DNA from: Synechococcus sp. MW101C3
GTDB lineage: Bacteria; Cyanobacteriota; Cyanobacteriia; PCC-6307; Cyanobiaceae
Direction of reading: 5' to 3'
Length of the DNA stretch: 64,000 nt
NCBI RefSeq assembly: GCF_002252635.1
Contig: NZ_NQKX01000005.1
Coordinates: 62,001 to 126,000 of the forward strand
Shown: positions 1 to 64,000 of the stretch, one piece after another
How the letters are laid out: each line of letters begins with the position of its first letter
How positions within the stretch are numbered: position 1 is the stretch's first letter
The notes under the pieces: model-generated
What the model was told of the DNA's origin: nothing
What the model saw: the letters and a program-made list of their open reading frames with translations, nothing else
The model's database searches: none
Translations under genes and position numbers: made by a program

Positions 1-677
1 GCAGCTGTCGCTTCCTGTGGCAGCAACGGGAAGGTGCGGCCCTGATCGGCGCCTCGCCGGAGCGGCTGCTGACCGTGCGCCAGGGCCAGCTGCGCAGCGA
101 CGCCCTGGCCGGCACTGCCCCCTGCGGGCCACTGGCCGACCAGCTCAGCCGGTCTGTCAAAGACCGTCACGAGCACGAGCTGGTGGTGGAGGCGATCACT
201 GAGGTGCTGGCCGGCGCCGGACTGTCGCCGCGGCGGCCGCGCCATCCGCGGCTGGCTCGGCACGGCCAGCTGGTGCATCTGCACACCCCCATCACCGCAG
301 CTCTCGGGGACCAGCAGTTGCTGGCCCTAGCGGCGGCGCTGCACCCCACACCGGCGGTGGCGGGGCTCCCCCGGCGGGAAGCGATGGCCTGGCTGCGCAG
401 CCTGGAACCGTTCGAACGAGGCCACTACGCCGCCCCGATCGGCTGGATCGACAGCGCTGGCGACGCCGAGCTGCGGGTGGCCATCCGCAGCGGGCGCCTG
501 CACGGTGACCAGCTGGAACTCACGGCGGGTGCGGGCCTGGTGCGGGGTTCGGAACCGGAGCGGGAGCTGCAGGAAGTGGCCCTGAAACTGGGTGTCCTGC
601 AACAACAACTCAATCTGCCGCTGGATCCAGCGATCCCGCACATACGCAGGCCCGCCAGTAGCAGCCTGCAGGGGTAG
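1..677 (+). CDS. menF: Isochorismate synthase, C-terminal part (5' end outside window)
   Basis: Converts chorismate to isochorismate, the entry step of menaquinone/phylloquinone synthesis. The reading frame is open from the window edge (first full codon at base 3) and ends at TAG 675-677. The visible part carries chorismate-binding family signatures: GASPERLL, ALAGTAPCG, KDRHEHELVV, LHPTPAVAGLP, YAAPIGW and GAGLVRGSEPERELQE; the last holds the conserved Mg-binding glutamates. The family usually has Arg in the GTxPRG motif where this protein reads GTAPCG; I cannot tell whether that matters. TrpE/PabB relatives are less likely because the HPTPAVAG and AAPIGW blocks are typical of isochorismate synthases. 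In cyanobacteria the pathway supplies phylloquinone for photosystem I. Confidence 0.9.
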   Translation, partial: SCRFLWQQREGAALIGASPERLLTVRQGQLRSDALAGTAPCGPLADQLSRSVKDRHEHELVVEAITEVLAGAGLSPRRPRHPRLARHGQLVHLHTPITAALGDQQLLALAAALHPTPAVAGLPRREAMAWLRSLEPFERGHYAAPIGWIDSAGDAELRVAIRSGRLHGDQLELTAGAGLVRGSEPERELQEVALKLGVLQQQLNLPLDPAIPHIRRPASSSLQG

Positions 678-718
678 AGGGATAATCACACGCAGTTCAA
701 CAGTGCCGCACAGACGGG

Positions 719-2446
719 ATGACGACGAGGGAGCGGCTGCAGAAGGTCTTCAAACACTCCCGGATGTTCAGAAGCATTCCGTCCAGCTGCATCGAGGCTC
801 TGAACCCGCAGACAGGCACGATCAAAGAAGGCGATCTTCTCTTCCAAGAAGGGGAGTCAGCCGACTTCGCCTATGTGATTGAAGCAGGAATTCTCGGCCT
901 GTTCAGCGGCGGACTGGAGCACACCACCTGCTGCTTCCGCAAAGTGGTGCAGGGGGATCTGGTGGGTGAATACGGGTTGTTCTGTGATCAGCCACGATCC
1001 GCTTCTGCGATCGCGCTGACCGATCTGAAGTACTTCCAGTTCGGCAAGGAAGATCTCCAGCAGATGCTGCATCAATCGGCTGATTTTCAGACTCAGCTGT
1101 TGGCATCGCTGGCCGAAGCCGCCTCCATCGGCAGAGATCCAAGGCAATCTCCTCTCAATACCATTCTGATTCACAATGTCCACCCGGAGTCCTTGCTCAC
1201 ACGCCAGGTCCTTGTGGAGCTGGCCAGCCATCTACGTAGCCAGGCGGGCAAAACCATCGCCTTAGAAAGTCCTGTCATCACACGTCATTGCAGCAGCGAG
1301 GCTGAACTTCACCACCAGCTGACGGAAGCCACCAAAGCGCGCGATCTTCAGGTGTTGATCACGGACGATCCGCTGGCAGTGAGCTGGAGGAATCAGAAGT
1401 TGATCGACCGGCTGGTGATTCTCAGTGATGGCACCGTTGACCATGCCGATCTGCCCAGCCGTATGGATTCGGAGGCGATTCTGGTGCGGCTCTGGCCCAT
1501 GGAGCAGGATTGCCCCAGCACGCAGGGCTGGTTCAGCGACAAGAGTTTTGCCTTCGTGCTCAACATCAAAGCGGCCAAGCAAAGCCATTTGGAACGGCTG
1601 GCCCGCACGGTGCTGCGCCTCCAGAACATTCTGGTGCTGGGCGGTGGTGGTGCCAGGGGATTTGCTCATGTTGGAGCGATCGCGGCCCTACAGGAACTTC
1701 CGGTGGACGACATCGACATGGTCATGGGCGTGAGCATTGGAGCGCTCGTTTCCTCCTTGGCAGCCTTTGAGCTGACCGCGCAGCAAATCCTCGGACACCT
1801 TGAGCGAGTGATCATCGACGCCAAGCCCTACACCATCACCATTCCCCGCGACTCCCTGTTTTCGTTGTCCAATTCCCAGCGTGAGCTCGCCGCCTTCTTC
1901 GGTTGCTCGATGATTCAAGACAGCTGGTTGGTGCTACAGTGTTTCTCCACCAATCTCTCCACCAATCAACTTCAAGCCTGGACGGCTGGCGACATTCCCA
2001 CGGCCGTGATCGCCAGCATGTCAGTGCCGGGAATCTTTCCACCCGTTGAAGACACCACTGGCGAACTGCATGTGGATGGCGGAATCCTGAATAATCTTCC
2101 CATCGCTCCAGCCCGGCACCTGACCGATGGCAGGATCATCGCCATCTCACTGGATGTAGAGCCAGATTCCGCCAATCAATGTGGTGTGAACCGGCAGCGG
2201 CGCAGACCCTCCCTCGGCAAAACGATCATCAACGCCATGATGTGTGCCTCCCACGCTGCTTCCCAGTCACAGGAACATCTTGCCGATGTGGTGCTGAGGC
2301 CTGAGATCGGGCACTACCCCTTCATGGAATGGAAGAGTTACAGCCAGATCTTTGAAGCTGGCTACAACCATGCGCGCAGCAAACTCCCCAGTTCACTCGC
2401 TTCGGGAAACACCCCCCAGACGCCGAGCAAGCCAAGCAGCCTCTGA
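719..2446 (+). CDS. Patatin-like phospholipase with N-terminal cyclic-nucleotide-binding domain (NTE/RssA-like)
   Basis: A predicted serine lipase or lysophospholipase of 575 residues. Residues about 15-130 resemble a cyclic-nucleotide-binding (Crp-like) domain: IKEGDLLFQEGE, then a hydrophobic beta roll and GDLVGEYGLF. The middle (about 140-290) is a linker also seen in neuropathy-target-esterase relatives. The catalytic patatin domain follows: oxyanion loop GGGGARG at 308-314, nucleophile elbow GVSIG with Ser339, and the catalytic Asp453 in VDGGILNNLP. Both members of the Ser-Asp dyad are present, so the enzyme should be active. The start ATG at 719 gives the whole regulatory domain. It stands alone, 41 bases after menF. 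Whether the domain binds cAMP or is only structural cannot be read from sequence. Confidence 0.88.
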   Translation: MTTRERLQKVFKHSRMFRSIPSSCIEALNPQTGTIKEGDLLFQEGESADFAYVIEAGILGLFSGGLEHTTCCFRKVVQGDLVGEYGLFCDQPRSASAIALTDLKYFQFGKEDLQQMLHQSADFQTQLLASLAEAASIGRDPRQSPLNTILIHNVHPESLLTRQVLVELASHLRSQAGKTIALESPVITRHCSSEAELHHQLTEATKARDLQVLITDDPLAVSWRNQKLIDRLVILSDGTVDHADLPSRMDSEAILVRLWPMEQDCPSTQGWFSDKSFAFVLNIKAAKQSHLERLARTVLRLQNILVLGGGGARGFAHVGAIAALQELPVDDIDMVMGVSIGALVSSLAAFELTAQQILGHLERVIIDAKPYTITIPRDSLFSLSNSQRELAAFFGCSMIQDSWLVLQCFSTNLSTNQLQAWTAGDIPTAVIASMSVPGIFPPVEDTTGELHVDGGILNNLPIAPARHLTDGRIIAISLDVEPDSANQCGVNRQRRRPSLGKTIINAMMCASHAASQSQEHLADVVLRPEIGHYPFMEWKSYSQIFEAGYNHARSKLPSSLASGNTPQTPSKPSSL

Positions 2447-2587
2447 GCGAGTCGGTCGAGCGCTGCGCGCTTAGCCATCAGCCACCCACCAAGTGAGCTT
2501 GGCCATTGGATCGGCATCCAGCGCTTCGGGATTCCACTGGTGCTGGTCTTCCTGCCCCGCTTGCTGCCAGGGTTGTGAAGCACGGCA

Positions 2588-3661
2588 TCACATCAGCAAG
2601 GCCAGCCCCTCGATGTAGTTGTCCACCTTGGGCAGCGGTGGCTTGCCATGGCTGAGCAGTGTCTTCTCTGCGATGGCCGTGGCCTCGGGTAGCCGGTCGT
2701 AGGGGATCGACGGGTAGGCGTGATGCAGCGAGTGATGCGGCAGGCCTCCCATCAGCACATTCACCAGCGGACCGGCGGCAATGTTGCGCGAGGTGTACAG
2801 CTGAGTGAGCTCATAGGTGGTGTTGGCGTGCCAGAGCCTGTGGTGCTCGATCATGCCGCGCACCTGCATCAGTGCGCCCACGAGGCGCTCCACCACCACC
2901 AGCATCAGGATCAGCTTGATCACCTCGCCCTGGCTGATTGCCCAGGCGAACATGCAGGTTTGCACCACCAGGATGCCGATCAGGTCGTTGACCATGCCGG
3001 CGACAAGGCGTGAATGGCTGTCACGCAGTTTCCAGCCGAACCAGAACATCGACACAATCAATTGCAGGCCGCCGAACACGAGCACGCTGATCCAGAACGG
3101 GTGCTGAAAGTGGAGACGCCGCAGCGCACCGGCCCTGGCCTCCTCCTCCTCGGACGGTTCCCGCCGCTCCGGGTCGCGCAGGTCCATCCCATTCATGCGG
3201 TGATGGAGCTGATGCAGATTGCGGTAAGTGCGATAGGGCCAGCCGATCGGCCAGCTCAGCGCGCAGCCCACGGCCTGTTCAATGTCACCGAGGTCAAGCA
3301 GGGTGGAGTGGCTGATGTCGTGGGTGCTGATCATGACAAAGGCGTAGAGCAGCGTGCTCGCCACCAGCCAGGGCAGAGCCAGAAGCAACCTGGGTTCCTG
3401 CCAGTACATCCACAGACAGGCGAGCGAAGGCACCAGCAGGGCGAACAGACGCAGCCAGCCGAGGCCTTGATTCACCTTGAACAAGGGCTGAACCAGGTCC
3501 TCGATGCCTTCGGTCATCAGCCGGTCAGCGCGACGCTGCTCCTTACTGAATCCGGTGTCCTGATTGGAATCGCTACCCGGGACCAGGCTGGCGTCGGACG
3601 TCATGGTTCCGGTCGCGAAGATGGACCCAGAGACTAAACCCGATCCACGAATCAGCAGCAA
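2588..3661 (-). CDS. Membrane fatty acid desaturase / beta-carotene hydroxylase-like di-iron enzyme
   Basis: An integral-membrane di-iron oxygenase of the fatty-acid desaturase superfamily. Histidine boxes are visible as HDISH (residues 114-118), NLHQLHH (148-154) and the C-terminal PHHSLHHAYP, with an extra EHHRLWHANTTYE in between. Hydrophobic stretches lie at about 70-112 and 195-260. Cyanobacterial members include acyl-lipid desaturases and carotenoid hydroxylase CrtR; the substrate cannot be chosen from sequence alone. The TTG start at 3661 has an AGAGGAG just upstream and gives 357 residues; an ATG at 3604 (338 residues) is the alternative, with a poorer ribosome site. It converges on the patatin gene, with about 140 bases between the stops that show nothing convincing. 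Confidence 0.78.
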   Translation of the reverse strand: MLLIRGSGLVSGSIFATGTMTSDASLVPGSDSNQDTGFSKEQRRADRLMTEGIEDLVQPLFKVNQGLGWLRLFALLVPSLACLWMYWQEPRLLLALPWLVASTLLYAFVMISTHDISHSTLLDLGDIEQAVGCALSWPIGWPYRTYRNLHQLHHRMNGMDLRDPERREPSEEEEARAGALRRLHFQHPFWISVLVFGGLQLIVSMFWFGWKLRDSHSRLVAGMVNDLIGILVVQTCMFAWAISQGEVIKLILMLVVVERLVGALMQVRGMIEHHRLWHANTTYELTQLYTSRNIAAGPLVNVLMGGLPHHSLHHAYPSIPYDRLPEATAIAEKTLLSHGKPPLPKVDNYIEGLALLM

Positions 3662-3701
3662 CGGCTCCTCTGGTGGACGGGCCCTGGCGGATGGCCAGGC
3701 C

Positions 3702-4718
3702 TCAGGCCTTCAGAAGCAGCTCCATGGTGAGATCGGCCACGGGCACACCGCCCAGCCGTTCGATCTCGCGGATGCCCGTGGGGCTGGTCACGTTGATCTC
3801 GCTCAGACGGCCGTCGATCACATCGATGCCCACGAAGAACAGGCCTTCCGCCTTTAGCACCGGCGCCAGTTCGGAGCAGATGGTGGTTTCGGCGGCGGTG
3901 AGGGCCGTGGGTTCAGGGGCGCCGCCCACCGCCAGATTGCTGCGGAACTCGCCGGGCAGGGGCCGGCGGTTGATCGCCCCCAGCGGCTCGCCGTTCACCA
4001 GCAGGATGCGTTTGTCGCCGGCGGTGACGGCCGGCAGGAAGGCCTGCACCATCACCGGCAGCGTCTGCTGGTGGGTGACCAGCTCCAGCAGGGCACGCAG
4101 GCCCGGTGCGGCGGCGGCGGTGCGCACCACACCCTGGCCGGCGCGGCCCCCCAGCGGCTTGAGCACCACCTCGTGGTGCAGGGCGGCGAAGGCGGCCAGC
4201 TGCTCGGCATCGGCACTCACCAGCGAGGGCGCCATCAGGTGGCTGAAGCGCAGCGCGCCGAGCTTCTCATTCCAGGCCAGCAGGGCTGCGGGCCGGTTGA
4301 GCACGCGCACGCCCTGGTGCTCGGCCCGTTCCAGCAGCAGGGTGGCGTAGAGGAAGGCTTCATCGACGGGGGGATCCTTGCGCATCCACACCACCGGGAA
4401 GTCGCAGAGCGGCAACCAGAGCGGTTCCCCGGCGCTGAACCAGGGATCGGGCACGTGCCAGCCGTCACCGTCGGGGTGCATGGGGGCGAAGGTGATGGGG
4501 CGGGCGCGCACCAGCGGCGTGCAACCGGGGCCAGCGGCGCCGGCCCGCTCGCCTTCCACGGCCAGCTCGGCGATGGTGCAGACCCACACCTCCTGGCCGG
4601 CCCGCTGGGCGGCCTGCATCAGGGCGACGCTGGAATCCTTAGCCGGCCGCAGCCGCTCGATGGGGTCGACGACGAAGAGCTGGGAAGCGGGCGCCGGGGT
4701 GCGTGCTGTGGCCCCCAC
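3702..4718 (-). CDS. gshB: Glutathione synthetase
   Basis: ATP-dependent ligation of gamma-glutamylcysteine to glycine, the last step of glutathione synthesis, in the cytosol. It is an ATP-grasp enzyme of 338 residues, close to the usual bacterial size. Signatures are [25 protein letters not shown], the ATP-binding loop [25 protein letters not shown] and the Mg/ATP site [19 protein letters not shown]. The start is GTG at 4718, three bases after the grxC stop, so the two genes form one operon and glutaredoxin and its reductant supply would be co-expressed. This gene pair next to prfB is a familiar arrangement in picocyanobacteria. Confidence 0.95.
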
Positions 4719-4721
4719 CCC

Positions 4722-5012
4722 TCAGGCTCCCTGCAGCAGGGGATCGAGGCGACCGGTGCGTTCGAGGGCATGGAGCTCGTCGCAGCCGCCGATGCCCCGA
4801 TCGGCGATGAAGATCTGGGGCAGGCTGGTGCGGCCATCGGCGCGGTCGGCCATGGCGGCGCGGGCAGCGTCATCGCCATCGATGCCGTATTCGGTGTAGG
4901 CGACCCCTTTGCGATCCAGCAGCGCCTTGGCGCGCATGCAGAACGGGCAGAACCGCCAGGTGTAGATCTCCACGCTGGGGCTGGCGGAGGAGGGAGCGGG
5001 GGATGCCGCCAT
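4722..5012 (-). CDS. grxC: Glutaredoxin 3 (GrxC family)
   Basis: A small glutathione-dependent thiol oxidoreductase. From ATG 5012 it has 96 residues with the dithiol active site CPFC after the beta strand VEIYTWRF, the cis-proline loop TSLPQIFI and the glutathione-binding end [12 protein letters not shown]. The frame stays open upstream to 5084, but the added residues (Pro/Arg-rich) look non-coding and the family begins close to the first beta strand, so I place the start at 5012. It is immediately upstream of gshB in the same operon and is divergent from prfB; the roughly 120 bases between should hold both promoters. Confidence 0.93.
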
Positions 5013-5131
5013 CAGGCTGGACCGGTGCTTTGGCTGGATCCTAGGAGCGGCCCCGGTCGGGGAGCGCCGACGCGGGCGTGGCAAGCAGGCGCGGCTGATA
5101 CGGTCGAATCCACCACGCCCCAGGCCCGCCG

Positions 5132-6257
5132 GTGCTCGATCTCACCGATTTCAAGCGCGATCTCTCCGAACTCACCGACCGCCTGGGCCATGCCCAGGAC
5201 TGTCTTTGACGTACCGGCCCTGAACGCGCGCCAGCAGGACCTCGAGCAGCTGGCTTCCCAGCCCGGCTTCTGGGACGACCAGCAGCAGGCCCAGAAACAG
5301 ATGCGCCAGCTCGATGAGGTGAAGGCGCAGCTGGAGCAGCTGCAGCAGTGGCAGGCGGCCATCGACGACGCCCGCGCCACGCTGGAGCTCTACGACCTCG
5401 AACCCGACGAGGAACTGCTGGGCGAGGCCAACGGCGGCCTGCAGAGCCTCAAGGGCGCCCTCGACCGCTGGGAACTGGAGCGGCTGCTGAGCGGCCCCTA
5501 CGACAAGGAAGGCGCCGTGATCTCGATCAACGCCGGCGCCGGCGGCACCGACGCCCAGGACTGGGCGCTGATGCTGATGCGCATGTACACCCGCTGGGCC
5601 GAGGACCACGGCATGAAGGTGTCGGTGGACGAACTCTCGGAAGGGGAGGAGGCGGGCATCAAGAGCTGCACGATCGAGATCGACGGCCGCTACGCCTACG
5701 GCTACCTGCGCAACGAGAAGGGCACCCACCGGCTGGTGCGGATCTCGCCCTTCAACGCCAACGACAAGCGCCAGACCAGCTTCGCGGGGGTGGAGGTGAT
5801 GCCGAAGCTGGACGAAGACGTGAAGCTCGACATCCCCGACAAGGATCTGGAGGTGACCACCTCCCGCTCGGGCGGCGCCGGCGGCCAGAACGTGAACAAG
5901 GTGGAGACGGCCGTGCGGATCCTGCACATCCCCACCGGCCTGGCGGTGCGCTGCACCCAGGAGCGCTCCCAGCTCCAGAACAAGGAGAAGGCGATGGCGC
6001 TGCTGATGGCCAAGCTGCTGGTGATCGCCCAGGAGCAGCGGGCGTCGGAGATCGCCGACATCCGCGGCGACATCGTGGAAGCGGCCTGGGGCAACCAGAT
6101 CCGCAACTACGTGTTCCACCCGTACCAGATGGTGAAGGATCTGCGCACCGCCGTGGAAACCACCGATGTGCAGGGGGTGATGGATGGCGATCTCGATCCC
6201 TTCATCCAGGCGCTGCTGCGCCAGGGTGTGGAGATCGCCGCCGATGAGGCCGCCTGA
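5132..6257 (+). CDS. prfB: Peptide chain release factor 2, made by programmed +1 frameshift
   Basis: Recognises UGA and UAA stop codons and releases the peptide. The gene is in two frames. The first runs from GTG 5132 through 25 codons to an in-frame TGA at 5207-5209; the second continues from GAC 5208 to the stop at 6255-6257. Joining them at CTT-T-GAC gives 374 residues, with the stop-codon recognition tripeptide SPF at 205-207 and the catalytic GGQ at 250-252, the same positions as in E. coli RF2. That match supports both the join and the GTG start. A much longer upstream open frame (from 4071) is the antisense of gshB/grxC and is not used. Confidence 0.96.
5196..5210 (+). promoter_or_regulatory. 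Programmed frameshift site of prfB
   Basis: AGGA at 5196-5199 lies four bases before CTT-TGA-C (5204-5210). This reproduces the known RF2 autoregulation: a Shine-Dalgarno-like sequence and a slippery CTT followed by a poorly read TGA-C. When RF2 is scarce the ribosome slips +1 and makes more RF2. The Shine-Dalgarno-like element is weaker than the AGGGGG of E. coli. Confidence 0.93.
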
Positions 6258-6274
6258 GCCCCGTTGATCCCCTG

Positions 6275-6493
6275 ATGGCCAATCCCCAGATGCCTGAGAG
6301 CAGCCCCCCGGACGCCTCCGGCGCGACCACTGCCGCTCCCGCAGTGCCACCGCCGAGCTTCGTGAAGCTGGCGATGCGCAACATGGTGCGCAAGGGGCGT
6401 CAGAGCCTGCTGCACTTCGGGCTCACCGCCGTGGGGCTCAGCTCCCTGCTGCTGCTGCTGGCCTGGTTCGGCCGCCCCACCCTGCCGCAATGA
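6275..6493 (+). CDS. Small single-pass membrane protein, DUF3285-like
   Basis: Encodes 72 residues: a Pro/Ala-rich N-terminus (about 1-27), a basic amphipathic segment with PPSFVKLAMRNMVRKG, then one hydrophobic helix (about 47-66). I recall a small cyanobacterial family (DUF3285) with this core between prfB and ybeY; this is from memory and not checked. Its stop overlaps the ybeY start (ATGA at 6490-6493), so the two are translationally coupled. Function unknown; the coupling hints at a role near ribosome or rRNA metabolism, but only by association. Confidence 0.72.
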   Translation: MANPQMPESSPPDASGATTAAPAVPPPSFVKLAMRNMVRKGRQSLLHFGLTAVGLSSLLLLLAWFGRPTLPQ

Positions 6494-7101
6494 CGCTGCC
6501 AGCCGCCCACGGCAACCTGCCGCTCCCGCCCGACCTCGACCTGGCCTTCTCCAGCGACGACGACCTGCCGGACGAGCTGCTGGCCGCCGCCGGGGATCTG
6601 GCCGATCCGCTGGCGGGGGCCGATCTGTGGCACGGGGCTCTGAGCGTGTGGCTGGCGCAGCTGCAGGGCGAACTGCCGCCCGAGCTGGCAGCGTCCTCCT
6701 ACAGCCTCGGGCTCACCCTGGTGAACGATGCGGCGATGGCGGAGCTGAACGCCGACTGGCGCCAGAAGGAGGGCCCCACCGACGTGCTGGCCTTCGCGGC
6801 CCAGGAGGAGGCGCCACCGCTGCCGACCGGCGACGACGACGAGGACAGCGAGCCGCTCGAGCTCGGCGACATCGTGATCTCCGTGGAGACGGCCGCGCGG
6901 CAGGCCGAGGCGGCGGGCCAGAGCCTGGCGCGGGAGCTCACCTGGCTGGCCAGCCACGGCCTGCTGCACCTGCTGGGCTGGGACCACCCCGACGACGCCC
7001 GCCTGGAGGCCATGCTCGCCCGTCAGGACCAGCTGCTGGAGGGCATCGCTGCGGCGGCGCCAGCAGAAAGCGGCGACGCCGGCCCGGTGTGCGAGCCGTG
7101 A
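6490..7101 (+). CDS. ybeY: Endoribonuclease YbeY (16S rRNA maturation)
   Basis: A metal-dependent RNase involved in 16S rRNA 3' end maturation and ribosome quality control. It is 203 residues; the zinc site HGLLHLLGWDH supplies His156, His160 and His166 (H-x3-H-x5-H), followed by PDD. Upstream, LVNDAAMAELNADWRQKEGPTDVLAF is the family core (only its ends matter: LNADWR and PTDVLAF). Residues about 1-55 and an acidic insert at about 112-123 (GDDDEDSE) extend beyond the compact E. coli form, as in other cyanobacteria. It overlaps the preceding small gene by four bases. Confidence 0.94.
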   Translation: MTLPAAHGNLPLPPDLDLAFSSDDDLPDELLAAAGDLADPLAGADLWHGALSVWLAQLQGELPPELAASSYSLGLTLVNDAAMAELNADWRQKEGPTDVLAFAAQEEAPPLPTGDDDEDSEPLELGDIVISVETAARQAEAAGQSLARELTWLASHGLLHLLGWDHPDDARLEAMLARQDQLLEGIAAAAPAESGDAGPVCEP

Positions 7102-7167
7102 CCGGCAGGGGGAGCGTGCCAGTGAAACCAGCGGTAAGGTTCGACGCAGGCCCGAGTTGCGGCGCCC

Positions 7168-7623
7168 ATGACCACGCTGCTGCCACGCTCCACCGAACCG
7201 ATGGCGAGTGAAGCTCCTCGCCGGGGGCGCGGCCGCCGGGGCGGAGCCTGGAGGGTGGCCGGCGATCTGCCGCTGAGCCTGCGCTACGCGATGCAGGGGC
7301 TGGGCTACGGCTTCGTCAGCCAGCGCAACTTCCGCATCCATGTGATCACCGGCGCGGTGGTGTTCGGCCTGGGGCTATGGCTGCAGCTGAGCCTGGATCG
7401 CCTGGCAGTGCTGGTGCTCACGGTGGCGGCGGTGCTGGTGCTGGAACTGCTGAATACGGCGATCGAATCGGTGGTGGATCTGGCGATCGGGCGCCGCTTC
7501 CACCCGCTGGCCAAGATTGCCAAGGATTGCGCAGCCGCCGCCGTGCTGGTGGCCGCCCTGGCTGCCGTGCTGATCGCGGCGCTGCTGCTGGTGCCGGCCC
7601 TGCTCCTGCGGCTGGGGCTTTGA
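7168..7623 (+). CDS. dgkA: Diacylglycerol kinase (DgkA-type, membrane)
   Basis: Phosphorylates diacylglycerol or undecaprenol in the inner membrane, recycling lipid by-products. It is 151 residues with a basic N-terminal tail, the family motif ELLNTAIESVVDL with the catalytic glutamates, and three hydrophobic helices (about 55-75, 80-100, 120-148). The segment LRYAMQGLGYGFVSQRNFRIH matches the first amphipathic helix of the family; in bold terms, QRNFRIH and the NTAIE motif decide the call. It follows ybeY by 66 bases, in the order common to picocyanobacteria. Gram-positive members of this fold use undecaprenol; the substrate is not predictable here. Confidence 0.93.
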   Translation: MTTLLPRSTEPMASEAPRRGRGRRGGAWRVAGDLPLSLRYAMQGLGYGFVSQRNFRIHVITGAVVFGLGLWLQLSLDRLAVLVLTVAAVLVLELLNTAIESVVDLAIGRRFHPLAKIAKDCAAAAVLVAALAAVLIAALLLVPALLLRLGL

Positions 7624-7685
7624 GCTGTCCAAACCGCCACTCCCTGGCGCGGGTGGGTTGAATGGCGGCTGGTCCGGCAGCCGGG

Positions 7686-8300
7686 ATGCTTCTCGTTCTC
7701 GACAACTACGACAGCTTCACCTTCAACCTGGTGCAGTACCTGGGCGAGCTGGCGGCGCAGCACCCGCTGGCGGCCGAGCTGCGGGTGGAGCGCAACGACG
7801 CGCTCACTCTGGAGCAGATCCGCCAGCTTGAGCCGGCCGCGATCCTGATCTCGCCGGGCCCCGGTGACCCGGATCAGGCGGGCGTGTGCCTGGAGGTGCT
7901 GGCGGCGCTGGGGCCGACGGTCCCGATCCTGGGGGTGTGCCTGGGGCACCAGTGCCTGGCCCAGGTGTACGGCGGCAAGGTGGTGCGCGCCCATGAGCTG
8001 ATGCACGGCAAAACCTCACCGGTGCTGCATACAGAGGTGGGGGTGTTCGAGGGGTTGCCCAACCCGCTCACGGCCACCCGCTATCACAGCCTGATCGCCG
8101 AGCGCGAGAGCCTGCCCGACTGCCTGGAGATCACCGCGTGGCTGGAGGACGGCACGATCATGGGCCTGCGGCACCGGCAGTACCGCCACGTGCAGGGGGT
8201 GCAGTTTCACCCGGAGAGCGTGCTCACCCAGAGCGGCCATCAGCTGCTGGCCAACTTCCTGCGGCAGGCCGCCAGCACGACGAGCGGAACCAGCCGGTAG
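7686..8300 (+). CDS. pabA: Class I glutamine amidotransferase: anthranilate / aminodeoxychorismate synthase component II
   Basis: Releases ammonia from glutamine for a chorismate-using partner (TrpE or PabB). It is 204 residues, beginning with the canonical [17 protein letters not shown]. The catalytic cysteine lies in GVCLGHQ, and the His-Glu pair in [10 protein letters not shown]; the oxyanion strand LISPGPGDP is also present. The start is ATG 7686; an earlier ATG at 7662 adds eight unconserved residues. TrpG and PabA cannot be told apart reliably by sequence, and many cyanobacteria use one amphibolic subunit for both folate and tryptophan synthesis. Confidence 0.92.
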
Positions 8301-8365
8301 GGCTCGCCCCGGCAGCGCTGCTAGGTTCCGCCAAGATCCGGCGCCATCGGGGCGCAAAGCAGCCC

Positions 8366-9133
8366 ATGGCGTCCGACTCCCCGGCACCGGCCCCGTCCCG
8401 GCGCCGCCTGCTTGCCCAGCTGCTGGTGGGGGGCTTGGCCCTGGCGATGCCCCTGGCCCTGGCGATGCCGCCGGCCGGCCATGCCGCCGGTGGAGTGAGC
8501 ATCACCAGCTACGGGCACAGCGCCCTGCTGATCCGCGGCGGTGGCGCCACGGTGCTGCTGAATCCGTTCAAGGCGGTGGGCTGCGCCGCCGGGCTGCCGG
8601 AACCGAGGGTGAGCGCCGACGTGATCCTGGCCAGCAGCCGCCTGCTGGATGAAGGGGCGCCGGTGGCCACCGGCCGCTTCCTGGTCAGCCCGGGCTCCTA
8701 CCGGGTGGCGGGGCTGCGGATCGAAGGCTTCGCCGCCCCCCACGACCGCCTCGGCGGCCGCCGCTTCGGCATGGCCACGCTGTGGCGCTGGAAGCAGGGA
8801 GGACTGGAGATCGCCCACCTCGGCGGCACGGCCGCACCGCTGAAACCGGAAGACCGCGTGCTGCTCGGCAAGCCCGATGTGCTGATCATCGGTGTGGGCG
8901 GCGGCGCCAAGGTGTACACAGGCGCCGAAGCCGCTGAAGTGGTGCGCGAACTGCAACCACGCCGCGTGATCCCGGTGCAATACGTGAGCGGCACCACCCC
9001 CGCCAGTTGCGACCAGGGAAGCGTGAAGCCCTTCCTTGATGCCATGCCCGGCACCCCCGTGCAGCGCCCGGGCCGCACGGTGACCCTGGGGGCGCCCCTG
9101 AGCGACGCCACGCAGATTCTGGTGTTGCGCTGA
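8366..9133 (+). CDS. Exported MBL-fold metallo-hydrolase-like protein (UlaG-type)
   Basis: 255 residues. The N-terminus is a signal peptide of Tat-like look: SRRRLLAQLL followed by a hydrophobic run and AGHA cleavage region at about residue 38. The mature part begins with ITSYGHSALLIRGGGATVL, as in UlaG-like metallo-beta-lactamase-fold proteins, and continues with LASSRLLDEG, FAAPHDRLGG, IAHLGGTAAPL and VIPVQYVSG. The usual HxHxDH zinc motif is not intact: the region reads ASSRLLDEG where it would be expected, so this may be a non-catalytic family branch. The start is ATG 8366; the longer open frame overlaps pabA out of phase and is not credible. It follows pabA by 65 bases. Confidence 0.72.
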   Translation: MASDSPAPAPSRRRLLAQLLVGGLALAMPLALAMPPAGHAAGGVSITSYGHSALLIRGGGATVLLNPFKAVGCAAGLPEPRVSADVILASSRLLDEGAPVATGRFLVSPGSYRVAGLRIEGFAAPHDRLGGRRFGMATLWRWKQGGLEIAHLGGTAAPLKPEDRVLLGKPDVLIIGVGGGAKVYTGAEAAEVVRELQPRRVIPVQYVSGTTPASCDQGSVKPFLDAMPGTPVQRPGRTVTLGAPLSDATQILVLR

Positions 9134-9207
9134 AGACGGGCGAAGGCGACGTCATGGGTGGGCGGCTTGATCAGACAAGCGGCCTGCTGACCAGCGAGCC
9201 TTTGGCC

Positions 9208-10047
9208 TCAGCCATGGAGCCCATGACCACCGGGTGCTGCGGAGCTGCTGACTCCGATCAGGCGCCGAGCCCGCTCCAGCAGCTGCGGAAGTTGTTCCGC
9301 CAGCGTTGCTGTCCGCTCATGGTTGGCCAGGAAGTGGTCGAGTTCACGCTCCATCTGCAGCAGATAGCCCTGCAGCAACCCCACATGCTCCTTTTCCAGG
9401 TCAAGGGAGCGTTCAAGCTGTTCACAACGCTCCTCCAGCTGGCGGTGTCCTGCGCTCGCCTTCAACCCCTGGCCTTCCAGCGCTGACAGGATCCGGGCCA
9501 ATGGCATTGGTCGGCGCCAGTCGACACCCTCGGCGTGGCCGCTGGCATCGGCCCATTGCTGGGCGTCAAGCCAAGCCTTCAGAAGGCTCGGGCGGGCCTC
9601 CAGCAGTGCACGCGTGGCCAGTTCCATGGCGCCGCTCGACACCCCGCTCGCCAGGATCCCGCGGCGTTGCCCAGTGGCCAGCTCTGGCAGTTCTGCGGCC
9701 AACAGCGCTGCCCCATCGCCACAGATGTTGATCAACTGGATCCGTTCCCGCCAGCGCCGCTTCAGTGCCGCCGATCTGGAGAGATCTGTCTGCCATTGAT
9801 CAAGTGCGGCCTCCAGCTCCTGGGGAGCGTCAGAGCGCATCACCACGTCCGCCAGTCCGTCCGCCAGTTCCCCGTAGCAGATCCAGATGCGTGTGGACTC
9901 CCCCACTGCCGCAGGTTCCTGACAGGCAAGCTCCTGCAGCGAAGGAGCCCCAGCGGCCTGGCTGTACATGAGTCCGCTGCCGGGCAGGCCATACAGCCAG
10001 AGGGCGCCATGGCCGTCGTAGGAGCTGGTCTGGGACGATAAACCCAT
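9208..10047 (-). CDS. Coiled-coil protein of unknown function in glycosyltransferase cluster
   Basis: 279 residues from ATG 10047. The N-terminal half opens with SSYDGHGALWLYGLPGSG and reads like a small alpha/beta domain (ERIQLINICGDG). The C-terminal third is a coiled coil, about 200-265: EERCEQLERSLDLEKEHVG followed by LLQMERELDHFLANHE and LLERARRLI. Similar heptad-rich tails occur in proteins encoded inside cyanobacterial polysaccharide and type I secretion clusters; that is recollection, not a search. It starts about 100 bases from a divergent TPR gene at 10150, and the pair probably shares a promoter region. It marks the left edge of the surface-biosynthesis cluster. No enzymatic motif was seen. 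Confidence 0.62.
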   Translation of the reverse strand: MGLSSQTSSYDGHGALWLYGLPGSGLMYSQAAGAPSLQELACQEPAAVGESTRIWICYGELADGLADVVMRSDAPQELEAALDQWQTDLSRSAALKRRWRERIQLINICGDGAALLAAELPELATGQRRGILASGVSSGAMELATRALLEARPSLLKAWLDAQQWADASGHAEGVDWRRPMPLARILSALEGQGLKASAGHRQLEERCEQLERSLDLEKEHVGLLQGYLLQMERELDHFLANHERTATLAEQLPQLLERARRLIGVSSSAAPGGHGLHG

Positions 10048-10149
10048 GGATTGGTGGCCATCGCCGATCCCGTGGCTCCATCCTGCCGCCCTTGCCTCAC
10101 GGCTGCCCGGCCAGCTCTTCGGTGGTTGGCTGCTGGCCAAGGCCAGACA

Positions 10150-10857
10150 ATGGGAGCACACCACCAGGGGCTCGCCTTGCGGAGGGAAACACTGCTGGAG
10201 AGTCTGCGCCGGTTCCCCGGTGATGCCGGGATGATTCAGCGGCTGGGGCAAGAGCTTGAGGCCAGCGGCGATTGGTCATTGATGGTTGAGGCGCTTCAGC
10301 CCCAGCTCCAGCACGTGAAGGCCGGCACACCGCTGGAAGCGCAGATCACTTACCTGCTGGCGAAGGCCTCCCTGGAGCTTGGCGACGAGCGGCGCGCCTT
10401 GGCGCTGATTGGTCGCTCCCTGCTCGGACGCCCGGATTTCGCCTTCAGCCACCACATCAAGGGTCGGGCGCTCGCCCGGCTGCAGCGCTGCGCCGAAGCG
10501 ATTGCCGCGCAGCAGCGCTGTGTGGAGCTGGCTCCCACGTTTTGCTGGGGTTGGTTTGAGCTCGGTTGCCAGCTGCGTCACCAAGGCGATCTTGAGCACG
10601 CCATGGGCAGCCTTCGCCGCGCCCTGGCTCTGCAGCCTGCTGAGAATCAGCACCACCACCGCCTTATTCAACGGGCGCTGGGCGAGGTGGAAGCTGAGCT
10701 CGCCCAGCGGGAACGCCAGGAGGCGGCCTTGTCGCTCTGGCCGGATCGTGCGCTGGTGCCACAGGGACAACGGCTCCCATCACTGGACGAAATCGAGCTG
10801 CAACTGGAGCAGTTCCGCCTGTTTCTCCATCGCCACGAAGCCCAGCGAAGCCGCTGA
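10150..10857 (+). CDS. TPR-repeat protein
   Basis: 235 residues from ATG 10150, mostly helical tetratricopeptide repeats: LLAKASLELGDERRALALIG, HIKGRALARLQRCAEAIAAQ and FELGCQLRHQGDLEHAMGS are three consecutive repeats. The C-terminus (about 180-235) is a charged helix. The frame is open to 10051 but that start would leave only three bases to the divergent neighbour, so 10150 is preferred. TPR proteins are repeated through this cluster (13.9, 20.8 and 33 kb); they probably act as scaffolds or substrate-recruiting subunits of the glycosyltransferases, which is inference. It converges on the GT2 gene. Confidence 0.7.
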   Translation: MGAHHQGLALRRETLLESLRRFPGDAGMIQRLGQELEASGDWSLMVEALQPQLQHVKAGTPLEAQITYLLAKASLELGDERRALALIGRSLLGRPDFAFSHHIKGRALARLQRCAEAIAAQQRCVELAPTFCWGWFELGCQLRHQGDLEHAMGSLRRALALQPAENQHHHRLIQRALGEVEAELAQRERQEAALSLWPDRALVPQGQRLPSLDEIELQLEQFRLFLHRHEAQRSR

Positions 10858-10869
10858 ACCGGCAACACG

Positions 10870-12759
10870 TCAGTCCCAGCCGGGGATCTGCAGTTCGCGG
10901 GGGCGGCCATCGTGGTGCAGTGCACTGCTCGCGCCCGGCCAGCACAGGCCTGGGCCGGCCATGGCTGCAGGCCAGCGTTGCCGCAGAGCGGTGAGGCCGG
11001 CATGGCGGGCCGCACGGTCGTCGCCGCGGCTGTGGCGGCTGCTCCCCTCGGCATGAACAAGCACCGCCTCCGGGGTGAGCACATGCCGCAGGCCGAAGGC
11101 TCCAAGCCGCAAGCAGAAGTCCACATCGTTGCCTTCCACCGGCAAGGCTGGATCGAATCCACCCGCCTCAAGAAACAGCGGCCGCCTCACCATCAGGCAA
11201 GCGCCGGTGAGGGCGGGCCAGGCGGTGAGAAAGGAACTGCGGGAGCGGTGCACGTGATGGTCTGGCGGCAGATCGCGGTAGGGGTGGGCACAGCCATCCC
11301 TGCCCAGCCCCGGCAGCACCCCGGCGTGCTGCAGGCGCCCTGCAGGCGTGAGCAGCAGGGCGCCTGCGCAGCCCACCACCGGGCGCAGCGCCTGGGCCGC
11401 CAGGCTTTCGAGCCAGCCGGAGTGGTGCCCACGGCGCTGCAGAGGGTGCACGTCGTTGTTGAGAAACAGCAGCAGATCTCCACGGGCGGCGCGGGCTGCC
11501 CCGTTGTTGAGCAGGCTCCAGTTGAACGGGCCATCGCCATCCAGCCAACCGGCCCGCAGACCTGGCCGCTCCTGCCATCGGCGCTGCAGCTCGGCGCTGG
11601 CCTGCTGGCGTGAACCGTTGTCGACCACCCACACCTCAAGGCGCAGCCGGGGGTTCTGCGCCCGGTCAACCCCATCGAGGCAGGCCGCCAGCAGATCGGG
11701 GCGATCGCGGCTGGGCACGATCACGCTCACCAGCTGTGGCGAGCAAGGCAGGGCCCAGGTGAAACGGAAACCGGCCGCCCCGCCAGGCTGTGCTGATCCC
11801 GGCGGCTCCACCGTGTGGGGCGTGACGGCCGTGACCGCCTCACCCAGCTCGCGCAGGTGGCGGTGCAGCAGGTTGGAGCGATCGATCGCCTCCATGGCAC
11901 AGGGCTGGCCGCCTGCGGCAGCACGGCAGTGCACCAGGATCCGCGGCAGGGCAACCAGGCGCGGCTGGCAGGCGAGGGCCTGCAACTGCCAGGCAAACAG
12001 GGCGTCGGGTGCGGCAGGCGGTGGTGGCACGCCGACCTGCTGCAGCCAGTCGAGCCGCCACACGCTCAGCCCATCCAGCCAGGGGGTGCTCCAGAAGCTC
12101 TCCGGCTGCCAACCCGGCTTGAACCAGGGCCCAAAACGCTCGCCGGTTGGGCTGATCAGGTCTTCGTCGGCGTAGAGGCCATCGGGGAGCCGTTCACCAG
12201 CGTCCTGCCGGCGCTTCAGTTCGGCCGCCACCCAGCCCAGCGCCCCCGCCCGCAGCTGGGCGCCGGCACCGACGCAGACCTGCCAACCGGGCAGCGGATC
12301 AGCCGGCTCGAGGGGGGGCAAGGGCGGCTCCAGCTGCCGGCGCCAGTAGCGGTAAGCGGCGGGGCCCAGCCCATCGGCGAGGGTCTCGCCGTCGAGAGCG
12401 GCGAGACCCTCCAGCCGTTGCCGGCGGCGAGCGATCCAGGGCTGGTGTGGCAGGGCTGCAGCGGCCGCGGCCATGGCACCGGCGGCAGCCGGCCAGTCGT
12501 TCTGCTCCTCCAGCAGTTCCGCCAGAGCGAAGGCGTTCCAGCCGAGGCCTGGATCGCAACGGGTGCTCTCTCGCTGCAGGCGAATGGCCTCCGGGCGCCG
12601 CCCCTGGCGCGCTCGCAGGCGGCCCAGCAGATGCAGGGCTGCGGCATGGCGCGGTTGCAGCGCCAGGCATTCCCACAGTGCAGCTTCCGCCTCAGCCCAG
12701 TGCTCCCGCTCGAGAGCCTGCTCGCCGAGGGAATACCAGTGCTGCGGTGTGGAAGCCAA
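10870..12759 (-). CDS. TPR-fused family 2 glycosyltransferase
   Basis: A cytosolic sugar transferase. The N-terminal part has TPR helices (WYSLGEQALEREHWAEAEAA and LHLLGRLRARQGRRPEAIRL). A second, partly GT-A-like block follows (GLYADEDLISPTGERFG, FKPGWQPESFWSTPWLDGL). The true GT2 domain is C-terminal: SVIVPSRDRPDLLAACLDGV, VVDNGS, LLFLNNDVHP (the DxD-like site), GACLMVRRPLFLEAGGFD and DVDFCLRLG. No in-frame ATG exists near the start. TTG 12759 avoids overlap with the divergent gene; GTG 12867 and TTG 13002 lie inside that gene on the other strand. The start is uncertain, the domain call is not. Confidence 0.85.
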   Translation of the reverse strand: MASTPQHWYSLGEQALEREHWAEAEAALWECLALQPRHAAALHLLGRLRARQGRRPEAIRLQRESTRCDPGLGWNAFALAELLEEQNDWPAAAGAMAAAAAALPHQPWIARRRQRLEGLAALDGETLADGLGPAAYRYWRRQLEPPLPPLEPADPLPGWQVCVGAGAQLRAGALGWVAAELKRRQDAGERLPDGLYADEDLISPTGERFGPWFKPGWQPESFWSTPWLDGLSVWRLDWLQQVGVPPPPAAPDALFAWQLQALACQPRLVALPRILVHCRAAAGGQPCAMEAIDRSNLLHRHLRELGEAVTAVTPHTVEPPGSAQPGGAAGFRFTWALPCSPQLVSVIVPSRDRPDLLAACLDGVDRAQNPRLRLEVWVVDNGSRQQASAELQRRWQERPGLRAGWLDGDGPFNWSLLNNGAARAARGDLLLFLNNDVHPLQRRGHHSGWLESLAAQALRPVVGCAGALLLTPAGRLQHAGVLPGLGRDGCAHPYRDLPPDHHVHRSRSSFLTAWPALTGACLMVRRPLFLEAGGFDPALPVEGNDVDFCLRLGAFGLRHVLTPEAVLVHAEGSSRHSRGDDRAARHAGLTALRQRWPAAMAGPGLCWPGASSALHHDGRPRELQIPGWD

Positions 12760-12775
12760 GGGGAGGCCACACTGG

Positions 12776-13960
12776 ATGGGTTGCCACAGCTCAGTGTCGC
12801 CCCTGGTTGTGAATCTGTGGGGCCATCTCGGCGGTGGGTTCGGCCTGGGCGAGGGTGCGCTGTGCACGGCGCGAGCCCTGCGTGCCGCCGGGCTCACGGT
12901 GCAGCCGCGCCACCTGCCCCTGGCGACCCATGCCGATGGAGCTGAGGGCGCCGCCGCGGGGTCAGCCGCCGCCGCGATCGATCTGGTGCACACCAACCCC
13001 AATGTGCTGCGGCAGACCGATGGCCTGGCGGAGCGGTTGCAGCTGGAGGCACCGCTGCGGATCGGCTTCTGGGCGTGGGAGCTGGAGGCCTTCCCCGACG
13101 GCTGGGAGGTGGGCTTCTCAGGCCTCGATCAGCTGTGGTGCCCTTCGCCCTTCTGCGCTACCGCCCTTGGTCAGCGCAGCCCGGTGCCGGTCACGGCGTT
13201 GCCGCATCTGATCGATTGGCAACGCGCCGACCGGCTGGCGCAGTTGCGCGCCGGCCGCAGTGGCGGCGGGGAGCCCTTCACCGTGCTCTATGCCTTCGAT
13301 TTCTGGAGCACCCGCGGCCGCAAGAATCCCGACGGCGTGATCGAGGCCTTCCTCGCCGCCTTCCCGGCAGGCGGTGCGCTGGAGGCGCGGCTGGTGCTCA
13401 AGCTCGCCAGTGCCAGCCAGTTTCCGGAGGCCACCGCCCAACTGGTCGAGCGCTGCGCCGGCGATTCCCGCCTGCAGCTGATCACCAACCACCTGTCTGC
13501 GGGCGCCTTTGATGCGCTCTACGCGCAAGCCGACGTGGTGCTGAGCCTGCATCGGGCCGAGGGGTTCGGACTGCTGTTGGCCGAAGCCATGGCCGCTGGC
13601 ATCCCGACGGTGGCCAGTGGCTATGGCGGCAATCTCTGCTTCATGCCCCCGGGAAGTGCGGTGCTGGTGCCCTGCCGCCGGGTGGCGATCCAACGCAGTG
13701 AGGGCGACTACCGGGCCGGTTGGTGCTGGGGCGAACCGGATCTGGAGGTGGCGGCGGCGGCCCTGCAGCGGCTGGCCGAGCATCCGGACCAAGCGGCCCA
13801 GCTGGGCGCGGCGGGGCGGCGGGCGGTGCGGCAGGCCCTCGATCCAGCGGCCCTCGCCGCCGTGGTGGCCGAACGGATCGGCTGCCTGCTGCGCTGGGGG
13901 GGCCGGGCCGAACTGGTGAAGGCCCTGCCCCCCGATCACCCGCTGCGCCGGCTTCAGTGA
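12776..13960 (+). CDS. Family 4 (GT-B) glycosyltransferase
   Basis: A retaining glycosyltransferase of about 394 residues. The N-terminal Rossmann lobe starts with VVNLWGHLGGGFGLGEGA, a glycine-rich loop typical of GT4 acceptor domains. The C-terminal lobe has YAFDFWSTRGRKNPDGVIEA, and the donor-site motif HRAEGFGLLLAEAMAAGIP with the two glutamates spaced E-x7-E. The start is ATG 12776 or GTG 12794; the longer open frame upstream is antisense to the GT2 gene. Donor and acceptor are not predictable. The gene overlaps the stop of the convergent TPR gene by seven bases. Confidence 0.87.
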   Translation: MGCHSSVSPLVVNLWGHLGGGFGLGEGALCTARALRAAGLTVQPRHLPLATHADGAEGAAAGSAAAAIDLVHTNPNVLRQTDGLAERLQLEAPLRIGFWAWELEAFPDGWEVGFSGLDQLWCPSPFCATALGQRSPVPVTALPHLIDWQRADRLAQLRAGRSGGGEPFTVLYAFDFWSTRGRKNPDGVIEAFLAAFPAGGALEARLVLKLASASQFPEATAQLVERCAGDSRLQLITNHLSAGAFDALYAQADVVLSLHRAEGFGLLLAEAMAAGIPTVASGYGGNLCFMPPGSAVLVPCRRVAIQRSEGDYRAGWCWGEPDLEVAAAALQRLAEHPDQAAQLGAAGRRAVRQALDPAALAAVVAERIGCLLRWGGRAELVKALPPDHPLRRLQ

Positions 13961-14613
13961 CCCTCGGGCTGGGGCAGGGGCGACTGCAACCGTTCGAGCC
14001 GCTGCCGCAGGGGAGCTGACCAGGGGGTATCGATGGCACCCAGAAGCTGCATAGCGCTGTCGAGGTCCAGGCAGCTGAGGCGCCGCATGCAGACCAGGGC
14101 CCGCACCGTCTGATCGGCGGCGCCATTGGCGCAGAGCCACTCCGCCAGTTCGGGGGCCAAGCCGGAGCTGGCGGCAGCGCAGGCGCCCTCCTGCCAGCCG
14201 GGTTGCTGCTGGCTCGCCAATTGCTGCAGACGCTGCAGCGCCCGCGCCGGATCGAGGGGTACCAGCACCTCCAGCAGGTTGCGCACGGTGAGGGGGCTGT
14301 CGCTGCCCCAGGTGAGAGCCTGCTCGTAGGCCGCGGCCGCGGCCGTCAGGCGCTGCCGGCCGCGATGGGCGTCGCCGAGCTTGTGGGGCGTCCAGAAACT
14401 GCGGCTGCCGGCGGCCAGGGCCCGCTCCAGGGCGGCTTCGCAGGCATCGAAGCGCCCTTGCATCAGCAGCACGTAGCCGAGCAGGTCGAGCAGATCAGGG
14501 GCCTCGGGGGTGAGCAGCAGCAGCCGCTGCAGGGCCCCTTCGGCCACGGGCCAGTCGGCCTCGGCCAGGGCGCGCCGCAGCAGCTCCGTCCATGACGCCG
14601 ACGGGGTGCTCAT
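13954..14613 (-). CDS. TPR-like helical protein
   Basis: 219 residues from ATG 14613. TPR-type helices are seen: LLDLLGYVLLMQGRFDACEA, LGDAHRGRQRLTAAAAAYEQ and LEVLVPLDPARALQRLQQ. Its start overlaps the stop of the upstream GT4 gene (14610-14613, ATGA), so it is translationally coupled to it and probably serves the same step. No catalytic motif was found. The frame extends to 14676 but that would run inside the GT4 gene. Confidence 0.72.
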   Translation of the reverse strand: MSTPSASWTELLRRALAEADWPVAEGALQRLLLLTPEAPDLLDLLGYVLLMQGRFDACEAALERALAAGSRSFWTPHKLGDAHRGRQRLTAAAAAYEQALTWGSDSPLTVRNLLEVLVPLDPARALQRLQQLASQQQPGWQEGACAAASSGLAPELAEWLCANGAADQTVRALVCMRRLSCLDLDSAMQLLGAIDTPWSAPLRQRLERLQSPLPQPEGH

Positions 14614-15836
14614 GGTGAGGGGAGCTCCTGGCCACGGGCCACCGCATCGAGCAGCTCGATCTGGGCGCTGACGCAATGGCGGTGATCGAAGTGGGCGGCC
14701 ACATGACGGCGGGCGCCGAGCCGCAGCGCGGCGGCAGCAGCGGGCTGCTCCAGCAGGGGCACGAGCAGGTCGAGCAGGGCGTGCGGATCGTCGGCAGGCA
14801 GCAGCCGGCCGTTCACCCCCTCCAGCACCAGCCCCTCCACGCCGGCATCATGGCTGGCCAGAACGGGAGCGCCGCAGGCCATCGCCTCCAGCAGGCTCCA
14901 GCTGGGCACGTAGGGGCGGCTGAGGTAAACGTGCAAGCGACTGATCTGGAACAGGCACCTGAGCTGGGAACGGGGCAGCAGGCCGGGGGTGTGCAGGCGG
15001 CTGCGGTCGATGCTGTCGCCGAGGCGAGCCAGCAGATGGGCCAACCAGCTCTCGCTGCCGGGGGGGGCGGCTCCGTAGCAACCGCGGTCGCAGGCACCGG
15101 CCAGCACCACCTGCAGGCGGGGCAGGCGGCGTTGCAGGGCCGGCAGCACGGCCAGCAAACGATCGAGGCCCCGCAGGGGTTCGAGGCTGCGGGCCGCAAA
15201 GCTGAGCACCATCGCTTCGGGGCCGAGGTTGACGCCGCCGGGGAGCTGGAGGCGGGCGAGCGGATCGGGGGCACAGGCCTGCAGGTCCACGCCTTCGTGG
15301 ATCACCCGGAGGCGGGGGTGCAGCCAGGAGGGATAGCTGTCGCGCTGGAAGCGGCTGGCCGTGACCCCCACCGCCATGCGGCGGATGGCGAGGGCATCAG
15401 CCCACTGCTGCAGCTGCCGCCTGCCTGGCGAGGCCGCCCCTCCCCACACCTGGGGGGAGCTGAGGTCGAGTTCGAGCAGGGCCACCAGGGGGGCAGCGGG
15501 GAAGAGGTCGTCGAGCAGGAGCGCATCGCCCCAGAAACAATGCGCGAGCACCACATCGGGCCGCCATCCCGATGCGGCCAAGGGCGTGAGGCAGTCCACC
15601 ACCCGGCGTGCCTGGTGCCAGGGAGCCAGCAGGCGCCGCTCGGGATCGCCATGGCGCAGATCGTTGTGCACGTTGCCGCCCGTGGCGAGCCAGCGCAGAC
15701 GGCCAGCCAGGGCCGGATAGCTGCCCGTTCGGCGTCCCACCGCCACCACGTCGTCGCCGCGGTTCACCAGGGCGGGCGCCAGATGCTGGAACTGACCAGG
15801 AAAATTCTGGTGCAGCAGCAGCACCCGCAGCGCCAA
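14610..15836 (-). CDS. Family 4 (GT-B) glycosyltransferase
   Basis: 408 residues. The N-terminus ALRVLLLHQNFPGQFQHLAP is a known opening of GT4 enzymes of cyanobacterial and proteobacterial polysaccharide clusters. The linker FHEGVD-like step appears as VIHEGVDLQAC, followed by AARSLEPLRGLDRLL, and the donor site RPYVPSWSLLEAMACGAPVL. The SLLEAMACG motif keeps the conserved glutamate. It begins two bases after the HlyD stop, and the following TPR gene overlaps its end, making an operon ABC transporter, HlyD, GT4, TPR on the minus strand. That order links glycosylation with export. Confidence 0.9.
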   Translation of the reverse strand: MALRVLLLHQNFPGQFQHLAPALVNRGDDVVAVGRRTGSYPALAGRLRWLATGGNVHNDLRHGDPERRLLAPWHQARRVVDCLTPLAASGWRPDVVLAHCFWGDALLLDDLFPAAPLVALLELDLSSPQVWGGAASPGRRQLQQWADALAIRRMAVGVTASRFQRDSYPSWLHPRLRVIHEGVDLQACAPDPLARLQLPGGVNLGPEAMVLSFAARSLEPLRGLDRLLAVLPALQRRLPRLQVVLAGACDRGCYGAAPPGSESWLAHLLARLGDSIDRSRLHTPGLLPRSQLRCLFQISRLHVYLSRPYVPSWSLLEAMACGAPVLASHDAGVEGLVLEGVNGRLLPADDPHALLDLLVPLLEQPAAAAALRLGARRHVAAHFDHRHCVSAQIELLDAVARGQELPSP

Positions 15837-15838
15837 CG

Positions 15839-17056
15839 TCAGCGGATGGTGCGCAGGGCGCGTGCACCGCCGGCAAAGCTGGAAAACAAGAGTTCGAGGA
15901 TGCTGACTTTGTCGAGTTTGAGGTGGGCGGTGAGGGCCATGCCGGCCTGAAGCGAATAGCGCTGGCCATCGGCTTCGAGGTATTGGCGGCTGAGCTGCAG
16001 CTTTGCGGGAAAGCGTGGGGTTTGCACAGGGCTGTTCTCGGCGGGCGGCAGTGCATCGGTACCGATGGAGACGACCTCGGCGGGCAACCAGCCGTAGCGG
16101 TCACGCGGGTAGGCGGAAAACTCAACTTCGGCTCTCTGGCCGGGGCGCACGAAGGCAAGGTCGGCATCGGGCAGGTCGACCTCGGCCCGGAGGTTGTCGC
16201 TGGGCACCAGCTTGAGCAGGGGTTCGGTGCCACGGGCCACCAACCCGGGCTTGGCCTGGAGATCGAGCACCGTGCCGTCGAGCGGCGCCTTGAGCACCGT
16301 CTGGCGGAGACGGTTGCGGGTGGCCACCAGACTGGAGCGCGTTGAAGCGAGCTCACCGGCCAGCAAGGCTTCCTTCTGTGCCGATTCGGCCTGGAGCCTG
16401 GTGATCTCGGCGCGGGTGGAGCGAATGCTGGATTCCAGTTGCACCCGGCTCTTTTCAGTGTCGAGCACGTTGAGCTGGCCGTATCCGCCCTCTTGGGCCA
16501 GGGGACGCAGGCGGGCGAGCTGTTCGTTGGTAATGGTGAGCTGCTCCTGGGCACCGGCCAAGCGGGCATTGGCCTCGCCGATCGCGGCCTCCAGCCGCTG
16601 CAGCTCGGCGATGGCGTTGGCCTGAAGGGATCCCTGCCTGTCGACCAACGAGGCCGATTCAGCCGTGAGGGTTTCAGGATCGAGCACCACCAGGGGCTGG
16701 CCCGCCCGCACCCGCTGGTTTTCCTTCACCAGCACTTTGCTCACCACCCCCTGTTCCGTGGAGGCCACATCCTGGGTGGAGCGCAGCGTTTTGAGGCGAC
16801 CTGGCACGGTGACAACCCGGTCAACCTTGATGAACACCGCACTGGCCACCAGAGCCAGCACCAGCACGGAGAGGGCCGAGCCGATCGCCACGGGCATCCA
16901 GGAGGCCGGCCGGCTTTCGAGGCGGATGTCTTCGCTGGAAAAGCCGGTGTCTTCGATGGAGCCCAGCATCCGGTTGTGAGACCGGACGGGGGCGGTGGGC
17001 CGCAGCCTGCCAAGCAAGGAGCGGGATGGCGCGGTGGGGGGCTTGGTGGGCTGCAT
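15839..17056 (-). CDS. Type I secretion adaptor, HlyD/membrane-fusion family
   Basis: The periplasmic adaptor between an inner-membrane ABC transporter and an outer-membrane channel. It is 405 residues. A proline-rich cytosolic tail (1-50) is followed by one membrane helix (about 55-77, WMPVAIGSALSVLVLALVAS). The lipoyl half-motif VSKVLVKENQRVRAGQPLVVLD and the second half TVLKAPLDGTVLDL bracket a long alpha-helical hairpin (about 135-255, rich in Glu/Gln/Arg heptads). The C-terminal beta domain ends with MALTAHLKLDKVSILELL, which is usual for HlyD proteins. It is 21 bases downstream of the ABC transporter and must be its partner. Confidence 0.92.
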   Translation of the reverse strand: MQPTKPPTAPSRSLLGRLRPTAPVRSHNRMLGSIEDTGFSSEDIRLESRPASWMPVAIGSALSVLVLALVASAVFIKVDRVVTVPGRLKTLRSTQDVASTEQGVVSKVLVKENQRVRAGQPLVVLDPETLTAESASLVDRQGSLQANAIAELQRLEAAIGEANARLAGAQEQLTITNEQLARLRPLAQEGGYGQLNVLDTEKSRVQLESSIRSTRAEITRLQAESAQKEALLAGELASTRSSLVATRNRLRQTVLKAPLDGTVLDLQAKPGLVARGTEPLLKLVPSDNLRAEVDLPDADLAFVRPGQRAEVEFSAYPRDRYGWLPAEVVSIGTDALPPAENSPVQTPRFPAKLQLSRQYLEADGQRYSLQAGMALTAHLKLDKVSILELLFSSFAGGARALRTIR

Positions 17057-17077
17057 GGCGGGGGGCGCGGGTTGGGT

Positions 17078-20041
17078 TCAGGCCTGGCTGCCCTGGTTGG
17101 AATCGAAGGGAATCCCCACCTGCTGGTAATAGAGGGTGGCGTAGGAGCCAGCGAGGCGCATCAGGTCGTCGTGGCGGCCATCCTCAATGATCTGGCCCCT
17201 GTCCATGAAAAGGATGCGATCGGCCTCGCCCAGGGTAGTGAGCCTGTGAGTGATGAACAGCACGGTGGTGCCTTGGAACCGTTGCCGCAGCCTGGCGAAC
17301 ACCTGCCGCTCGGTCTCGGCGTCGAGGGCGGAGGTGGCCTCATCGAGGATCAGCAGCGTGGGGTTCTGCAACACCATGCGGGCCAGGCAGAGCCGCTGGC
17401 GCTGGCCACCGCTCACGCCGGCGCCACGCTCGCCCAGCCTGGTGGCATAGCCATTCGGCAGGGCGCAAATGAACTCATGGGCGGCGGCAACGTTCGCGGC
17501 GGCCACCACGGCCTCCATATCGGCATCAGGGCTGTTGAGGCAGAGGTTTTCGAGCACGGTGCCCTCGAACAGCAGGCCGTCCTGGGGCACGTAGCCCACC
17601 TGGGTGCGCAGGCTGGCGAGCTGAACCTTGCCCACATCCATGCCATCGAGAAACACCTTGCCCTGCTGGGGCAGGTAGAGGCGATCGATCAGCTGCACCA
17701 GGGTGCTCTTGCCGCTGCCGCTGAGGCCCACGATGCCCACGAACTGGCCCGCCTTCACGCTCAGATCAAGGCCATCGAGCAGATAGGGGGTGCGGGTGCC
17801 ATAGCGGAACGACACCTGCTCAAAGCGGAGGTCGCCACGCAGGGGAGGCAGTGGTTGCTGCTGCTGGTCTTCAGGGCCGGCCTCCGGCATGCTTTCCATC
17901 ACTTCGCTGATCGCGGCCAGGGAGATCTGCAACTCCTGAATGCCCTGCCAGAGCCCACCAAGCCGCACCAACGAGCTCACCAACCGACTGGAGAGGATGC
18001 GGATCGCGAAGAAGGCACCGATGCTGAGGGTATTGGCCAGGATCATCACGACCGCCACACCCATCAGCACAACATCGGTAAGGTTGCCGACGGTTTTTCC
18101 TGCCTGGTTGAGCAGGGTGGAGAGGCGCGTGAGCCGGTAGTGGGCATTGGTGTAGCGGCGGTAGCGATCAAGCCAGCGCCAGCGGGCCTCCACCTCGAAG
18201 TTCTGGCTCTTCACGGTGCGCATGCCCGAGAGCAGCTCCACCAGATAGGAGTTGGCCGACGCCATGTAGCGGTTGCTGATCTTGAGGTTGCGGCTGATCA
18301 GCGGGCTGCCGATCAGATTGAGGCCGATCATCACGGGCACCACCGCCAGGGTGATGTACGTGATGGTGGGGCTGATGAAAAAGAGAACTACCAGCACGAT
18401 CAGGCCGAGCACCAGGTCGAGGCCAACGCCGAGCACCTGATCCACCACGAAGCGGCGGATCGAATACAGCTGGTTCACGTTGTAGAGAATGGCGCCCACC
18501 TGGCGGCTCTCGAAGTAAGGCAAAGGCAGGCGCAGCAGATGCTCCACCACCGACGATCCCAGGCGAACATCGACCCGATCGGAGAGATCAGCGGTGACCA
18601 GGGCCCGCACGCCGCCGATCACAGCGTTCACCAGCGTGGCGGTGACGAGGACAAAGAGGATGGGCGCCAGCAATGTGGGATTGTTGCGGGCGACCACCAC
18701 ATCGATCACCAGCATCACACTGAGCGGCAGCACCATGTCGAGCACCTGGTAAACCAGGCCCGAGAACACCACCATGGCGAGCATGCCGGGATAGCGGGAA
18801 AAGGCACTGAGGAACCAGCCCAGGCCAGCCTTTTCCACCACATCACGGCCGGCCCTGCCCTCGCGCACCACCAGCACATCGAGGCCTTCGGGGCAGCGCT
18901 TCTCCAGCTCGGCCAGGCTGAGCCGCACCGGCCCGCGGCGGGGATCACCGATCAGCACACCGCTGCCGCGGCCGGCCAGCAGCAGCAACACGAACTGGCC
19001 GTCGAAATCCAGCACCGCCGGGGGCTCCAGCCGGGCCAGCTCCCAGGCGCGTGCCCGCAGCGGCCGGGTATCGAAGCCGAGGGCTTCCAGCTGCAGCCCC
19101 ACCTGCGGCAAGCGCAGGGCACCGAGGCGTGCTTCCACATCGCGCAGATTGCGCATCAGCTGCTCGTTGGACAGCACCACCTGCCGCGCCTGGCAGAGCT
19201 GCTGGATGCAGAGGAAGGCCTGCTCCACCCGATCGGCAGCGGGATTGGTGGTGCTGCGGGCGCCGCCGCCCAGCGGACGGGTGTCCACGAAGCCCAGCTC
19301 AAGGGGATCGACGGGCAGCATTGGCGCCCGGTTGGTCAGGGGGACCAGGGCGGAACTGCCCTCCTGGGGCAGCTGGGCGTTGATGGCCGCTTCCGGGATG
19401 GCCACCACCCGGGGCGGCAGTTGGTTCACCGCGCCGCGCCAGCCTTCCGAATCCGATTGGAGCCGATCTCCTGGCAGCAGCCCGGCCGGCTGTCGCGGCC
19501 CGCTGTACAGCACCAGGTGGCCAGGGGGGAGCTGGTCGTTGGGGCCCAGCAGCAAGGCCTCACCCAGCAACTGCTCCAGCCGCGCCTGTGGCCGCTCGGG
19601 CCGCAGGCCCTGGGCCTGCCACCACACCTCCATCAGGCTGGCGAGCTCTTCGAGCGACGGCCGGCCGGCCACGGCCTGGCGCAGGAGCGGCTCCTGCTGG
19701 AGCAGCCGGACAGCCAGGGCCGCCGGCAGCACCAGCAGGGCACAGGGCTGAGAGGCCACCAAGCCCAGTTCCGGCTCACCGCGCCACAGGGAGGTCCAGC
19801 CCAGCCAACTGCCAGGGCCCACCAGACCGAGGCTGGTGGGTGGCTCCCCCAGCCGCACCTGCAGCCGCCGCAGCCGCCCCTCCACGAGCAGCGCGGCGCC
19901 GGGGGGCAGCTGACCGGCCCGCTGGAAGGGCTGGCCCACCCCCAGCTGAAGCATGGAGGCCTCGGCCGCCATCCGGTTGATCAGATCGTCAGGCAGGTCG
20001 GCGAGGAGCGCCGAGTTGCGCAGAAGCTGGTCAAAACGCAT
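17078..20041 (-). CDS. HlyB-like type I secretion ABC transporter with Crp-like N-domain and degenerate C39-like domain
   Basis: Exports an unfolded protein across both membranes. It has 987 residues. Residues about 30-130 resemble a cyclic-nucleotide-binding beta roll (PPGAALLVEGRLRRLQV, LVGPGSWLG). About 270-400 is a C39-like domain: the region VEQAFLCIQQLC carries cysteines, but the peptidase histidine site reads DGQFVLLL with no His, so it is probably a substrate-docking, non-cleaving domain as in HlyB. Transmembrane helices span about 420-690. The ATPase has Walker A GLSGSGKST (near 772), signature VSGGQRQR, Walker B LLILDEATSALD and switch His in FITHRL. It begins at ATG 20041 overlapping the foldase stop (TGATG). 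A non-cleaving transporter fits RTX substrates with C-terminal signals. Confidence 0.93.
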   Translation of the reverse strand: MRFDQLLRNSALLADLPDDLINRMAAEASMLQLGVGQPFQRAGQLPPGAALLVEGRLRRLQVRLGEPPTSLGLVGPGSWLGWTSLWRGEPELGLVASQPCALLVLPAALAVRLLQQEPLLRQAVAGRPSLEELASLMEVWWQAQGLRPERPQARLEQLLGEALLLGPNDQLPPGHLVLYSGPRQPAGLLPGDRLQSDSEGWRGAVNQLPPRVVAIPEAAINAQLPQEGSSALVPLTNRAPMLPVDPLELGFVDTRPLGGGARSTTNPAADRVEQAFLCIQQLCQARQVVLSNEQLMRNLRDVEARLGALRLPQVGLQLEALGFDTRPLRARAWELARLEPPAVLDFDGQFVLLLLAGRGSGVLIGDPRRGPVRLSLAELEKRCPEGLDVLVVREGRAGRDVVEKAGLGWFLSAFSRYPGMLAMVVFSGLVYQVLDMVLPLSVMLVIDVVVARNNPTLLAPILFVLVTATLVNAVIGGVRALVTADLSDRVDVRLGSSVVEHLLRLPLPYFESRQVGAILYNVNQLYSIRRFVVDQVLGVGLDLVLGLIVLVVLFFISPTITYITLAVVPVMIGLNLIGSPLISRNLKISNRYMASANSYLVELLSGMRTVKSQNFEVEARWRWLDRYRRYTNAHYRLTRLSTLLNQAGKTVGNLTDVVLMGVAVVMILANTLSIGAFFAIRILSSRLVSSLVRLGGLWQGIQELQISLAAISEVMESMPEAGPEDQQQQPLPPLRGDLRFEQVSFRYGTRTPYLLDGLDLSVKAGQFVGIVGLSGSGKSTLVQLIDRLYLPQQGKVFLDGMDVGKVQLASLRTQVGYVPQDGLLFEGTVLENLCLNSPDADMEAVVAAANVAAAHEFICALPNGYATRLGERGAGVSGGQRQRLCLARMVLQNPTLLILDEATSALDAETERQVFARLRQRFQGTTVLFITHRLTTLGEADRILFMDRGQIIEDGRHDDLMRLAGSYATLYYQQVGIPFDSNQGSQA

Positions 20042-20832
20042 CAGGGCTGGTCCTCCAGGGAAGGGGAAAACTGCATCAGCCGCTCACGCAGCTTCTTGAG
20101 TTGATCGCGCTGCCAGCGGCTGCGGCATTCCTCCAGGAGCTGGGCCCGGAGACGGTCGTCGAGCTGAGCGGGTTTGAGCGATTCCACCCGGATCAGATGC
20201 ACCACCCCGCCGATATCGAGCGGCGGAATCAGTTCGCCGGGTTTGTAGCGGCGCACCACCCGCATCAACAGCGGATTGAGCCGGTTCACCGGCAAGGGAC
20301 CCACCACCCCACGCCGCAGCCGATCGGCTTCGTCGGCGTGGCGCTCCACCACTTCATGAAAGGAGCATTCCCCGTCTTGCAGCTGAAAGAAGAGCTCAGT
20401 GGCCAGGTCGGGGTCGCGCACGCGCACCAAGGTGAGCACCACTTCATCAAGCTGACCGCGGCGCTTCAGGAAGAGGCCAGGGACCTCCTGGCTCCAGATC
20501 CACTGGCTGGCACGGGCCACCCGGGTGTCGAAGCTGGCCAGGGCTTCCAGCTCTTCCAGCGAAAGCCCGCGGGCCTCGCGCCAGGTCTGCAGGGCGTCGA
20601 GGTTGTCGAGGCCACAACGGCGGGCGTAGCCGAGCAGCAAGGCTTCGTCGTCGTCCTCGGCCTCGGGATCCGCCTGCAGCGGCAAGGGGGCAGCGGCCAA
20701 CTCCTCAAGCAGACGCCGCTGGCACCAGGCGCTGAGCAGTTCATGCCGGGCCAGGAACCGCACGGTGGCCTGATCCGGCAGAGGGAGTGTGTTGCCGAGA
20801 TCCTGCAGCTGGGGCGGCAGCAGGGTGTTCAT
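20041..20832 (-). CDS. Parvulin/SurA-like peptidyl-prolyl isomerase of the secretion operon
   Basis: 263 residues. The C-terminal half has a PpiC-type layout: QLDEVVLTLVRVRDPDLATE, FHEVVERHADEADRLRRGVVG, PLPVNRLNPLL and ELIPPLDIGGVVHLIRVESL. The N-terminal half is helical (CQRRLLEELAAAP, LEALASFDTRV), like SurA chaperone modules. There is no signal peptide, so it is probably cytosolic and could hold the substrate for the ABC transporter. Foldases of this sort are often found in cyanobacterial type I secretion operons. It is coupled on both sides: its start overlaps the stop of the TPR gene (20829-20832) and its stop overlaps the transporter start. Confidence 0.8.
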   Translation of the reverse strand: MNTLLPPQLQDLGNTLPLPDQATVRFLARHELLSAWCQRRLLEELAAAPLPLQADPEAEDDDEALLLGYARRCGLDNLDALQTWREARGLSLEELEALASFDTRVARASQWIWSQEVPGLFLKRRGQLDEVVLTLVRVRDPDLATELFFQLQDGECSFHEVVERHADEADRLRRGVVGPLPVNRLNPLLMRVVRRYKPGELIPPLDIGGVVHLIRVESLKPAQLDDRLRAQLLEECRSRWQRDQLKKLRERLMQFSPSLEDQP

Positions 20833-21809
20833 GGGCTACCGGTGCCGGCGGCGAGCTCCCGATACACCAGGGCCGCCTGCTGATAGTCACCCCGCCGTTC
20901 GAGCAACTCGGCCAGGCGGCGGTTGAGGTCGGGCTCGCGCAGGCGGGTGCGGAGGTGCTGAAGCAGGTCGATGGCCGCCGTGTCGTCGCCCATCTCCTCG
21001 AGATGCTTGGCCGCCACCACGAGTTTGTCGGGCTGGAGGTGATCGGGCTTGATGCGAAAGATGCGCAGCACCAACTGGGCGGCATCGATCGGGCGGCCAA
21101 GCTGGGTTTGGGCCACGGCCAGGTTGGTGAGGGCCGCCAACGACTCGGGCGATCCGGGGCGCGTGTGCTGGAGTGAGCTTTCAAGCAGCGGCACAGCCTC
21201 CTCGATCCGGCCGGTTTTCAGCAGCACGCCGCCCAGATTCACCAGGCTGCGGAAATGGTTGCCGTCGTATTTGAGCGCTTCACGGAAGGCGCGCTCCGCC
21301 TCCGCCGGCTGATTTTTCAGCAGGTGGCACATGCCCAGCAGGCTGAAGGAATCAGCACCACGGCCTCCCGCCACAATCAGCTGGCGCACTTCCTGCTCCA
21401 CCTCGGCGGCGTTGGCGCTGCTGAGCTTCTGGCGCAGGGCCGCGAGGGGGTTGGGCGTGGGGGGAGCAGGAGGCTGGCCTGGACGCTGCGGCAGGCCCGG
21501 CATGGGCTGGCCGGAGGTGCGATCCGGAAGGGCGAGCTGGGTGTAACCGGCAAGCTGGGCTGCCGCAGGCCCGGCCAGCACCCGCAACATCACATAGGCC
21601 TGCCGGTAGTGGGAAACGGCGAGATCAGGCCGCCCTTGGTCGTTGAGCTCTTCGGCGTAGCGAAACTGCAGCTCCGGGGAGGCGGGACCGGCGCTGGCCG
21701 GGGCATGGGGGGGTGGGGCAGGAGGCTGATCCAGGGAGAATGAACCGCTGGGGCCGGCAGAGCTTTTCTCCCCGCCGAGCATGCGGATCAAGGCCGTACG
21801 CAAACCCAT
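20829..21809 (-). CDS. TPR protein at the head of the type I secretion operon
   Basis: 326 residues. After a Pro/Ala-rich disordered N-terminus (about 12-45) come TPR helices: FRYAEELNDQGRPDLAVSHY, LLGMCHLLKNQPAEAERAF, LVNLGGVLLKTGRIEEAVPL, LTNLAVAQTQLGRPIDAAQL and RRLAELLERRGDYQQAALVY. It is the first gene of a minus-strand operon: TPR, foldase, ABC transporter, HlyD, GT4, TPR. Its ATG lies 32 bases from the divergent GT2-GT61 gene at 21842, so both promoters must lie close to or within the 5' ends. Likely a scaffold for the export substrate; no enzymatic residue was seen. Confidence 0.8.
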   Translation of the reverse strand: MGLRTALIRMLGGEKSSAGPSGSFSLDQPPAPPPHAPASAGPASPELQFRYAEELNDQGRPDLAVSHYRQAYVMLRVLAGPAAAQLAGYTQLALPDRTSGQPMPGLPQRPGQPPAPPTPNPLAALRQKLSSANAAEVEQEVRQLIVAGGRGADSFSLLGMCHLLKNQPAEAERAFREALKYDGNHFRSLVNLGGVLLKTGRIEEAVPLLESSLQHTRPGSPESLAALTNLAVAQTQLGRPIDAAQLVLRIFRIKPDHLQPDKLVVAAKHLEEMGDDTAAIDLLQHLRTRLREPDLNRRLAELLERRGDYQQAALVYRELAAGTGSP

Positions 21810-21841
21810 CAGCCAGCCTCAGCCTGCATTTGCTTCGCCAT

Positions 21842-24397
21842 ATGTTGCCACGCGTTTCCGTGATCCTTCCGTTCCGCGATGCGGAACGGTGGCTCCCGGC
21901 CTGCCTGGAGTCGCTGCGGGGCCAGGAGCTGGCGGGCTGGGAACTGGTGGCGGTGGATGACGGCAGCACGGACCACTCGGCCGCCTTGATCGCCGCGTGG
22001 TCGCGCGGAGGTGTTCAGCCGGTGCGGCTGATCCGCCTAGCGACCGGGCGAGGGGTGGCCTCGGCCCGCAACATCGGCTGGGCCGCAGCGCGTTCGCCTC
22101 TGGTGGCCTTCCTCGATGCCGACGACATCGCCCTGCCCGCCAGGCTCAGCCACCAGGCGGCTCGTTTCGAGGCCGACCCCGGTTTGCAGCATCTGCTGTG
22201 CGGTTGGCGGCGCCTGGATGCTTCCGGCCAGCCCCTTCATGATGTCTGCCCCTGGCAAGAGGGAGCGGGCTGCGAGCTGGAGGCGGCCTTTGAGCACAAG
22301 GCCGTTCTGCCGAGCGCCTGGATGCTGCGGCGCTCGCTGCTGGCCAGCAGCGGCGGCTTTGATCCGGGGCTGCGGCACGCGGAGGATGTGGACCTGCTGT
22401 TGCGGCTGGCCGCCGATGGCCAGCGCGGCGCCTGGCTGGAGGAAGTGCTCTGCGGCTATCGGGTGCATGGCGGCGCGGCCAGCCGGCAGGCGGCCGATCA
22501 GGCCCGTGCGCTCCTGTGGGTGATGAACCGGCGCCTGGAGGCCCTGCCTGCGGCCCATCCGCTGCGGGCCCGGCGCACGGCGCTGCTGTTTGGAACCCGC
22601 GCCTGGGCGGGCTGGCACGCCTGGCAGGAACAACACCCTCAGCTGGCCCTGGAGCTGTGGCGCACCGCCTGGGGCAGCCGCCCGCACGGAGCCGCCCACA
22701 CCTGGCTGCACCTGGCCGAAAACGCGGCACGCAGCTGCGCGCGCATCGGCCGCCAGATCAGCGCTGAGCAGTGGCTGAGCGATCCCACCTGGTGCGCCCT
22801 GGAAGCGCTGGTGCTGGAGGATCTCGCCCACTCCGGCCGCGACCGTACAGGCCGCCGGCTGCAGGGCCTGGCCAGCCAGCTGAGGGCTGAATTGCAGGAC
22901 AGCGACCCGCTGTGGCGGCCGGAAGCACTGACCCGCTGGTGGCAGACCCTGCCCGCCGGCTCTGACCCGTTGGCCAGCCTGCGGCTCCGGGTGCTGGCCT
23001 GGTGCGAGGCGTTGCTGCAGCCGCAGTCCAGCGCGGCCGAGCTGGCGGAGGAGCTGGCGGAGCTGCTGCGCTGCTGGGCCCTGATCAGCTGGCCGGAAAA
23101 TGCCGAAACGGCGCGTCAGCGGTTGCAGGAGGTGTTTGAGCTGCAACCCGGTGCCGAACTGGCCCGGGCCATCGCGCGGCTGGCAGCCCCCCGCTACCCG
23201 TGGGGTGCGGCGGCGCTGGAGCAGCTGGCGGCCCACCTGCCCCCCCAGCCCAGCGATGGCGCGGATGCCGCCCGCTTCGGGGGCCTGGCGGCGCCAGCAC
23301 CGGGCGGGGCCTGCCGCGGCACCGACTGCCTCCCCTGTGCCCAGACCCTGCAGGAGCAGGGGTGGCGGGAGGAACGCTTCCAGCTGCATGAGCTCCACCA
23401 GGGCCGCGCCTGGTTGCGCCCACCCAGCAGCAACCCCTGGGGCACCACCCACGGACTTGGTGTGGCCGATGGTGCGGGCGCGCTGCTGCCGCAGCTGTGT
23501 CGCCGCTATCCCCAGCCCTGGCCCACCTGCCCCAACCCTCCAACCAGCACCGAGCCGCCCCCGGCCGGAGCGCCGCTGGTGGTGGCCGGAACGGTGCTGG
23601 CCGTGGCGGACCTCTCCGCCGAGATCCACTACCACTGGCTGCTTGACAGCCTGCCGCGCCTGGGCCTGGCGCTGGCTGGCGCGGAGGGGTGGCCGGCCGC
23701 CTGGCACCTCTGGCACAACGGCGGCAGCAGCGAGCGGGTGCGCCGCTGCCTGGTGGACGACCTCGGCATTCCGCCCGAGCGGCTGATCGATGCGCGTGAA
23801 CACCCCCACCTGCAGGCAAAGCGGCTGTTGGTGCCCGCTGCGCTGCACCCATTGGGTTGGCCGTCGCGGCGGGCCCGCGCCTGGCTGCGCCACCGCTACC
23901 TACGGCCTGAGCAGCGGGGACCCCGGCGTGGGGCAGGCCGGCGGCTGTGGCTGGTGCGCGGCCCATCGGGCCGCCGACCGGTGTTCGGGGAGGCGGAGCT
24001 GCTGACGCACCTGGAGCAGGAGGGGTTGGCGCTGGAGCCCACGGTGCTGGAAGGACTGCCGCTGGCGGATCAGGCGGCCCTGATCGCCGACGCCGAACTG
24101 CTGGTGCTCGCCCATGGAGCAGCGTTGGCGGGCTTGGCCTTTGCACGACCGGGCACCCAGGTGCTGGAGCTGCATCAGCCGCGCTACGCCCCTCCCTACG
24201 GCCATGCCCTGGCGGCAGCGGGCGCCCTGAAGCTGGTGCGCTGCCTGCAGCCGGCTACGCCACCCAGGCTGTACAGCCAGCTGCTGTTCGAGGCGCCGAT
24301 CACAGAGCCGATCCTGCTCGATCCCGTGCGTGTGGCGGCTGCCCTGCGACGGATCCAGCAGGACGCAGCGGCAGATGATCTGGGGCAGCCTGCCTAA
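21842..24397 (+). CDS. Bifunctional GT2-GT61 glycosyltransferase fusion
   Basis: 851 residues from ATG 21842. Residues about 1-230 are a GT2 domain: VSVILPFRDAERWLPACLES, VAVDDGST, FLDADDI (DxD metal site) and GGFDPGLRHAEDVDLLLRL. A helical linker (about 250-480) follows. The C-terminal half (about 560-840) is GT61/DUF563-like: VADLSAEIHYHWLLDSLPRL, DLGIPPERLI, RRLWLVRGPSGRRPVFGE, ILIADAELLVLAHGAALAG as LIADAELLVLAHGAALAGLA, and ARPGTQVLELHQP. Such fusions let one polypeptide add two sugars in series; that is inference. It divergently faces the secretion operon. The sulfotransferase gene starts 10 bases downstream of its stop. Confidence 0.88.
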   Translation: MLPRVSVILPFRDAERWLPACLESLRGQELAGWELVAVDDGSTDHSAALIAAWSRGGVQPVRLIRLATGRGVASARNIGWAAARSPLVAFLDADDIALPARLSHQAARFEADPGLQHLLCGWRRLDASGQPLHDVCPWQEGAGCELEAAFEHKAVLPSAWMLRRSLLASSGGFDPGLRHAEDVDLLLRLAADGQRGAWLEEVLCGYRVHGGAASRQAADQARALLWVMNRRLEALPAAHPLRARRTALLFGTRAWAGWHAWQEQHPQLALELWRTAWGSRPHGAAHTWLHLAENAARSCARIGRQISAEQWLSDPTWCALEALVLEDLAHSGRDRTGRRLQGLASQLRAELQDSDPLWRPEALTRWWQTLPAGSDPLASLRLRVLAWCEALLQPQSSAAELAEELAELLRCWALISWPENAETARQRLQEVFELQPGAELARAIARLAAPRYPWGAAALEQLAAHLPPQPSDGADAARFGGLAAPAPGGACRGTDCLPCAQTLQEQGWREERFQLHELHQGRAWLRPPSSNPWGTTHGLGVADGAGALLPQLCRRYPQPWPTCPNPPTSTEPPPAGAPLVVAGTVLAVADLSAEIHYHWLLDSLPRLGLALAGAEGWPAAWHLWHNGGSSERVRRCLVDDLGIPPERLIDAREHPHLQAKRLLVPAALHPLGWPSRRARAWLRHRYLRPEQRGPRRGAGRRLWLVRGPSGRRPVFGEAELLTHLEQEGLALEPTVLEGLPLADQAALIADAELLVLAHGAALAGLAFARPGTQVLELHQPRYAPPYGHALAAAGALKLVRCLQPATPPRLYSQLLFEAPITEPILLDPVRVAAALRRIQQDAAADDLGQPA

Positions 24398-24407
24398 TCT
24401 CGCCACC

Positions 24408-25472
24408 ATGCTGCTGGCCAAAACGAAAGGACTCCAACAGGCGGCGGCGGCACGGATGGAGGCCCGACCCGAGGCCGCGGCTGCCGCCTACCTGCAGGTG
24501 CTGGCGCTGGATCCGGCGGACGCCAGCAGCCTGCGGGGTCTGTATTACCTGCAGATCGACGCCTCCGCCCGTCAGGAGCTGTTGCCCCAGCTGCGCCAGC
24601 TGATCGAAGCGGCACCCCCCCACTCCCTTGGCTTGTCGCTGTTGGCCCATTGGCTGCGGGACGACGACCCGGAAGCGGCGATGGCCCTGAACCGCCGGGC
24701 CGCCCGCCTGGGCCTGCCGGCCTGGCGCCTGGCAGCGGGAGACGGTGGGCTGCCGGAGGTGCTGATCCTCGGCGCTCCCAAGAGCGGCACCACCTCCCTG
24801 GCGGCCTACCTGGCCGGTCATCCGCGGGTGTGGCTGCATCCGCTCAAGGAACTGCACTTCTTCGACAACCACTGGCAACGGGGCGAGGCCTGGTACCGGG
24901 CCCAGTTTCCGGCGCTGCGCAGCCCGGGGCTGCTGCGGCTGGAGGCCACACCTGACTATCTGCAGAACCCGGAAACGCCGCAACGGATGCGCGCCCTGGT
25001 GCCGGAAGCGCGGCTGATCGTGCTGCTGCGCGAACCACTGGATCGGGCACTCAGCTGGCTGCGCCATATGCACAGCCTGATCGGCCTCTCGGGTGATGCC
25101 GGAGCCCTGCTGGCGGATGAAGCCGACCGGCTGGAGGCGATGGGAAGGGCAGAACGGGCAGCGATCGGCTGGTTTCGGCCCAATGCGCTGAGCGGCAGCC
25201 TCTACGCCGAGCAGCTACGCCGCTGGCAAGCGGTATGGCCGGCGTCTCAACTGCTGGTGCTGCGTTTCGAAGACCTGGCCCTCCACCCCGAGCGGGTGCT
25301 GCACCGCTGCCTGGCCTTCCTCGATCTGGAGCGCGAGGGCCTGCCGGCGGGCCGCAGCTATCCGGCGCACAACGTGGGTGTGGCACCCAGCCAGCCGATC
25401 GATCCGGCGCTGGCGCGCCGTTGCCGGGAAGGAGTGCTGGCGGAAGCGCTTGAGCTGTGGACGGCGTTGTGA
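24408..25472 (+). CDS. PAPS-dependent sulfotransferase
   Basis: Transfers sulfate from PAPS to a carbohydrate or protein hydroxyl. It has 354 residues from ATG 24408. The N-terminus (1-105) is TPR-like (AAAYLQVLALDPADASSLRG). The 5'-phosphosulfate loop GAPKSGTTS is at 122-130; HPLKELHFFDNH holds the likely catalytic region; the 3'-phosphate site is LIVLLREPLDRALSWLRHM. This pattern resembles heparan-sulfate-type sulfotransferases. An earlier ATG at 24375 overlaps the preceding gene. It sits between two glycosyltransferase genes on the same strand, so the cluster product is probably a sulfated glycan. Confidence 0.88.
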   Translation: MLLAKTKGLQQAAAARMEARPEAAAAAYLQVLALDPADASSLRGLYYLQIDASARQELLPQLRQLIEAAPPHSLGLSLLAHWLRDDDPEAAMALNRRAARLGLPAWRLAAGDGGLPEVLILGAPKSGTTSLAAYLAGHPRVWLHPLKELHFFDNHWQRGEAWYRAQFPALRSPGLLRLEATPDYLQNPETPQRMRALVPEARLIVLLREPLDRALSWLRHMHSLIGLSGDAGALLADEADRLEAMGRAERAAIGWFRPNALSGSLYAEQLRRWQAVWPASQLLVLRFEDLALHPERVLHRCLAFLDLEREGLPAGRSYPAHNVGVAPSQPIDPALARRCREGVLAEALELWTAL

Positions 25473-25650
25473 GCCGATGGACAGCGCTCTGAGCGTGCCG
25501 AAGGTAGACAGGCTGGTGCAACTGCCGCCAGCGTGCGACGACGTTGGCCGCCGTTGGCTGGCCTGGCGCCAGGGACACGACCGACGCCGCTCGGTCCGGT
25601 GCTCAGTGAAGGCCCGGAGCAAGAAAACACTGGACGTACAGTTGCGTGGC

Positions 25651-28326
25651 ATGGGCCAGAGCGACAGGATTGATCATCAACTGACCCAATCATCCAGACC
25701 TGTGCCCCAGGAAGAATGGGCCGCTTCGAGCTCACTGGCCACCGGCGCCATGGCCCGGGCATCACTGCAGGAACTTGATGCCTGGGTTTTAGGGCGCAGC
25801 CTGAAGAGATATCAGCAATGGATCGTCGATGAGACCCCCTTCGTCGTCAGAATTGACGCGATCGACTATTCCTTTCAATGCTGCCGTACCACGGCAGGCA
25901 CCAATCATCTTGAGATGCATCGCTGCAGCGATGGGGCCCCTTTTGAACTGATTTCGGATAGCTGCGGCAGCGGATTCAGCCTGGCGACCAGTCTCCCCCA
26001 GCCCCTGGATCCCGCCCGCGTAGAAGCCCCGCTCCCGCTAGCCAGCGGAGCGCCGGTGGTGCGCATCGGCGACCCCAACTTCGCTCACTTCCTCTGGAAC
26101 GAGCTGGATCCCCTGCTGCACCTGCTTGAGCAAGCACGGCAGCGCGGCCAGCGGCTTCCGGTGGTGCAGGACAGCGACAGCATTCTCGATCTGGGCACTC
26201 TGCAGGGCGTGGAACGCCTGCCAGCCGAGGTTCTGCAGCAGCGCTCCAGTGTTCATGTCGGGGCGATGTGGGTGAGCACTGCGGCGCGCCGGACAGCCCT
26301 GGCCGCTCTGGGGGCGCCTGCGGCCGCCAGCGCCCGGGAAGGCAGGCCACCGTTGCTGGTGCTGGGGGTGCGAGGGCCCGGGCGCCGTGAGTTACGCGGC
26401 GAGGTGGAACTGCTGTGCGGCCTGATCCGTCGTCTGCTCAACCGCTGGCCAAGCCTGCGGATTGCCCTCGATGGCTTCACCTATCAGCACAACAATCTCG
26501 AGGATCCAGGCAGCCAGGCGCGCGCCGCAGCCATCGCCGATCGGATCGCCAGCCTCCGTGAGGCTTTTCCCGATACCAGCCTCGAATCGCTTCATGGCCT
26601 CTGCTTTGAGGACTATCTCCCCCGGGTGGCCGAGGCGACGGCCTACATCACCCATGAAGGCACGATCCAGCACAAGATCGGCTGGTTTTACCCAGAGATT
26701 CCCGGGATCTGCCTGGTCGCGGGGCCGCACGCTGAGGCGATCGGTCACTGGCATCGCCTCCAATGTGAGGGAGCCTCCCAGCTGGACGTGCTGCCCACCG
26801 GTCTGCTGGTGCGCACCACAGCGGCGGAGCAGGGCGACACAACGCACAGCCCGGCGACGGCGGACGACGACCTGCGCAACCAGCCGTTTGAAGCGACCGA
26901 CCCGGCCGCCACGATTGCTGCCATTGAGCAACTGCTTGCCCCGCACCTGGATCCGCCACCCAGCCCGCACCTGGATCTGGTCGCCGCTGTGTGGGCGGCC
27001 CCGGATCCGCTGGCGGCACTCACGGACCTGGCGCAGCACCACATGGCAGGAACCGGGGACAGCCACAGCGCTGTGTTCGGTCTGTGCGAGGCCGCCTGCC
27101 TGACCCGCAACCGCGAGCATCTCGCGGTTGCGGCCAGGCAACTGGGACAGCTGCCGGCGGACGACCTGTGGGTGCGGATGCATCGCCTGCGGATCAAGAT
27201 CGCCAGTGCTGAACCAGACGCTCCCCTGCAGGAAGCCGCCCAGGCGTTGCTTGCCGATGCCGGGCAGCTGGATGCCAGCAGCCGCCAGCTGCTGGCCTGC
27301 CTGCTGGAGGCCAGGCTCGATCCTGCGCAGCTCTCCCAGCTGCTGCCGGAGTTCCCTGCGGACAGCCTGGTGCTGTTGCGGGGAACGCCGATGGAGCCCG
27401 CCAAGGCCGCTGTGCTGGCGGCGCGGGTGCTGGAGGCCACGCTGGGCGCCAGCCCTGAGGTGTGCAGCCGTGCCGCGGGGGTTTACAGCCGCCTTGGCCC
27501 AAGCTTGCGGCGCCCCTTTCAGAGCTGGGACCACCCGCAGGTGGTGGATCCCGCCCGGCTGGATGGGCTGGTGGAGCGCATCACCACCGCCTTGCGCGAG
27601 GGGCGGGGCTTCGGGGTGATCCGTCTCGGTGACGGGGAGGGCATGCATCTCGCGGGTCGTGTCACGGATCTGGAGGGCGCCACCAGCAATGGCGACGTCC
27701 GCGATCCAGCCCTGGCGGCGGCCGGCGGCCATCTGGACGCAGAGCAGCACCACCAGCTGCTGGAGCGGTTCCGGCAGGCGCTGGGCATGGCCGATGTGGT
27801 GGCCATCCCTGATCTCTGGCAGTGCCTGCAGGGCCCTGAACAGACGCTGCAGGTGGCTGCCAACCTGGCGGTTGCCCCGGCAGCCACCTGGCCGGGGGGC
27901 TGGCATCTGCATCTGCAGTTGTTGTTGCATGGCGCCTTCCACCGCCCGCCGTTCGATCGGGTCGACGCGGTGATTGCAGCGGCTCTGCCACCGGCACTGA
28001 GGAACAGCCCGGTGACCTTCGTACCCCTGCCGGGCGAGGACCCGCACTGGAGGGGCACAGTGCGTCCTGACGCCCACTACCCGCAGGTGTACCACCGGGT
28101 GTTGGCGTGGATCGAGCGGTGCGTGGAACCGGGGCAACTGGTGCTGGTCAGCGGCGGGCTGCTGGGAAAGATCTACGTGGGGGCGATTCAGGCCCGCGGC
28201 GGGGTGGGCGTCGATGTGGGCAGTGTGATCGATCTGTGTTGCGGCCTTACGGGTCACCGTGGCGAACACCGGCTCAACCCCTATCTGGGCACCATGGCCG
28301 CGGCGGCCTTCCAACCCAAACGATGA
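25651..28326 (+). CDS. Fusion protein: GT61-like domain plus GT-D-like (DUF1792-type) domain
   Basis: 891 residues if started at ATG 25651; the frame is open to 25378, and ATG 25477 or 25750 are alternatives. About 130-400 looks like a divergent GT61-type fold: IGDPNFAHFLWNELDPLLHL, LLVLGVRGPGRRELRGEVEL, SLRIALDGFTY and ATAYITHEGTIQHKIGWFY. A helical repeat region follows (about 440-620). The C-terminal 240 residues contain GFGVIRLGDGEGMHLAG; the RxGDGE core (658-664) is the signature of the GT-D glycosyltransferase fold. Late segments PGQLVLVSGGLLGKIYVGAI and GVGVDVGSVIDL fit that fold's end. The start is unsure, and both domain calls rest on motif recall. Confidence 0.7.
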   Translation: MGQSDRIDHQLTQSSRPVPQEEWAASSSLATGAMARASLQELDAWVLGRSLKRYQQWIVDETPFVVRIDAIDYSFQCCRTTAGTNHLEMHRCSDGAPFELISDSCGSGFSLATSLPQPLDPARVEAPLPLASGAPVVRIGDPNFAHFLWNELDPLLHLLEQARQRGQRLPVVQDSDSILDLGTLQGVERLPAEVLQQRSSVHVGAMWVSTAARRTALAALGAPAAASAREGRPPLLVLGVRGPGRRELRGEVELLCGLIRRLLNRWPSLRIALDGFTYQHNNLEDPGSQARAAAIADRIASLREAFPDTSLESLHGLCFEDYLPRVAEATAYITHEGTIQHKIGWFYPEIPGICLVAGPHAEAIGHWHRLQCEGASQLDVLPTGLLVRTTAAEQGDTTHSPATADDDLRNQPFEATDPAATIAAIEQLLAPHLDPPPSPHLDLVAAVWAAPDPLAALTDLAQHHMAGTGDSHSAVFGLCEAACLTRNREHLAVAARQLGQLPADDLWVRMHRLRIKIASAEPDAPLQEAAQALLADAGQLDASSRQLLACLLEARLDPAQLSQLLPEFPADSLVLLRGTPMEPAKAAVLAARVLEATLGASPEVCSRAAGVYSRLGPSLRRPFQSWDHPQVVDPARLDGLVERITTALREGRGFGVIRLGDGEGMHLAGRVTDLEGATSNGDVRDPALAAAGGHLDAEQHHQLLERFRQALGMADVVAIPDLWQCLQGPEQTLQVAANLAVAPAATWPGGWHLHLQLLLHGAFHRPPFDRVDAVIAAALPPALRNSPVTFVPLPGEDPHWRGTVRPDAHYPQVYHRVLAWIERCVEPGQLVLVSGGLLGKIYVGAIQARGGVGVDVGSVIDLCCGLTGHRGEHRLNPYLGTMAAAAFQPKR

Positions 28327-28547
28327 CGACTGGAGAAAAGCTGGCTGGAGGGGAATGGCTGGAGCAAGCCTGTGAACACCTTGGCGCCATCACGCCCGGC
28401 CTTCAAGGGGAGGTGCGCCGCCAGCAGGCGGCCCTGGCGCTGATGCAGGCGGGACGCGAGGGGGCCGCCTGCGCGCAGATGGAGGGAGCGCTGCAGGCCT
28501 GCGCGTTGCGGCAGCTCCAACAGGCGATCAAGGAGCTTGGGGGCTGA
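28323..28547 (+). CDS. Small helical protein, translationally coupled
   Basis: 74 residues starting at ATG 28323, which overlaps the stop of the large fusion protein (ATGA). Two or three amphipathic helices are predicted by eye (QACEHLGAITPGLQGEVRRQ, QMEGALQACALRQLQQAIKE). The tight overlap and same strand argue for a real gene and a partner role for the fusion glycosyltransferase. Its last 20 bases overlap the convergent gene at 28528. Family not recognised. Confidence 0.55.
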   Translation: MTTGEKLAGGEWLEQACEHLGAITPGLQGEVRRQQAALALMQAGREGAACAQMEGALQACALRQLQQAIKELGG

Positions 28548-29331
28548 GCTGCTCCAGGTTCTGCCACACCTCAAGGGCGGCATGGCCACGGAACACCGCC
28601 AGGTGCAGCGCTTCGCGGGCCTGCTCCGGCATCTGCGGGTCGTGTCCCATGGCGGCACACGCCTGGAGGAGCTGGGCCAGGTGCTGGGGATCGGCCAGTG
28701 CTTCAGCCTGTTCAAGCTCCTGCACGCCCTGGAGCAATCGCTCGCGGATGGCCGGCACCACCCAATCACGGGACTCCGGCAGGAGCTGCAGCAACCGCTG
28801 CAGCAGCTCTACCGCACGCCAGCGGGCCGCTGCCCCGGGCTGGGCCATCCAGGCGATCGCGCCGTAGCGGCAAAGGTGCTCGGCCATCAGCAGGCGAAGG
28901 TCCGTCTCCTGATGAGGCAGCTGCTCCAGCCGGCGCATCCAGCGGTCGGCCTGCCAGAGCTGCTCGGCGCGCAGTGGATCGGCCACCAGCTCCGGGGCAG
29001 GGGAGGGCCCGGCCTGCTCCACCAGCCGGCGATGCAAGCCGGGCATCAGGCGATGGAGCAGGGCCGCCAGGGCGGTGGGATCGAGACCAGCGGCGAGGGC
29101 TTCGAGCCGGCTGAGCCCGGCCTCGATCTCCCCGGCCTCGCACAGAGCTTCAACACGGCGCAGCTCATGGGCCTGCAGGGCCTGCTCGAGGGCCTGGCGT
29201 TCGCGAACAGCAGCGGGGGGCAGGGCACGCAGCAGCTCGCGCCAGAGGCAGGCGAGGGGCTCGGCCGGCAGTGGCAGCGCGAGCAGTTGATCGAGCGGGA
29301 TCCATACGCCCGCCTGTGCGCCAGGGTTCAT
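28528..29331 (-). CDS. Alpha-helical protein of unknown function
   Basis: 267 residues, almost entirely helical and rich in Leu, Ala, Glu and Arg: IPLDQLLALPLPAEPLACLW, RVEALCEAGEIEAGLSRLEA, ELLQRLLQLLPESRDWVV, LAQLLQACAAMGHDPQ. It could be a degenerate TPR or solenoid. Its ATG at 29331 overlaps the stop of the GT2-GT4 fusion (29328-29331), giving translational coupling with that enzyme. No transmembrane segment or catalytic motif was seen. Confidence 0.7.
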   Translation of the reverse strand: MNPGAQAGVWIPLDQLLALPLPAEPLACLWRELLRALPPAAVRERQALEQALQAHELRRVEALCEAGEIEAGLSRLEALAAGLDPTALAALLHRLMPGLHRRLVEQAGPSPAPELVADPLRAEQLWQADRWMRRLEQLPHQETDLRLLMAEHLCRYGAIAWMAQPGAAARWRAVELLQRLLQLLPESRDWVVPAIRERLLQGVQELEQAEALADPQHLAQLLQACAAMGHDPQMPEQAREALHLAVFRGHAALEVWQNLEQLSPQAP

Positions 29332-31910
29332 TGGAGGTTGTAGAAGCTGAGCAGGCCTTCAGGACCGGCGCCCAGGGGGAGCGGCCAGTGTTGCTCCGGC
29401 AGGGGCCTGGGCACCGGAGCCACAGGCAGGCCCACAGCGCGCAAGGCGTCCGCCAGGTGTTCGCGCACCACGGCGGCGCCCCAGCCGGCTTCGAGGTGGG
29501 CGGTGGCTGCCTCCACCTGGCGCTCCCACAGCTCGGCGGAAGAATGCAGAGCCAGCACATCACGCGCGAAGGCTTCGGCATCCTCGGCCAGCAGGGCCGT
29601 GAGGCCATGGCGCAGCCCCAGCCCCTCGGCTGCCACACCGGTGGCCACCAGCGGCAAGCCGGCCGCCATGGCGGTGAGCATCTTGCCCTTCACGCCGGCA
29701 CCAAAACGCAGGGGCGCCACGCACACCCTCAGGCGGCTGAGCAGGGGGCCCAGATCGGCCACATAGCCGTGCACCGTGACACCCTCACCGGCGAGGGCCT
29801 GAATGGCGGCGGGGGGATTGGCACCCACCACATGGAAATGGGGCACGGCGGCATCACCAGCCAGGTGACGCAACGCGGGCAGCACCTCCTGCACGTACCA
29901 GAGCACGGCATCGGCATTGGGGGGGTGGCCAAAGCCACCGAGGAACAGCACCCCCTGCCGCTCATGAAAGGAACTGGGCAGGGCTTCACGGCGCACGCGG
30001 GGCGGCAGCACGAAACCAGCGGCACGGGGGCTGAGCCGCTCCACGGCCTGACGGCGCTCCTCTTCGCTGAGGTAGAGCACGACATCGACGATGTCGAGGA
30101 TGCGCTTCTCGCAGGCGCGCATGCGCTCGATCGCCTCGCGACTGATCGCCTCGGGCTGAACGGCGAGCTGCCGCTCCATGCGCAGGTGGTGCAGATCGTG
30201 GGTGTAGTAGAGGAGGCGCGCGAGCGGGGCGTGGGTCTTGATGGCTTCGAGCCAGCTGTCGGCCACTTCGGGCCGGGCGATCAGGATCGCCTCATAGTGA
30301 TCGCCGCGCTCTTCGAGCAGCTGGTTCACGGAGGGCACCCAGGGGTGCACCAGCACTTCCACACCAAGCCGCTGGAGTGGGGTGCCGTAGTCGGGCTGCC
30401 AGAGCAGGTTGTCGGTGGGGAGAAAGCTCACATCCCAGCCGAGGGCGAGCAGATCGGTGAGCAGGTGAAGGATGTAGAGGGAGCCGGCGTCGCGGTCGGG
30501 CGTGGGCAGGCTGGCCTCCATCACCAGGATGCGGCCCACACGGCCGCGGTTGCGTTCGTGCCACACGGCCGTGCCGTTTTCGGCATGGCTCTGCAGGCGC
30601 CGCTCCCACTTGCTGCGGAACAGGCGGGCGTTGCGTTCCTGAAAGCGCTTGGGGCCACTGTCGTGGTCGCGGCCGCTGGAAAGGCCTTCGTAGTGGATCA
30701 CGCGGGCAAGGGGCTGCATGAGCACCCGGTAGCCGAGATCCCGCACCGCCATGGCCAGGTCGGTGTCCTCGTAGTAGGCGGGGGCATAGCGGCTGTCGAA
30801 GCCGCCGATGCGGCGAAACAGCTCGGTGCGCATCAGCAGGCAGGCACCGGACACGTAGTCGACGTCGCGGCAGAAGCCATAGGAGGGGTCGGTGGGATCG
30901 CCATCGCGGCCGTAGTTCCAGGCGCTGCCATCGCGCCAGACGATGCCACCGGCTTCCTGCAAGCGGCCATCGGGGTAGAGCAACATGGGGCCCACCAGGC
31001 CAGCATCGGGAAAGCCTTCCAGGCTGCCGATCAGTTCGGTGAGCCAGCCGGTGGTCACAACGGTGTCGTTGTTGAGAAAGCAGAGCAGTTCGCCGGTGGC
31101 GTTGGCGGCGCCGCTGTTGCAGGTGCGCAGGTAGCCGAGGTTGTCAGGCTGGCGCAGCAGGCGCAGGTGCTTGCTGTCGAGTTCGGCCACCAGGGCGACC
31201 AGCCGATCGATGGAGCCGGTAGGGGAGGCGTCGTCGAGGAGGAGGATCTCGAGGTTGGCCGGTGGATCGGGCCGGCGCAGCTGCTCCTGCACCAGGCTTT
31301 CGAGGCAGCGCAGGGTGACGGCCTCCTGGCCGAAGAGCGGCAGCACCACACTCACGGTGGGAGCAGGCTTGAGCCGTTGCAACAGCAGCGGCCAGAGGGT
31401 GCGAAGGCGGGCCACGGTGGCTTCAGCGGCAGGCGGCTGGAAGCGACCATCGGCGAAGGGCCGGCCTTCCAGGGGATGCGTCGCCAACAAGGGGCGGGGC
31501 CGCTCGACGAGCCAGCAGGCGTAGCGCTGCCAGAGGCGGGTGAGCGCCTGGCTGGGAGGCAGGGGCTCCAGCTGGCGATGGAGTTCGAGGCCATCGTGAA
31601 AGAGCGTGGCCGGATCCTCGGCACAGAGCTGGCGGGCCATGGCGAGGCCCGCCAGCCGCGGAGTGATGGGGCGCCAGGACACCTGAAGCGGTGAGCCGGG
31701 CCGATCCGGCAAGAGGGCCTGTACCGCGAGCGGCTGATCCGCCAACGGAAGCACCACCATCCCCGAACAAGAAGACTCAGCAAGACGCAAGTGATGCTGC
31801 GCCTTGCTGCCGTCGTTCAGGTTGAAGCTGAGCTGCAGCGGCAAGCCAAACGTGGGTGCAGCTGCGCGGATCTCAAGCAAAAACCAGCGGGCTGAGGGAG
31901 GGCTAACCAA
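29328..31910 (-). CDS. Bifunctional GT2-GT4 glycosyltransferase fusion
   Basis: 860 residues. The N-terminal 100 residues form a beta-rich domain (ARWFLLEIRAAAPTFGLPLQ). The GT2 domain covers about 185-420: VSVVLPLFGQEAVTLRCLES, ILLLDDASPTG, ELLCFLNNDTVV (metal site), SGACLLMRTELFRRIGGFD, YEDTDLAMAVRDLGYRV. The GT4 domain covers about 445-840: ILVMEASLPTPDRDAGSLY, LFLGGFGHPPNADAVLWYV, HVVGANPP, HGYVADLGPLLSRLRVCVAP, RFGAGVKGKMLTAMAAGLPL. The last is the donor-site motif. This GT2-GT4 layout is known from large rhamnan/O-antigen-type synthases, so the enzyme may add several residues. It lies 27 bases after the RTX gene on the same strand. Confidence 0.92.
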   Translation of the reverse strand: MVSPPSARWFLLEIRAAAPTFGLPLQLSFNLNDGSKAQHHLRLAESSCSGMVVLPLADQPLAVQALLPDRPGSPLQVSWRPITPRLAGLAMARQLCAEDPATLFHDGLELHRQLEPLPPSQALTRLWQRYACWLVERPRPLLATHPLEGRPFADGRFQPPAAEATVARLRTLWPLLLQRLKPAPTVSVVLPLFGQEAVTLRCLESLVQEQLRRPDPPANLEILLLDDASPTGSIDRLVALVAELDSKHLRLLRQPDNLGYLRTCNSGAANATGELLCFLNNDTVVTTGWLTELIGSLEGFPDAGLVGPMLLYPDGRLQEAGGIVWRDGSAWNYGRDGDPTDPSYGFCRDVDYVSGACLLMRTELFRRIGGFDSRYAPAYYEDTDLAMAVRDLGYRVLMQPLARVIHYEGLSSGRDHDSGPKRFQERNARLFRSKWERRLQSHAENGTAVWHERNRGRVGRILVMEASLPTPDRDAGSLYILHLLTDLLALGWDVSFLPTDNLLWQPDYGTPLQRLGVEVLVHPWVPSVNQLLEERGDHYEAILIARPEVADSWLEAIKTHAPLARLLYYTHDLHHLRMERQLAVQPEAISREAIERMRACEKRILDIVDVVLYLSEEERRQAVERLSPRAAGFVLPPRVRREALPSSFHERQGVLFLGGFGHPPNADAVLWYVQEVLPALRHLAGDAAVPHFHVVGANPPAAIQALAGEGVTVHGYVADLGPLLSRLRVCVAPLRFGAGVKGKMLTAMAAGLPLVATGVAAEGLGLRHGLTALLAEDAEAFARDVLALHSSAELWERQVEAATAHLEAGWGAAVVREHLADALRAVGLPVAPVPRPLPEQHWPLPLGAGPEGLLSFYNLQ

Positions 31911-31937
31911 AGGGCCGCAAACCGGCTGATTCGGCTA

Positions 31938-32837
31938 TCAAACCACGAAGAGAATGTCGTCCTGATCCCAGACATAGCCGTTGCCAGCCACCACCTGAGT
32001 GGTGTTGCCGTCGACGCTGACCGCAAGGGTGGAGGTGCCGAAGCCAGAGAATGCGCTGAAGTTGTTGGGGCCACCAACAGCTGCGGCGTCGAAGGCCAGC
32101 CTGTCGTCGCTAAAGGTGAAGTCGCTAATGGTGTCGACGTCGCCGCCGCCGAGCTGATCGGAGGTGTAGTAGAGGGTGTCGTTGCCATCGACACCCAGGC
32201 TGACGAAGTCAGACCCGGAACCACCGCGGATGAGATCGTTGCCGCCGAAGCCGTAGAGCTGGTCATCACCGGAGCCGCCGCGGATGAAGTCGGAGCCGCT
32301 GCCGCCGTAGATGGTGTCGTTGCCGGTGCCGCCGTGGGCATAGTTCTGGAAGTCGGTGCCCAGCTGGCCACCACCAGCCGCGTCAAGGACGGAGGTTGTC
32401 GAACCGATTTCGTTGCCGGCAGTGGTGCTGGTCAGATCGACCGTGACACTGGGGTCGTTGGAGTCGTTGCCGCCACCAAAATCACCAAGGCTGATCACCT
32501 TGGGGCTGTCAATCACACCAACTTCCTGCCGAGCTTCAACAATGTTGCCGCTGCCAAGAACCTGAACATTGGTGGAGCCAGCACCCAGGATGAGGGTATT
32601 GCTCGCGCCCGTCAGAAGAATTTCGTTCGTTTCACCGGCGGGAGCCGGCGTGGTTGCCCAAAAGGCGCCTTCACCACCAACTTCGACAGGGCCGCTGGTT
32701 CCATCAACCTGGGTGCGCTCCCCGTCAAAATCATCAATCGTGCCTGGATCCACTGGTACGAGGACTGAATCCCCCCCTTCTTCATCAAGTGGCCTTGTGC
32801 CAAAGATATCTGAGGCAGGGGGCGCAATGAAGGACAT
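31938..32837 (-). CDS. Small RTX (hemolysin-type calcium-binding) protein, probable type I secretion substrate
   Basis: 299 residues, acidic, cysteine-free and without N-terminal signal peptide, as expected for a type I secreted protein. Nonapeptide-type repeats at about 168-222 read GGTGNDTIYGGSGSDFIRGG, GSGDDQLYGFGGNDLIRGG and GSGSDFVSLGVDGNDTLYY. A short Gly/Asn-rich repeat (NTLILGAGSTNVQVLGSGN) precedes them. After the repeats, VDTISDFTFSDDRLAFD is the usual RTX capping segment, and the end VWDQDDILFVV would be the C-terminal secretion signal. There is no enzymatic domain, so it may be a surface-layer or adhesive subunit. An HlyB/HlyD pair sits 12 kb away in the same cluster. Its start at 32837 follows an AT-rich leader. 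Confidence 0.9.
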   Translation of the reverse strand: MSFIAPPASDIFGTRPLDEEGGDSVLVPVDPGTIDDFDGERTQVDGTSGPVEVGGEGAFWATTPAPAGETNEILLTGASNTLILGAGSTNVQVLGSGNIVEARQEVGVIDSPKVISLGDFGGGNDSNDPSVTVDLTSTTAGNEIGSTTSVLDAAGGGQLGTDFQNYAHGGTGNDTIYGGSGSDFIRGGSGDDQLYGFGGNDLIRGGSGSDFVSLGVDGNDTLYYTSDQLGGGDVDTISDFTFSDDRLAFDAAAVGGPNNFSAFSGFGTSTLAVSVDGNTTQVVAGNGYVWDQDDILFVV

Positions 32838-32995
32838 GGCTAGTAACGGACCAACTGTATAGGTATATCCTACGCCATGCGCTCATGCCGATAGCTGTAT
32901 AGCATACAACTTTCTTGATCAGGAAATGGTATTAAGGATTGCACCTGAGAATCAAAAGCATGTGCTGGGCAGGCTCCATGCTCGTATAGATTCAG
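32838..32995 (-). promoter_or_regulatory. AT-rich upstream region of the RTX gene
   Basis: About 160 bases that are clearly AT-richer than the neighbours. Read on the minus strand it contains TATACCTATACA-like sequence close to the RTX start (near 32857-32871) and another TATAC/TATAG stretch further up (near 32892-32910). These would fit a -10 element, but I could not pair either with a clear -35. Probably the RTX promoter. Confidence 0.35.
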
Positions 32996-34267
32996 TCATA
33001 ACTGGCTTGAAGCGAGCAGCTGCCAGCCGCCCAGGGAGGCCACAGCGCTGAAGCCCGGCGGCTCCACCAGCCCCACGGGCGCAAGCAGATGGGCCACCTT
33101 GGGCCACAGGAGGCCCAGCGCTGTGGGGAACCTGCTGCCGCTGGGCCGCTGGATCACCAGCAGCGACACGGATTGGTTTGCGTCGGCAGCCAGCTGGCGC
33201 AGCAGAGGGGAGGATTGTTCGCTGCGGCAACGCAGCCCCGCCGTTGCCAGGGCCTCCGCCATCAGCAGGGGCTCACGGCTCGCCACCGGCTGCACCTCAA
33301 GGCCCTCGGGCAGCAGTTCCTGGGCCAGGCACCAGTGCAGGGCGCCGGTGGGATGGCCGTGCAACACCACCACCAAGCCATCGCGCGAGAACAGGTGCCG
33401 CAACCGCAGCCGCTCACCCAGGGGCAGGTCAGTCGTCGGTGCGTCCGCCGCCGTGCGGTGGCTCAAGCGGTGGCGCTGGGCGTTGTCTTGCAGATCCTGC
33501 CGAAGCGCTGGATCGCTCGGCAGCCCCTGGGGGTCGGCTGTGAGAAGGTCGTAGCTGCGCCAGCTGCCTCCGGCCAGCAGGATGCGGGCGCGCAGGTTAC
33601 GGCCCCAATCGCTGGTGGGATCACGGGCAAGGCCCTGCTGCACGGCCTCAAAGGCCTCATCGAGCACGCCCTGCTGCAGCAACAGACGGGCCAGCAGGAA
33701 CCAGGGCCGCGGCTGGTTGCGCTGCTGGCTGAGGCTGGTGCAGAGCCAGCGCTCGGCTTCCCACCACTGCTCCAACTGCAGCAAGGCGGAGGCCATGGCG
33801 TTGCAGTGATCCGGATTGAGGCCGCTGGCCACGGCCTGCCGCTGCAACAACTCCACGGCGGCGGCACCATCGCCCGCCGCCAGCAGGGCACGAGCCCAGG
33901 CCGCCACCTGGGCGGCCGCGGGTAAATCAAGCTGCAGCGCCAGCGCCTGGCGGGCCGCCGCCACGGGATCGACCGGCAGCTGCCCATGGGGATCAGGCCC
34001 AAAGCGGGTCAATTCCTGGCGGGCCTCGGCGATGGCCGCAGCAAGCTGGGGTGGAGGCGGTGGCAGCAGGGCCCAGGTGCGCCAGCGGGCGGCGGCGGCG
34101 GTGAGGCCCTGCCCGAGCAGAACATCCGCCAACTGTTCACAGACCTCACTGAGCGGATCGGTGGCCTGATCAGCTGGCAGCTCGCTTGGCTGTGCGTTGC
34201 CCTGGCCAGCCTGGGCGGCCGCAACCGCCTGGTCGAGGCGGTGGAGCAATGGCTCGAGCTCAAGCAT
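32996..34267 (-). CDS. TPR-repeat protein with C-terminal alpha/beta domain
   Basis: 423 residues from ATG 34267. Residues about 100-240 are TPR-like (WARALLAAGDGAAAVELLQR, MASALLQLEQWWEAERWL, LLARLLLQQGVLDEAFEAVQ, RILLAGGSWRSYDLL). The last 150 residues look like a small alpha/beta domain (GLVVVLHGHPTGALHWCLAQ, VSLLVIQRPSG, HLLAPVGLVEPPGFSAVASLGGW), reminiscent of degenerate methyltransferase endings, although no SAM loop is visible. It has the same TPR plus alpha/beta plan as the protein at 42.5-43.5 kb. The upstream open frame to 34303 adds unconserved residues. Confidence 0.68.
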   Translation of the reverse strand: MLELEPLLHRLDQAVAAAQAGQGNAQPSELPADQATDPLSEVCEQLADVLLGQGLTAAAARWRTWALLPPPPPQLAAAIAEARQELTRFGPDPHGQLPVDPVAAARQALALQLDLPAAAQVAAWARALLAAGDGAAAVELLQRQAVASGLNPDHCNAMASALLQLEQWWEAERWLCTSLSQQRNQPRPWFLLARLLLQQGVLDEAFEAVQQGLARDPTSDWGRNLRARILLAGGSWRSYDLLTADPQGLPSDPALRQDLQDNAQRHRLSHRTAADAPTTDLPLGERLRLRHLFSRDGLVVVLHGHPTGALHWCLAQELLPEGLEVQPVASREPLLMAEALATAGLRCRSEQSSPLLRQLAADANQSVSLLVIQRPSGSRFPTALGLLWPKVAHLLAPVGLVEPPGFSAVASLGGWQLLASSQL

Positions 34268-34502
34268 GCTGAAAACCCTAGGGGCCAGCAGCCGGGCTGG
34301 CATTGGCGCACCCTCGGCGCAGCTGACACCGCCGATCGGGCGCTAGGCGCGCCATCAACGGGAGGAGCGAGCCGAACATGGCAGCAAAACCAAGCGACAG
34401 CTGATAGCACGGAACATCAACAGAGTCAAACTAGATTTTTTTCAAACAATTCTTGCGAGCACTTGGGAGACGGGCAACTTTGCGAAATCTAACGCTGAAA
34501 TC

Positions 34503-35486
34503 ATGGCCCAAGAAAGTTATAGCTATTTCTATCAGATCAAGTTTCCCGATAAGGGCGGAGATTCGTTCACGGTGGAATCGACACTGAGCAAAGAAATCCT
34601 GCTTGATGAGCCAGAAAAATTTGATGACGGCAAACTCACCATTGGAGAGACGGTGACGGTGACCCCCAGCGACGGGAAGGAAAGCTATACTTATACAGGA
34701 TATTCCTATGAAGGCTATCCTATTTTTGTGCTCGATGCGCCTGGCTCCGAAGGCGGCAAACCCTCTGAAGGCGCACCTGAAGGCCTGGATCCTGATCGCA
34801 CCTATGTTCTTGCCACGAACGACGAACTCGTACAATCGAAAGTTGAATACAAGACATCTTCATCGGCAGACCCTCTGGTTCTGTGCCTCGTTGAGGGCAC
34901 AAGCGTGCGGCTTGCGGATGGCAGCAGCAAGGATGTGGCGGCGTTGGAGGTGGGCGATGAGGTGCTCACGCCATCGGGCACTCATGCCGTGCGCTTTGTA
35001 GGGCAAACCACCCGCACGCTGTGGCAATTGCGCTCCACTGGCCGCATGCCGATCTGCATCGAAGCCGGAGCGTTGGGGGGCAAGGGGCCGGAGCAAGCGA
35101 TTCATTGCACCTCCAGCCACGCCTTCTTGATTGAAGGCTGCCTGGGGAAAGCGCAAGCGCTCATCAATGGCCGCACGATCCGCCAACTTGAGGAGTGGCA
35201 CGCCGGCACGGTGACGTACTACTCGATTGAGCTGGAGCGCCACGCACTGGTGTGGGCCAACGGCCTGCTGTGCGAAACCTATTTCGCCACCGCGCGCGGC
35301 AATCAGTTCAGCCGTGAGAGCTGGGACTACTTCTCCGCTTATCAGGCGCTGTATGGCAACGGCGCGGCGATGGTGGAGCTGGCGCTTTCGCGGATTCCGT
35401 TCGCACGCCAGCTGCCTGTGGAGATCCGCCAGCGGGTGGTCGCTGGTGCTCCCAGCCGTTCAGAGAAGGCACTGGCCCTGCGCTAA
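34503..35486 (+). CDS. Hint (hedgehog/intein) domain protein, probable secreted substrate
   Basis: 327 residues. The N-terminal 120 residues are a novel acidic, aromatic-rich region (SYSYFYQIKFPDKGG, SYTYTGYSYEGYPIF) with no signal peptide. From Cys128 a Hint_2-type autoprocessing domain runs to the end: CLVEGTSVRLADGSSKDVAA, LEVGDEVLTPSGTHAVRFVG, MPICIEAGALGGKGPEQAIH, CTSSHAFLIEG. In Hint proteins the leading cysteine and downstream His mediate peptide-bond rearrangement; here Cys128 and SSHAFL are present. Such domains often end RTX proteins and type I substrates. The 5' flank (34380-34500) is AT-rich and may carry a promoter. It follows the RTX gene region and probably shares the exporter. 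Confidence 0.82.
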   Translation: MAQESYSYFYQIKFPDKGGDSFTVESTLSKEILLDEPEKFDDGKLTIGETVTVTPSDGKESYTYTGYSYEGYPIFVLDAPGSEGGKPSEGAPEGLDPDRTYVLATNDELVQSKVEYKTSSSADPLVLCLVEGTSVRLADGSSKDVAALEVGDEVLTPSGTHAVRFVGQTTRTLWQLRSTGRMPICIEAGALGGKGPEQAIHCTSSHAFLIEGCLGKAQALINGRTIRQLEEWHAGTVTYYSIELERHALVWANGLLCETYFATARGNQFSRESWDYFSAYQALYGNGAAMVELALSRIPFARQLPVEIRQRVVAGAPSRSEKALALR

Positions 35487-35525
35487 GCCCTGATCGATCG
35501 CCAACCATGGCGCTGTGGTGAACCT

Positions 35526-36323
35526 GTGGTAGTTGATCAAGCCGCGCTGCTGAACGATCTGCAGCAGGCGTCGGCGAAGCTGCTGCCGGAGGCAGACGCC
35601 CTGCTGGCGCGCTACTGCGCCCTACCGGCGGCCGAGGGTGCCGATCGGCTCGGCAAGCTCTGGCAGGCGGCGGAGCTGGCCCAACGGCGGGGCCGTCTCA
35701 CAGTGGCGATGGGGCTACTGCGCACGATCGATGCGTTGAGCCCTGGTGAGCAATTCACGCCACTGCGCCGCCGGCCACTGGAGCGGGCAGAGCGGCTCGC
35801 CTATCTGCAGGCCGATCTGGAAGCAGCGGGGCAGTTACGGGAACGGCTGCGGCAACTGCTGGCCGCCAGCAGCCACCCCGACGACCACGCCCTGGTGAAG
35901 ACCGAACCGCTGCGCCAGTGGCGGCTGGAGCTGGCATGGCTGGATCACACCGCTATGGAGGAAACGGCGCAGGTTGAGGTGCCGCCGTTGGTTCGGGCGG
36001 CCTGCCACGGCGTGAACGACCCGGCGGTACGGGGCGATCTGCTGTGCCTGGCGATGCTGTGGCTGCGCTGGCAGACGGCGCGCCAGGGGGTGAAAGCGGT
36101 GATCCTGCAGCCGAATGCGGCCGCCAAGTCCAAGGAACTGGCGTTCCCGCCGGCGAGCCCGGAGCCGCTGGCCCAGGAGCAGACGCTTTGGCATGCCTAC
36201 AACGGGCCGTCAGGCGGGAATGACGTTGCTGTGGCGGAAGTGCAGGCCTACTGGAAGGCGCGCGGCTCTGACCTGGCGGCGCTACTGGGGGAGGGAACGG
36301 AGCGGGAGGCGGATTTCTATTGA
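35526..36323 (+). CDS. Helical hypothetical protein
   Basis: 265 residues from GTG 35526. Mostly helical with Leu/Ala/Arg repeats (LGKLWQAAELAQRRGRLTVA, LLRTIDALSPGEQFTPLRRR, AYLQADLEAAGQLRERLRQL), so TPR-like in style. No known domain was recognised. It begins 39 bases after the Hint gene and ends 100 bases before the FkbM gene, on the same strand, and may be part of the same transcription unit. Start choice is uncertain because no good ribosome-binding site is visible. Confidence 0.6.
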   Translation: MVVDQAALLNDLQQASAKLLPEADALLARYCALPAAEGADRLGKLWQAAELAQRRGRLTVAMGLLRTIDALSPGEQFTPLRRRPLERAERLAYLQADLEAAGQLRERLRQLLAASSHPDDHALVKTEPLRQWRLELAWLDHTAMEETAQVEVPPLVRAACHGVNDPAVRGDLLCLAMLWLRWQTARQGVKAVILQPNAAAKSKELAFPPASPEPLAQEQTLWHAYNGPSGGNDVAVAEVQAYWKARGSDLAALLGEGTEREADFY

Positions 36324-36425
36324 GCGTTAATGCGCGGCCCAACGGTGTCTGGCACATAGGCTTTTCCCGCACGGGTTCTGTGTTGGCGGCGCTCGTAGGT
36401 TGGGCATTGGCCGCGGGGCAGCGCA

Positions 36426-37640
36426 ATGAGCCGGGAGGCCTACGAGCAGGGCAACTGGCAGGCCGTGATCGAGGCCCACCCGCCGGGAAGCCATGACCCG
36501 GCGGAATGGCTGCGTTACGCAGTGGCACTGCTGCAAACGCTCAAGCCTGGCCCGGAAGGAAGCCGGCTGCAACGACAGGCGGCGCTGGCCTTTCGGCAGG
36601 CGCAGACAGAAGGGGCAGAGCCCGCCGAGGTGATGGCAGCACAGCGGCAGGCCATCCGGCTGCTGCTGGCAGAAGGGCTGCTTCTGAGTGGAATGCAGCA
36701 GGAAGCGCTGGAGCTGCTGGCCAGCAGCTTGCCGGGGCAGATGGACTCTGAGGAGCGTGCCAGCCGGGCACGACTACTGGCAAACCAACAGCTGGTGAAT
36801 GCGGGGTATTGGTGGGAGGCCCAGGCTCTGCATTCCGAAGCGCTGAAAGCAATCCAGCCCGAATCACTCAGTCTCGACAGGCTTAACGCCGAATTGCAGA
36901 TCCTCAGGGTGGAAGGAGAGCTGCTATCTCATGAGTTGAGCCTGGCGCTCGGCCAGGGCGCCCTGGCGAGCCCACCGGCCAAGCCCAGCCCGTCGGAAGG
37001 CAGCTCTGAGCGCGACCGCTGGCTGAGCAAGAGCCGCTCCCAACTGGGCCAAGACCTCTGGGTGCTGGAACAGCTGGGCTGGAAGCGAGGTGGCTATTTC
37101 GTGGAATTCGGAGCCACCGATGGGGTGCTGTTGAGCAACAGCTGGCTACTGGAGAAGCACTTCGGATGGGAAGGAATCTGCGCCGAACCCAACCCGAAGC
37201 TGTTTGAGCGGCTGCAGCAGAACCGCTCCTGCACACTCAGCCCGGCCTGCGTGTACCGCAGCAGTGGGGAGCGCATGCGCTTTGTGCTGGCCGATGCCTA
37301 TGGCGGCCTAGCCGAGCTCGGCACAGAGGATCAACATGGTGCAAAACGTGAGGCTTACGCGGCGGCGGGTGAGGTGATGGAGGTCACCACCACGTCGCTG
37401 ATGGATCTGCTGGCACAGCACGGGGCACCGCCGCTGATCGACTACCTGAGCATCGACACCGAAGGCAGTGAGCTGGCGATCCTCGAAGGGCTGGATTGGG
37501 AGCGCTATCGGTTCAGATGCATCACGGTGGAGCACAACTTCACAGCGCAGCGCCAGGGCCTGCAAACCCTTTTGGAAGCGCGGGGGTATCAGCGCCAGGA
37601 AGCCCAGTGGGACGATTGGTATGTGCTTATGGATGAATGA
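36426..37640 (+). CDS. TPR-FkbM family methyltransferase (copy 1)
   Basis: 404 residues. The N-terminal 170 residues are helical (REAYEQGNWQAVIEAHPPGS, LRYAVALLQTLKPG). A linker ending with ELLSHELSLALGQGAL leads to an FkbM-type SAM methyltransferase: SQLGQDLWVLEQLGWKRGGY, FVEFGATDGVLLSNS (SAM loop), ICAEPNPKLFERL, LIDYLSIDTEGSELAILEG (family hallmark DTEGSE) and WYVLMDE at the end. FkbM enzymes O-methylate sugars or other hydroxyls, and in surface clusters they usually methylate glycan residues. From base 37031 it is almost identical to the copy at 41492. Confidence 0.9.
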   Translation: MSREAYEQGNWQAVIEAHPPGSHDPAEWLRYAVALLQTLKPGPEGSRLQRQAALAFRQAQTEGAEPAEVMAAQRQAIRLLLAEGLLLSGMQQEALELLASSLPGQMDSEERASRARLLANQQLVNAGYWWEAQALHSEALKAIQPESLSLDRLNAELQILRVEGELLSHELSLALGQGALASPPAKPSPSEGSSERDRWLSKSRSQLGQDLWVLEQLGWKRGGYFVEFGATDGVLLSNSWLLEKHFGWEGICAEPNPKLFERLQQNRSCTLSPACVYRSSGERMRFVLADAYGGLAELGTEDQHGAKREAYAAAGEVMEVTTTSLMDLLAQHGAPPLIDYLSIDTEGSELAILEGLDWERYRFRCITVEHNFTAQRQGLQTLLEARGYQRQEAQWDDWYVLMDE

Positions 37641-37706
37641 CGAGACCTCAAGAGGAGCTGCTCTCAGCGCCCTGAGCTGTCGGTGAATCCAGAGATTCGT
37701 TGGTGG
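37031..37706 (+). repeat. Long direct repeat, copy 1 (FkbM methyltransferase domain)
   Basis: Matches 41492-42167 without gaps at a constant offset of 4461 bases, running through the stop codon and about 65 bases beyond. From QLGQDLW to the C-terminus the two proteins differ at only six residues (Gly/Ser, Ala/Pro, Glu/Asp, Met/Ile, Glu/Asp, Arg/Gln). Outside the repeat the N-terminal halves differ. Confidence 0.95.
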
Positions 37707-37848
37707 TCTGCTCCGGAGGTTGGATGCGAAACACCTTTCGTTCTGATTGGTCAAGGGGTTCCGCCCAATCGCCGCCAACCGCACCCGCCACGCCCACCGC
37801 GAGTGCGCGCCCCCATGGATCCGCCATGGGCGCGAACAGACCGCACGC

Positions 37849-37918
37849 ATCCCCCACAGGGGATTAACCACATTTAGGCCCCACAGGGGATAGATTGAAT
37901 TCATGCCTTGTGGGGGAT
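37849..37918 (+). promoter_or_regulatory. Probable HipB operator cluster (three sites)
   Basis: Three copies of one short sequence lie just before hipB. Site 1 at 37849-37864 is the palindrome ATCCCC-CACA-GGGGAT. Site 2 at 37877-37891 is GGCCCCACAGGGGAT, with one good arm. Site 3 at 37908-37918, TTGTGGGGGAT, is the reverse complement of the site 1 left arm. HipB-type antitoxins repress their own operon through repeated palindromes with TATCC/GGATA arms, so these are very likely autoregulatory sites and the promoter should overlap them. A separate inverted repeat, CCCATGG-ATCCG-CCATGGG, is upstream at 37812-37830. Confidence 0.72.
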
Positions 37919-37923
37919 GAGAT

Positions 37924-38172
37924 TTGTCGCAGGTGGTACGCCTTCCGGCGCAGCTGGGCGTTGCGCTGCGCAGTCGCCGGAAGGAGCTGGGGCTTTCCCA
38001 GGCAGAGGCGGCCGCGCGAGGGGGCCTGCAGCAGAAAACGGTGTCCTCCCTGGAGAACGACCCCCAGCGCTGCACGATCCACAGCCTTTACCGCCTGCTT
38101 GCGGCGTTGGGGGTCGAACTGGTGCTCCAGCCCCGTGAGTTGCCGGTGGAGACCGGTGGGGACGTCTGGTAA
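37924..38172 (+). CDS. hipB: HipB-type antitoxin / transcriptional repressor
   Basis: 82 residues from a TTG start at 37924. An HTH_3/Xre domain covers most of it: LGVALRSRRKELGLSQAEAA, GLQQKTVSSLENDPQ and SLYRLLAALGVELVLQPRE. It should neutralise HipA and repress the operon through the ATCCCC/GGGGAT sites directly upstream. The stop is two bases before the HipA start, so the two are one operon. The start lies six bases after the third operator copy, so bound HipB would also cover the ribosome-binding region. Confidence 0.88.
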   Translation: MSQVVRLPAQLGVALRSRRKELGLSQAEAAARGGLQQKTVSSLENDPQRCTIHSLYRLLAALGVELVLQPRELPVETGGDVW

Positions 38173-38174
38173 CC

Positions 38175-39515
38175 ATGGCGCGACCAAGGCTTGGGCATGG
38201 TCTGGATCTGTGGATGAATGGCGAGCTGGTGGGGCATTGGCGCGTGACCTCCACCGGCCAGCACCGTCTCGAGTACGCCAGCCGCTGGTTGGCCTCAGCC
38301 CGCTGCCGGCCGATTTCCCTCTCCTTGCCCTTGCTGCCAGAGGGACAGGCCCATCAAGGGGCCGTGGTGGAGAACTTTTTCGAGAACCTGCTGCCCGACA
38401 GCCGCGACATTCGGCGGCGAATGCAGCAGCGCTTCTCGGCAAGAACCAGCGACGCCATGGCCTTGCTGGAGGCGGTGGGACGTGACTGCGTTGGCGCCCT
38501 TCAGCTGCTGCCGGAAGGATCGGAACCCCAGAACGTCCGGCGGATCACGGCGCGGCCCCTCGATGAGGCCGGGGTGGCCAGGCAATGTCGGCTGGCGGTG
38601 CAGGGCAGGGTGCTGGGCCAGAAGGATGGGGAAACGTTTCGTCTGTCCCTGGCCGGAGCCCAGGAGAAGACGGCCCTCCTCTGGCATGGCGACCAGTGGT
38701 GTGTGCCGTTGGAGGCCACACCGTCCACGCACATCTTCAAGTTGCCCCTGGGTCGATTGGGGGTGGAGGGGCTTGACCTTTCCCTGTCGATCGAGAACGA
38801 GTGGCTCTGCGGCCGCATTGCTGCTGCCTATGGGCTCCCCGTGGCCAGCAGCTCGATCGCCACCTTCGAAGACCAGAAAGTGCTGGTGGTGCAACGGTTC
38901 GATCGACGCCTGGCCAGCGACAGCCGCTGGTGGCTCCGGCTTCTGCAGGAGGACGGTTGCCAGGCGCTGGGGTTGCCGCCCGGATTGAAGTATCAGAGCG
39001 ATGGTGGGCCTGGAATCGCAGATCTGATGGCACTGCTGGGAGGCAGCCAGCAGCCGCAGGAGGATCGTCTCCAACTGTTCCGCTCGCTGCTGCTGTTCTG
39101 GCTGCTGGCGGCCATTGATGGCCATGCCAAGAATTTTTCGCTGGTGTTGGGTGCCGGCGGGGCCTTTCGCCTCACTCCCCTCTATGACATCCTCTCTGCC
39201 TATCCCGTGATGGGGAAAGGCGCCAACCAACTGGCGCCGCAGAAGATAAGGATGGCGATGGCCCTCAAAGGCAGCAAGCCTCGCTATCTGTGGTGGGGCC
39301 TGGAGCCAAGGCATTGGTTGGCCACCGCCAAGGACTGCGGCATCGATCCAATGGTTGCGCTCAGGGTGATGGCGGAGATGGTGGCGGCCACCCCCAGCGT
39401 GATTACAGCCGTGAGCGAGGAGATCCCCCCCGGCTTTCCAGCGGCGGTGAGGGAGCCGATCCTGACAGGCCTTGAGAAGGCTGCCCTGCGGCTCTCGACG
39501 GCCATGGCGGCATAA
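38175..39515 (+). CDS. hipA: HipA-type serine/threonine kinase toxin
   Basis: 446 residues. HipA toxins phosphorylate targets such as glutamyl-tRNA synthetase and halt translation. The N-terminal HipA_N part has LDLWMNGELVGHW and SLPLLPEGQ; the ATP loop region is FRLSLAGAQEKTALL; the catalytic core is AIDGHAKNFSLVL with Asp315 and Asn320, and the metal-binding Asp338 lies in PLYDILSAYPV. All kinase residues I expect are present, so the toxin is probably active. The strict hipB-hipA spacing fits coupled expression. It separates the two FkbM copies. Confidence 0.92.
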   Translation: MARPRLGHGLDLWMNGELVGHWRVTSTGQHRLEYASRWLASARCRPISLSLPLLPEGQAHQGAVVENFFENLLPDSRDIRRRMQQRFSARTSDAMALLEAVGRDCVGALQLLPEGSEPQNVRRITARPLDEAGVARQCRLAVQGRVLGQKDGETFRLSLAGAQEKTALLWHGDQWCVPLEATPSTHIFKLPLGRLGVEGLDLSLSIENEWLCGRIAAAYGLPVASSSIATFEDQKVLVVQRFDRRLASDSRWWLRLLQEDGCQALGLPPGLKYQSDGGPGIADLMALLGGSQQPQEDRLQLFRSLLLFWLLAAIDGHAKNFSLVLGAGGAFRLTPLYDILSAYPVMGKGANQLAPQKIRMAMALKGSKPRYLWWGLEPRHWLATAKDCGIDPMVALRVMAEMVAATPSVITAVSEEIPPGFPAAVREPILTGLEKAALRLSTAMAA

Positions 39516-39567
39516 GGCCGTTCCTTGATCGACCGGCACTGATCAGGAGGGCCGAGTGGGATAACGA

Positions 39568-39583
39568 CGCCCCAAAAGGGGCG
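39568..39583. terminator. Hairpin between hipA and vapC ends
   Basis: CGCCCC-AAAA-GGGGCG, a six-base perfect stem with a four-base loop, sits in the 94-base gap between the convergent hipA and vapC stops. There is no U-tract on either side, so it is only a possible bidirectional terminator. Confidence 0.35.
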
Positions 39584-39609
39584 AGGGTGGGCGAGGCCGC
39601 CGACATCGA

Positions 39610-40014
39610 TCAGGCCTGGATGCGGGCGGTGGCGGGCTGGAGATCGGTGTGGCAGAAGTCGTCACCTTTGAAGAGCAACGGTTGATCGAGCCACTTGGCC
39701 AGGGCATAGGAAAAACAATCGCCGAAGTTGAGCCCAGCCCGATGACGCCCTTTGCCATAACGACTGAAGGCCTGGCGAGCGAGTTCAGCCTGTTCACGAT
39801 CCAGGCTGATGATTTCGATCAGCGCCGTGCCTAGAAACAGATCAAGATCTCCCTGGCCATCAGCACCAAAGCGTGCCTCCATCACAATGGAGAGCTCTAC
39901 CAGGGAAGCAGAAGAGAGAGAGCACTGTTCTGCTGCGGCGATGGCTTCGTTGAAGGCGTGACGCTCCGGTTCGTTCTGCAGGATGGCCAGCACTGCAGAG
40001 GAATCGATCACCAT
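39610..40014 (-). CDS. vapC: VapC-type PIN-domain ribonuclease toxin
   Basis: 134 residues from ATG 40014. The PIN fold's acidic residues are visible: MVIDSSAVLAILQNEPE at the N-terminus, SLVELSIVME in the middle, and GLNFGDCFSYALAKWLDQPL with LLFKGDDFCHTDL at the end. VapC toxins cut tRNA or rRNA. Its ATG overlaps the VapB stop (TGATG at 40012-40016), the usual coupling in these operons. The longer open frame to 40092 runs inside vapB. Confidence 0.92.
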   Translation of the reverse strand: MVIDSSAVLAILQNEPERHAFNEAIAAAEQCSLSSASLVELSIVMEARFGADGQGDLDLFLGTALIEIISLDREQAELARQAFSRYGKGRHRAGLNFGDCFSYALAKWLDQPLLFKGDDFCHTDLQPATARIQA

Positions 40015-40283
40015 CAGGTGGGCAGGCCCGTGGCGTCGTAGCCGAGGATCTCCTCTGCGCTGCGGCGATCGCTGATCGGCCGCCCAGCACAACGCAGGGC
40101 GATCTGGTCGAGTCGGTTGACGAGTCCGGCTTGCTTGTTCGCTGTGGTCTGGCTCTGGCGCTGCAGGCGCCGCAGACGCTCTTTCAGGGCCAGGATTACG
40201 GCGGCGGTTTTGGTTTCGCCCGCGAGGGTTGCCACCTCAGCAGCGAGGCGGTTGGCCTCGGCGTTGCGGATGTTGAGGGCCAC
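40014..40283 (-). CDS. vapB: VapB-type antitoxin (Rv0623/PSK family)
   Basis: 89 residues from GTG 40283. The N-terminal segment MALNIRNAEANRLAAEVATL followed by AGETKTAAVILALKERLRRL is the ribbon-helix-helix-like core of the PSK/Rv0623 antitoxin family; the C-terminus (AEEILGYDATGLPT) is the toxin-binding tail. It binds its own promoter and neutralises VapC. The upstream region overlaps an open frame on the same strand (40196-40489). Confidence 0.88.
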   Translation of the reverse strand: MALNIRNAEANRLAAEVATLAGETKTAAVILALKERLRRLQRQSQTTANKQAGLVNRLDQIALRCAGRPISDRRSAEEILGYDATGLPT

Positions 40284-40489
40284 GACTGGAAGCGTGTAGA
40301 CAGTGCTCCATCAGTGTAGCCCTGTAGGCCAGAGCCGAGCAGTTGTGCGGCCACCTGGAACGCAGTGGCTTGCTCACGGAAGTTATACGGGCCCTGGTGC
40401 AGCGCAAAAGTGCACAGCACCGCTTGATCCTCGCCACACTCCTGCAGGAGGGCGAGGTGCTGATCGGGAGTGAGCGGAATGAGCCTCAG
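40196..40489 (-). CDS. Possible small gene remnant upstream of vapB
   Basis: An open frame on the minus strand from 40489 (CTG; GTG 40420 inside) to 40196. The reading LTPDQHLALLQECGEDQAV, LCTFALHQGPYNFREQATA and FQVAAQLLGSGLQGYTDG looks like true protein sequence with normal residue usage, but the last third (WPSTSATPRPTASLLRW) is out-of-frame vapB and looks random. I read it as a gene whose 3' end was lost when the vapBC module came in. Family not recognised. Confidence 0.35.
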   Translation of the reverse strand: MRLIPLTPDQHLALLQECGEDQAVLCTFALHQGPYNFREQATAFQVAAQLLGSGLQGYTDGALSTRFQSWPSTSATPRPTASLLRWQPSRAKPKPPP

Positions 40490-40751
40490 GATTCAGATGG
40501 CCTGATCTCTTCCATCAGCACAGCCAAGGCTTCATTCAGTGGGAGCCGGTTGCGGGAGGTATCTGCGAGGAGGAATCGGCACTGAGCAAAAAAGCAACTC
40601 GTTCTGAGAAGACTTCGTCTTCGCCAAGAAGCGCCGCCACGACGGCAACAACGACCAGGACATCGCCGAAAAGCGAGGCATAGCCGGCACGCTCAAGCAG
40701 GTGAAGCGGATCGGGCGGATCCGACGAAAGCGGCGCTTCGTTCTCTGCCAT
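40486..40751 (-). pseudogene. Frameshifted small gene
   Basis: Two overlapping frames read as one protein if a base is added in a run of six T (minus strand; A run at 40588-40593). Frame 1 begins at ATG 40751: MAENEAPLSSDPPDPLHLLE, ERAGYASLFGDVLVVVAVVA, LLGEDEVFSERVAF. Frame 2 continues as AQCRFLLADTSRNRLPLNEA and LAVLMEEIRPSES, ending in TGA 40486-40488, which overlaps the next frame. About 87 residues in all, acidic, helical. It could be a broken antitoxin-like or regulatory protein. A sequencing error in the homopolymer is the alternative. Confidence 0.45.
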
Positions 40752-41096
40752 GACCGTAGCGGCCCAAGCCCGCGCACTACTGGCGGCAGGTGGGCAGCCC
40801 GCTCATCAGATTGCAGAGGGGTGCATGCAGTGGTGACGACGGGGGCAACCACAGCGTGCTGGCTCCCTTGAAGACAGAGAGACCAATCAGGAGTGCCCAA
40901 AGCCAGGTGCGACGGCGGCCTCCTCGCCCAAGGATCGGCACAGGATGTTGAGCAATGCTTCGGGCACTGTGGCACCGGTGGTGGCGCTGAGCGGAGGGTG
41001 TCGGATCGGCCGTCAGGCAATACAGAACGAGGTGAGCGATTGGCCGATGATGGGCCATACGTGCAGCCCCGATGGCCCAAGGAGCGATCAAGGCCC
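40752..41096. other. Gap without a supported gene
   Basis: About 345 bases before the second FkbM gene. Several open frames exist on both strands but none has recognisable protein character, apart from a short minus-strand hydrophobic stretch (WLWALLIGLSVFKGA near 40870). No hairpin or promoter was convincing. It may be debris from the event that placed the HTH segment before the FkbM copy. Confidence 0.3.
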
Positions 41097-42101
41097 ATGC
41101 CAGGCAAGCCCCTCGAACCTGCTCGACGTCCCACGCCAGAGCGAAAGGCCGAGGCCATCACCCTTTGCCAGGTGGAGGGCCTGCCTGTGGTCGAGGTGGC
41201 CAAGCGCCTTGGCCTCTCCCGGAGCAGCCTGAACCGCTGGCTACGCGATGCTCGAAAGGAGGCGAACGAAGCGGAGCGGATCAAGGCTCAGGTAGAGCAG
41301 CTCCATGCAGCCATCGAAGCAGCTGCCGCACAACACAGCGCGCTGGAGGCCCAGCTCAGCATCCTCCGCACGGAAGCGGAGCTGCTCTCGCATGAGCTGA
41401 GCCTGGCCCTGGCTGGCGGTGCGCTGAACGCGAAGCCCATCGCCAAGAAGCGGAAAGGGGCAGCGGACAGCGGCGAACGCTGGCAGCCCCTGAGCCACTC
41501 CCAACTGGGTCAAGACCTCTGGGTGCTGGAACAGCTGGGCTGGAAGCGGAGCGGCTATTTCGTGGAATTCGGAGCCACCGATGGGGTGCTGTTGAGCAAC
41601 AGCTGGCTACTGGAGAAGCACTTCGGCTGGGAAGGAATCTGCGCCGAACCCAACCCGAAGCTGTTTGAGCGGCTGCAGCAGAACCGCTCCTGCACACTCA
41701 GCCCGGCCTGCGTGTACCGCAGCAGTGGGGAGCGCATGCGCTTTGTGCTGGCCGATGCCTATGGCGGCCTGGCCGAGCTCGGCACAGAGGATCAGCACGG
41801 CCCCAAACGTGACGCTTACGCGGCGGCTGGTGAAGTGATTGAGGTCACGACCACGTCACTGATGGACCTGCTGGCACAGCACGGGGCACCGCCGCTGATC
41901 GACTACCTGAGCATCGACACCGAAGGCAGTGAGCTGGCGATCCTCGAAGGGCTGGATTGGGATCGTTATCAGTTCAGATGCATCACGGTGGAGCACAACT
42001 TCACGGCGCAGCGCCAGGGGCTGCAAACCCTTTTGGAAGCGCGGGGGTATCAGCGCCAGGAAGCCCAGTGGGACGATTGGTATGTGCTTATGGATGAATG
42101 A
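41097..42101 (+). CDS. HTH-FkbM methyltransferase fusion (copy 2)
   Basis: 334 residues from ATG 41097. Residues about 10-50 are a transposase OrfA-like helix-turn-helix: TPERKAEAITLCQVEGLPVV, EVAKRLGLSRSSLNRWLRDA. A coiled coil follows (ERIKAQVEQLHAAIEAAAAQ, then LRTEAELLSHELSLALAGGA, a segment shared with copy 1). The rest is an FkbM methyltransferase with FVEFGATDGVLLSNS, ICAEPNPKLF and LSIDTEGSELAILEG, nearly identical to copy 1 from base 41492. All SAM and DTEGSE residues are kept, so the enzyme should work. The HTH may now be only a leftover of a mobile element, or may give the protein DNA binding. Confidence 0.85.
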   Translation: MPGKPLEPARRPTPERKAEAITLCQVEGLPVVEVAKRLGLSRSSLNRWLRDARKEANEAERIKAQVEQLHAAIEAAAAQHSALEAQLSILRTEAELLSHELSLALAGGALNAKPIAKKRKGAADSGERWQPLSHSQLGQDLWVLEQLGWKRSGYFVEFGATDGVLLSNSWLLEKHFGWEGICAEPNPKLFERLQQNRSCTLSPACVYRSSGERMRFVLADAYGGLAELGTEDQHGPKRDAYAAAGEVIEVTTTSLMDLLAQHGAPPLIDYLSIDTEGSELAILEGLDWDRYQFRCITVEHNFTAQRQGLQTLLEARGYQRQEAQWDDWYVLMDE

Positions 42102-42167
42102 CGACACCTCAAGAGGAGCTGCTTTCAGCGCTCTGATGTGTGTTTAGCGGCAGAGATTCGTTAGCAC
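41492..42167 (+). repeat. Long direct repeat, copy 2 (FkbM methyltransferase domain)
   Basis: Partner of 37031-37706, same orientation. The two copies flank hipBA and vapBC, so recombination between them would delete or excise both toxin-antitoxin systems as a circle of about 4.5 kb. Confidence 0.95.
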
Positions 42168-42457
42168 CTTGCCGCCAGGGAGGCATGGAGCTCTTGAATG
42201 TCCGTGAAAAGGGTGTGAGGAGAGTATCTCTGCCATAGCCGTGCCAAGCCGGCTCGCTTGGAAGCAAGAAACTCATTCTTGTCAGCTGGCTTTCACAGAA
42301 ACGTCGGCAGGGAGAGCACAACTAAATCAGTGTCTGGCACAAAGGGCTATCCCCTTCGGGGTGCCTGCATTGAGATGGTCGATTAAGGATGCCCAGGGGA
42401 ATCCGAAGAGGTGATCGCACTGTTGGCACGAAGCACCTGGTGCGCGCGTTGGAAGGC
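42102..42457. other. Intergenic region after FkbM copy 2
   Basis: The first 66 bases continue the direct repeat. The rest has no credible frame. At 42330-42344 GTGTCTGGCACA recurs from the region before FkbM copy 1 (about 36346-36357), and CCCC-TTC-GGGG at about 42351-42361 can form a small hairpin. It may be the remnant of a shared control region. Confidence 0.35.
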
Positions 42458-43534
42458 CTACTGTTCAGTGATCGCAGGGCCTTGCCATTCGCCATCGAAA
42501 CTCACAACAGCATCGTCTTCAACCAGCTCGCCATGGAGCGGCACCAGATCTGAGCGGGTTTCCAGATCGAAGAGATAGTCAGAGGCGGCCAGACCACTGA
42601 GCAGCGATCGGTTGAAGGCCAGGAGTAACACACCGGTGGCGATCATGTGGCAAGAGTGGTGCGCCAGCGCACGGAGATACGGCTGAGTGTGGGTTCCGCC
42701 GTGCTCAATGATCACAACGGGGAACGCCCCGATCCAGTCAGACGAGAAGGCGGGGCTGAAGGGATGGGTGATAACGTCCGCTTCCGCGTCGAGGTGCAAT
42801 AGCGCCGGGGCCGCAGACGGCTGGGTAAGGAGTTGAAGGATCGTTTCATGCAGCTCTGAAGCCGTGGCACAGCTCTGGATTTCAAACGCTTGATTGTGCA
42901 CTTCAGAGGCCACGGCGGCTTGGACGCCACTACGGCGCAGGAGTGCCTCGACGCGGGCTTCGGGATAGCGCGTGGCCAGCCACTGGCTGGAGAGCCCAAC
43001 GACGATGCCAGCATCCACAATCAATGGCTGCAGAGCAGCGTTCTGTATGCGACGCAGAGCCCGGGTGAACTGCTGGGCCTGGGGCAGGCCGTCGATGCTG
43101 AGGTAGTCGGGGTTGGAGAAGCGTTGCCGTTCTCGGCTTTGCTCGATGCGGCTGGAGGGCTCAAAACAAATGGGCTGCGGTTCTCGATGAGCATCAGCAA
43201 TCAGCGCTGTGGGCGTGAGTGGCGCCGAGGCGGGCATGCCTGGGGGCTGCTTGATCGCAAGCTGCACGCGCAGGACCTGCAGCCACAGCACTGAATCCAT
43301 AGGCTGATGTTCCAGAGCCTCCAGGAGAATCATCAGGTGATCCGTGAGTAAATCGACACTCAACTCCACATCAAGCCGGCCAATGAAGAGGCGAACCAGC
43401 TCCATCACCAGATCGGTGTTGAGCGGTTGCAGGCGGATGGCTTGCCCGAGGAGTTGGATGGCGTGGGCAATAAGCCCTTGTGCTTCAGCCTGCTTAGCTT
43501 GATCGATCAAGCCCTGGAGCTGCTGACTGTGCAC
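42458..43534 (-). CDS. TPR protein with degenerate methyltransferase-like domain
   Basis: 358 residues. The N-terminus is TPR-like (LIDQAKQAEAQGLIAHAIQL, LLGQAIRLQPLNTDLVMELV). In the middle, PLIVDAGIVVGLSSQWLATR followed by YPEARVEALLRRSG imitates the beginning of a SAM methyltransferase (normally D-x-GA-x-x-G-x-S, then a conserved acidic residue), but the ribose-binding Glu is replaced by the LLRR stretch and no DTEG motif is found. Later segments are GAFPVVIIEHGGTHTQPYLR and HMIATGVLLLAFNRSLL. The domain is probably non-catalytic or highly diverged. Same plan as the gene at 33-34.3 kb. Confidence 0.65.
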   Translation of the reverse strand: MHSQQLQGLIDQAKQAEAQGLIAHAIQLLGQAIRLQPLNTDLVMELVRLFIGRLDVELSVDLLTDHLMILLEALEHQPMDSVLWLQVLRVQLAIKQPPGMPASAPLTPTALIADAHREPQPICFEPSSRIEQSRERQRFSNPDYLSIDGLPQAQQFTRALRRIQNAALQPLIVDAGIVVGLSSQWLATRYPEARVEALLRRSGVQAAVASEVHNQAFEIQSCATASELHETILQLLTQPSAAPALLHLDAEADVITHPFSPAFSSDWIGAFPVVIIEHGGTHTQPYLRALAHHSCHMIATGVLLLAFNRSLLSGLAASDYLFDLETRSDLVPLHGELVEDDAVVSFDGEWQGPAITEQ

Positions 43535-44064
43535 TTTGAGCCGCTGTGCGCGAGAGGCATCAAATCATAGATGCGTAAATCAATCTCGCTCGTCGCTATT
43601 GCCAGAACCAAACCAGGTACCACAAAAAAGCAGAGGCACACAGAAAGACAGCTTGATTCGACCATTCTCGCCTTTGCTTATCGCACAACATTTCCATCCC
43701 AGGATCGGCCAGCAGAACATTCTCTTTGTCAACCATAAGATGAACTGAGGCAGAACAGTCTCTCACACTCATATCTCTCGGCCGATAGTTGTATGCGTGG
43801 TTGAGCTTCAGGATGGTGCAGGCCCTTCGGTGCAATGAAACCAAGACGCCGCAGCAGCAAGCGGGCCGTGCGCAAGCGAGTGATCATGCCTCCGCTCACG
43901 CACGTCCCAGGGGAGTAATTGCTTGCCGTGATGCATAGCACAGGCAAGGGGCCTGTGCTATGCATCACGGCAAGGAAACCCAAATATGTACCGGCAAAAC
44001 GTAACCGGGAGTACGAAGGCTCTTGCGGATAGCCCTTTGAATTAGGTCTATCACCGGTGCCTTC
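43535..44064. other. Regulatory gap before the nucleotide-sugar operon
   Basis: 530 bases with no convincing gene. It includes a 24-base perfect palindrome (43922-43974, listed separately). Frames of 27-82 residues occur (for example 43835-43918 plus and 43596-43844 minus) but have no family character. The promoter of the manC-type gene should lie after the palindrome, near 43980-44060, which is less GC-rich. Confidence 0.4.
43922..43974. terminator. Perfect 24-base inverted repeat
   Basis: Left arm 43922-43945 and right arm 43951-43974 are exact reverse complements (arm begins CTTGCCGTGATGCATAGCAC), with a five-base loop AAGGG. It is far longer than a normal terminator stem and has no U-run. 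It could be a terminator/attenuator before the manC gene, a mobile-element end or a recombination site. The class terminator is only the nearest label. Confidence 0.5.
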
Positions 44065-45558
44065 GTGAATCCTGCCATCCCTCTGGTACCCGTGATCCTC
44101 TGCGGCGGCACGGGCAGCCGCCTGTGGCCCCTGTCGCGGGCCAGCTATCCCAAGCAGTATTGGGCCCTGGCCGGCGACGGCAAGGACACCCTGCTGCAGC
44201 AGACCCACCAGCGGCTGGAGGGGCTGCCTGGCTTGGCGCCGCCGTTGCTGATCTGCAATGAGGGTCACCGCTTCATCGTGGCCGAGCAGATGCGGCAGAT
44301 CGGGGTGGAGCCGGCGGGGATCCTGCTGGAGCCGATCGGCCGCAACACCGCTCCGGCGGTGGCGGTGGCGGCCCTGCAGGCCACCGCCAAGGGCGACGAC
44401 CCGCTGCTGCTGGTGCTGACGGCCGACCATGTGATCCGCGATGCCGCCGCCTTCCGCACCAGCGTGGAAGCCGGGCGGGCAGCGGCGGAAGCGGGCCTGC
44501 TGGTGACCTTCGGGATCGTGCCCACGGGGCCGGAAACGGGCTATGGCTACATCGAGGCCGCCGAACCGGTGCGCAGCGAGGCACCGATGCCGATCGACGG
44601 CTTCGTGGAGAAGCCCGATCGCGCCACAGCCGAGCAGTTCCTGGCGCCGGGCCGCTTCACCTGGTACAGCGGCATGTTCCTCTTCCGTGCCAGCGCGATC
44701 CTGTCGGAACTGGAGCGGCTGGCCCCTGAGGTGTTGAGCGGCTGCCGGGCGGCGGCGCTGGATCAGGACACGGCCGATCTCGATTTCCTGCGGCTGGAGC
44801 GGGAAGCGTTCGCCAGCTCCCGGAGCGTGTCGATCGATGTAGCCGTGATGGAGCGCATGGGCCTGGGCGGGATGCTGTCGCTGGAGGCCGGCTGGAGCGA
44901 TTTGGGCAGTTGTAGCGCCCTGTGGGAAACGGCCGATCAGGACGCGCAGGGAAGCCTGCTGCTGGGGAGGGTGATCAATGAAGGCGCCAGCAACTGCCAC
45001 CTGCGCCGCGAACACCGGCTGGTGGTGGGCCTGGGGGTGGAGGATCTTGTGGTGGTGGAAACCGACGACGCCGTGCTGATCGCTCATCGCGACAGTGGCC
45101 AGGAGGTGCGGATTGTGGTGCGGCAGCTGGAGGCGGTGGGGGCGCGAGAGGGCAGCGCCCATCGGCGCATCTACCGGCCCTGGTGCTCCTACGACGGCAT
45201 CGTGGAGGGCGAGCGCTGGCAGGTGAAGAAGATCGTGGTGAATCCAAGCGCCAGCCTTTCGCTGAAGAAGCATCACCGCCGGGCAGAACACTGGGTGGTG
45301 ATGCAGGGCACCGCAGTGGTGGAGAAAGACGGCGTGGAGGAACTGGTGGATGAAAACCAGAGCACCTACATACCGCTCTGCGCTAAGCACCGCCTTGACA
45401 ACCCCGGCAAGATCGCGGTGGAGATGATTGAGGTGCAGAGCAGGCCTTGTCTGGGTGAAGACGCTCTTGTGCGCCTCGAAGATCGGTATGGGCGAACCGA
45501 CACGCAGAGCCAGGATGTCTCCCACTTGCAATCTGCCCTCAACGCCGGCGCGGAATGA
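44065..45558 (+). CDS. manC: Mannose-1-phosphate guanylyltransferase / mannose-6-phosphate isomerase
   Basis: A bifunctional type II enzyme making GDP-mannose, the precursor of GDP-fucose and mannans. It is 497 residues from GTG 44065. The nucleotidyltransferase half has PVILCGGTGSRLWPLSR (pyrophosphorylase signature), ILLEPIGRNTAPAVAVAA, LTADHVIRD, GIVPTGPETGYGYIE, GFVEKPD and SIDVAVMERM. The cupin isomerase half has YRPWCSYDGI, VNPSASLSLKKHHRRAEHWV (metal-binding His) and IPLCAKHRLDNPG. GDP-fucose synthase at the right edge of the window would use its product through Gmd, which is not in the window. Confidence 0.95.
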   Translation: MNPAIPLVPVILCGGTGSRLWPLSRASYPKQYWALAGDGKDTLLQQTHQRLEGLPGLAPPLLICNEGHRFIVAEQMRQIGVEPAGILLEPIGRNTAPAVAVAALQATAKGDDPLLLVLTADHVIRDAAAFRTSVEAGRAAAEAGLLVTFGIVPTGPETGYGYIEAAEPVRSEAPMPIDGFVEKPDRATAEQFLAPGRFTWYSGMFLFRASAILSELERLAPEVLSGCRAAALDQDTADLDFLRLEREAFASSRSVSIDVAVMERMGLGGMLSLEAGWSDLGSCSALWETADQDAQGSLLLGRVINEGASNCHLRREHRLVVGLGVEDLVVVETDDAVLIAHRDSGQEVRIVVRQLEAVGAREGSAHRRIYRPWCSYDGIVEGERWQVKKIVVNPSASLSLKKHHRRAEHWVVMQGTAVVEKDGVEELVDENQSTYIPLCAKHRLDNPGKIAVEMIEVQSRPCLGEDALVRLEDRYGRTDTQSQDVSHLQSALNAGAE

Positions 45559-45820
45559 AGATCCAGATGGTTGCAAGTGGTGACGTAGCCTGCTGGAACA
45601 GCTTTTTTTCGGCGTCTGGGCCACTGAACAAGTGGTGGATTGCTTGTAGTGGAAGCGGTCCATGTGCCTCTCGTTCACCTGGCCGGTGCTGCATGGAAAC
45701 AGCAACTTCACAGGGGAAGATGTTGTCTTCCCTTCACATAGCAGCACGCATGAAGGAGACTGTCACTTTTCCGTCCCTCCGCTCTGAGATGCGCCATCTT
45801 GCCCACCAAGGAGCGGTTTC

Positions 45821-46588
45821 ATGAAGGCCGTGATCCTTGCCGGCGGGCTCGGAACGCGACTTGCTGAGGAAACCCACCTCAAGCCAAAGCCGATGGTGGA
45901 GGTAGGCGGCAAGCCGATCCTTTGGCACATCCTCAAAACCTACAGCCACCATGGCATCAATGAATTCATCATCTGTTGTGGCTACAAGGGTTACGTGATC
46001 AAGGAGTACTTCGCCAACTACTTTCTACACACAAGCGACGTGACATTCCACATGGATCTCAACCACATGGAAATCCATCGCCGCATGGCCGAGCCCTGGA
46101 AGATCACCCTGGTGGATACGGGCGACACCTCGATGACGGGAGGCCGACTCGCTCGGGTCAGGGATTTTCTTCATGACACGTTCTGCTTCACCTACGGCGA
46201 CGGTGTGGCCGATGTGAACGTGGGTGCGCTGGTGGAGCACCATCGGCAGGAGGGGCGCCAGGCCACCCTTACGGCCGTTCAACCCCCAGGCCGTTACGGA
46301 GCTCTGGGCCTAGAGGAGAAAGCTGTCCATAGCTTCCAGGAAAAGCCCGATGGCGATGGCTCCTGGATCAATGGAGGCTATTTTGTTCTAGAGCCCTCCG
46401 TGATCGATCTCGTGGATGGAGATGCCTGCGTTTGGGAGCAGGGGCCGCTGAATCATCTAGCCAACAGCGGGCAGCTCAGCGCCTACCGCCACCACGGCTT
46501 TTGGCAGCCGATGGACACCCTGCGCGATCGCCAGAAGCTCGAGGAGCTTTGGACCAGCGGCCAGGCACCCTGGAAGGTGTGGAACTGA
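45821..46588 (+). CDS. rfbF: Glucose-1-phosphate cytidylyltransferase
   Basis: Makes CDP-glucose from glucose 1-phosphate and CTP, the first step of CDP-3,6-dideoxyhexose synthesis. It is 255 residues. Signatures are MKAVILAGGLGTRLAEETHL, KPKPMVEVGGKPILWHILK (which together hold the nucleotide loop and catalytic lysine), CCGYKGYVIKEYF, FTYGDGVADVNV, FQEKPDGDGSWINGGYFVLE and FWQPMDTLRDR. Its stop overlaps the start of rfbG (TGATG at 46586-46590). The 262-base gap before it holds no good gene and may have its own promoter. Confidence 0.96.
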   Translation: MKAVILAGGLGTRLAEETHLKPKPMVEVGGKPILWHILKTYSHHGINEFIICCGYKGYVIKEYFANYFLHTSDVTFHMDLNHMEIHRRMAEPWKITLVDTGDTSMTGGRLARVRDFLHDTFCFTYGDGVADVNVGALVEHHRQEGRQATLTAVQPPGRYGALGLEEKAVHSFQEKPDGDGSWINGGYFVLEPSVIDLVDGDACVWEQGPLNHLANSGQLSAYRHHGFWQPMDTLRDRQKLEELWTSGQAPWKVWN

Positions 46589-47697
46589 TGGCAGAAGGGA
46601 GGATCGATCCAGGCTGGTGGCGAGGCCGTCGGGTGTGGCTCACCGGCCACACCGGCTTCAAGGGAAGTTGGTTGGGGCTCTGGCTGTGTGAGATGGGGGC
46701 AAAGGTGAGCGCGGTGGGGCTGGAGCCAGAGGGTGTTCCCCATCTCTTCCATCAGCTCGATCTCTCACGCCGGCTAGACCACCACATCGGCGACATCCGG
46801 GATGCAGATGCCATGCGTGAACTGGCGGAGCAGGCCCAGCCCGAGGTGGTGCTGCATCTGGCGGCCCAGCCATTGGTGCGCCGCAGCTACCGGGATCCGC
46901 TTGGCACCTGGGCCACCAACGTGCAGGGAAGCCTCCACGTGCTGGAGGCCCTGCGCAGCCTCCAGCATCCCTGCGCTGTGGTGATGGTCACCACAGACAA
47001 GGTGTATGCCAACCGTGAATGGGATTACGGCTATCGGGAGAACGATCGCTTGGGCGGCCACGATCCCTACAGCGCCAGCAAGGCGGGCGCTGAAATCGCA
47101 ATCACCAGTTGGCGCCACAGTTTCTGTGGCCCTGCGGCCCATCAGACCCCGCACCTGGCCATCGCCACGGCCAGGGCCGGCAACGTGATCGGCGGCGGCG
47201 ACTGGGCGGAGGATCGGATCGTGCCGGATGCGATGCGGGCGCTGGCGGCGGGACAGGCGATCCCTGTTCGCAACCCACAGGCCACACGCCCCTGGCAGCA
47301 TGTGCTGGAACCTCTGGGGGGCTATCTGCTGCTGGCCGAACGGCTTCTGGAAGCGCACGGCACCTCCAAAGCCAATGCCTACACGGATGCCTTCAACTTT
47401 GGCCCCAGCCTCGAATCCAACCGAAGTGTGCGGGAGCTGATCGAGCAGGCGCTCCTTCATTGGCCTGGGCAATGGGCAGACCTGTCGGACGCCACCTCAC
47501 CCCATGAGGCGGGCCGGCTCCATCTCCAGGTGGACAAGGCCTACCACCAGCTGCACTGGTTGCCGCGCTGGGCATTCGACACCACGGTGGAACGAACGGT
47601 GGCCTGGTACCGACAGCTGGTGGAACAGCATGATGCGGCCCAGACCACCTGCCTGAATGACCTCGCAGCCTATGTCAACGCTTCCCCCACGAACTGA
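46588..47697 (+). CDS. rfbG: CDP-glucose 4,6-dehydratase
   Basis: Converts CDP-glucose to CDP-4-keto-6-deoxyglucose. A short-chain dehydrogenase/reductase of 369 residues from ATG 46588. The NAD loop is VWLTGHTGFKGSWLGLWL; the substrate/catalytic region has LAAQPLVRRSYRDPLGTWAT, MVTTDKVYANREW and the YxxxK pair in DPYSASKAGAE. RAGNVIGGGDWAEDRIVPD and NPQATRPWQHVLEPLGGYL are typical of this enzyme. The frame is open to 46432, but that part is antisense to rfbF. It is coupled to rfbF and two bases before rfbH. Confidence 0.96.
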   Translation: MAEGRIDPGWWRGRRVWLTGHTGFKGSWLGLWLCEMGAKVSAVGLEPEGVPHLFHQLDLSRRLDHHIGDIRDADAMRELAEQAQPEVVLHLAAQPLVRRSYRDPLGTWATNVQGSLHVLEALRSLQHPCAVVMVTTDKVYANREWDYGYRENDRLGGHDPYSASKAGAEIAITSWRHSFCGPAAHQTPHLAIATARAGNVIGGGDWAEDRIVPDAMRALAAGQAIPVRNPQATRPWQHVLEPLGGYLLLAERLLEAHGTSKANAYTDAFNFGPSLESNRSVRELIEQALLHWPGQWADLSDATSPHEAGRLHLQVDKAYHQLHWLPRWAFDTTVERTVAWYRQLVEQHDAAQTTCLNDLAAYVNASPTN

Positions 47698-47699
47698 CT

Positions 47700-49211
47700 A
47701 TGACTGACCTGATTGCCCTGAAACAGGAGATCCTCGAGCTCACCCGCCGCTACGCCAGGGAGGCCCATGCAGCTTTCCGGCCGGGTGTGGATCCGGATCG
47801 GTTGCCATGGCAGGAGGGGCAGGCGATTCCCTACGCCGGCCGGGTGTTCACCGAAGACGAGGTGGAGGCTGCGGTTGGAGCCACGCTGGATTTCTGGCTC
47901 ACCCTGGGATCCGAAGGTGCGGCGATGGAAAATGAGCTGGCGGCATTCTTGGGGGTGCGGCACAGCCTTTTGGTGAACTCGGGATCGTCGGCAAACCTTG
48001 TGGCGATCTCGGCGCTCACGAGCCACAAGCTTCCCGCTGGCAAACGGATCCGGCCCGGCGATGAGGTGATCACGGTGGCGGCGGGGTTCCCCACCACCGT
48101 GGCACCGATCGTGCAGGTGGGTGCGGTGCCGGTGTTCATCGATGCCGACCCGATCACGGGCAATGCCCGCTGTGACCAGCTGGAGCAGGCCTTCAGTGCC
48201 GGCAAGACCAAGGCGGTGATGATGGCCCACGCCCTGGGCAATCCATTCGACCTGGCTACCACACTGGCCTTCTGCCGGAAGCATGATCTCTGGCTGGTGG
48301 AGGACAACTGCGATGCGCTGGGCTGCAGCTACTCGATGCCCAGGGACCTAGCAGAAAGCCTCGGATTCAGCGAGAACAGCCCAGGGCTGGATGAGGGGCC
48401 GGATCGGGTAATCCGCTGGACGGGAACCTGGGGTGACATCAGCACCCAGAGCTTCTATCCACCACACCACCTCACGATGGGGGAGGGGGGGGCGGTCAAC
48501 ATCGTGCGGGATCAGAAGCTGAAGGTGGTCGCCGAGAGCTTCCGCGATTGGGGGCGCGATTGCTGGTGCCCCAGCGGTGTGGACAACACGTGCAACAAGC
48601 GCTTCGGTTGGCAGCTGGGTGAACTACCGGCTGGGTACGACCACAAGTACACCTACAGCCACCTGGGTTTCAATCTCAAGCCCCTCGATACCCAAGCAGC
48701 GATTGGCCGGGTGCAGATGCGGCGCCTCCCGGCGTTCATCGAGGCACGCAAGCAGAACTGGCAGGTCCTGCGCGCTGGGCTTGAGCGCCATGCCGCATGG
48801 CTTGATTTCGCCTTGCCCACCCATGCCACCGGCTGGAATGCTGATGGATCGTTTGATTGGGACGAAACCGGTTGCCGTACCATCTGCTCCTGGTTTGGCT
48901 TCAAGATCGCCGTGCGGCCGAAGGCTCCCTTCTCTCGTACTCAGCTAGCTCAGGAACTCGATGCACACCGCATCGGCAACCGCATGCTGTTCGGGGGAAA
49001 TCTCCTGCGCCAACCGGCCTTCGTCCAGCTGCGTGAGGACAATCCGGAAGCCCTGCGGGTTGCTACCTCTGTGGAGGGCTCCGATGAGATCATGAACACA
49101 ATTCTGTTCCTTGGCACCTATCCCGGGCTTTCAGAGGCCATGCTCCAGAACGAAGTCGATGTGATCGCAAACTTCTGTTTGGCGAACGCCGGTACCGCTA
49201 GCGCTGCTTAG
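47700..49211 (+). CDS. rfbH: CDP-4-keto-6-deoxyglucose 3-dehydratase (E1, RfbH/AscC type)
   Basis: A PMP-dependent, iron-sulfur dehydratase that removes the C3 hydroxyl, committing the sugar to a 3,6-dideoxyhexose. It has 503 residues, longer than the usual 430-440, partly from inserts such as NSPGLDEGPDRVIRW and a long C-terminal part. SGSSANLVAISALTSHKL and GFPTTVAPIVQVGAVPVF are family marks. The aminotransferase lysine is replaced by His: SFYPPHHLTMGEGGAV with His256-257, the change that makes this a dehydratase instead of a transaminase. Cysteines near DWGRDCWCPSGVDNTCNKRFG fit the 2Fe-2S site. The usual partner reductase (E3) is not in the window. Confidence 0.95.
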   Translation: MTDLIALKQEILELTRRYAREAHAAFRPGVDPDRLPWQEGQAIPYAGRVFTEDEVEAAVGATLDFWLTLGSEGAAMENELAAFLGVRHSLLVNSGSSANLVAISALTSHKLPAGKRIRPGDEVITVAAGFPTTVAPIVQVGAVPVFIDADPITGNARCDQLEQAFSAGKTKAVMMAHALGNPFDLATTLAFCRKHDLWLVEDNCDALGCSYSMPRDLAESLGFSENSPGLDEGPDRVIRWTGTWGDISTQSFYPPHHLTMGEGGAVNIVRDQKLKVVAESFRDWGRDCWCPSGVDNTCNKRFGWQLGELPAGYDHKYTYSHLGFNLKPLDTQAAIGRVQMRRLPAFIEARKQNWQVLRAGLERHAAWLDFALPTHATGWNADGSFDWDETGCRTICSWFGFKIAVRPKAPFSRTQLAQELDAHRIGNRMLFGGNLLRQPAFVQLREDNPEALRVATSVEGSDEIMNTILFLGTYPGLSEAMLQNEVDVIANFCLANAGTASAA

Positions 49212-49215
49212 GCTC

Positions 49216-50055
49216 ATGCGGATCTTCGTCACTGGCGGCACAGGCTTCATAGGTAGCCACTTTCTGAAGGTAGCCCTAGAGGCTGGACATGAGGTGCTGG
49301 CCGTTCGCCGCTATGAAACGTCGCATCCGGCTATTCCTTTGCCAAGTGAACCCACCTGGATCCAACGAGATCTAAACGATCTCCAATCGACAGACCTGAG
49401 CGGTTGTGACGTGGTAGTCCATCTTGCCTCGGCAGGGGTAAGTCCAAAACAGGCTTCCTGGCGAGAGCTCGTGCAAGTGAATGTCGTTGGATCGACTCAT
49501 CTAATTGCAACCGCTCAAACTGCGGGGGTTGATCGCGTAATTGTGGCAGGAACTTGTCACGAATACGGAGCCTCGGCCTCCCGATATGAGGCGATTCCAC
49601 CTGACGCGCCTCTGGAACCTCTCAGTCTCTATGGTGCGAGCAAGGCGGCTGCATTTCATTTGCTATGTGCTTATGCACGTACACATCGCGTCAAGTTCTG
49701 CTATGGACGGATTTTCACAGCCTACGGGGAGGGTCAGTACCATGGCAATTTCTGGCCCTCCCTCCGCGCAGCTGCTCTTCGTGGAGTTGACTTTCCCATG
49801 ACCACAGGACTACAGATTCGGGACTTCATTCCCGTGGAGAAAGTTTCATCCGTTTTGCTTGCGCGATGTGACCGAACGGATATTCATGTAGGCCAGCCAC
49901 GCGTTGAAAACATCGGATCTGGGCGACCGCAAACTCTGCTTGCCTTCGCCGAACAGGAATGGCGGCGCCTAGGCGCCAATGGAAGTTTATTGCCAGGCTC
50001 AATAACATCTCGCCATGATGAGATGGAACGAATTGTCTCCTTGGTTTCACAATAG
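49216..50055 (+). CDS. NAD(P)-dependent sugar epimerase/reductase (CDP-3,6-dideoxyhexose finishing enzyme)
   Basis: 279 residues, extended short-chain dehydrogenase: RIFVTGGTGFIGSHFLK binds the nucleotide, DVVVHLASAGVSPKQASWRE, AGTCHEYGAS, LYGASKAAAFHLL has the YxxxK pair, and YGRIFTAYGEGQYHGNFW forms the sugar pocket. Directly after rfbFGH, it probably reduces the 4-keto group of the dideoxy sugar, giving CDP-paratose or CDP-abequose; which one is decided by a few pocket residues I cannot assign. Composition falls toward AT here, as in the genes that follow. Confidence 0.85.
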   Translation: MRIFVTGGTGFIGSHFLKVALEAGHEVLAVRRYETSHPAIPLPSEPTWIQRDLNDLQSTDLSGCDVVVHLASAGVSPKQASWRELVQVNVVGSTHLIATAQTAGVDRVIVAGTCHEYGASASRYEAIPPDAPLEPLSLYGASKAAAFHLLCAYARTHRVKFCYGRIFTAYGEGQYHGNFWPSLRAAALRGVDFPMTTGLQIRDFIPVEKVSSVLLARCDRTDIHVGQPRVENIGSGRPQTLLAFAEQEWRRLGANGSLLPGSITSRHDEMERIVSLVSQ

Positions 50056-50317
50056 CAAATGAATGGCCCTTACGCCTTGGCTCGCGGCAAGCGGATTACC
50101 ATTATGCCCTTCTTCCTCGTATTAACATTCTGCACTGCCACGGTTACTAGATTTACTCCTTTTACATGCCCAGGGGAGCCTTTGCTCGGAGGAGCAATCA
50201 TCCACGTCATCACGGATGTCCTTTTGCGTACTTTTCCAACTACGCGATTAACCATGTGAGCATTATGTTCACAATCAAAAGCGACCTCTCAAGGCTCGAA
50301 AAGCAGCAATCCCAGCC

Positions 50318-52147
50318 ATGAACATCGATCAGATTGCGGAGATGAATCAACTCATCGAGAAGCTACAGGCGAAAGAGATTGACTTTGACTATTGCACACA
50401 AAGAGCAACAGAAGTTTTTGCAGCTGTTCACGACGCATCCGACAAGAAATCATCAGCAGATGTTAAGTATTGGTATAATATGCTGCTACAGAATGGGGCT
50501 GAGCGCGAGCCACCTCCATCTCCTCATACTGCGTTCCTCGATTTTCTCGAATACGTTAAAGCACACTCACCCGACACAGTTGTTGTTGATTGCGTAGATT
50601 TCTCGAAATCTATCAGATGGCATCTTGATCCATCTGACAAAGCAAGTGCTGGTTTCCTTTCGAAAGGTTGTTATAGGCTTTTCACAGACATGGTTTCTAT
50701 TGAGGCCGGCTTTCATGAACTATTTCTAAAAGAGAGCCCAGGAAGTTCAGACTGGCGGCAGCTTCTTGCAAGTTGTCACCGTGAAGTAAGCGCAAACACT
50801 TTAGAAGAGTCGGTAGCTGAAAGTTCCGCACAAGAACATATCAGCCAGAATCTGCAGAAGCTACGCAATAATATCACGCATTGGCACGTTATTGTCGCAA
50901 AAGGAGGGCTTAGAGTTCCCTTCTCCAATGGCAACACTTTATCATTCGTCCCTCCTGCAGGAACAATAGTCATTTCGGAGAGGCTAGGAAGTTTGCTGGG
51001 CTATCCGTTCATTATTGGAAGCTTAGTGGTGTGCCCAGTCTACTCTGGCTGGATTAATACTCTAGAAAGTGTTTACTTAATTGATCTAGAGGGAATGAAC
51101 TCATACTTCCTTGGCAAGGACATGGGAAGCAGGTATTTGTTTAAGGAGCATTATCGAACAAAACTTGATGCAGGCATCTCCACCTTAATGAAAGATGTAA
51201 TTGCGTTAAGCCGTGATGGCACTCAGCCAGTCAAGCTAGCGTATATTGCCGGTCAGAGGATTAACTTTGGACACACTATAATCCAAGACATGAACTTCAT
51301 TGAATCGGCCTCCTCCCTGGATCCCTACAATAAAGCAAGTCTTTTGATCGGTGAGCATGACTACCTTTGTACGTCCCGCCAACTTAGTGCTTCAGATAAG
51401 TGGAAACCAGAAAACGTGCTGCCTATACGGGAGTTCGCTTGTGGATACAATACATTTGCGATTCCAGCATTTGAATGCTATCCATTGCCAACATTTCGCG
51501 CTACAAGTTCTTCAATAGATAAACTCTCGAAGTATTTTCAGGCCTCTCCTGGCCTGCCTATCACTAAGAAAAGCGCGATCTATCTCTCGATTGATCAGAG
51601 GACTGGAGCCAGATCCTGCAATAACTACGATAGAATCTGCGACTGTATAGTAGAGCTAGCACTCCGCCATGGCACTGATGCTATAATTCTGGATTCTCTT
51701 ACATCAGTTCCGGTCTATGGCAAGAATGGATTCAATCGCATAGTTGAGCATGGCTTAATTAAGCCATTCGAGCCAGAGATTTATAAGCAGATCAAAATGA
51801 GACTAGAGTCTTGCTCTCTTATGGCTCAAGACTGGCATGGATCTGACTTACTGTCCAAAGTAGTCTATGCTCAGAATTTTCAAGTCAAGGCAGCAGTGGC
51901 TTCTTATGGATCGTCTTTAATGATTCCGATTTATATTCTTAATTGCCCAGTATATATTTTTGGCCATGAACTTCATGACAAAGCGCTGGGAGAATGGCGG
52001 TGGCATACTGGCGTCTATTGTTTTGATCAAAGGATCGAGCCTGAGCATTGGATCACATCAACGGGTGATCATAATGGCTATTGCGTAGATATTCCATGCT
52101 TAGGAGATGCTCTTGAGGACGCCTTGAGCGCAACAACTAATGGATAG
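50318..52147 (+). CDS. Unknown large protein, GT61-like features (paralogue A)
   Basis: 609 residues. I do not recognise the family. Residues about 1-190 are helical (EMNQLIEKLQAKEIDFDYC). The C-terminal two thirds have AYIAGQRINFGHTIIQDMNF, SAIYLSIDQRTGARSCNNYD, CIVELALRHGTDAIILDSLT, and KAAVASYGSSLMIPIYILNC. The last three resemble, in order and spacing, the GT61 fold: an Ile-rich strand, an Arg-containing loop, a helix and a later strand that ends in a short loop. It is similar to the following gene and, more remotely, to the middle of the 25.6 kb fusion protein. Likely a glycosyltransferase of a new branch. Codon use and base composition are AT-richer than in the core genes, suggesting transfer. 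Confidence 0.72.
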   Translation: MNIDQIAEMNQLIEKLQAKEIDFDYCTQRATEVFAAVHDASDKKSSADVKYWYNMLLQNGAEREPPPSPHTAFLDFLEYVKAHSPDTVVVDCVDFSKSIRWHLDPSDKASAGFLSKGCYRLFTDMVSIEAGFHELFLKESPGSSDWRQLLASCHREVSANTLEESVAESSAQEHISQNLQKLRNNITHWHVIVAKGGLRVPFSNGNTLSFVPPAGTIVISERLGSLLGYPFIIGSLVVCPVYSGWINTLESVYLIDLEGMNSYFLGKDMGSRYLFKEHYRTKLDAGISTLMKDVIALSRDGTQPVKLAYIAGQRINFGHTIIQDMNFIESASSLDPYNKASLLIGEHDYLCTSRQLSASDKWKPENVLPIREFACGYNTFAIPAFECYPLPTFRATSSSIDKLSKYFQASPGLPITKKSAIYLSIDQRTGARSCNNYDRICDCIVELALRHGTDAIILDSLTSVPVYGKNGFNRIVEHGLIKPFEPEIYKQIKMRLESCSLMAQDWHGSDLLSKVVYAQNFQVKAAVASYGSSLMIPIYILNCPVYIFGHELHDKALGEWRWHTGVYCFDQRIEPEHWITSTGDHNGYCVDIPCLGDALEDALSATTNG

Positions 52148-53909
52148 AACAGATTTATACAACCCAGTTCTTATGCGTCTGATTAGGAATGGATCCTCCC
52201 TAACTGGTGAGCACAGCGTTGATAGAGTCAAGGCCTCAATAATGTATTCCAAACTCCTTTTATCTGATAGCATCAAAAATGTTCCACTGCGTGAATCTAC
52301 CATTGATTACGCAAAAGTCTTTCGGGCGGAAAACCATCCCAGACTTTCTAGTTGCTTGCATAGCATATTTACTTCAGACTATACGTTCTATCAGTTTCTT
52401 GAGGCCATGGGGTCTTCAATTATGGCTGATAAGGCTTTTAACAGCCTTGGAGATTATGCGCATCTCAGCATTGCCGATGTATTTCGAAGTGAATGGTTTT
52501 CAGCTACCCCATATGACATGCTCGTGGACGCTTCACCGCATCCTCCAGCCGATATCTTGGCATTGAACAAGTACTGGGCAGAGAACTATAAAGCGTGCCA
52601 TTGGCATACAATATGGAATAGAATCCCACTGCTACCTGTAGTGCATGATTCCAATCCTGAGGCGCTTGTTCAGCCATTTATGTCTCTCTGCTTGCCTCAT
52701 AATGTTGGGAGCACAATCATCTTTGGCTACTCGATTGGGGATCTGCTTGTCTGCCCAGTATATTCCAGGTTAATGGTAGAGTTCTGTGGTGTACTACTTG
52801 CCGACCTTCATACAGCCGAAAGCGCTCTGCTTGCATCTTGCTGCCTAGCTAGCAACTTAGAAGCTGATGACTTTATGATGAGATCTATAGTTGACAGCAT
52901 TAATCTATCGCTACGCGCTTTGCAAAGTGTTAAGAATAGTGCAGTTTCGACTGTACCACTTGAGCGAACATTGTTGGCCGGAATGCATTATAATTATGGC
53001 CATACGATAATCAATGATACTCTGTATATTGACCCAGACTTTTCATTGCGACCAAAAGCCGATGACCCATGTACCACTGTTACGCTTGGGCTATGGGATT
53101 ACGTTGATTCAGAATTAGTCTTAATGACGCAATCCGCAAACAGCCTAGAGCTTCGTTTTCGATCTTTGGAAAATGATAAGCTGGACTATTTCTTTGTTTC
53201 CTTTCAATATTATTATTGTCCTTTGCCATCCCACCGGCCTAGCTTGAGATCTCTCCGATCTCTTTCTGTTGCCTGCAGAAAGGCCTTGGGTGCCACGTAT
53301 CATGGTTTTCATCAGTTCAGCAGTGCTGCTATTCAAAAGACAGAGACTCTCGTTAAAAGTATCTACATAGCCGTTGATCAACGACAAGGTTGCAGACAGA
53401 TGCTTAATGCAGTCGATGTATTCAACATCATTTCAGAGTTTGCTCGTTCAAGAGGGCTCGCTCTTATTATCGACGGCTTAACCAGTTATCCGGTTTACCC
53501 TGTAGACGTGGAAGGCTCACATTCTCGAAACTACCGGTTTCAGCCTGCACTCAAAGGCTGCACAGACTTGCTTGAAATAGCTAAATCAATGCAAGTTCAG
53601 GCAGCAAACCTAGATGGCATGACACTCCAGCAGAAGATTGGCTTCATGCGGAGTCAAGATATCTGGCACGCATTTACTTCTTATGGCTCTTCATCGATAA
53701 TACCGATTTATCTTCTCAATTGTAGAATATCTATTTATGGCTCCTCGTATCTCGCGAAAAGCACGAGAAGCGCATGGTCATGGCATATAAGTAGCTTATG
53801 CCATCCGCAGAGGGTAACCCAAGAATTCTACTTACCATCTTCATCCCAAGGCGATGCGGGCTATTTCGTTGATATTGAATTTATGCGCAAGTTTTTGGAA
53901 GAGCTGTAG
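52140..53909 (+). CDS. Unknown large protein, GT61-like features (paralogue B)
   Basis: 589 residues. Its start ATG 52140 overlaps the stop of paralogue A by eight bases. Shared blocks with A: LLAGMHYNYGHTIINDTLYI, KSIYIAVDQRQGCRQMLN, FARSRGLALIIDGLTSYPVY, FTSYGSSSIIPIYLLNC and WSWHISSLCHPQRV; the same Gly-His, DQR, DGLTS and SYGSS residues recur, so those are the likely active-site or structural residues. The N-terminal third is divergent. The tandem pair probably works as a two-subunit system or adds two sugars. No transmembrane segment was seen. The stop is followed by about 250 bases without a gene before the IS remnants. Confidence 0.72.
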   Translation: MDRTDLYNPVLMRLIRNGSSLTGEHSVDRVKASIMYSKLLLSDSIKNVPLRESTIDYAKVFRAENHPRLSSCLHSIFTSDYTFYQFLEAMGSSIMADKAFNSLGDYAHLSIADVFRSEWFSATPYDMLVDASPHPPADILALNKYWAENYKACHWHTIWNRIPLLPVVHDSNPEALVQPFMSLCLPHNVGSTIIFGYSIGDLLVCPVYSRLMVEFCGVLLADLHTAESALLASCCLASNLEADDFMMRSIVDSINLSLRALQSVKNSAVSTVPLERTLLAGMHYNYGHTIINDTLYIDPDFSLRPKADDPCTTVTLGLWDYVDSELVLMTQSANSLELRFRSLENDKLDYFFVSFQYYYCPLPSHRPSLRSLRSLSVACRKALGATYHGFHQFSSAAIQKTETLVKSIYIAVDQRQGCRQMLNAVDVFNIISEFARSRGLALIIDGLTSYPVYPVDVEGSHSRNYRFQPALKGCTDLLEIAKSMQVQAANLDGMTLQQKIGFMRSQDIWHAFTSYGSSSIIPIYLLNCRISIYGSSYLAKSTRSAWSWHISSLCHPQRVTQEFYLPSSSQGDAGYFVDIEFMRKFLEEL

Positions 53910-54157
53910 TCAAAATAGGGATTCCTGAAAGTTACAGATTGGTTGTTCTCCACTTGGCCTTAGCGGTTGACAGACGGTAAGCCCAGCCAGGAATGCGGTA
54001 ATCGTGGATTGCTGCTACTGATCACAGCCGCACATGTCCCGTCAGCACCATAGCGGTCAGCTTTCAATCGTGGATTTCCACGTGCCCTTTGGCCGCACAC
54101 TCGCCCATTTCAACGGCTGTGTACGGTCGTCCCTCCAATTGGCGCACAAGTTGAGCC

Positions 54158-54471
54158 AAGCCTCCCCGCTTTCCGGAAAGATGTCACCCCTCTCCATCGC
54201 ACACCCGGGGGCTTTATGGAGGAGATCAATGCGTCGTTACAGCGAGGCCGTCTAGGAAGCTGCTGAAAAACCAGCCCAGCCGCGAGAGATTGACGAAACG
54301 GCACTGAGCGGGTGCACAGCCAGCAGGAGAGGGCCGTGCCCCTGTTCTCCTACGTGTCCACCGAGGCCCCCCTCTGCCCGGAAAGATGACGCCTCCCCAT
54401 CCTGACCACTTTTTCCACCAGGGGTCTTGATGGATCAGAGCTATGCGTCGTTACAGCGAGGCCGTCTAGAC
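54158..54471 (+). repeat. Imperfect direct repeat at the left side of the IS remnant
   Basis: Two segments (54158-54255 and 54361-54471) share the layout CCGGAAAGATG...CATC... and both end in an identical 27-base stretch (54229-54255 and 54443-54469), encoding MRRYSEAV then a stop. MRRYSEA is the start of OrfA of an IS3-group element, so these are two copies of the same IS 5' end. Confidence 0.75.
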
Positions 54472-54960
54472 GCAGGCTTGTGCGCAGCAGTGGGCTGATG
54501 TCAGGTGGCGGATGAGACCGCCACATCGAAGAGGCGTGGCCCAGATCTCCGCAGAATTGGGCATTCACGTGGGCACCCTCTACAACTGGAGGAAGACCTG
54601 GCGGATACAGTGAGAGGTGGTACCGGCATCCGAGAAGGATGCTGAGGGCTGGGGCGCCACCAAAACAAGTTTCCGGTGGTGGTGGAGACCGCAGGATTGA
54701 ACACCACCGAGCTCAGCGCATGTTGCCGCGAGCGGGGCCTGCCTGCACGCGGGGCAGGTGGAGCGCTGGCGACAGGCATCCCAGGATGCCAACGAAAAGC
54801 CAGTATTCACCTTGGAGACCTAATCCGGCGAGCTCGACGAGCTGTCGGAGCAGAGGGAGCTCGAACTGCTCCTTGCCCAGGTCCAGCGGGAGATCATACG
54901 CCTCAAACAGGAGCTGCGCCGCAAGGAGAAGGCCCTGGCCGAGGCGGCAGCGCTGCTGTA
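54443..54960 (+). pseudogene. IS3-family OrfA remnant
   Basis: Broken transposase subunit. Pieces can be followed through several frames: MRRYSEAV; VAQISAELGIHVGTLYNWRK TWR (the HTH, from about 54538, split here only for reading); VVVETAGLNTTELSACCRER; then QVERWRQASQDANEKPVFTL-like sequence and REIIRLKQELRRKEKALAEA before a stop near 54961. The order matches OrfA of IS3-group elements, with at least two frameshifts and several stops. Confidence 0.75.
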
Positions 54961-55020
54961 GCGGAACGCTTCTGCGAAGCAGTACGCCTCACAAAAGATT
55001 CAAGCCTTCTGGGGAGAGTA

Positions 55021-56135
55021 CGGGGACGCCTGACGACCCCGAACGACCGCCGGAAAGCCCAACAAATTCTCGACGAGGGTGTTGCCGATGGTGCCCGAGA
55101 CAGTGAGCTGGCTCTGCTCCTGGGCGTTGGCCTCACCACGCTGCAACGCTGGCGACGCCAGTTCGCCGCTGATGGCGACGGTGTAGACCGGCGCAAGGGA
55201 CGCCAACGCCATGTGGCTCACCGCCTAAGTGAGGAGGAGCTACAGCGAATCCCGCTCACCTGTAACGAGCCCGAATTCGCCGCGCTGCCGCCCAGGCAGA
55301 TCGTGCCGATCCTGGCCGATCGCGACCCGTATAACTCCTTTGGAGAGGCCTGCGGCTACGGCTCAGAGCGCAGCTTCTACCGGGTGCTGCATACCCAGGT
55401 AGGCCCAACGCCGCGGACGTGCCAGGCCACCCCAGGAGCCGCGCCCAGTGCCAAGGCTGCGGGCCGATGGCCCGAACCAGGTGTGGAGCTGGGACATCAC
55501 CCACCTCCCGACCAAGGTGCGAGGCGTGTGGCTGTACCTCTACCAGGTGATCGAAGTCTGGAGCCACAAGGTGGTGGCCTGGGATGTCGCCGAGCGGGAA
55601 GCCCCAGCCATTGCAGCCGATGTGATGAGCCTGGCCTGCCGACGCGAACGGGTCAGCAAGGGTCGCCAGCAGCTGCTGATACTGCATGCCGATAACTGCA
55701 ATGCCTAGCCGCAGGCTTCTCGCAAAGTTGTGTGCCGCTACGATGGAGAGCCGGCTGGAAGGTCTGGATGTGCTGCGGTCGTTCTCAAGGCCCAGAGTGT
55801 CGAATGACAACCCCTATTCCGAGTCGCCATTCTGCACGGCGAAATGCCGGCCTGATTAACCAAGCCGGCCGTTCGCCAGTGTGGAGGAGGCCTGCCATTG
55901 GGTAGCGACGGTCGTGGGCTGGTACAACCACCAGCATGGCCACAGCGGCATCAAGTTCGTGACGCCCCACCAGCGCCACAGCGCCCTGGCTCTCGAAATC
56001 TGCCTTCACCGGGCCAACGTCTATGAGCAGGCCCGCCAACAGCATCCCCACCCCTGGAGTCGATCGTCGCGGTGCTGGCGTCAGTCGGAGATTGTGCGGA
56101 TCAATCCGCCTCCACCAGAAGGCCACGCCGAAATG
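55021..56135 (+). pseudogene. IS3-family OrfB (DDE integrase) remnant
   Basis: Broken transposase. Frame 1: LTTPNDRRKAQQILDEGVAD, LALLLGVGLTTLQRWRRQFA, EFAALPPRQIVPILADRD. After a frameshift near 55440 it reads GPNQVWSWDITHLPTKVRGV (first catalytic Asp) and LYLYQVIEVWSHKVVAWDV, ILHADNCNA then a stop where the family has HSDNGxPM. The end is found again in another frame near 55881: VGWYNHQHGHSGIKFVTPHQ, with the final catalytic Glu before it reading EEACHWV. Inactive: two frameshifts and a stop. Confidence 0.82.
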
Positions 56136-56185
56136 GCTACGTTTGTCATAGTCGCCTGATTGGCCGCAGGCGCGTCATCATTCTT

Positions 56186-56265
56186 GGCAGTCACCGCTGC
56201 TGGCGCCATCCAGAGGTGGTGTGGATCAACAAGCCTCCAGAAGATACAATGTCGACTCTGGCGGT
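56186..56265 (+). repeat. Second copy of the IS 3' end
   Basis: HRCWRHPEVVWINKPPED (about 56191-56244) repeats SRCWRQSEIVRINPPPPE (about 56068-56122) of the OrfB remnant, at about 64 percent of residues or less. Together with the doubled 5' end this says that two related IS copies inserted here, one largely deleted. Confidence 0.6.
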
Positions 56266-56402
56266 ACCATTGGCTTAGGCCGCTTGAGAACAGCCCAAGA
56301 ATGACAGCTTTCATGAAAGTCACCGGCAGGGCTTGACCATAGATCGGTTTCTTGGTCGACAATAGGCACCTTGATGGATAGGTCATACCGAGTGGGCTTC
56401 TT

Positions 56403-57317
56403 TCATGGCGCAGGGGGCTGGGTTTTCCAGAGCCTCCGGAGGCTCATGAAATACTTGTGAGATGCTGGGGATGTTATCATCAGCAGATCTATAAACCTGT
56501 CATCACGAAATGACTGGCCAATGCTTGGGCTGTCAAAGGTGAGGAAATCTTCTCTGCAGCCTGAAAGCGGCGCCGATTGCCTCATAGTAACTGCAAACGG
56601 AAGGTCTTTTTTCCATCCTGCCGATGCAGGCTCTCGAAAAATAGCCAGAGACAGCAAGTTGGCAATATCATCCAATGGAGATTGGAGAAGTTGTTCGTAC
56701 TCAACTATCACCAACTTGTCTTGCCTCACCTGCTGTGCCTCAAGATAAGCAAGGAGCAGCGCCCAAGTCCTTAGGTACCAGTCCCTCCAGGCAAAGTATT
56801 CATTTACCTTGATTTCCAACACCAGCGCATCATAACTCTTATTGATCCACTTTCCTCCTTGGCGGGCTTTCAATGTGGACACATAAATGTCAAACAGATT
56901 ATTTCTATAGTTGCAAAGTATGAATGTGTCTGACATAATTATGCGCTGCAGCAGCTCCTCATAGTTCTCAGTGATTAAGAAGTCGCCGAAGACATGTTCA
57001 GCGAATAGCTTCGAAACTACAAGCTTATTCTTTGCGTGCTTCTTCAAACCTATTCCTGCAGCGGCTAGTGCAAGCTCATGAGCTTGAAGAGGGCTGGCGG
57101 CCAGGGATCGGCCAACAAGGTCTCGAACTAATGCTTGTAGCGAATCACTGAGACTTTCGGCCAGCTTAGTGTCCAAGAAGTAGTTATACTCGACTGAGCC
57201 ACGGGCATGTTTATATATCTCGCCAAACGGATAGATCGACTGACTAGCCGCCAAGATGCTTAGCAGCATATTAGAACCGCTTCTTCCAGTTGCGAGAATG
57301 AGAACGTCACTAGGCAT
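56403..57317 (-). CDS. Sulfotransferase
   Basis: 304 residues from ATG 57317 (ATG 57353 and a longer frame to 57410 are possible). The PAPS 5'-phosphosulfate loop is at the N-terminus, DVLILATGRSGSNMLLSIL, followed by YPFGEIYKH; the 3'-phosphate region is represented by FILCNYRNNLFDIYVSTL. The rest (NEYFAWRDWYLRTWALLLAY, KLVIVEYEQLLQSPLDDIAN) is the usual sulfotransferase C-terminal lobe, with ending residues WKKDLPF and SFRD. AT-richer than the core. It and the following two glycosyltransferases form a minus-strand block with similar composition. Confidence 0.82.
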   Translation of the reverse strand: MPSDVLILATGRSGSNMLLSILAASQSIYPFGEIYKHARGSVEYNYFLDTKLAESLSDSLQALVRDLVGRSLAASPLQAHELALAAAGIGLKKHAKNKLVVSKLFAEHVFGDFLITENYEELLQRIIMSDTFILCNYRNNLFDIYVSTLKARQGGKWINKSYDALVLEIKVNEYFAWRDWYLRTWALLLAYLEAQQVRQDKLVIVEYEQLLQSPLDDIANLLSLAIFREPASAGWKKDLPFAVTMRQSAPLSGCREDFLTFDSPSIGQSFRDDRFIDLLMITSPASHKYFMSLRRLWKTQPPAP

Positions 57318-57353
57318 CGCATTCAATGCTTCTCTAGAATAGGATTGGCGCAT

Positions 57354-57659
57354 ACGAGATAACCATATCACACATATATGACGGAGACCACCCTCGAAAC
57401 AGCTCCACACCCAACCATACGGCAGAGACCCACCCGTTGCCCTGACTGGAAGTAGATTGGCAGGCTCGCCTGATGTACGGGCCGGCTTGAGGTGACCGGA
57501 TGCGGCAAAAGGATCCTGCTATTAGATTCTCACATTGTTATCTCCAGCTTGGCTTAGCATTTCCAGAAACGGCGAAAGCCTTTCTGAGGCATAAACTCGC
57601 TTTCCAACAAAAGACAACCACCTCACGCGAGGCTAGTGAACTGGTGTTATCACCAACCC
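57354..57659. other. Intergenic region without a supported gene
   Basis: About 306 bases between the sulfotransferase and the 799-residue glycosyltransferase on the same strand. Nothing persuasive: short frames only, no strong hairpin. The sulfotransferase promoter may be here. Confidence 0.3.
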
Positions 57660-60059
57660 TTAGGAGTTCAATATCCTAAGGAACGCATTACTGATATGTT
57701 CCCACCCTATGGCTCCCACCTGATTCTGCAAAGCTTGTGAAATTGAATGACGCTCAGCAATGGTATAATCGGGAAGTTTCACAAGCAATTCAACTGCTTC
57801 ATCTGGACTTGAATAATACAGAGCCTGGTTTGCAGTGTAGTAAGTGGTGCTTTCAAGGCTCTTAGTAATGATTGGCAGACCGAAAGCCATGGCCTCAATT
57901 ATTGCATTGTTAGCTGTGGCAGATATCAGTGGTTGGAATAGAAAGTCCGAAGTCATATATTCGTGATGCAGCTCTCGATTGGATAAGCCTGAAGTAATAA
58001 TCTTGAGATTACCTAGGCTCTGAGCCTGTGCATGTTCGTGTGATTGCAAGGCCATTCCAGTGCTCACCCATACAAACTCATAGGCGGGGCATGCCTCTGC
58101 AGCCTTGAAAATAAGTGCACGGTCTCGAAGCCAGTTACCGACAGTGAGCAACTTAAATGAGTCACCAAAACCATTCGGCGTAAGACGTTCGGTCCGACTC
58201 AGTGCCGATTGCTGGCCGATGGCAATGAGCTCTGCATGCACACCATGCGGGATAACGGATACCCGATCACTACCGACATTGAGTTCATCTTGAAAGAAAC
58301 TAACCTGGCAGGGACTAATACAGATGGGATTAATTTGAGCGGCGGGAAACGCGCTTTGATCGATGATATCCGTTGAGAGGATGCTGCTGGGCTGATGAAA
58401 CCATGTGAATATGCGTGTGTCAGGATGAACTTGGTGGTCACGAAGAGCCAGCCCCAGCAAGCTACCTGCGTGCTCTCCGTCGACACATATGATATCTGCA
58501 GACTTATACTTAAGAATTCCGATGAGCTCTGTTTCCAACCTTAATGCGTCATCTGTCGCGCTCTTCAGCCCTGTCAAGGTTCTGATCCAGTCATACTCCT
58601 GGCTCTTTCCAAGGCAAGTCTTGAAGTGGAGTGCCCCCTCAAGATATTGCACAAATCCTGTAGGCCCGCTCAGCCTGGTAAAATGAGGATAATCAGTGGA
58701 GATAACAACAAGCGGCCGTGATTCACAATCCGCCTGAGTAAGTTGGCTCAGCAGTTTTTCTTGATCCAAGCTGAGTGCTGCTACTATCCAATCATTCCAA
58801 GACTGGCCAGTAAACACGCTAAGGAGATCTTTGTTGGGTTGAGTACTAAGCTCCGATTTGGTTCTTACTTGATTCATGAACTGCCAAAGATGATTCATCC
58901 AATTGGTTGTGGACAGATCGATCGCCCTTGGTTCAAACCCAAGCAATTTAAATTCCCTTTCCATCCATGAGCCCTGGCTGACCACAAATTCAGGAAGCTC
59001 CTTGGTATTGTCTCTCAAACAATGCAGACTCACTGCGTCGTAAAAGATTCCGGATGTTCGAAACTTATAGTTGTCTGGATCGTATAGCCACACGATCTTA
59101 TTGGCTGTGGCTAGAACTTCAAAATATTCTTCGCTTGAATAATGCCTATCGGAGAACAGGGCAAGCCTTGGTAGCTTGTCGCAAAGAAGGCGAATCTCAT
59201 CAACACATGATTGCAGCCAGTCATCACAGTATGTGATATGAACTTCGATCTGAATTCGTGATGCAGCTTCAGCCAGGTCGTCAGCAGGAAGTTGCGTGAT
59301 CCACTTCAGAAACTCTCTGACAGTCTCAATGCCCTTATCCGGTTTTGCGTCACCAAGGTAAAGGAGAACCTTGGAGCGACTGAACTCCTTGCCATTGCCA
59401 TGGGACTTCAAGGAAGCTCTAAGGTCAGCCCCAGCATTGTGCAGCCCGACTAACCATGGGCTCCTGGTGAAACTCAAAAAAGGATAGTTCTGACGAAACT
59501 CTGCGAGCAGCTCCCAATGGTATTCGGATGTAACTCCTACGATAATCCTATGGCCATTGCTTAATGCCGCGTCGTTAAGACTCCGGAGTGCAATGGAGGT
59601 GAAACAGTAGTCGTGTTGCTCGGAGGCCTCTGATCTCAGACCCTCATAGGGACTGAACATCAACGAAATGACAACATGCTTGCTCTGCTTAAAAGCAAGA
59701 TAAAGCCCTAGGCCATACAAGTGAAAGTGCAGGAGAGTGTGACCGATGAGTATGTCTGCATCGAACGACTTGAGCTTGCAATAGAAGCTCCTTGCCTGTT
59801 CGCAATAGCTGCTGACGGCAGAATACCGCTTCGGATCAATATAGCCAGACTCGCTGAAAGCAGGTATGACTATGTCTGTCAATGAATAGTCAGCAGACAC
59901 CTGGTTGAGTTCCACACGTGCGTCTGCATAGACTTTGGGCCCAAGCCAACACAACTCATGTGTAAGGCTATGATTCACGCCGTGGTGATGACCTCCTTTC
60001 TTGTGATAGCAGGGATCAATAATCGCGATCCTGGGATTGTCGTTGCCATCTCGTGTCAT
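57660..60059 (-). CDS. Large glycosyltransferase with two GT-B (GT4-like) halves
   Basis: 799 residues. The N-terminal half (about 1-400) is GT-B-like: RIAIIDPCYHKKGGHHHGVN (the acceptor-lobe opening), VLLYLGDAKPDKGIETVREF (the donor-lobe start) and WLYDPDNYKFRTSGIFYDAV (the donor-site end). The second half (about 450-799) repeats the plan: PLVVISTDYPHFTRLSGPTG, DIICVDGEHAGSLLGLALRD, RVSVIPHGVHAELI, FKLLTVGNWLRDRALIFKAA, and ATANNAIIEAMAFGLPIITK (nucleotide-sugar site with the conserved Glu). Two catalytic sites in one chain would let it add two sugars. It starts eight bases downstream of the stop of the next enzyme upstream, 60068. Confidence 0.82.
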   Translation of the reverse strand: MTRDGNDNPRIAIIDPCYHKKGGHHHGVNHSLTHELCWLGPKVYADARVELNQVSADYSLTDIVIPAFSESGYIDPKRYSAVSSYCEQARSFYCKLKSFDADILIGHTLLHFHLYGLGLYLAFKQSKHVVISLMFSPYEGLRSEASEQHDYCFTSIALRSLNDAALSNGHRIIVGVTSEYHWELLAEFRQNYPFLSFTRSPWLVGLHNAGADLRASLKSHGNGKEFSRSKVLLYLGDAKPDKGIETVREFLKWITQLPADDLAEAASRIQIEVHITYCDDWLQSCVDEIRLLCDKLPRLALFSDRHYSSEEYFEVLATANKIVWLYDPDNYKFRTSGIFYDAVSLHCLRDNTKELPEFVVSQGSWMEREFKLLGFEPRAIDLSTTNWMNHLWQFMNQVRTKSELSTQPNKDLLSVFTGQSWNDWIVAALSLDQEKLLSQLTQADCESRPLVVISTDYPHFTRLSGPTGFVQYLEGALHFKTCLGKSQEYDWIRTLTGLKSATDDALRLETELIGILKYKSADIICVDGEHAGSLLGLALRDHQVHPDTRIFTWFHQPSSILSTDIIDQSAFPAAQINPICISPCQVSFFQDELNVGSDRVSVIPHGVHAELIAIGQQSALSRTERLTPNGFGDSFKLLTVGNWLRDRALIFKAAEACPAYEFVWVSTGMALQSHEHAQAQSLGNLKIITSGLSNRELHHEYMTSDFLFQPLISATANNAIIEAMAFGLPIITKSLESTTYYTANQALYYSSPDEAVELLVKLPDYTIAERHSISQALQNQVGAIGWEHISNAFLRILNS

Positions 60060-60067
60060 AGTGGGCC

Positions 60068-62515
60068 TCAGCGCAGGGATGACTCAATCTGATGAAAACC
60101 AGCCATGGGTGGAATAACAGTATGCAATGCCTTGGCTATGCGGGCTAGTTCCTTTAAGCTGAGCAATGAAGAGATGGCAGACCGGTTTCCGTGCCCCATG
60201 TAAAGAACGGGGAATCCATGGACCTCATCAGTATCCTCAGTAAAAAGATGGCAGGAGGTTGAGGATGAAATCATGAACACAATGGTGTTCCAATAGCGCA
60301 GCTCAGGGAGATCAGATTCGGCATGCAACACTTCATGCAAGACTTCAACCTCAGCATGGCCTGAGAAGATCCTCTGGAGATAGCCAGGCTCCCAAGATGG
60401 GTACAGCCCAGAGCCAACAAGCACCTGCTCTGGTCTCAGCAACAAATCATTGAAGGTGTGTCTGCCGAGCCAAAAGACGGGCTCTTCAACATTGATACTT
60501 CCATGGTCAATCGCACTAAGGAGTATGCGTGGACGCACTATTGATCTCACCTTCATAATCGAAGTGATATCAATTGTATGCATAAGAGGGGTGGTGGAAG
60601 GGAAATGGCTCATCCCCTGCATTGGTGGAACAATGCATTCACCGCAAATTGCCTGCCACAGCAGTTCTGATATGGTATTCCATGTGATTTCCTTCTGGGT
60701 TGACACTTTCACCACAGCCTGAAGAAGAACTGGTAAGGCATTTTCTGGTTCAGCGGTGGGATGAAGCAGCTGGCTGGAACAACCAGTGCCATGCCATCGG
60801 CTGGTCCCTATCACGGCAACCATGTCCCAATATTGAAGCTCAGGCATCTGGTATGAGTTATGCTTAAAGGCTGTGAATTGGCTCCAAGACCAGTGTTCGG
60901 AGTCGAGCCTTGCTGATATGAAGTTTTCGTCCCATGAGGGCTGCAGCGTGAGCATAAAGAGCAATTGATCATCTGACACTTGCGTTGGCCAGTCATTCTT
61001 TGTTCCAAGCCAAAAGACAGGTTCGCTGCTGTTGACAAATCGGCGACTGTTCCCCTTGCAATTAGCGCGGGTTTGCTGAGAGTGCATGGGCATGGTCGGA
61101 TGAGTCTTTGCAGAGCTGTTGGCGCCAGAGTGCGAATGACCGCTCAGGATTGACTGCATTGCGAGTAAATAGCTCTCTGCAATACGAGCTCGGCTGTGAG
61201 TCTGTCGGCACCGTTCGGCTTCACTCGTGCTATCTGCGGGCAATGCAACATCAATAAGCTGTTTTTTAATGGTACGAGCAAGCAAATTGGTTGCATGGCC
61301 GAGTCTGGTCTTGTCGTGAGCATTGAAGCCGTTGGCAATGTTGAGCCGATCGCCCACCACTCGCATCAGCTCTGGATAGGCTCCTGCAATCTCTGTGTTG
61401 CCACCGACTGCAAAGGCGGCAATTGCAGTTCCTTGCTCAAGTGTCTCGATGAGAAGATTTGAGTAGTTCTCTTCAATGGAAGGGAAGATAAGCAAGTCTA
61501 CCAATCCAAGAATAACTGCCAAGTGATGGCTAGGAACTCGTCCATGGCTCACAACGCTGATAAGTGGTTGACATGCGCCTATGCGGCTGTACTGGTTGAC
61601 TAAGTCTCCTATGATTGTCTCTGATCCTTCTGTTGCGCCAGCTAGATGCAGCTCTATTCCTTCATTCAAGTCTTTTGAACTTGCCACTGCCATTGCCAGT
61701 GCCTTGACACCAATCAAGCTGCCTTTGCGTGGGTCATTCAGATCATCAGCAACAAGGGCAACTTTTCGTTTTTTTGTGCGGAATTTAGATGCGATACTCT
61801 CAACCTCATCTGGAGTGCAAATGGCATCGTCTTCGACTGGGTTCTTCAGGGAACTCAGTACATGATCATTGGAATGGGGAAGAGCAGAACTGGCTGCTTC
61901 CTTCACAATCCATTCGGAAGGGCCTGTCCAGTAGAAGTTTGGAGCGCTCAGGATTGCATGCTTGATATGGTGCTGCCGTTCTGCCAGCAACTGTGTTCTT
62001 CTCGTAGCCAGTTGGGGACAGCCGCTGCATATCTTGGTAAACAATCTGCACCCTGCCGAATAGTGGCACGCACCTGTGAAGTGATTTTGATCATGCATGG
62101 TAATCAAAACTGGCTTCTTCGTATCGCGAAGGTGCTGGAGGCACCTGATTGAAAACAGACCCGAAACCCAATGCATATTGACAATGTCATGTTCGTCAAA
62201 CAAATCAATCAAAACTGCATCGTAAGGCCCTTCGAGATCTAGCGCACTAAGATAAGTGGTGGAGAAATCACTCCTTTCCTCGTTTAAATGCATTGACAGT
62301 TTTTCGTCTGCCCATTCGCTGCCATGCTTATAAACCTTGCGCGTGGCAGTCTGCCCCGTTTTCTTATTGTATTCGCGCAGCCATAGGTCAGCATTTTCCC
62401 TGTAGACAAGAGTGGCCCTAGAAACCTTGTTCTGTTCTCTGATGGCTTCCCATATGCGTCTGCAGGCTATGCCTGCTCCCCCACTTAGTCGTGTTGATGC
62501 AAATAGAACTCGCAT
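60068..62515 (-). CDS. GT4-like glycosyltransferase with two copies of an unknown C-terminal domain
   Basis: 815 residues. About 1-440 is a GT4-like transferase: RVLFASTRLSGGAGIACRR, DIVNMHWVSGLFSIRCLQHL, MHDQNHFTGACHYSAGC with CSGCPQL, KVALVADDLNDPRKGSLIG, and IFPSIEENYSNLLIETLEQG (donor site). After a polar linker (470-505) an unknown domain occurs twice: EPVFWLGTKNDWPTQVSD, LQPSWDENFISARLDSE, MPELQYWDMVAVIGTSRW, and then EEPVFWLGRHTFNDLLLRPE, LYPSWEPGYLQRIFSGHA, LPELRYWNTIVFMISSST. Shared residues are EPVFWLG, PSWE/D, PELxYWD/N and a closing PVL. AT-richer than the core. Confidence 0.82.
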   Translation of the reverse strand: MRVLFASTRLSGGAGIACRRIWEAIREQNKVSRATLVYRENADLWLREYNKKTGQTATRKVYKHGSEWADEKLSMHLNEERSDFSTTYLSALDLEGPYDAVLIDLFDEHDIVNMHWVSGLFSIRCLQHLRDTKKPVLITMHDQNHFTGACHYSAGCRLFTKICSGCPQLATRRTQLLAERQHHIKHAILSAPNFYWTGPSEWIVKEAASSALPHSNDHVLSSLKNPVEDDAICTPDEVESIASKFRTKKRKVALVADDLNDPRKGSLIGVKALAMAVASSKDLNEGIELHLAGATEGSETIIGDLVNQYSRIGACQPLISVVSHGRVPSHHLAVILGLVDLLIFPSIEENYSNLLIETLEQGTAIAAFAVGGNTEIAGAYPELMRVVGDRLNIANGFNAHDKTRLGHATNLLARTIKKQLIDVALPADSTSEAERCRQTHSRARIAESYLLAMQSILSGHSHSGANSSAKTHPTMPMHSQQTRANCKGNSRRFVNSSEPVFWLGTKNDWPTQVSDDQLLFMLTLQPSWDENFISARLDSEHWSWSQFTAFKHNSYQMPELQYWDMVAVIGTSRWHGTGCSSQLLHPTAEPENALPVLLQAVVKVSTQKEITWNTISELLWQAICGECIVPPMQGMSHFPSTTPLMHTIDITSIMKVRSIVRPRILLSAIDHGSINVEEPVFWLGRHTFNDLLLRPEQVLVGSGLYPSWEPGYLQRIFSGHAEVEVLHEVLHAESDLPELRYWNTIVFMISSSTSCHLFTEDTDEVHGFPVLYMGHGNRSAISSLLSLKELARIAKALHTVIPPMAGFHQIESSLR

Positions 62516-62533
62516 AGCTGATTTATCCAGAGC

Positions 62534-63110
62534 CTATGCTCTGTCCCTCGTGTGCGCTTGAAATGCCAACCAAGAATTCTTGATTCCTTCTTGCAGGCCA
62601 ATTTGTGGCTGCCATCCCGTGGCGGTGATTCGACTCACGTCGAGTTGTCTCTTTGGCGTTGCGTCTGGTTTGGTTGAGTCCCATTGGATTGCGCCGCTGT
62701 AGCCCACCGTACTGGTTGCCAGTTCAGCCAGCTCCCTGATAGCAAGATCTACACCGTTACCCACGTTTAGGTGCTGCACCGGCTCGATCGAATCTGACGA
62801 GTAGTGCTCAAGCGCATGCACGCAGGCCTCACCCAGATCATCCGCTTGCAGGAACTCCCTCAGCGGCGCGCCCGTACCCCACCGAGGCACGCTTGGCGCA
62901 ACGCTTTCCCTGTCCTCGTGGAATTGGCAGATCACGGCGGCCATCACATGGCTGTGGGTGGGATGGTATTGGTCACCCGGCACATAGAGATTGGTGGGCA
63001 TCAGGCTGATCGCATCGAAGCCGTACTGGATCCGTAGCACCTGGCAGGGCTTAATGCCGGCGATCTTGGCGATCGCATCCCACTCATTGGAGGGCTCCAG
63101 GGTCTCCTGA
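62534..63110 (-). pseudogene. fcl: GDP-L-fucose synthase 3' fragment, catalytic Tyr lost
   Basis: The last about 190 residues of an fcl gene; 5' part missing. It begins at LEPSNEW then reads DAIAKIAG, where intact enzymes have YAIAKIAG, so the catalytic Tyr of the Y-x3-K pair is Asp. GFDAISLMPTNLYVPGDQYH, PTHSHVMAAVICQFHE and GTGAPLREFLQADDLGEACV follow. Upstream sequence in this frame (to 63895) has no family character and overlaps the higA antitoxin. Compared with the copy at 63607-64000 it is diverged by substitutions throughout, so it is not a fresh duplicate. Confidence 0.82.
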
Positions 63111-63174
63111 TGCTGCTCAAGAGCCTGGAGCTGCAGAAATTGCTGGGAGGCCGTTGAGACAGGCAACAGCGCGA

Positions 63175-63486
63175 TCAGACCGTTAGTAGCTCCATGGCCG
63201 TGGCCGTCAACCCCGAAAGGTCGAGCCGCTGCCTGGCCTCCCACAGCTGGTAGCTGTCCTGCAGCGCCAGCCAGCTGTCGGGGCTGCGACCCAGCACCTT
63301 CGACAACCGCAGCGCTATGTCCGGTGTGACCCGGCTTTTGCTGGCCACCAGCCGCTGAAACGTGGAGGCAGACACCCCCAGCCGCTCCGCCACTTTCCGA
63401 ATCGAGAGCTCGCAGGGCTCGAAATACACCCCCGCGATGAACTCGTCCGGATGAGGCGGCTGATGCATCGCGATCGCTTGTGCCAT
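63175..63486 (-). CDS. higA: HigA-type antitoxin (Xre HTH)
   Basis: 103 residues from ATG 63486. It matches HigA/VapI antitoxins: PPHPDEFIAGVYFEPCELSI, RKVAERLGVSASTFQRLVAS and ALRLSKVLGRSPDSWLALQD, then YQLWEARQRLDLSGL. It would bind the operator of its operon and neutralise HigB. The start overlaps the stop of an upstream frame (TGATG at 63484-63488), which is the normal order toxin-antitoxin in hig operons, although the toxin appears truncated. It lies between the two fcl fragments. Confidence 0.88.
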   Translation of the reverse strand: MAQAIAMHQPPHPDEFIAGVYFEPCELSIRKVAERLGVSASTFQRLVASKSRVTPDIALRLSKVLGRSPDSWLALQDSYQLWEARQRLDLSGLTATAMELLTV

Positions 63487-63606
63487 CAGTGGCAATCCTC
63501 ATCGTGGAGATCAAAGACGTGGCCCGCGCAGAACACAAAGTTGGGCCACCACGCTTCATGCCGGGCGCGGATCCAGCGGCCAGGGCTGCTGTTGCACTTG
63601 CCATTC
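63486..63606 (-). pseudogene. Possible HigB toxin remnant
   Basis: Reading the minus strand upstream of higA in the frame that ends at TGA 63486-63488 gives RWIRARHEAWWPNFVFCAG and HVFDLHDEDCH. The end pattern (F-x-F-x-x-G-x-x-x-D-x-x-x-x-D-x-H) resembles the C-terminus of HigB/RelE toxins. No start codon or N-terminal part is found before the fcl stop at 63607, so the toxin would be truncated. An unrelated coding frame is possible. Confidence 0.35.
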
Positions 63607-64000
63607 TCATAGCCGGATGCTCCCACGGGCGGCAAACTCGGCCACCGTGCCCGCCAGCCCCTCCGCCAACGGGATGCGGGCGCGCCAACCCAGGGCCGCC
63701 AGGCGGCTCACATCCAGCTGCTTTTTCGGGGTGCCGTCGGGCCTGGTGCTGTCCCACTCCAGGCTGCCGGCAAAGCCGGTGGCGGCGGCCACCGCTTCCG
63801 CCAGCTCGCGGATCGTGAGATCCACGCCCGTGCCCACATTCAGAAACTGCAGCTCTTGGGGCCCCGGCTGCCAGCGCTCCAGCGCGAACACGCACGCCTC
63901 GCCCAGATCATCCACATGCAGGAATTCCCGCAGCGGCGTGCCGGTGCCCCAGCAGGTCACGCTCGGTGCATTGGCCTGGGCCGCCTCATGAAACCGCCGG
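63607..64000 (-). CDS. fcl: GDP-L-fucose synthase, C-terminal part (5' end outside window)
   Basis: Converts GDP-4-keto-6-deoxymannose to GDP-L-fucose, the last step after GDP-mannose 4,6-dehydratase. Only the last about 130 residues are in the window. RRFHEAAQANAPSVTCWGTG, TPLREFLHVDDLGEACVFAL, LNVGTGVDLTIRELAEAVAA, WDSTRPDGTPKKQLDVSRL and LGWRARIPLAEGL are canonical Fcl sequence. The stop TGA is at 63607-63609. GDP-mannose from manC at 44 kb is the upstream precursor. Confidence 0.93.
   Translation of the reverse strand, partial: RRFHEAAQANAPSVTCWGTGTPLREFLHVDDLGEACVFALERWQPGPQELQFLNVGTGVDLTIRELAEAVAAATGFAGSLEWDSTRPDGTPKKQLDVSRLAALGWRARIPLAEGLAGTVAEFAARGSIRL

Follow-up and report, generated by a model that had tools for sequence, protein, structure and literature searches.

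A tandem pair of divergent GT61-like proteins encoded behind a CDP-3,6-dideoxyhexose cassette in Synechococcus sp. MW101C3

We found that two large unannotated genes, here called A (P0001) and B (P0002), lie directly behind a CDP-3,6-dideoxyhexose cassette (rfbF-rfbG-rfbH-reductase), on the same strand, in a 64,000-nucleotide stretch of Synechococcus sp. MW101C3 DNA (the window). This gene setting is new here and was absent from the initial annotation of the stretch. That the two proteins are distant, previously unclassified relatives of GT61 transferases is well supported as a statement of homology, as judged from sequence comparison. We further propose, with about even confidence, that A and B are paralogous GT61-like transferases moving a CDP-3,6-dideoxyhexose onto a surface polysaccharide.

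The gene pair and its surroundings

Gene A (50318..52147, + strand) encodes 609 residues, with a core spanning approximately residues 300-609, and gene B (52140..53909, +) encodes 589 residues, with its core at approximately 265-589. Both reading frames are intact and share 8 bases at 52140-52147 (ATGGATAG), in agreement with the two overlapping genes described initially. The series of ordered blocks that the initial annotation had listed as common to both proteins is also borne out, since every block occurs in both proteins and their order is shared (NFGHTII/NYGHTII, SIDQR/VDQRQG, ILDSLTSVPVY/IDGLTSYPVY, and SYGSS followed by IPIY). By BLASTP, A and B share 128 of 444 residues (29%, E=3e-38), and such a value over this length indicates that they are true paralogues rather than proteins with a chance motif resemblance. 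Moreover, the identity between A and B is about the same as that to a relative in another genome, G073 (26-29%); therefore, the tandem does not stem from a recent duplication.

The cassette upstream of the pair comprises rfbF/ddhA, encoding a glucose-1-phosphate cytidylyltransferase (45821..46588, +; TIGR02623, 472.7 bits, cut-off 300), rfbG/ddhB, encoding a CDP-glucose 4,6-dehydratase (46588..47697, +; TIGR02622, 482.6 bits, cut-off 278), rfbH/ddhC, encoding a CDP-4-keto-6-deoxyglucose 3-dehydrase (47700..49211, +; NF011936, 611 bits, cut-off 423), and a short-chain reductase (SDR; 49216..50055, +) in the place of the paratose/abequose synthase gene (prt/abe). It is preceded by a manC-like gene for a mannose-1-phosphate guanylyltransferase/mannose-6-phosphate isomerase, which supplies GDP-mannose (44065..45558, +; PF00483, PF01050 and PF22640). 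No RfbE remnant was detected between the reductase and the pair, and the window genome holds no close RfbE (best 29-36%), so that the sugar of this genome would be of the paratose or abequose type.

Both A and B have a GC content of 0.44 and a GC3 of 0.42. The window as a whole has a GC content of 0.63, so that the AT-richer composition reported before is confirmed. From manC to rfbH, the genes directly upstream range from 0.59 to 0.67 GC, and the AT-rich stretch starts already in the preceding SDR gene (GC 0.54, GC3 0.48). Matches to promoters and terminators were no more than expected by chance. Taken together, the composition, a transposase remnant lying just downstream and the very patchy distribution described below support the earlier suggestion that the pair was acquired from elsewhere.

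The transposase remnants occupy the region directly downstream (53910-56100), where the ORF at 54676-55695 has HTH domains and a 54-nt sequence is directly repeated at 54202 and 54416 (87% identical). These are followed by a weakly sulfotransferase-like protein (56403-57410, - strand; PF13469, E=3e-4, below the cut-off) and then by two large GT4-like proteins, and all three are AT-rich. Elsewhere in the window, the ORFs at 36426-37640 and 40893-42101 have nearly identical FkbM methyltransferase C-termini, and the latter carries a transposase-type HTH at its N-terminus, which suggests a duplication into a transposase remnant. An RTX calcium-binding protein and a Hint-domain protein are encoded close together (31938-32837 and 34503-35486), and a proper GT61 domain (PF04577, E=7e-18) lies at approximately 23630-24166 (+), inside a long open frame that belongs to the same cluster region.

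Relationship to GT61

GT61 (PF04577) includes POMGNT2, EOGT, plant xylan transferases and bacterial capsule GT61 enzymes. The initial annotation had suggested a divergent GT61-type transferase and had named the Pfam GT61 profile as a check. We found no match to PF04577 (Glyco_transf_61) at E<=1 in A, in B, or in the two further family members, L003 from G073 and L181 from G643. Searches of Pfam, NCBIfam and PHROGs revealed no relatives of A or B, and a PDB sequence search of A gave only a single weak, chance-like match. A GT61 profile built from 28 PF04577 proteins of related genomes, when run on single proteins, did not score above shuffled sequences; the signal appears in profile-profile mode only.

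Using hhalign, a profile of three members scored 34.0 locally against GT61, with at most 24.8 in 200 column permutations, and 28.5 globally, with at most 11.1. The core profile of all four members (A, B and the G073 and G643 proteins; hereafter A6) matched the 28 GT61 sequences with a global probability of 91.6 (P=1e-7) and a score of 41.3, against a best of 9.5 in 60 column permutations. As a harder control, 72 real four-sequence sets from six families, GT4 and GT9 of the GT-B type among them, gave a best local score of 33 and a best global score of 22.2, both from GT4, a family that shares the GT-B fold; A6 reached 37.9 and 41.3, respectively. Profiles of GT4, GT9 and sulfotransferases gave no hhalign signal against A6. 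On the other hand, leaving out members shifted the global score to between 24 and 46, the global probability was 26% without L003, and a narrow alignment of 10 GT61 sequences gave a 6% probability in local mode. We thus regard the profile evidence for a GT61 relationship as good but not overwhelming.

The two profiles run collinearly from the GH strand through the R loop, the G-x5-K helix and the GS block to the C-terminal VD..L. The A6 alignment pairs NFGH with the GT61 NYxHW strand, IYLxxDQRxGxRxxN with lYisRxxaxxRRvlN, G-x5-K with the EQv helix, YGSSxxIP with pHGAGLTN and VD..L with the corresponding GT61 segment, whereas a D-x2-T-x2-P block forms an insertion relative to GT61. It is unlikely, in our opinion, that A and B are instead some other polysaccharide-modifying or structural proteins whose motif resemblance to GT61 arose by convergence. 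Such an explanation would fit the lack of any family match in Pfam, NCBIfam and PHROGs, the low pLDDT (31.5 and 32.4) of AlphaFold2 models of the whole protein and the core, computed from alignments of two sequences each, and the moderate local scores that GT-B decoys attain (up to 33), but the global score of 41 is well above that of every decoy and the GT61 landmarks are all collinear.

In EOGT and POMGNT2, an Asn and a pair of Arg bind the diphosphate of UDP (N245/R372/R377 and N163/R294/R298, respectively), H248 of EOGT and H166 of POMGNT2 are the proposed catalytic bases, and EOGT reads the uridine through Q412 and H432 (PMC13123520). By comparison with EOGT N245/H248 and POMGNT2 N163/H166 (PMC13123520), N316-F-G-H319 of A (51263..51274, +) would provide the phosphate-binding Asn and the catalytic-base His of the GT61 N-x2-H motif; its equivalent in B is N285-Y-G-H288 (52992..53003, +). 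The R-x3-R-x3-N loop, with the Arg pair of this N-R-R constellation, corresponds to R428-TGA-R432-SCN-N436 in A (51599..51625, +) and R415-QGC-R419-QML-N423 in B (53382..53408, +), and its spacing is that of POMGNT2 (SRTQNRLILN). The His (H319 in A, H288 in B) and the two Arg do not vary among the four family members. The constellation is complete in the window pair (N316-R428-R432 and N285-R415-R419), while its Asn is replaced by Ser in L003 and by Cys in L181; proteobacterial GT61 proteins have a Gly at this position (PMC13123520).

Since the Asn, the His and both Arg are kept in A and B alike, we think it very improbable that only one of the two proteins is catalytic, with the other as its inactive partner in a heterodimer, even though the overlapping genes suggest co-translation and G073 has a single member.

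The pair thus resembles GT61 in the order and spacing of the N/S/C-x-x-H strand, the R-x3-R-x3-N loop, the helix preceding the GS block, and the C-terminal VD..L, as well as in keeping the predicted catalytic His and the two phosphate-binding Arg. It differs in the block replacing HGAGLTN, which reads [YC]GS[SG]xx[IT]P across the family and lacks the HGAG His (YGSSLMIP in A, 51905..51928, +; YGSSSIIP in B, 53682..53705, +), in the family-specific D-x2-T-x2-P block absent from GT61 (D459-SLTSV-P465 in A, 51692..51712, +; D445-GLTSY-P451 in B, 53472..53492, +), and in an N-terminal part of 230-300 residues without relatives, amounting to approximately 300 residues of unknown relation in A. It also differs in lying next to CDP-sugar genes, whereas the GT61 enzymes with known structures use UDP donors. 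The initial GT61 assignment is supported in part: the profile-profile similarity and the conserved His and Arg pair speak for it, but with HGAG replaced and no PF04577 match the proteins are relatives of GT61 and not members as Pfam defines the family.

Distribution of the family and its cassette

A search of several hundred related genomes together with phylum and family samples, in which the cassette was not used, revealed a third member in G073 (613 residues, 26% identical), present as a single gene and not in tandem. The fourth (L181:16603-18267, 554 residues, 19-21% identical, E=1.3e-6 among 1123 ORFs) was located in G643 by reading the gene neighbourhoods of rfbH in other genomes of the family (38 stretches). 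These are the only two further relatives in >600 genomes, and both lie near rfbH genes. No more clear members emerged from an A6 profile search of 241 + 80 genomes, none from scanning 84,980 species genomes and IMG/VR viral contigs for sequence patterns, an approach limited to relatives that share the chosen motifs, and none from a tblastn search of plasmids and phages. Hence, the family is sparse; since the G643 protein was missed by the first profile, more divergent members may exist.

In G073, the member lies downstream of rfbF-rfbG-rfbH-reductase-RfbE, on the same strand and all within an AT-rich block. Approximately 8 kb separate it from the cassette, the recognised ORFs in between being transposase-like (IS elements), so that it is the next gene with a non-transposase assignment. 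The window and G073 cassettes have diverged, with identities of 84% (RfbF), 71% (RfbG), 82% (RfbH) and 54% (reductase), and the G073 RfbE matches CDP-tyvelose 2-epimerase (E=1e-124). The region of the G073 member (L128-L131 and L004; G073 2340000-2418000) is crowded with repeated transposase copies and contains a stranded low-GC gene of unknown family (L129:4568-5623).

The RfbH cut-off was passed in 49 of 400 family genomes, and an rfbH gene is present in all three genomes with members, of which only the first two are unbiased because G643 was found via rfbH. A member right after the cassette was seen at two loci only, those of the window and G073. Other rfbH loci carry different genes behind the reductase, namely a GT2 pair, a GT61 proper (on the opposite strand in G722) or an oxidoreductase, and the place is therefore not exclusive to this family.

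Two other genomes also encode GT61 proteins right next to rfbFGH cassettes (L168:7613-8971 and L174:6251-7441, the L174 one below the cut-off). At L186:11810-15599, the genes behind a tyvelose-type cassette encode a long protein of hydrophobic appearance, a 123-residue protein and a GT2, and L179 has a similar layout by ORF content. This layout resembles a three-component Gtr glycosylation module, of which Pfam recognised the GT2 only. A cassette gene order like that of L186 was found at L179, L184, L185, L188, L190 and L199.

Proposed function and sugar donor

In Salmonella and Y. pseudotuberculosis, the ddh genes are followed by abe or prt/tyv and then by the dideoxyhexosyl transferase and wzx (PMC3715488). 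We read A and B as candidate dideoxyhexose transferases because they sit behind the cassette, because this arrangement recurs in G073 and because it matches the place of the Salmonella/Yersinia transferases. The likeness to the WbaV-type O-antigen transferases of these bacteria is one of gene place, behind the ddh genes and a prt/tyv-type reductase/epimerase (PMC3715488), and would extend to the proposed donor; in contrast to the WbaV type, no GT2-type domain was detected in the window pair.

We infer that A and B would act directly after the CDP-3,6-dideoxyhexose pathway, within a surface-polysaccharide cluster, and add the dideoxyhexose to the growing repeat unit: a paratose- or abequose-type sugar here and a tyvelose-type one in G073. 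The transfer would be metal-independent and inverting, carried out by a two-lobed enzyme with a GT-B-like fold, in which the His of N-x-x-H may serve as the catalytic base on the acceptor hydroxyl while the donor diphosphate would be bound by the R-x3-R pair, joined in A and B by the Asn. The base-reading pocket may have been remodelled by the exchange of HGAG for [YC]GS and by the D-x2-T-x2-P block, which could suit cytidine over uridine. The two paralogues may divide the labour between them.

It is possible, though we hold it rather doubtful, that these GT61-like transferases use another donor of the same cluster, such as GDP-mannose or a UDP-sugar, and that the adjacency to the cassette is incidental. 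The same GT61 profile evidence would apply, a manC-like gene is nearby, GT61 proper is widespread (22 of 60 related genomes), and the structurally characterised GT61 enzymes use UDP donors (PMC13123520). However, the order of cassette and then member recurs in G073, found without using the cassette, and rfbH occurs in three of three member genomes against 49 of 400 family genomes (two of the three being unbiased); both points favour the dideoxyhexose reading.

More tentatively, these proteins might form a glycosyltransferase family in their own right, a sister of GT61 that would merit its own CAZy number, which would be dedicated to 3,6-dideoxyhexoses and would have switched from UDP to CDP through the remodelling of the pocket. 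If true, this would show how donor choice can shift within the GT61 fold, with the phosphate grip kept and the base-reading block changed. Likewise, A and B would be candidates for the transfer of 3,6-dideoxyhexoses in these bacteria, and two compact unannotated genes would gain a testable function.
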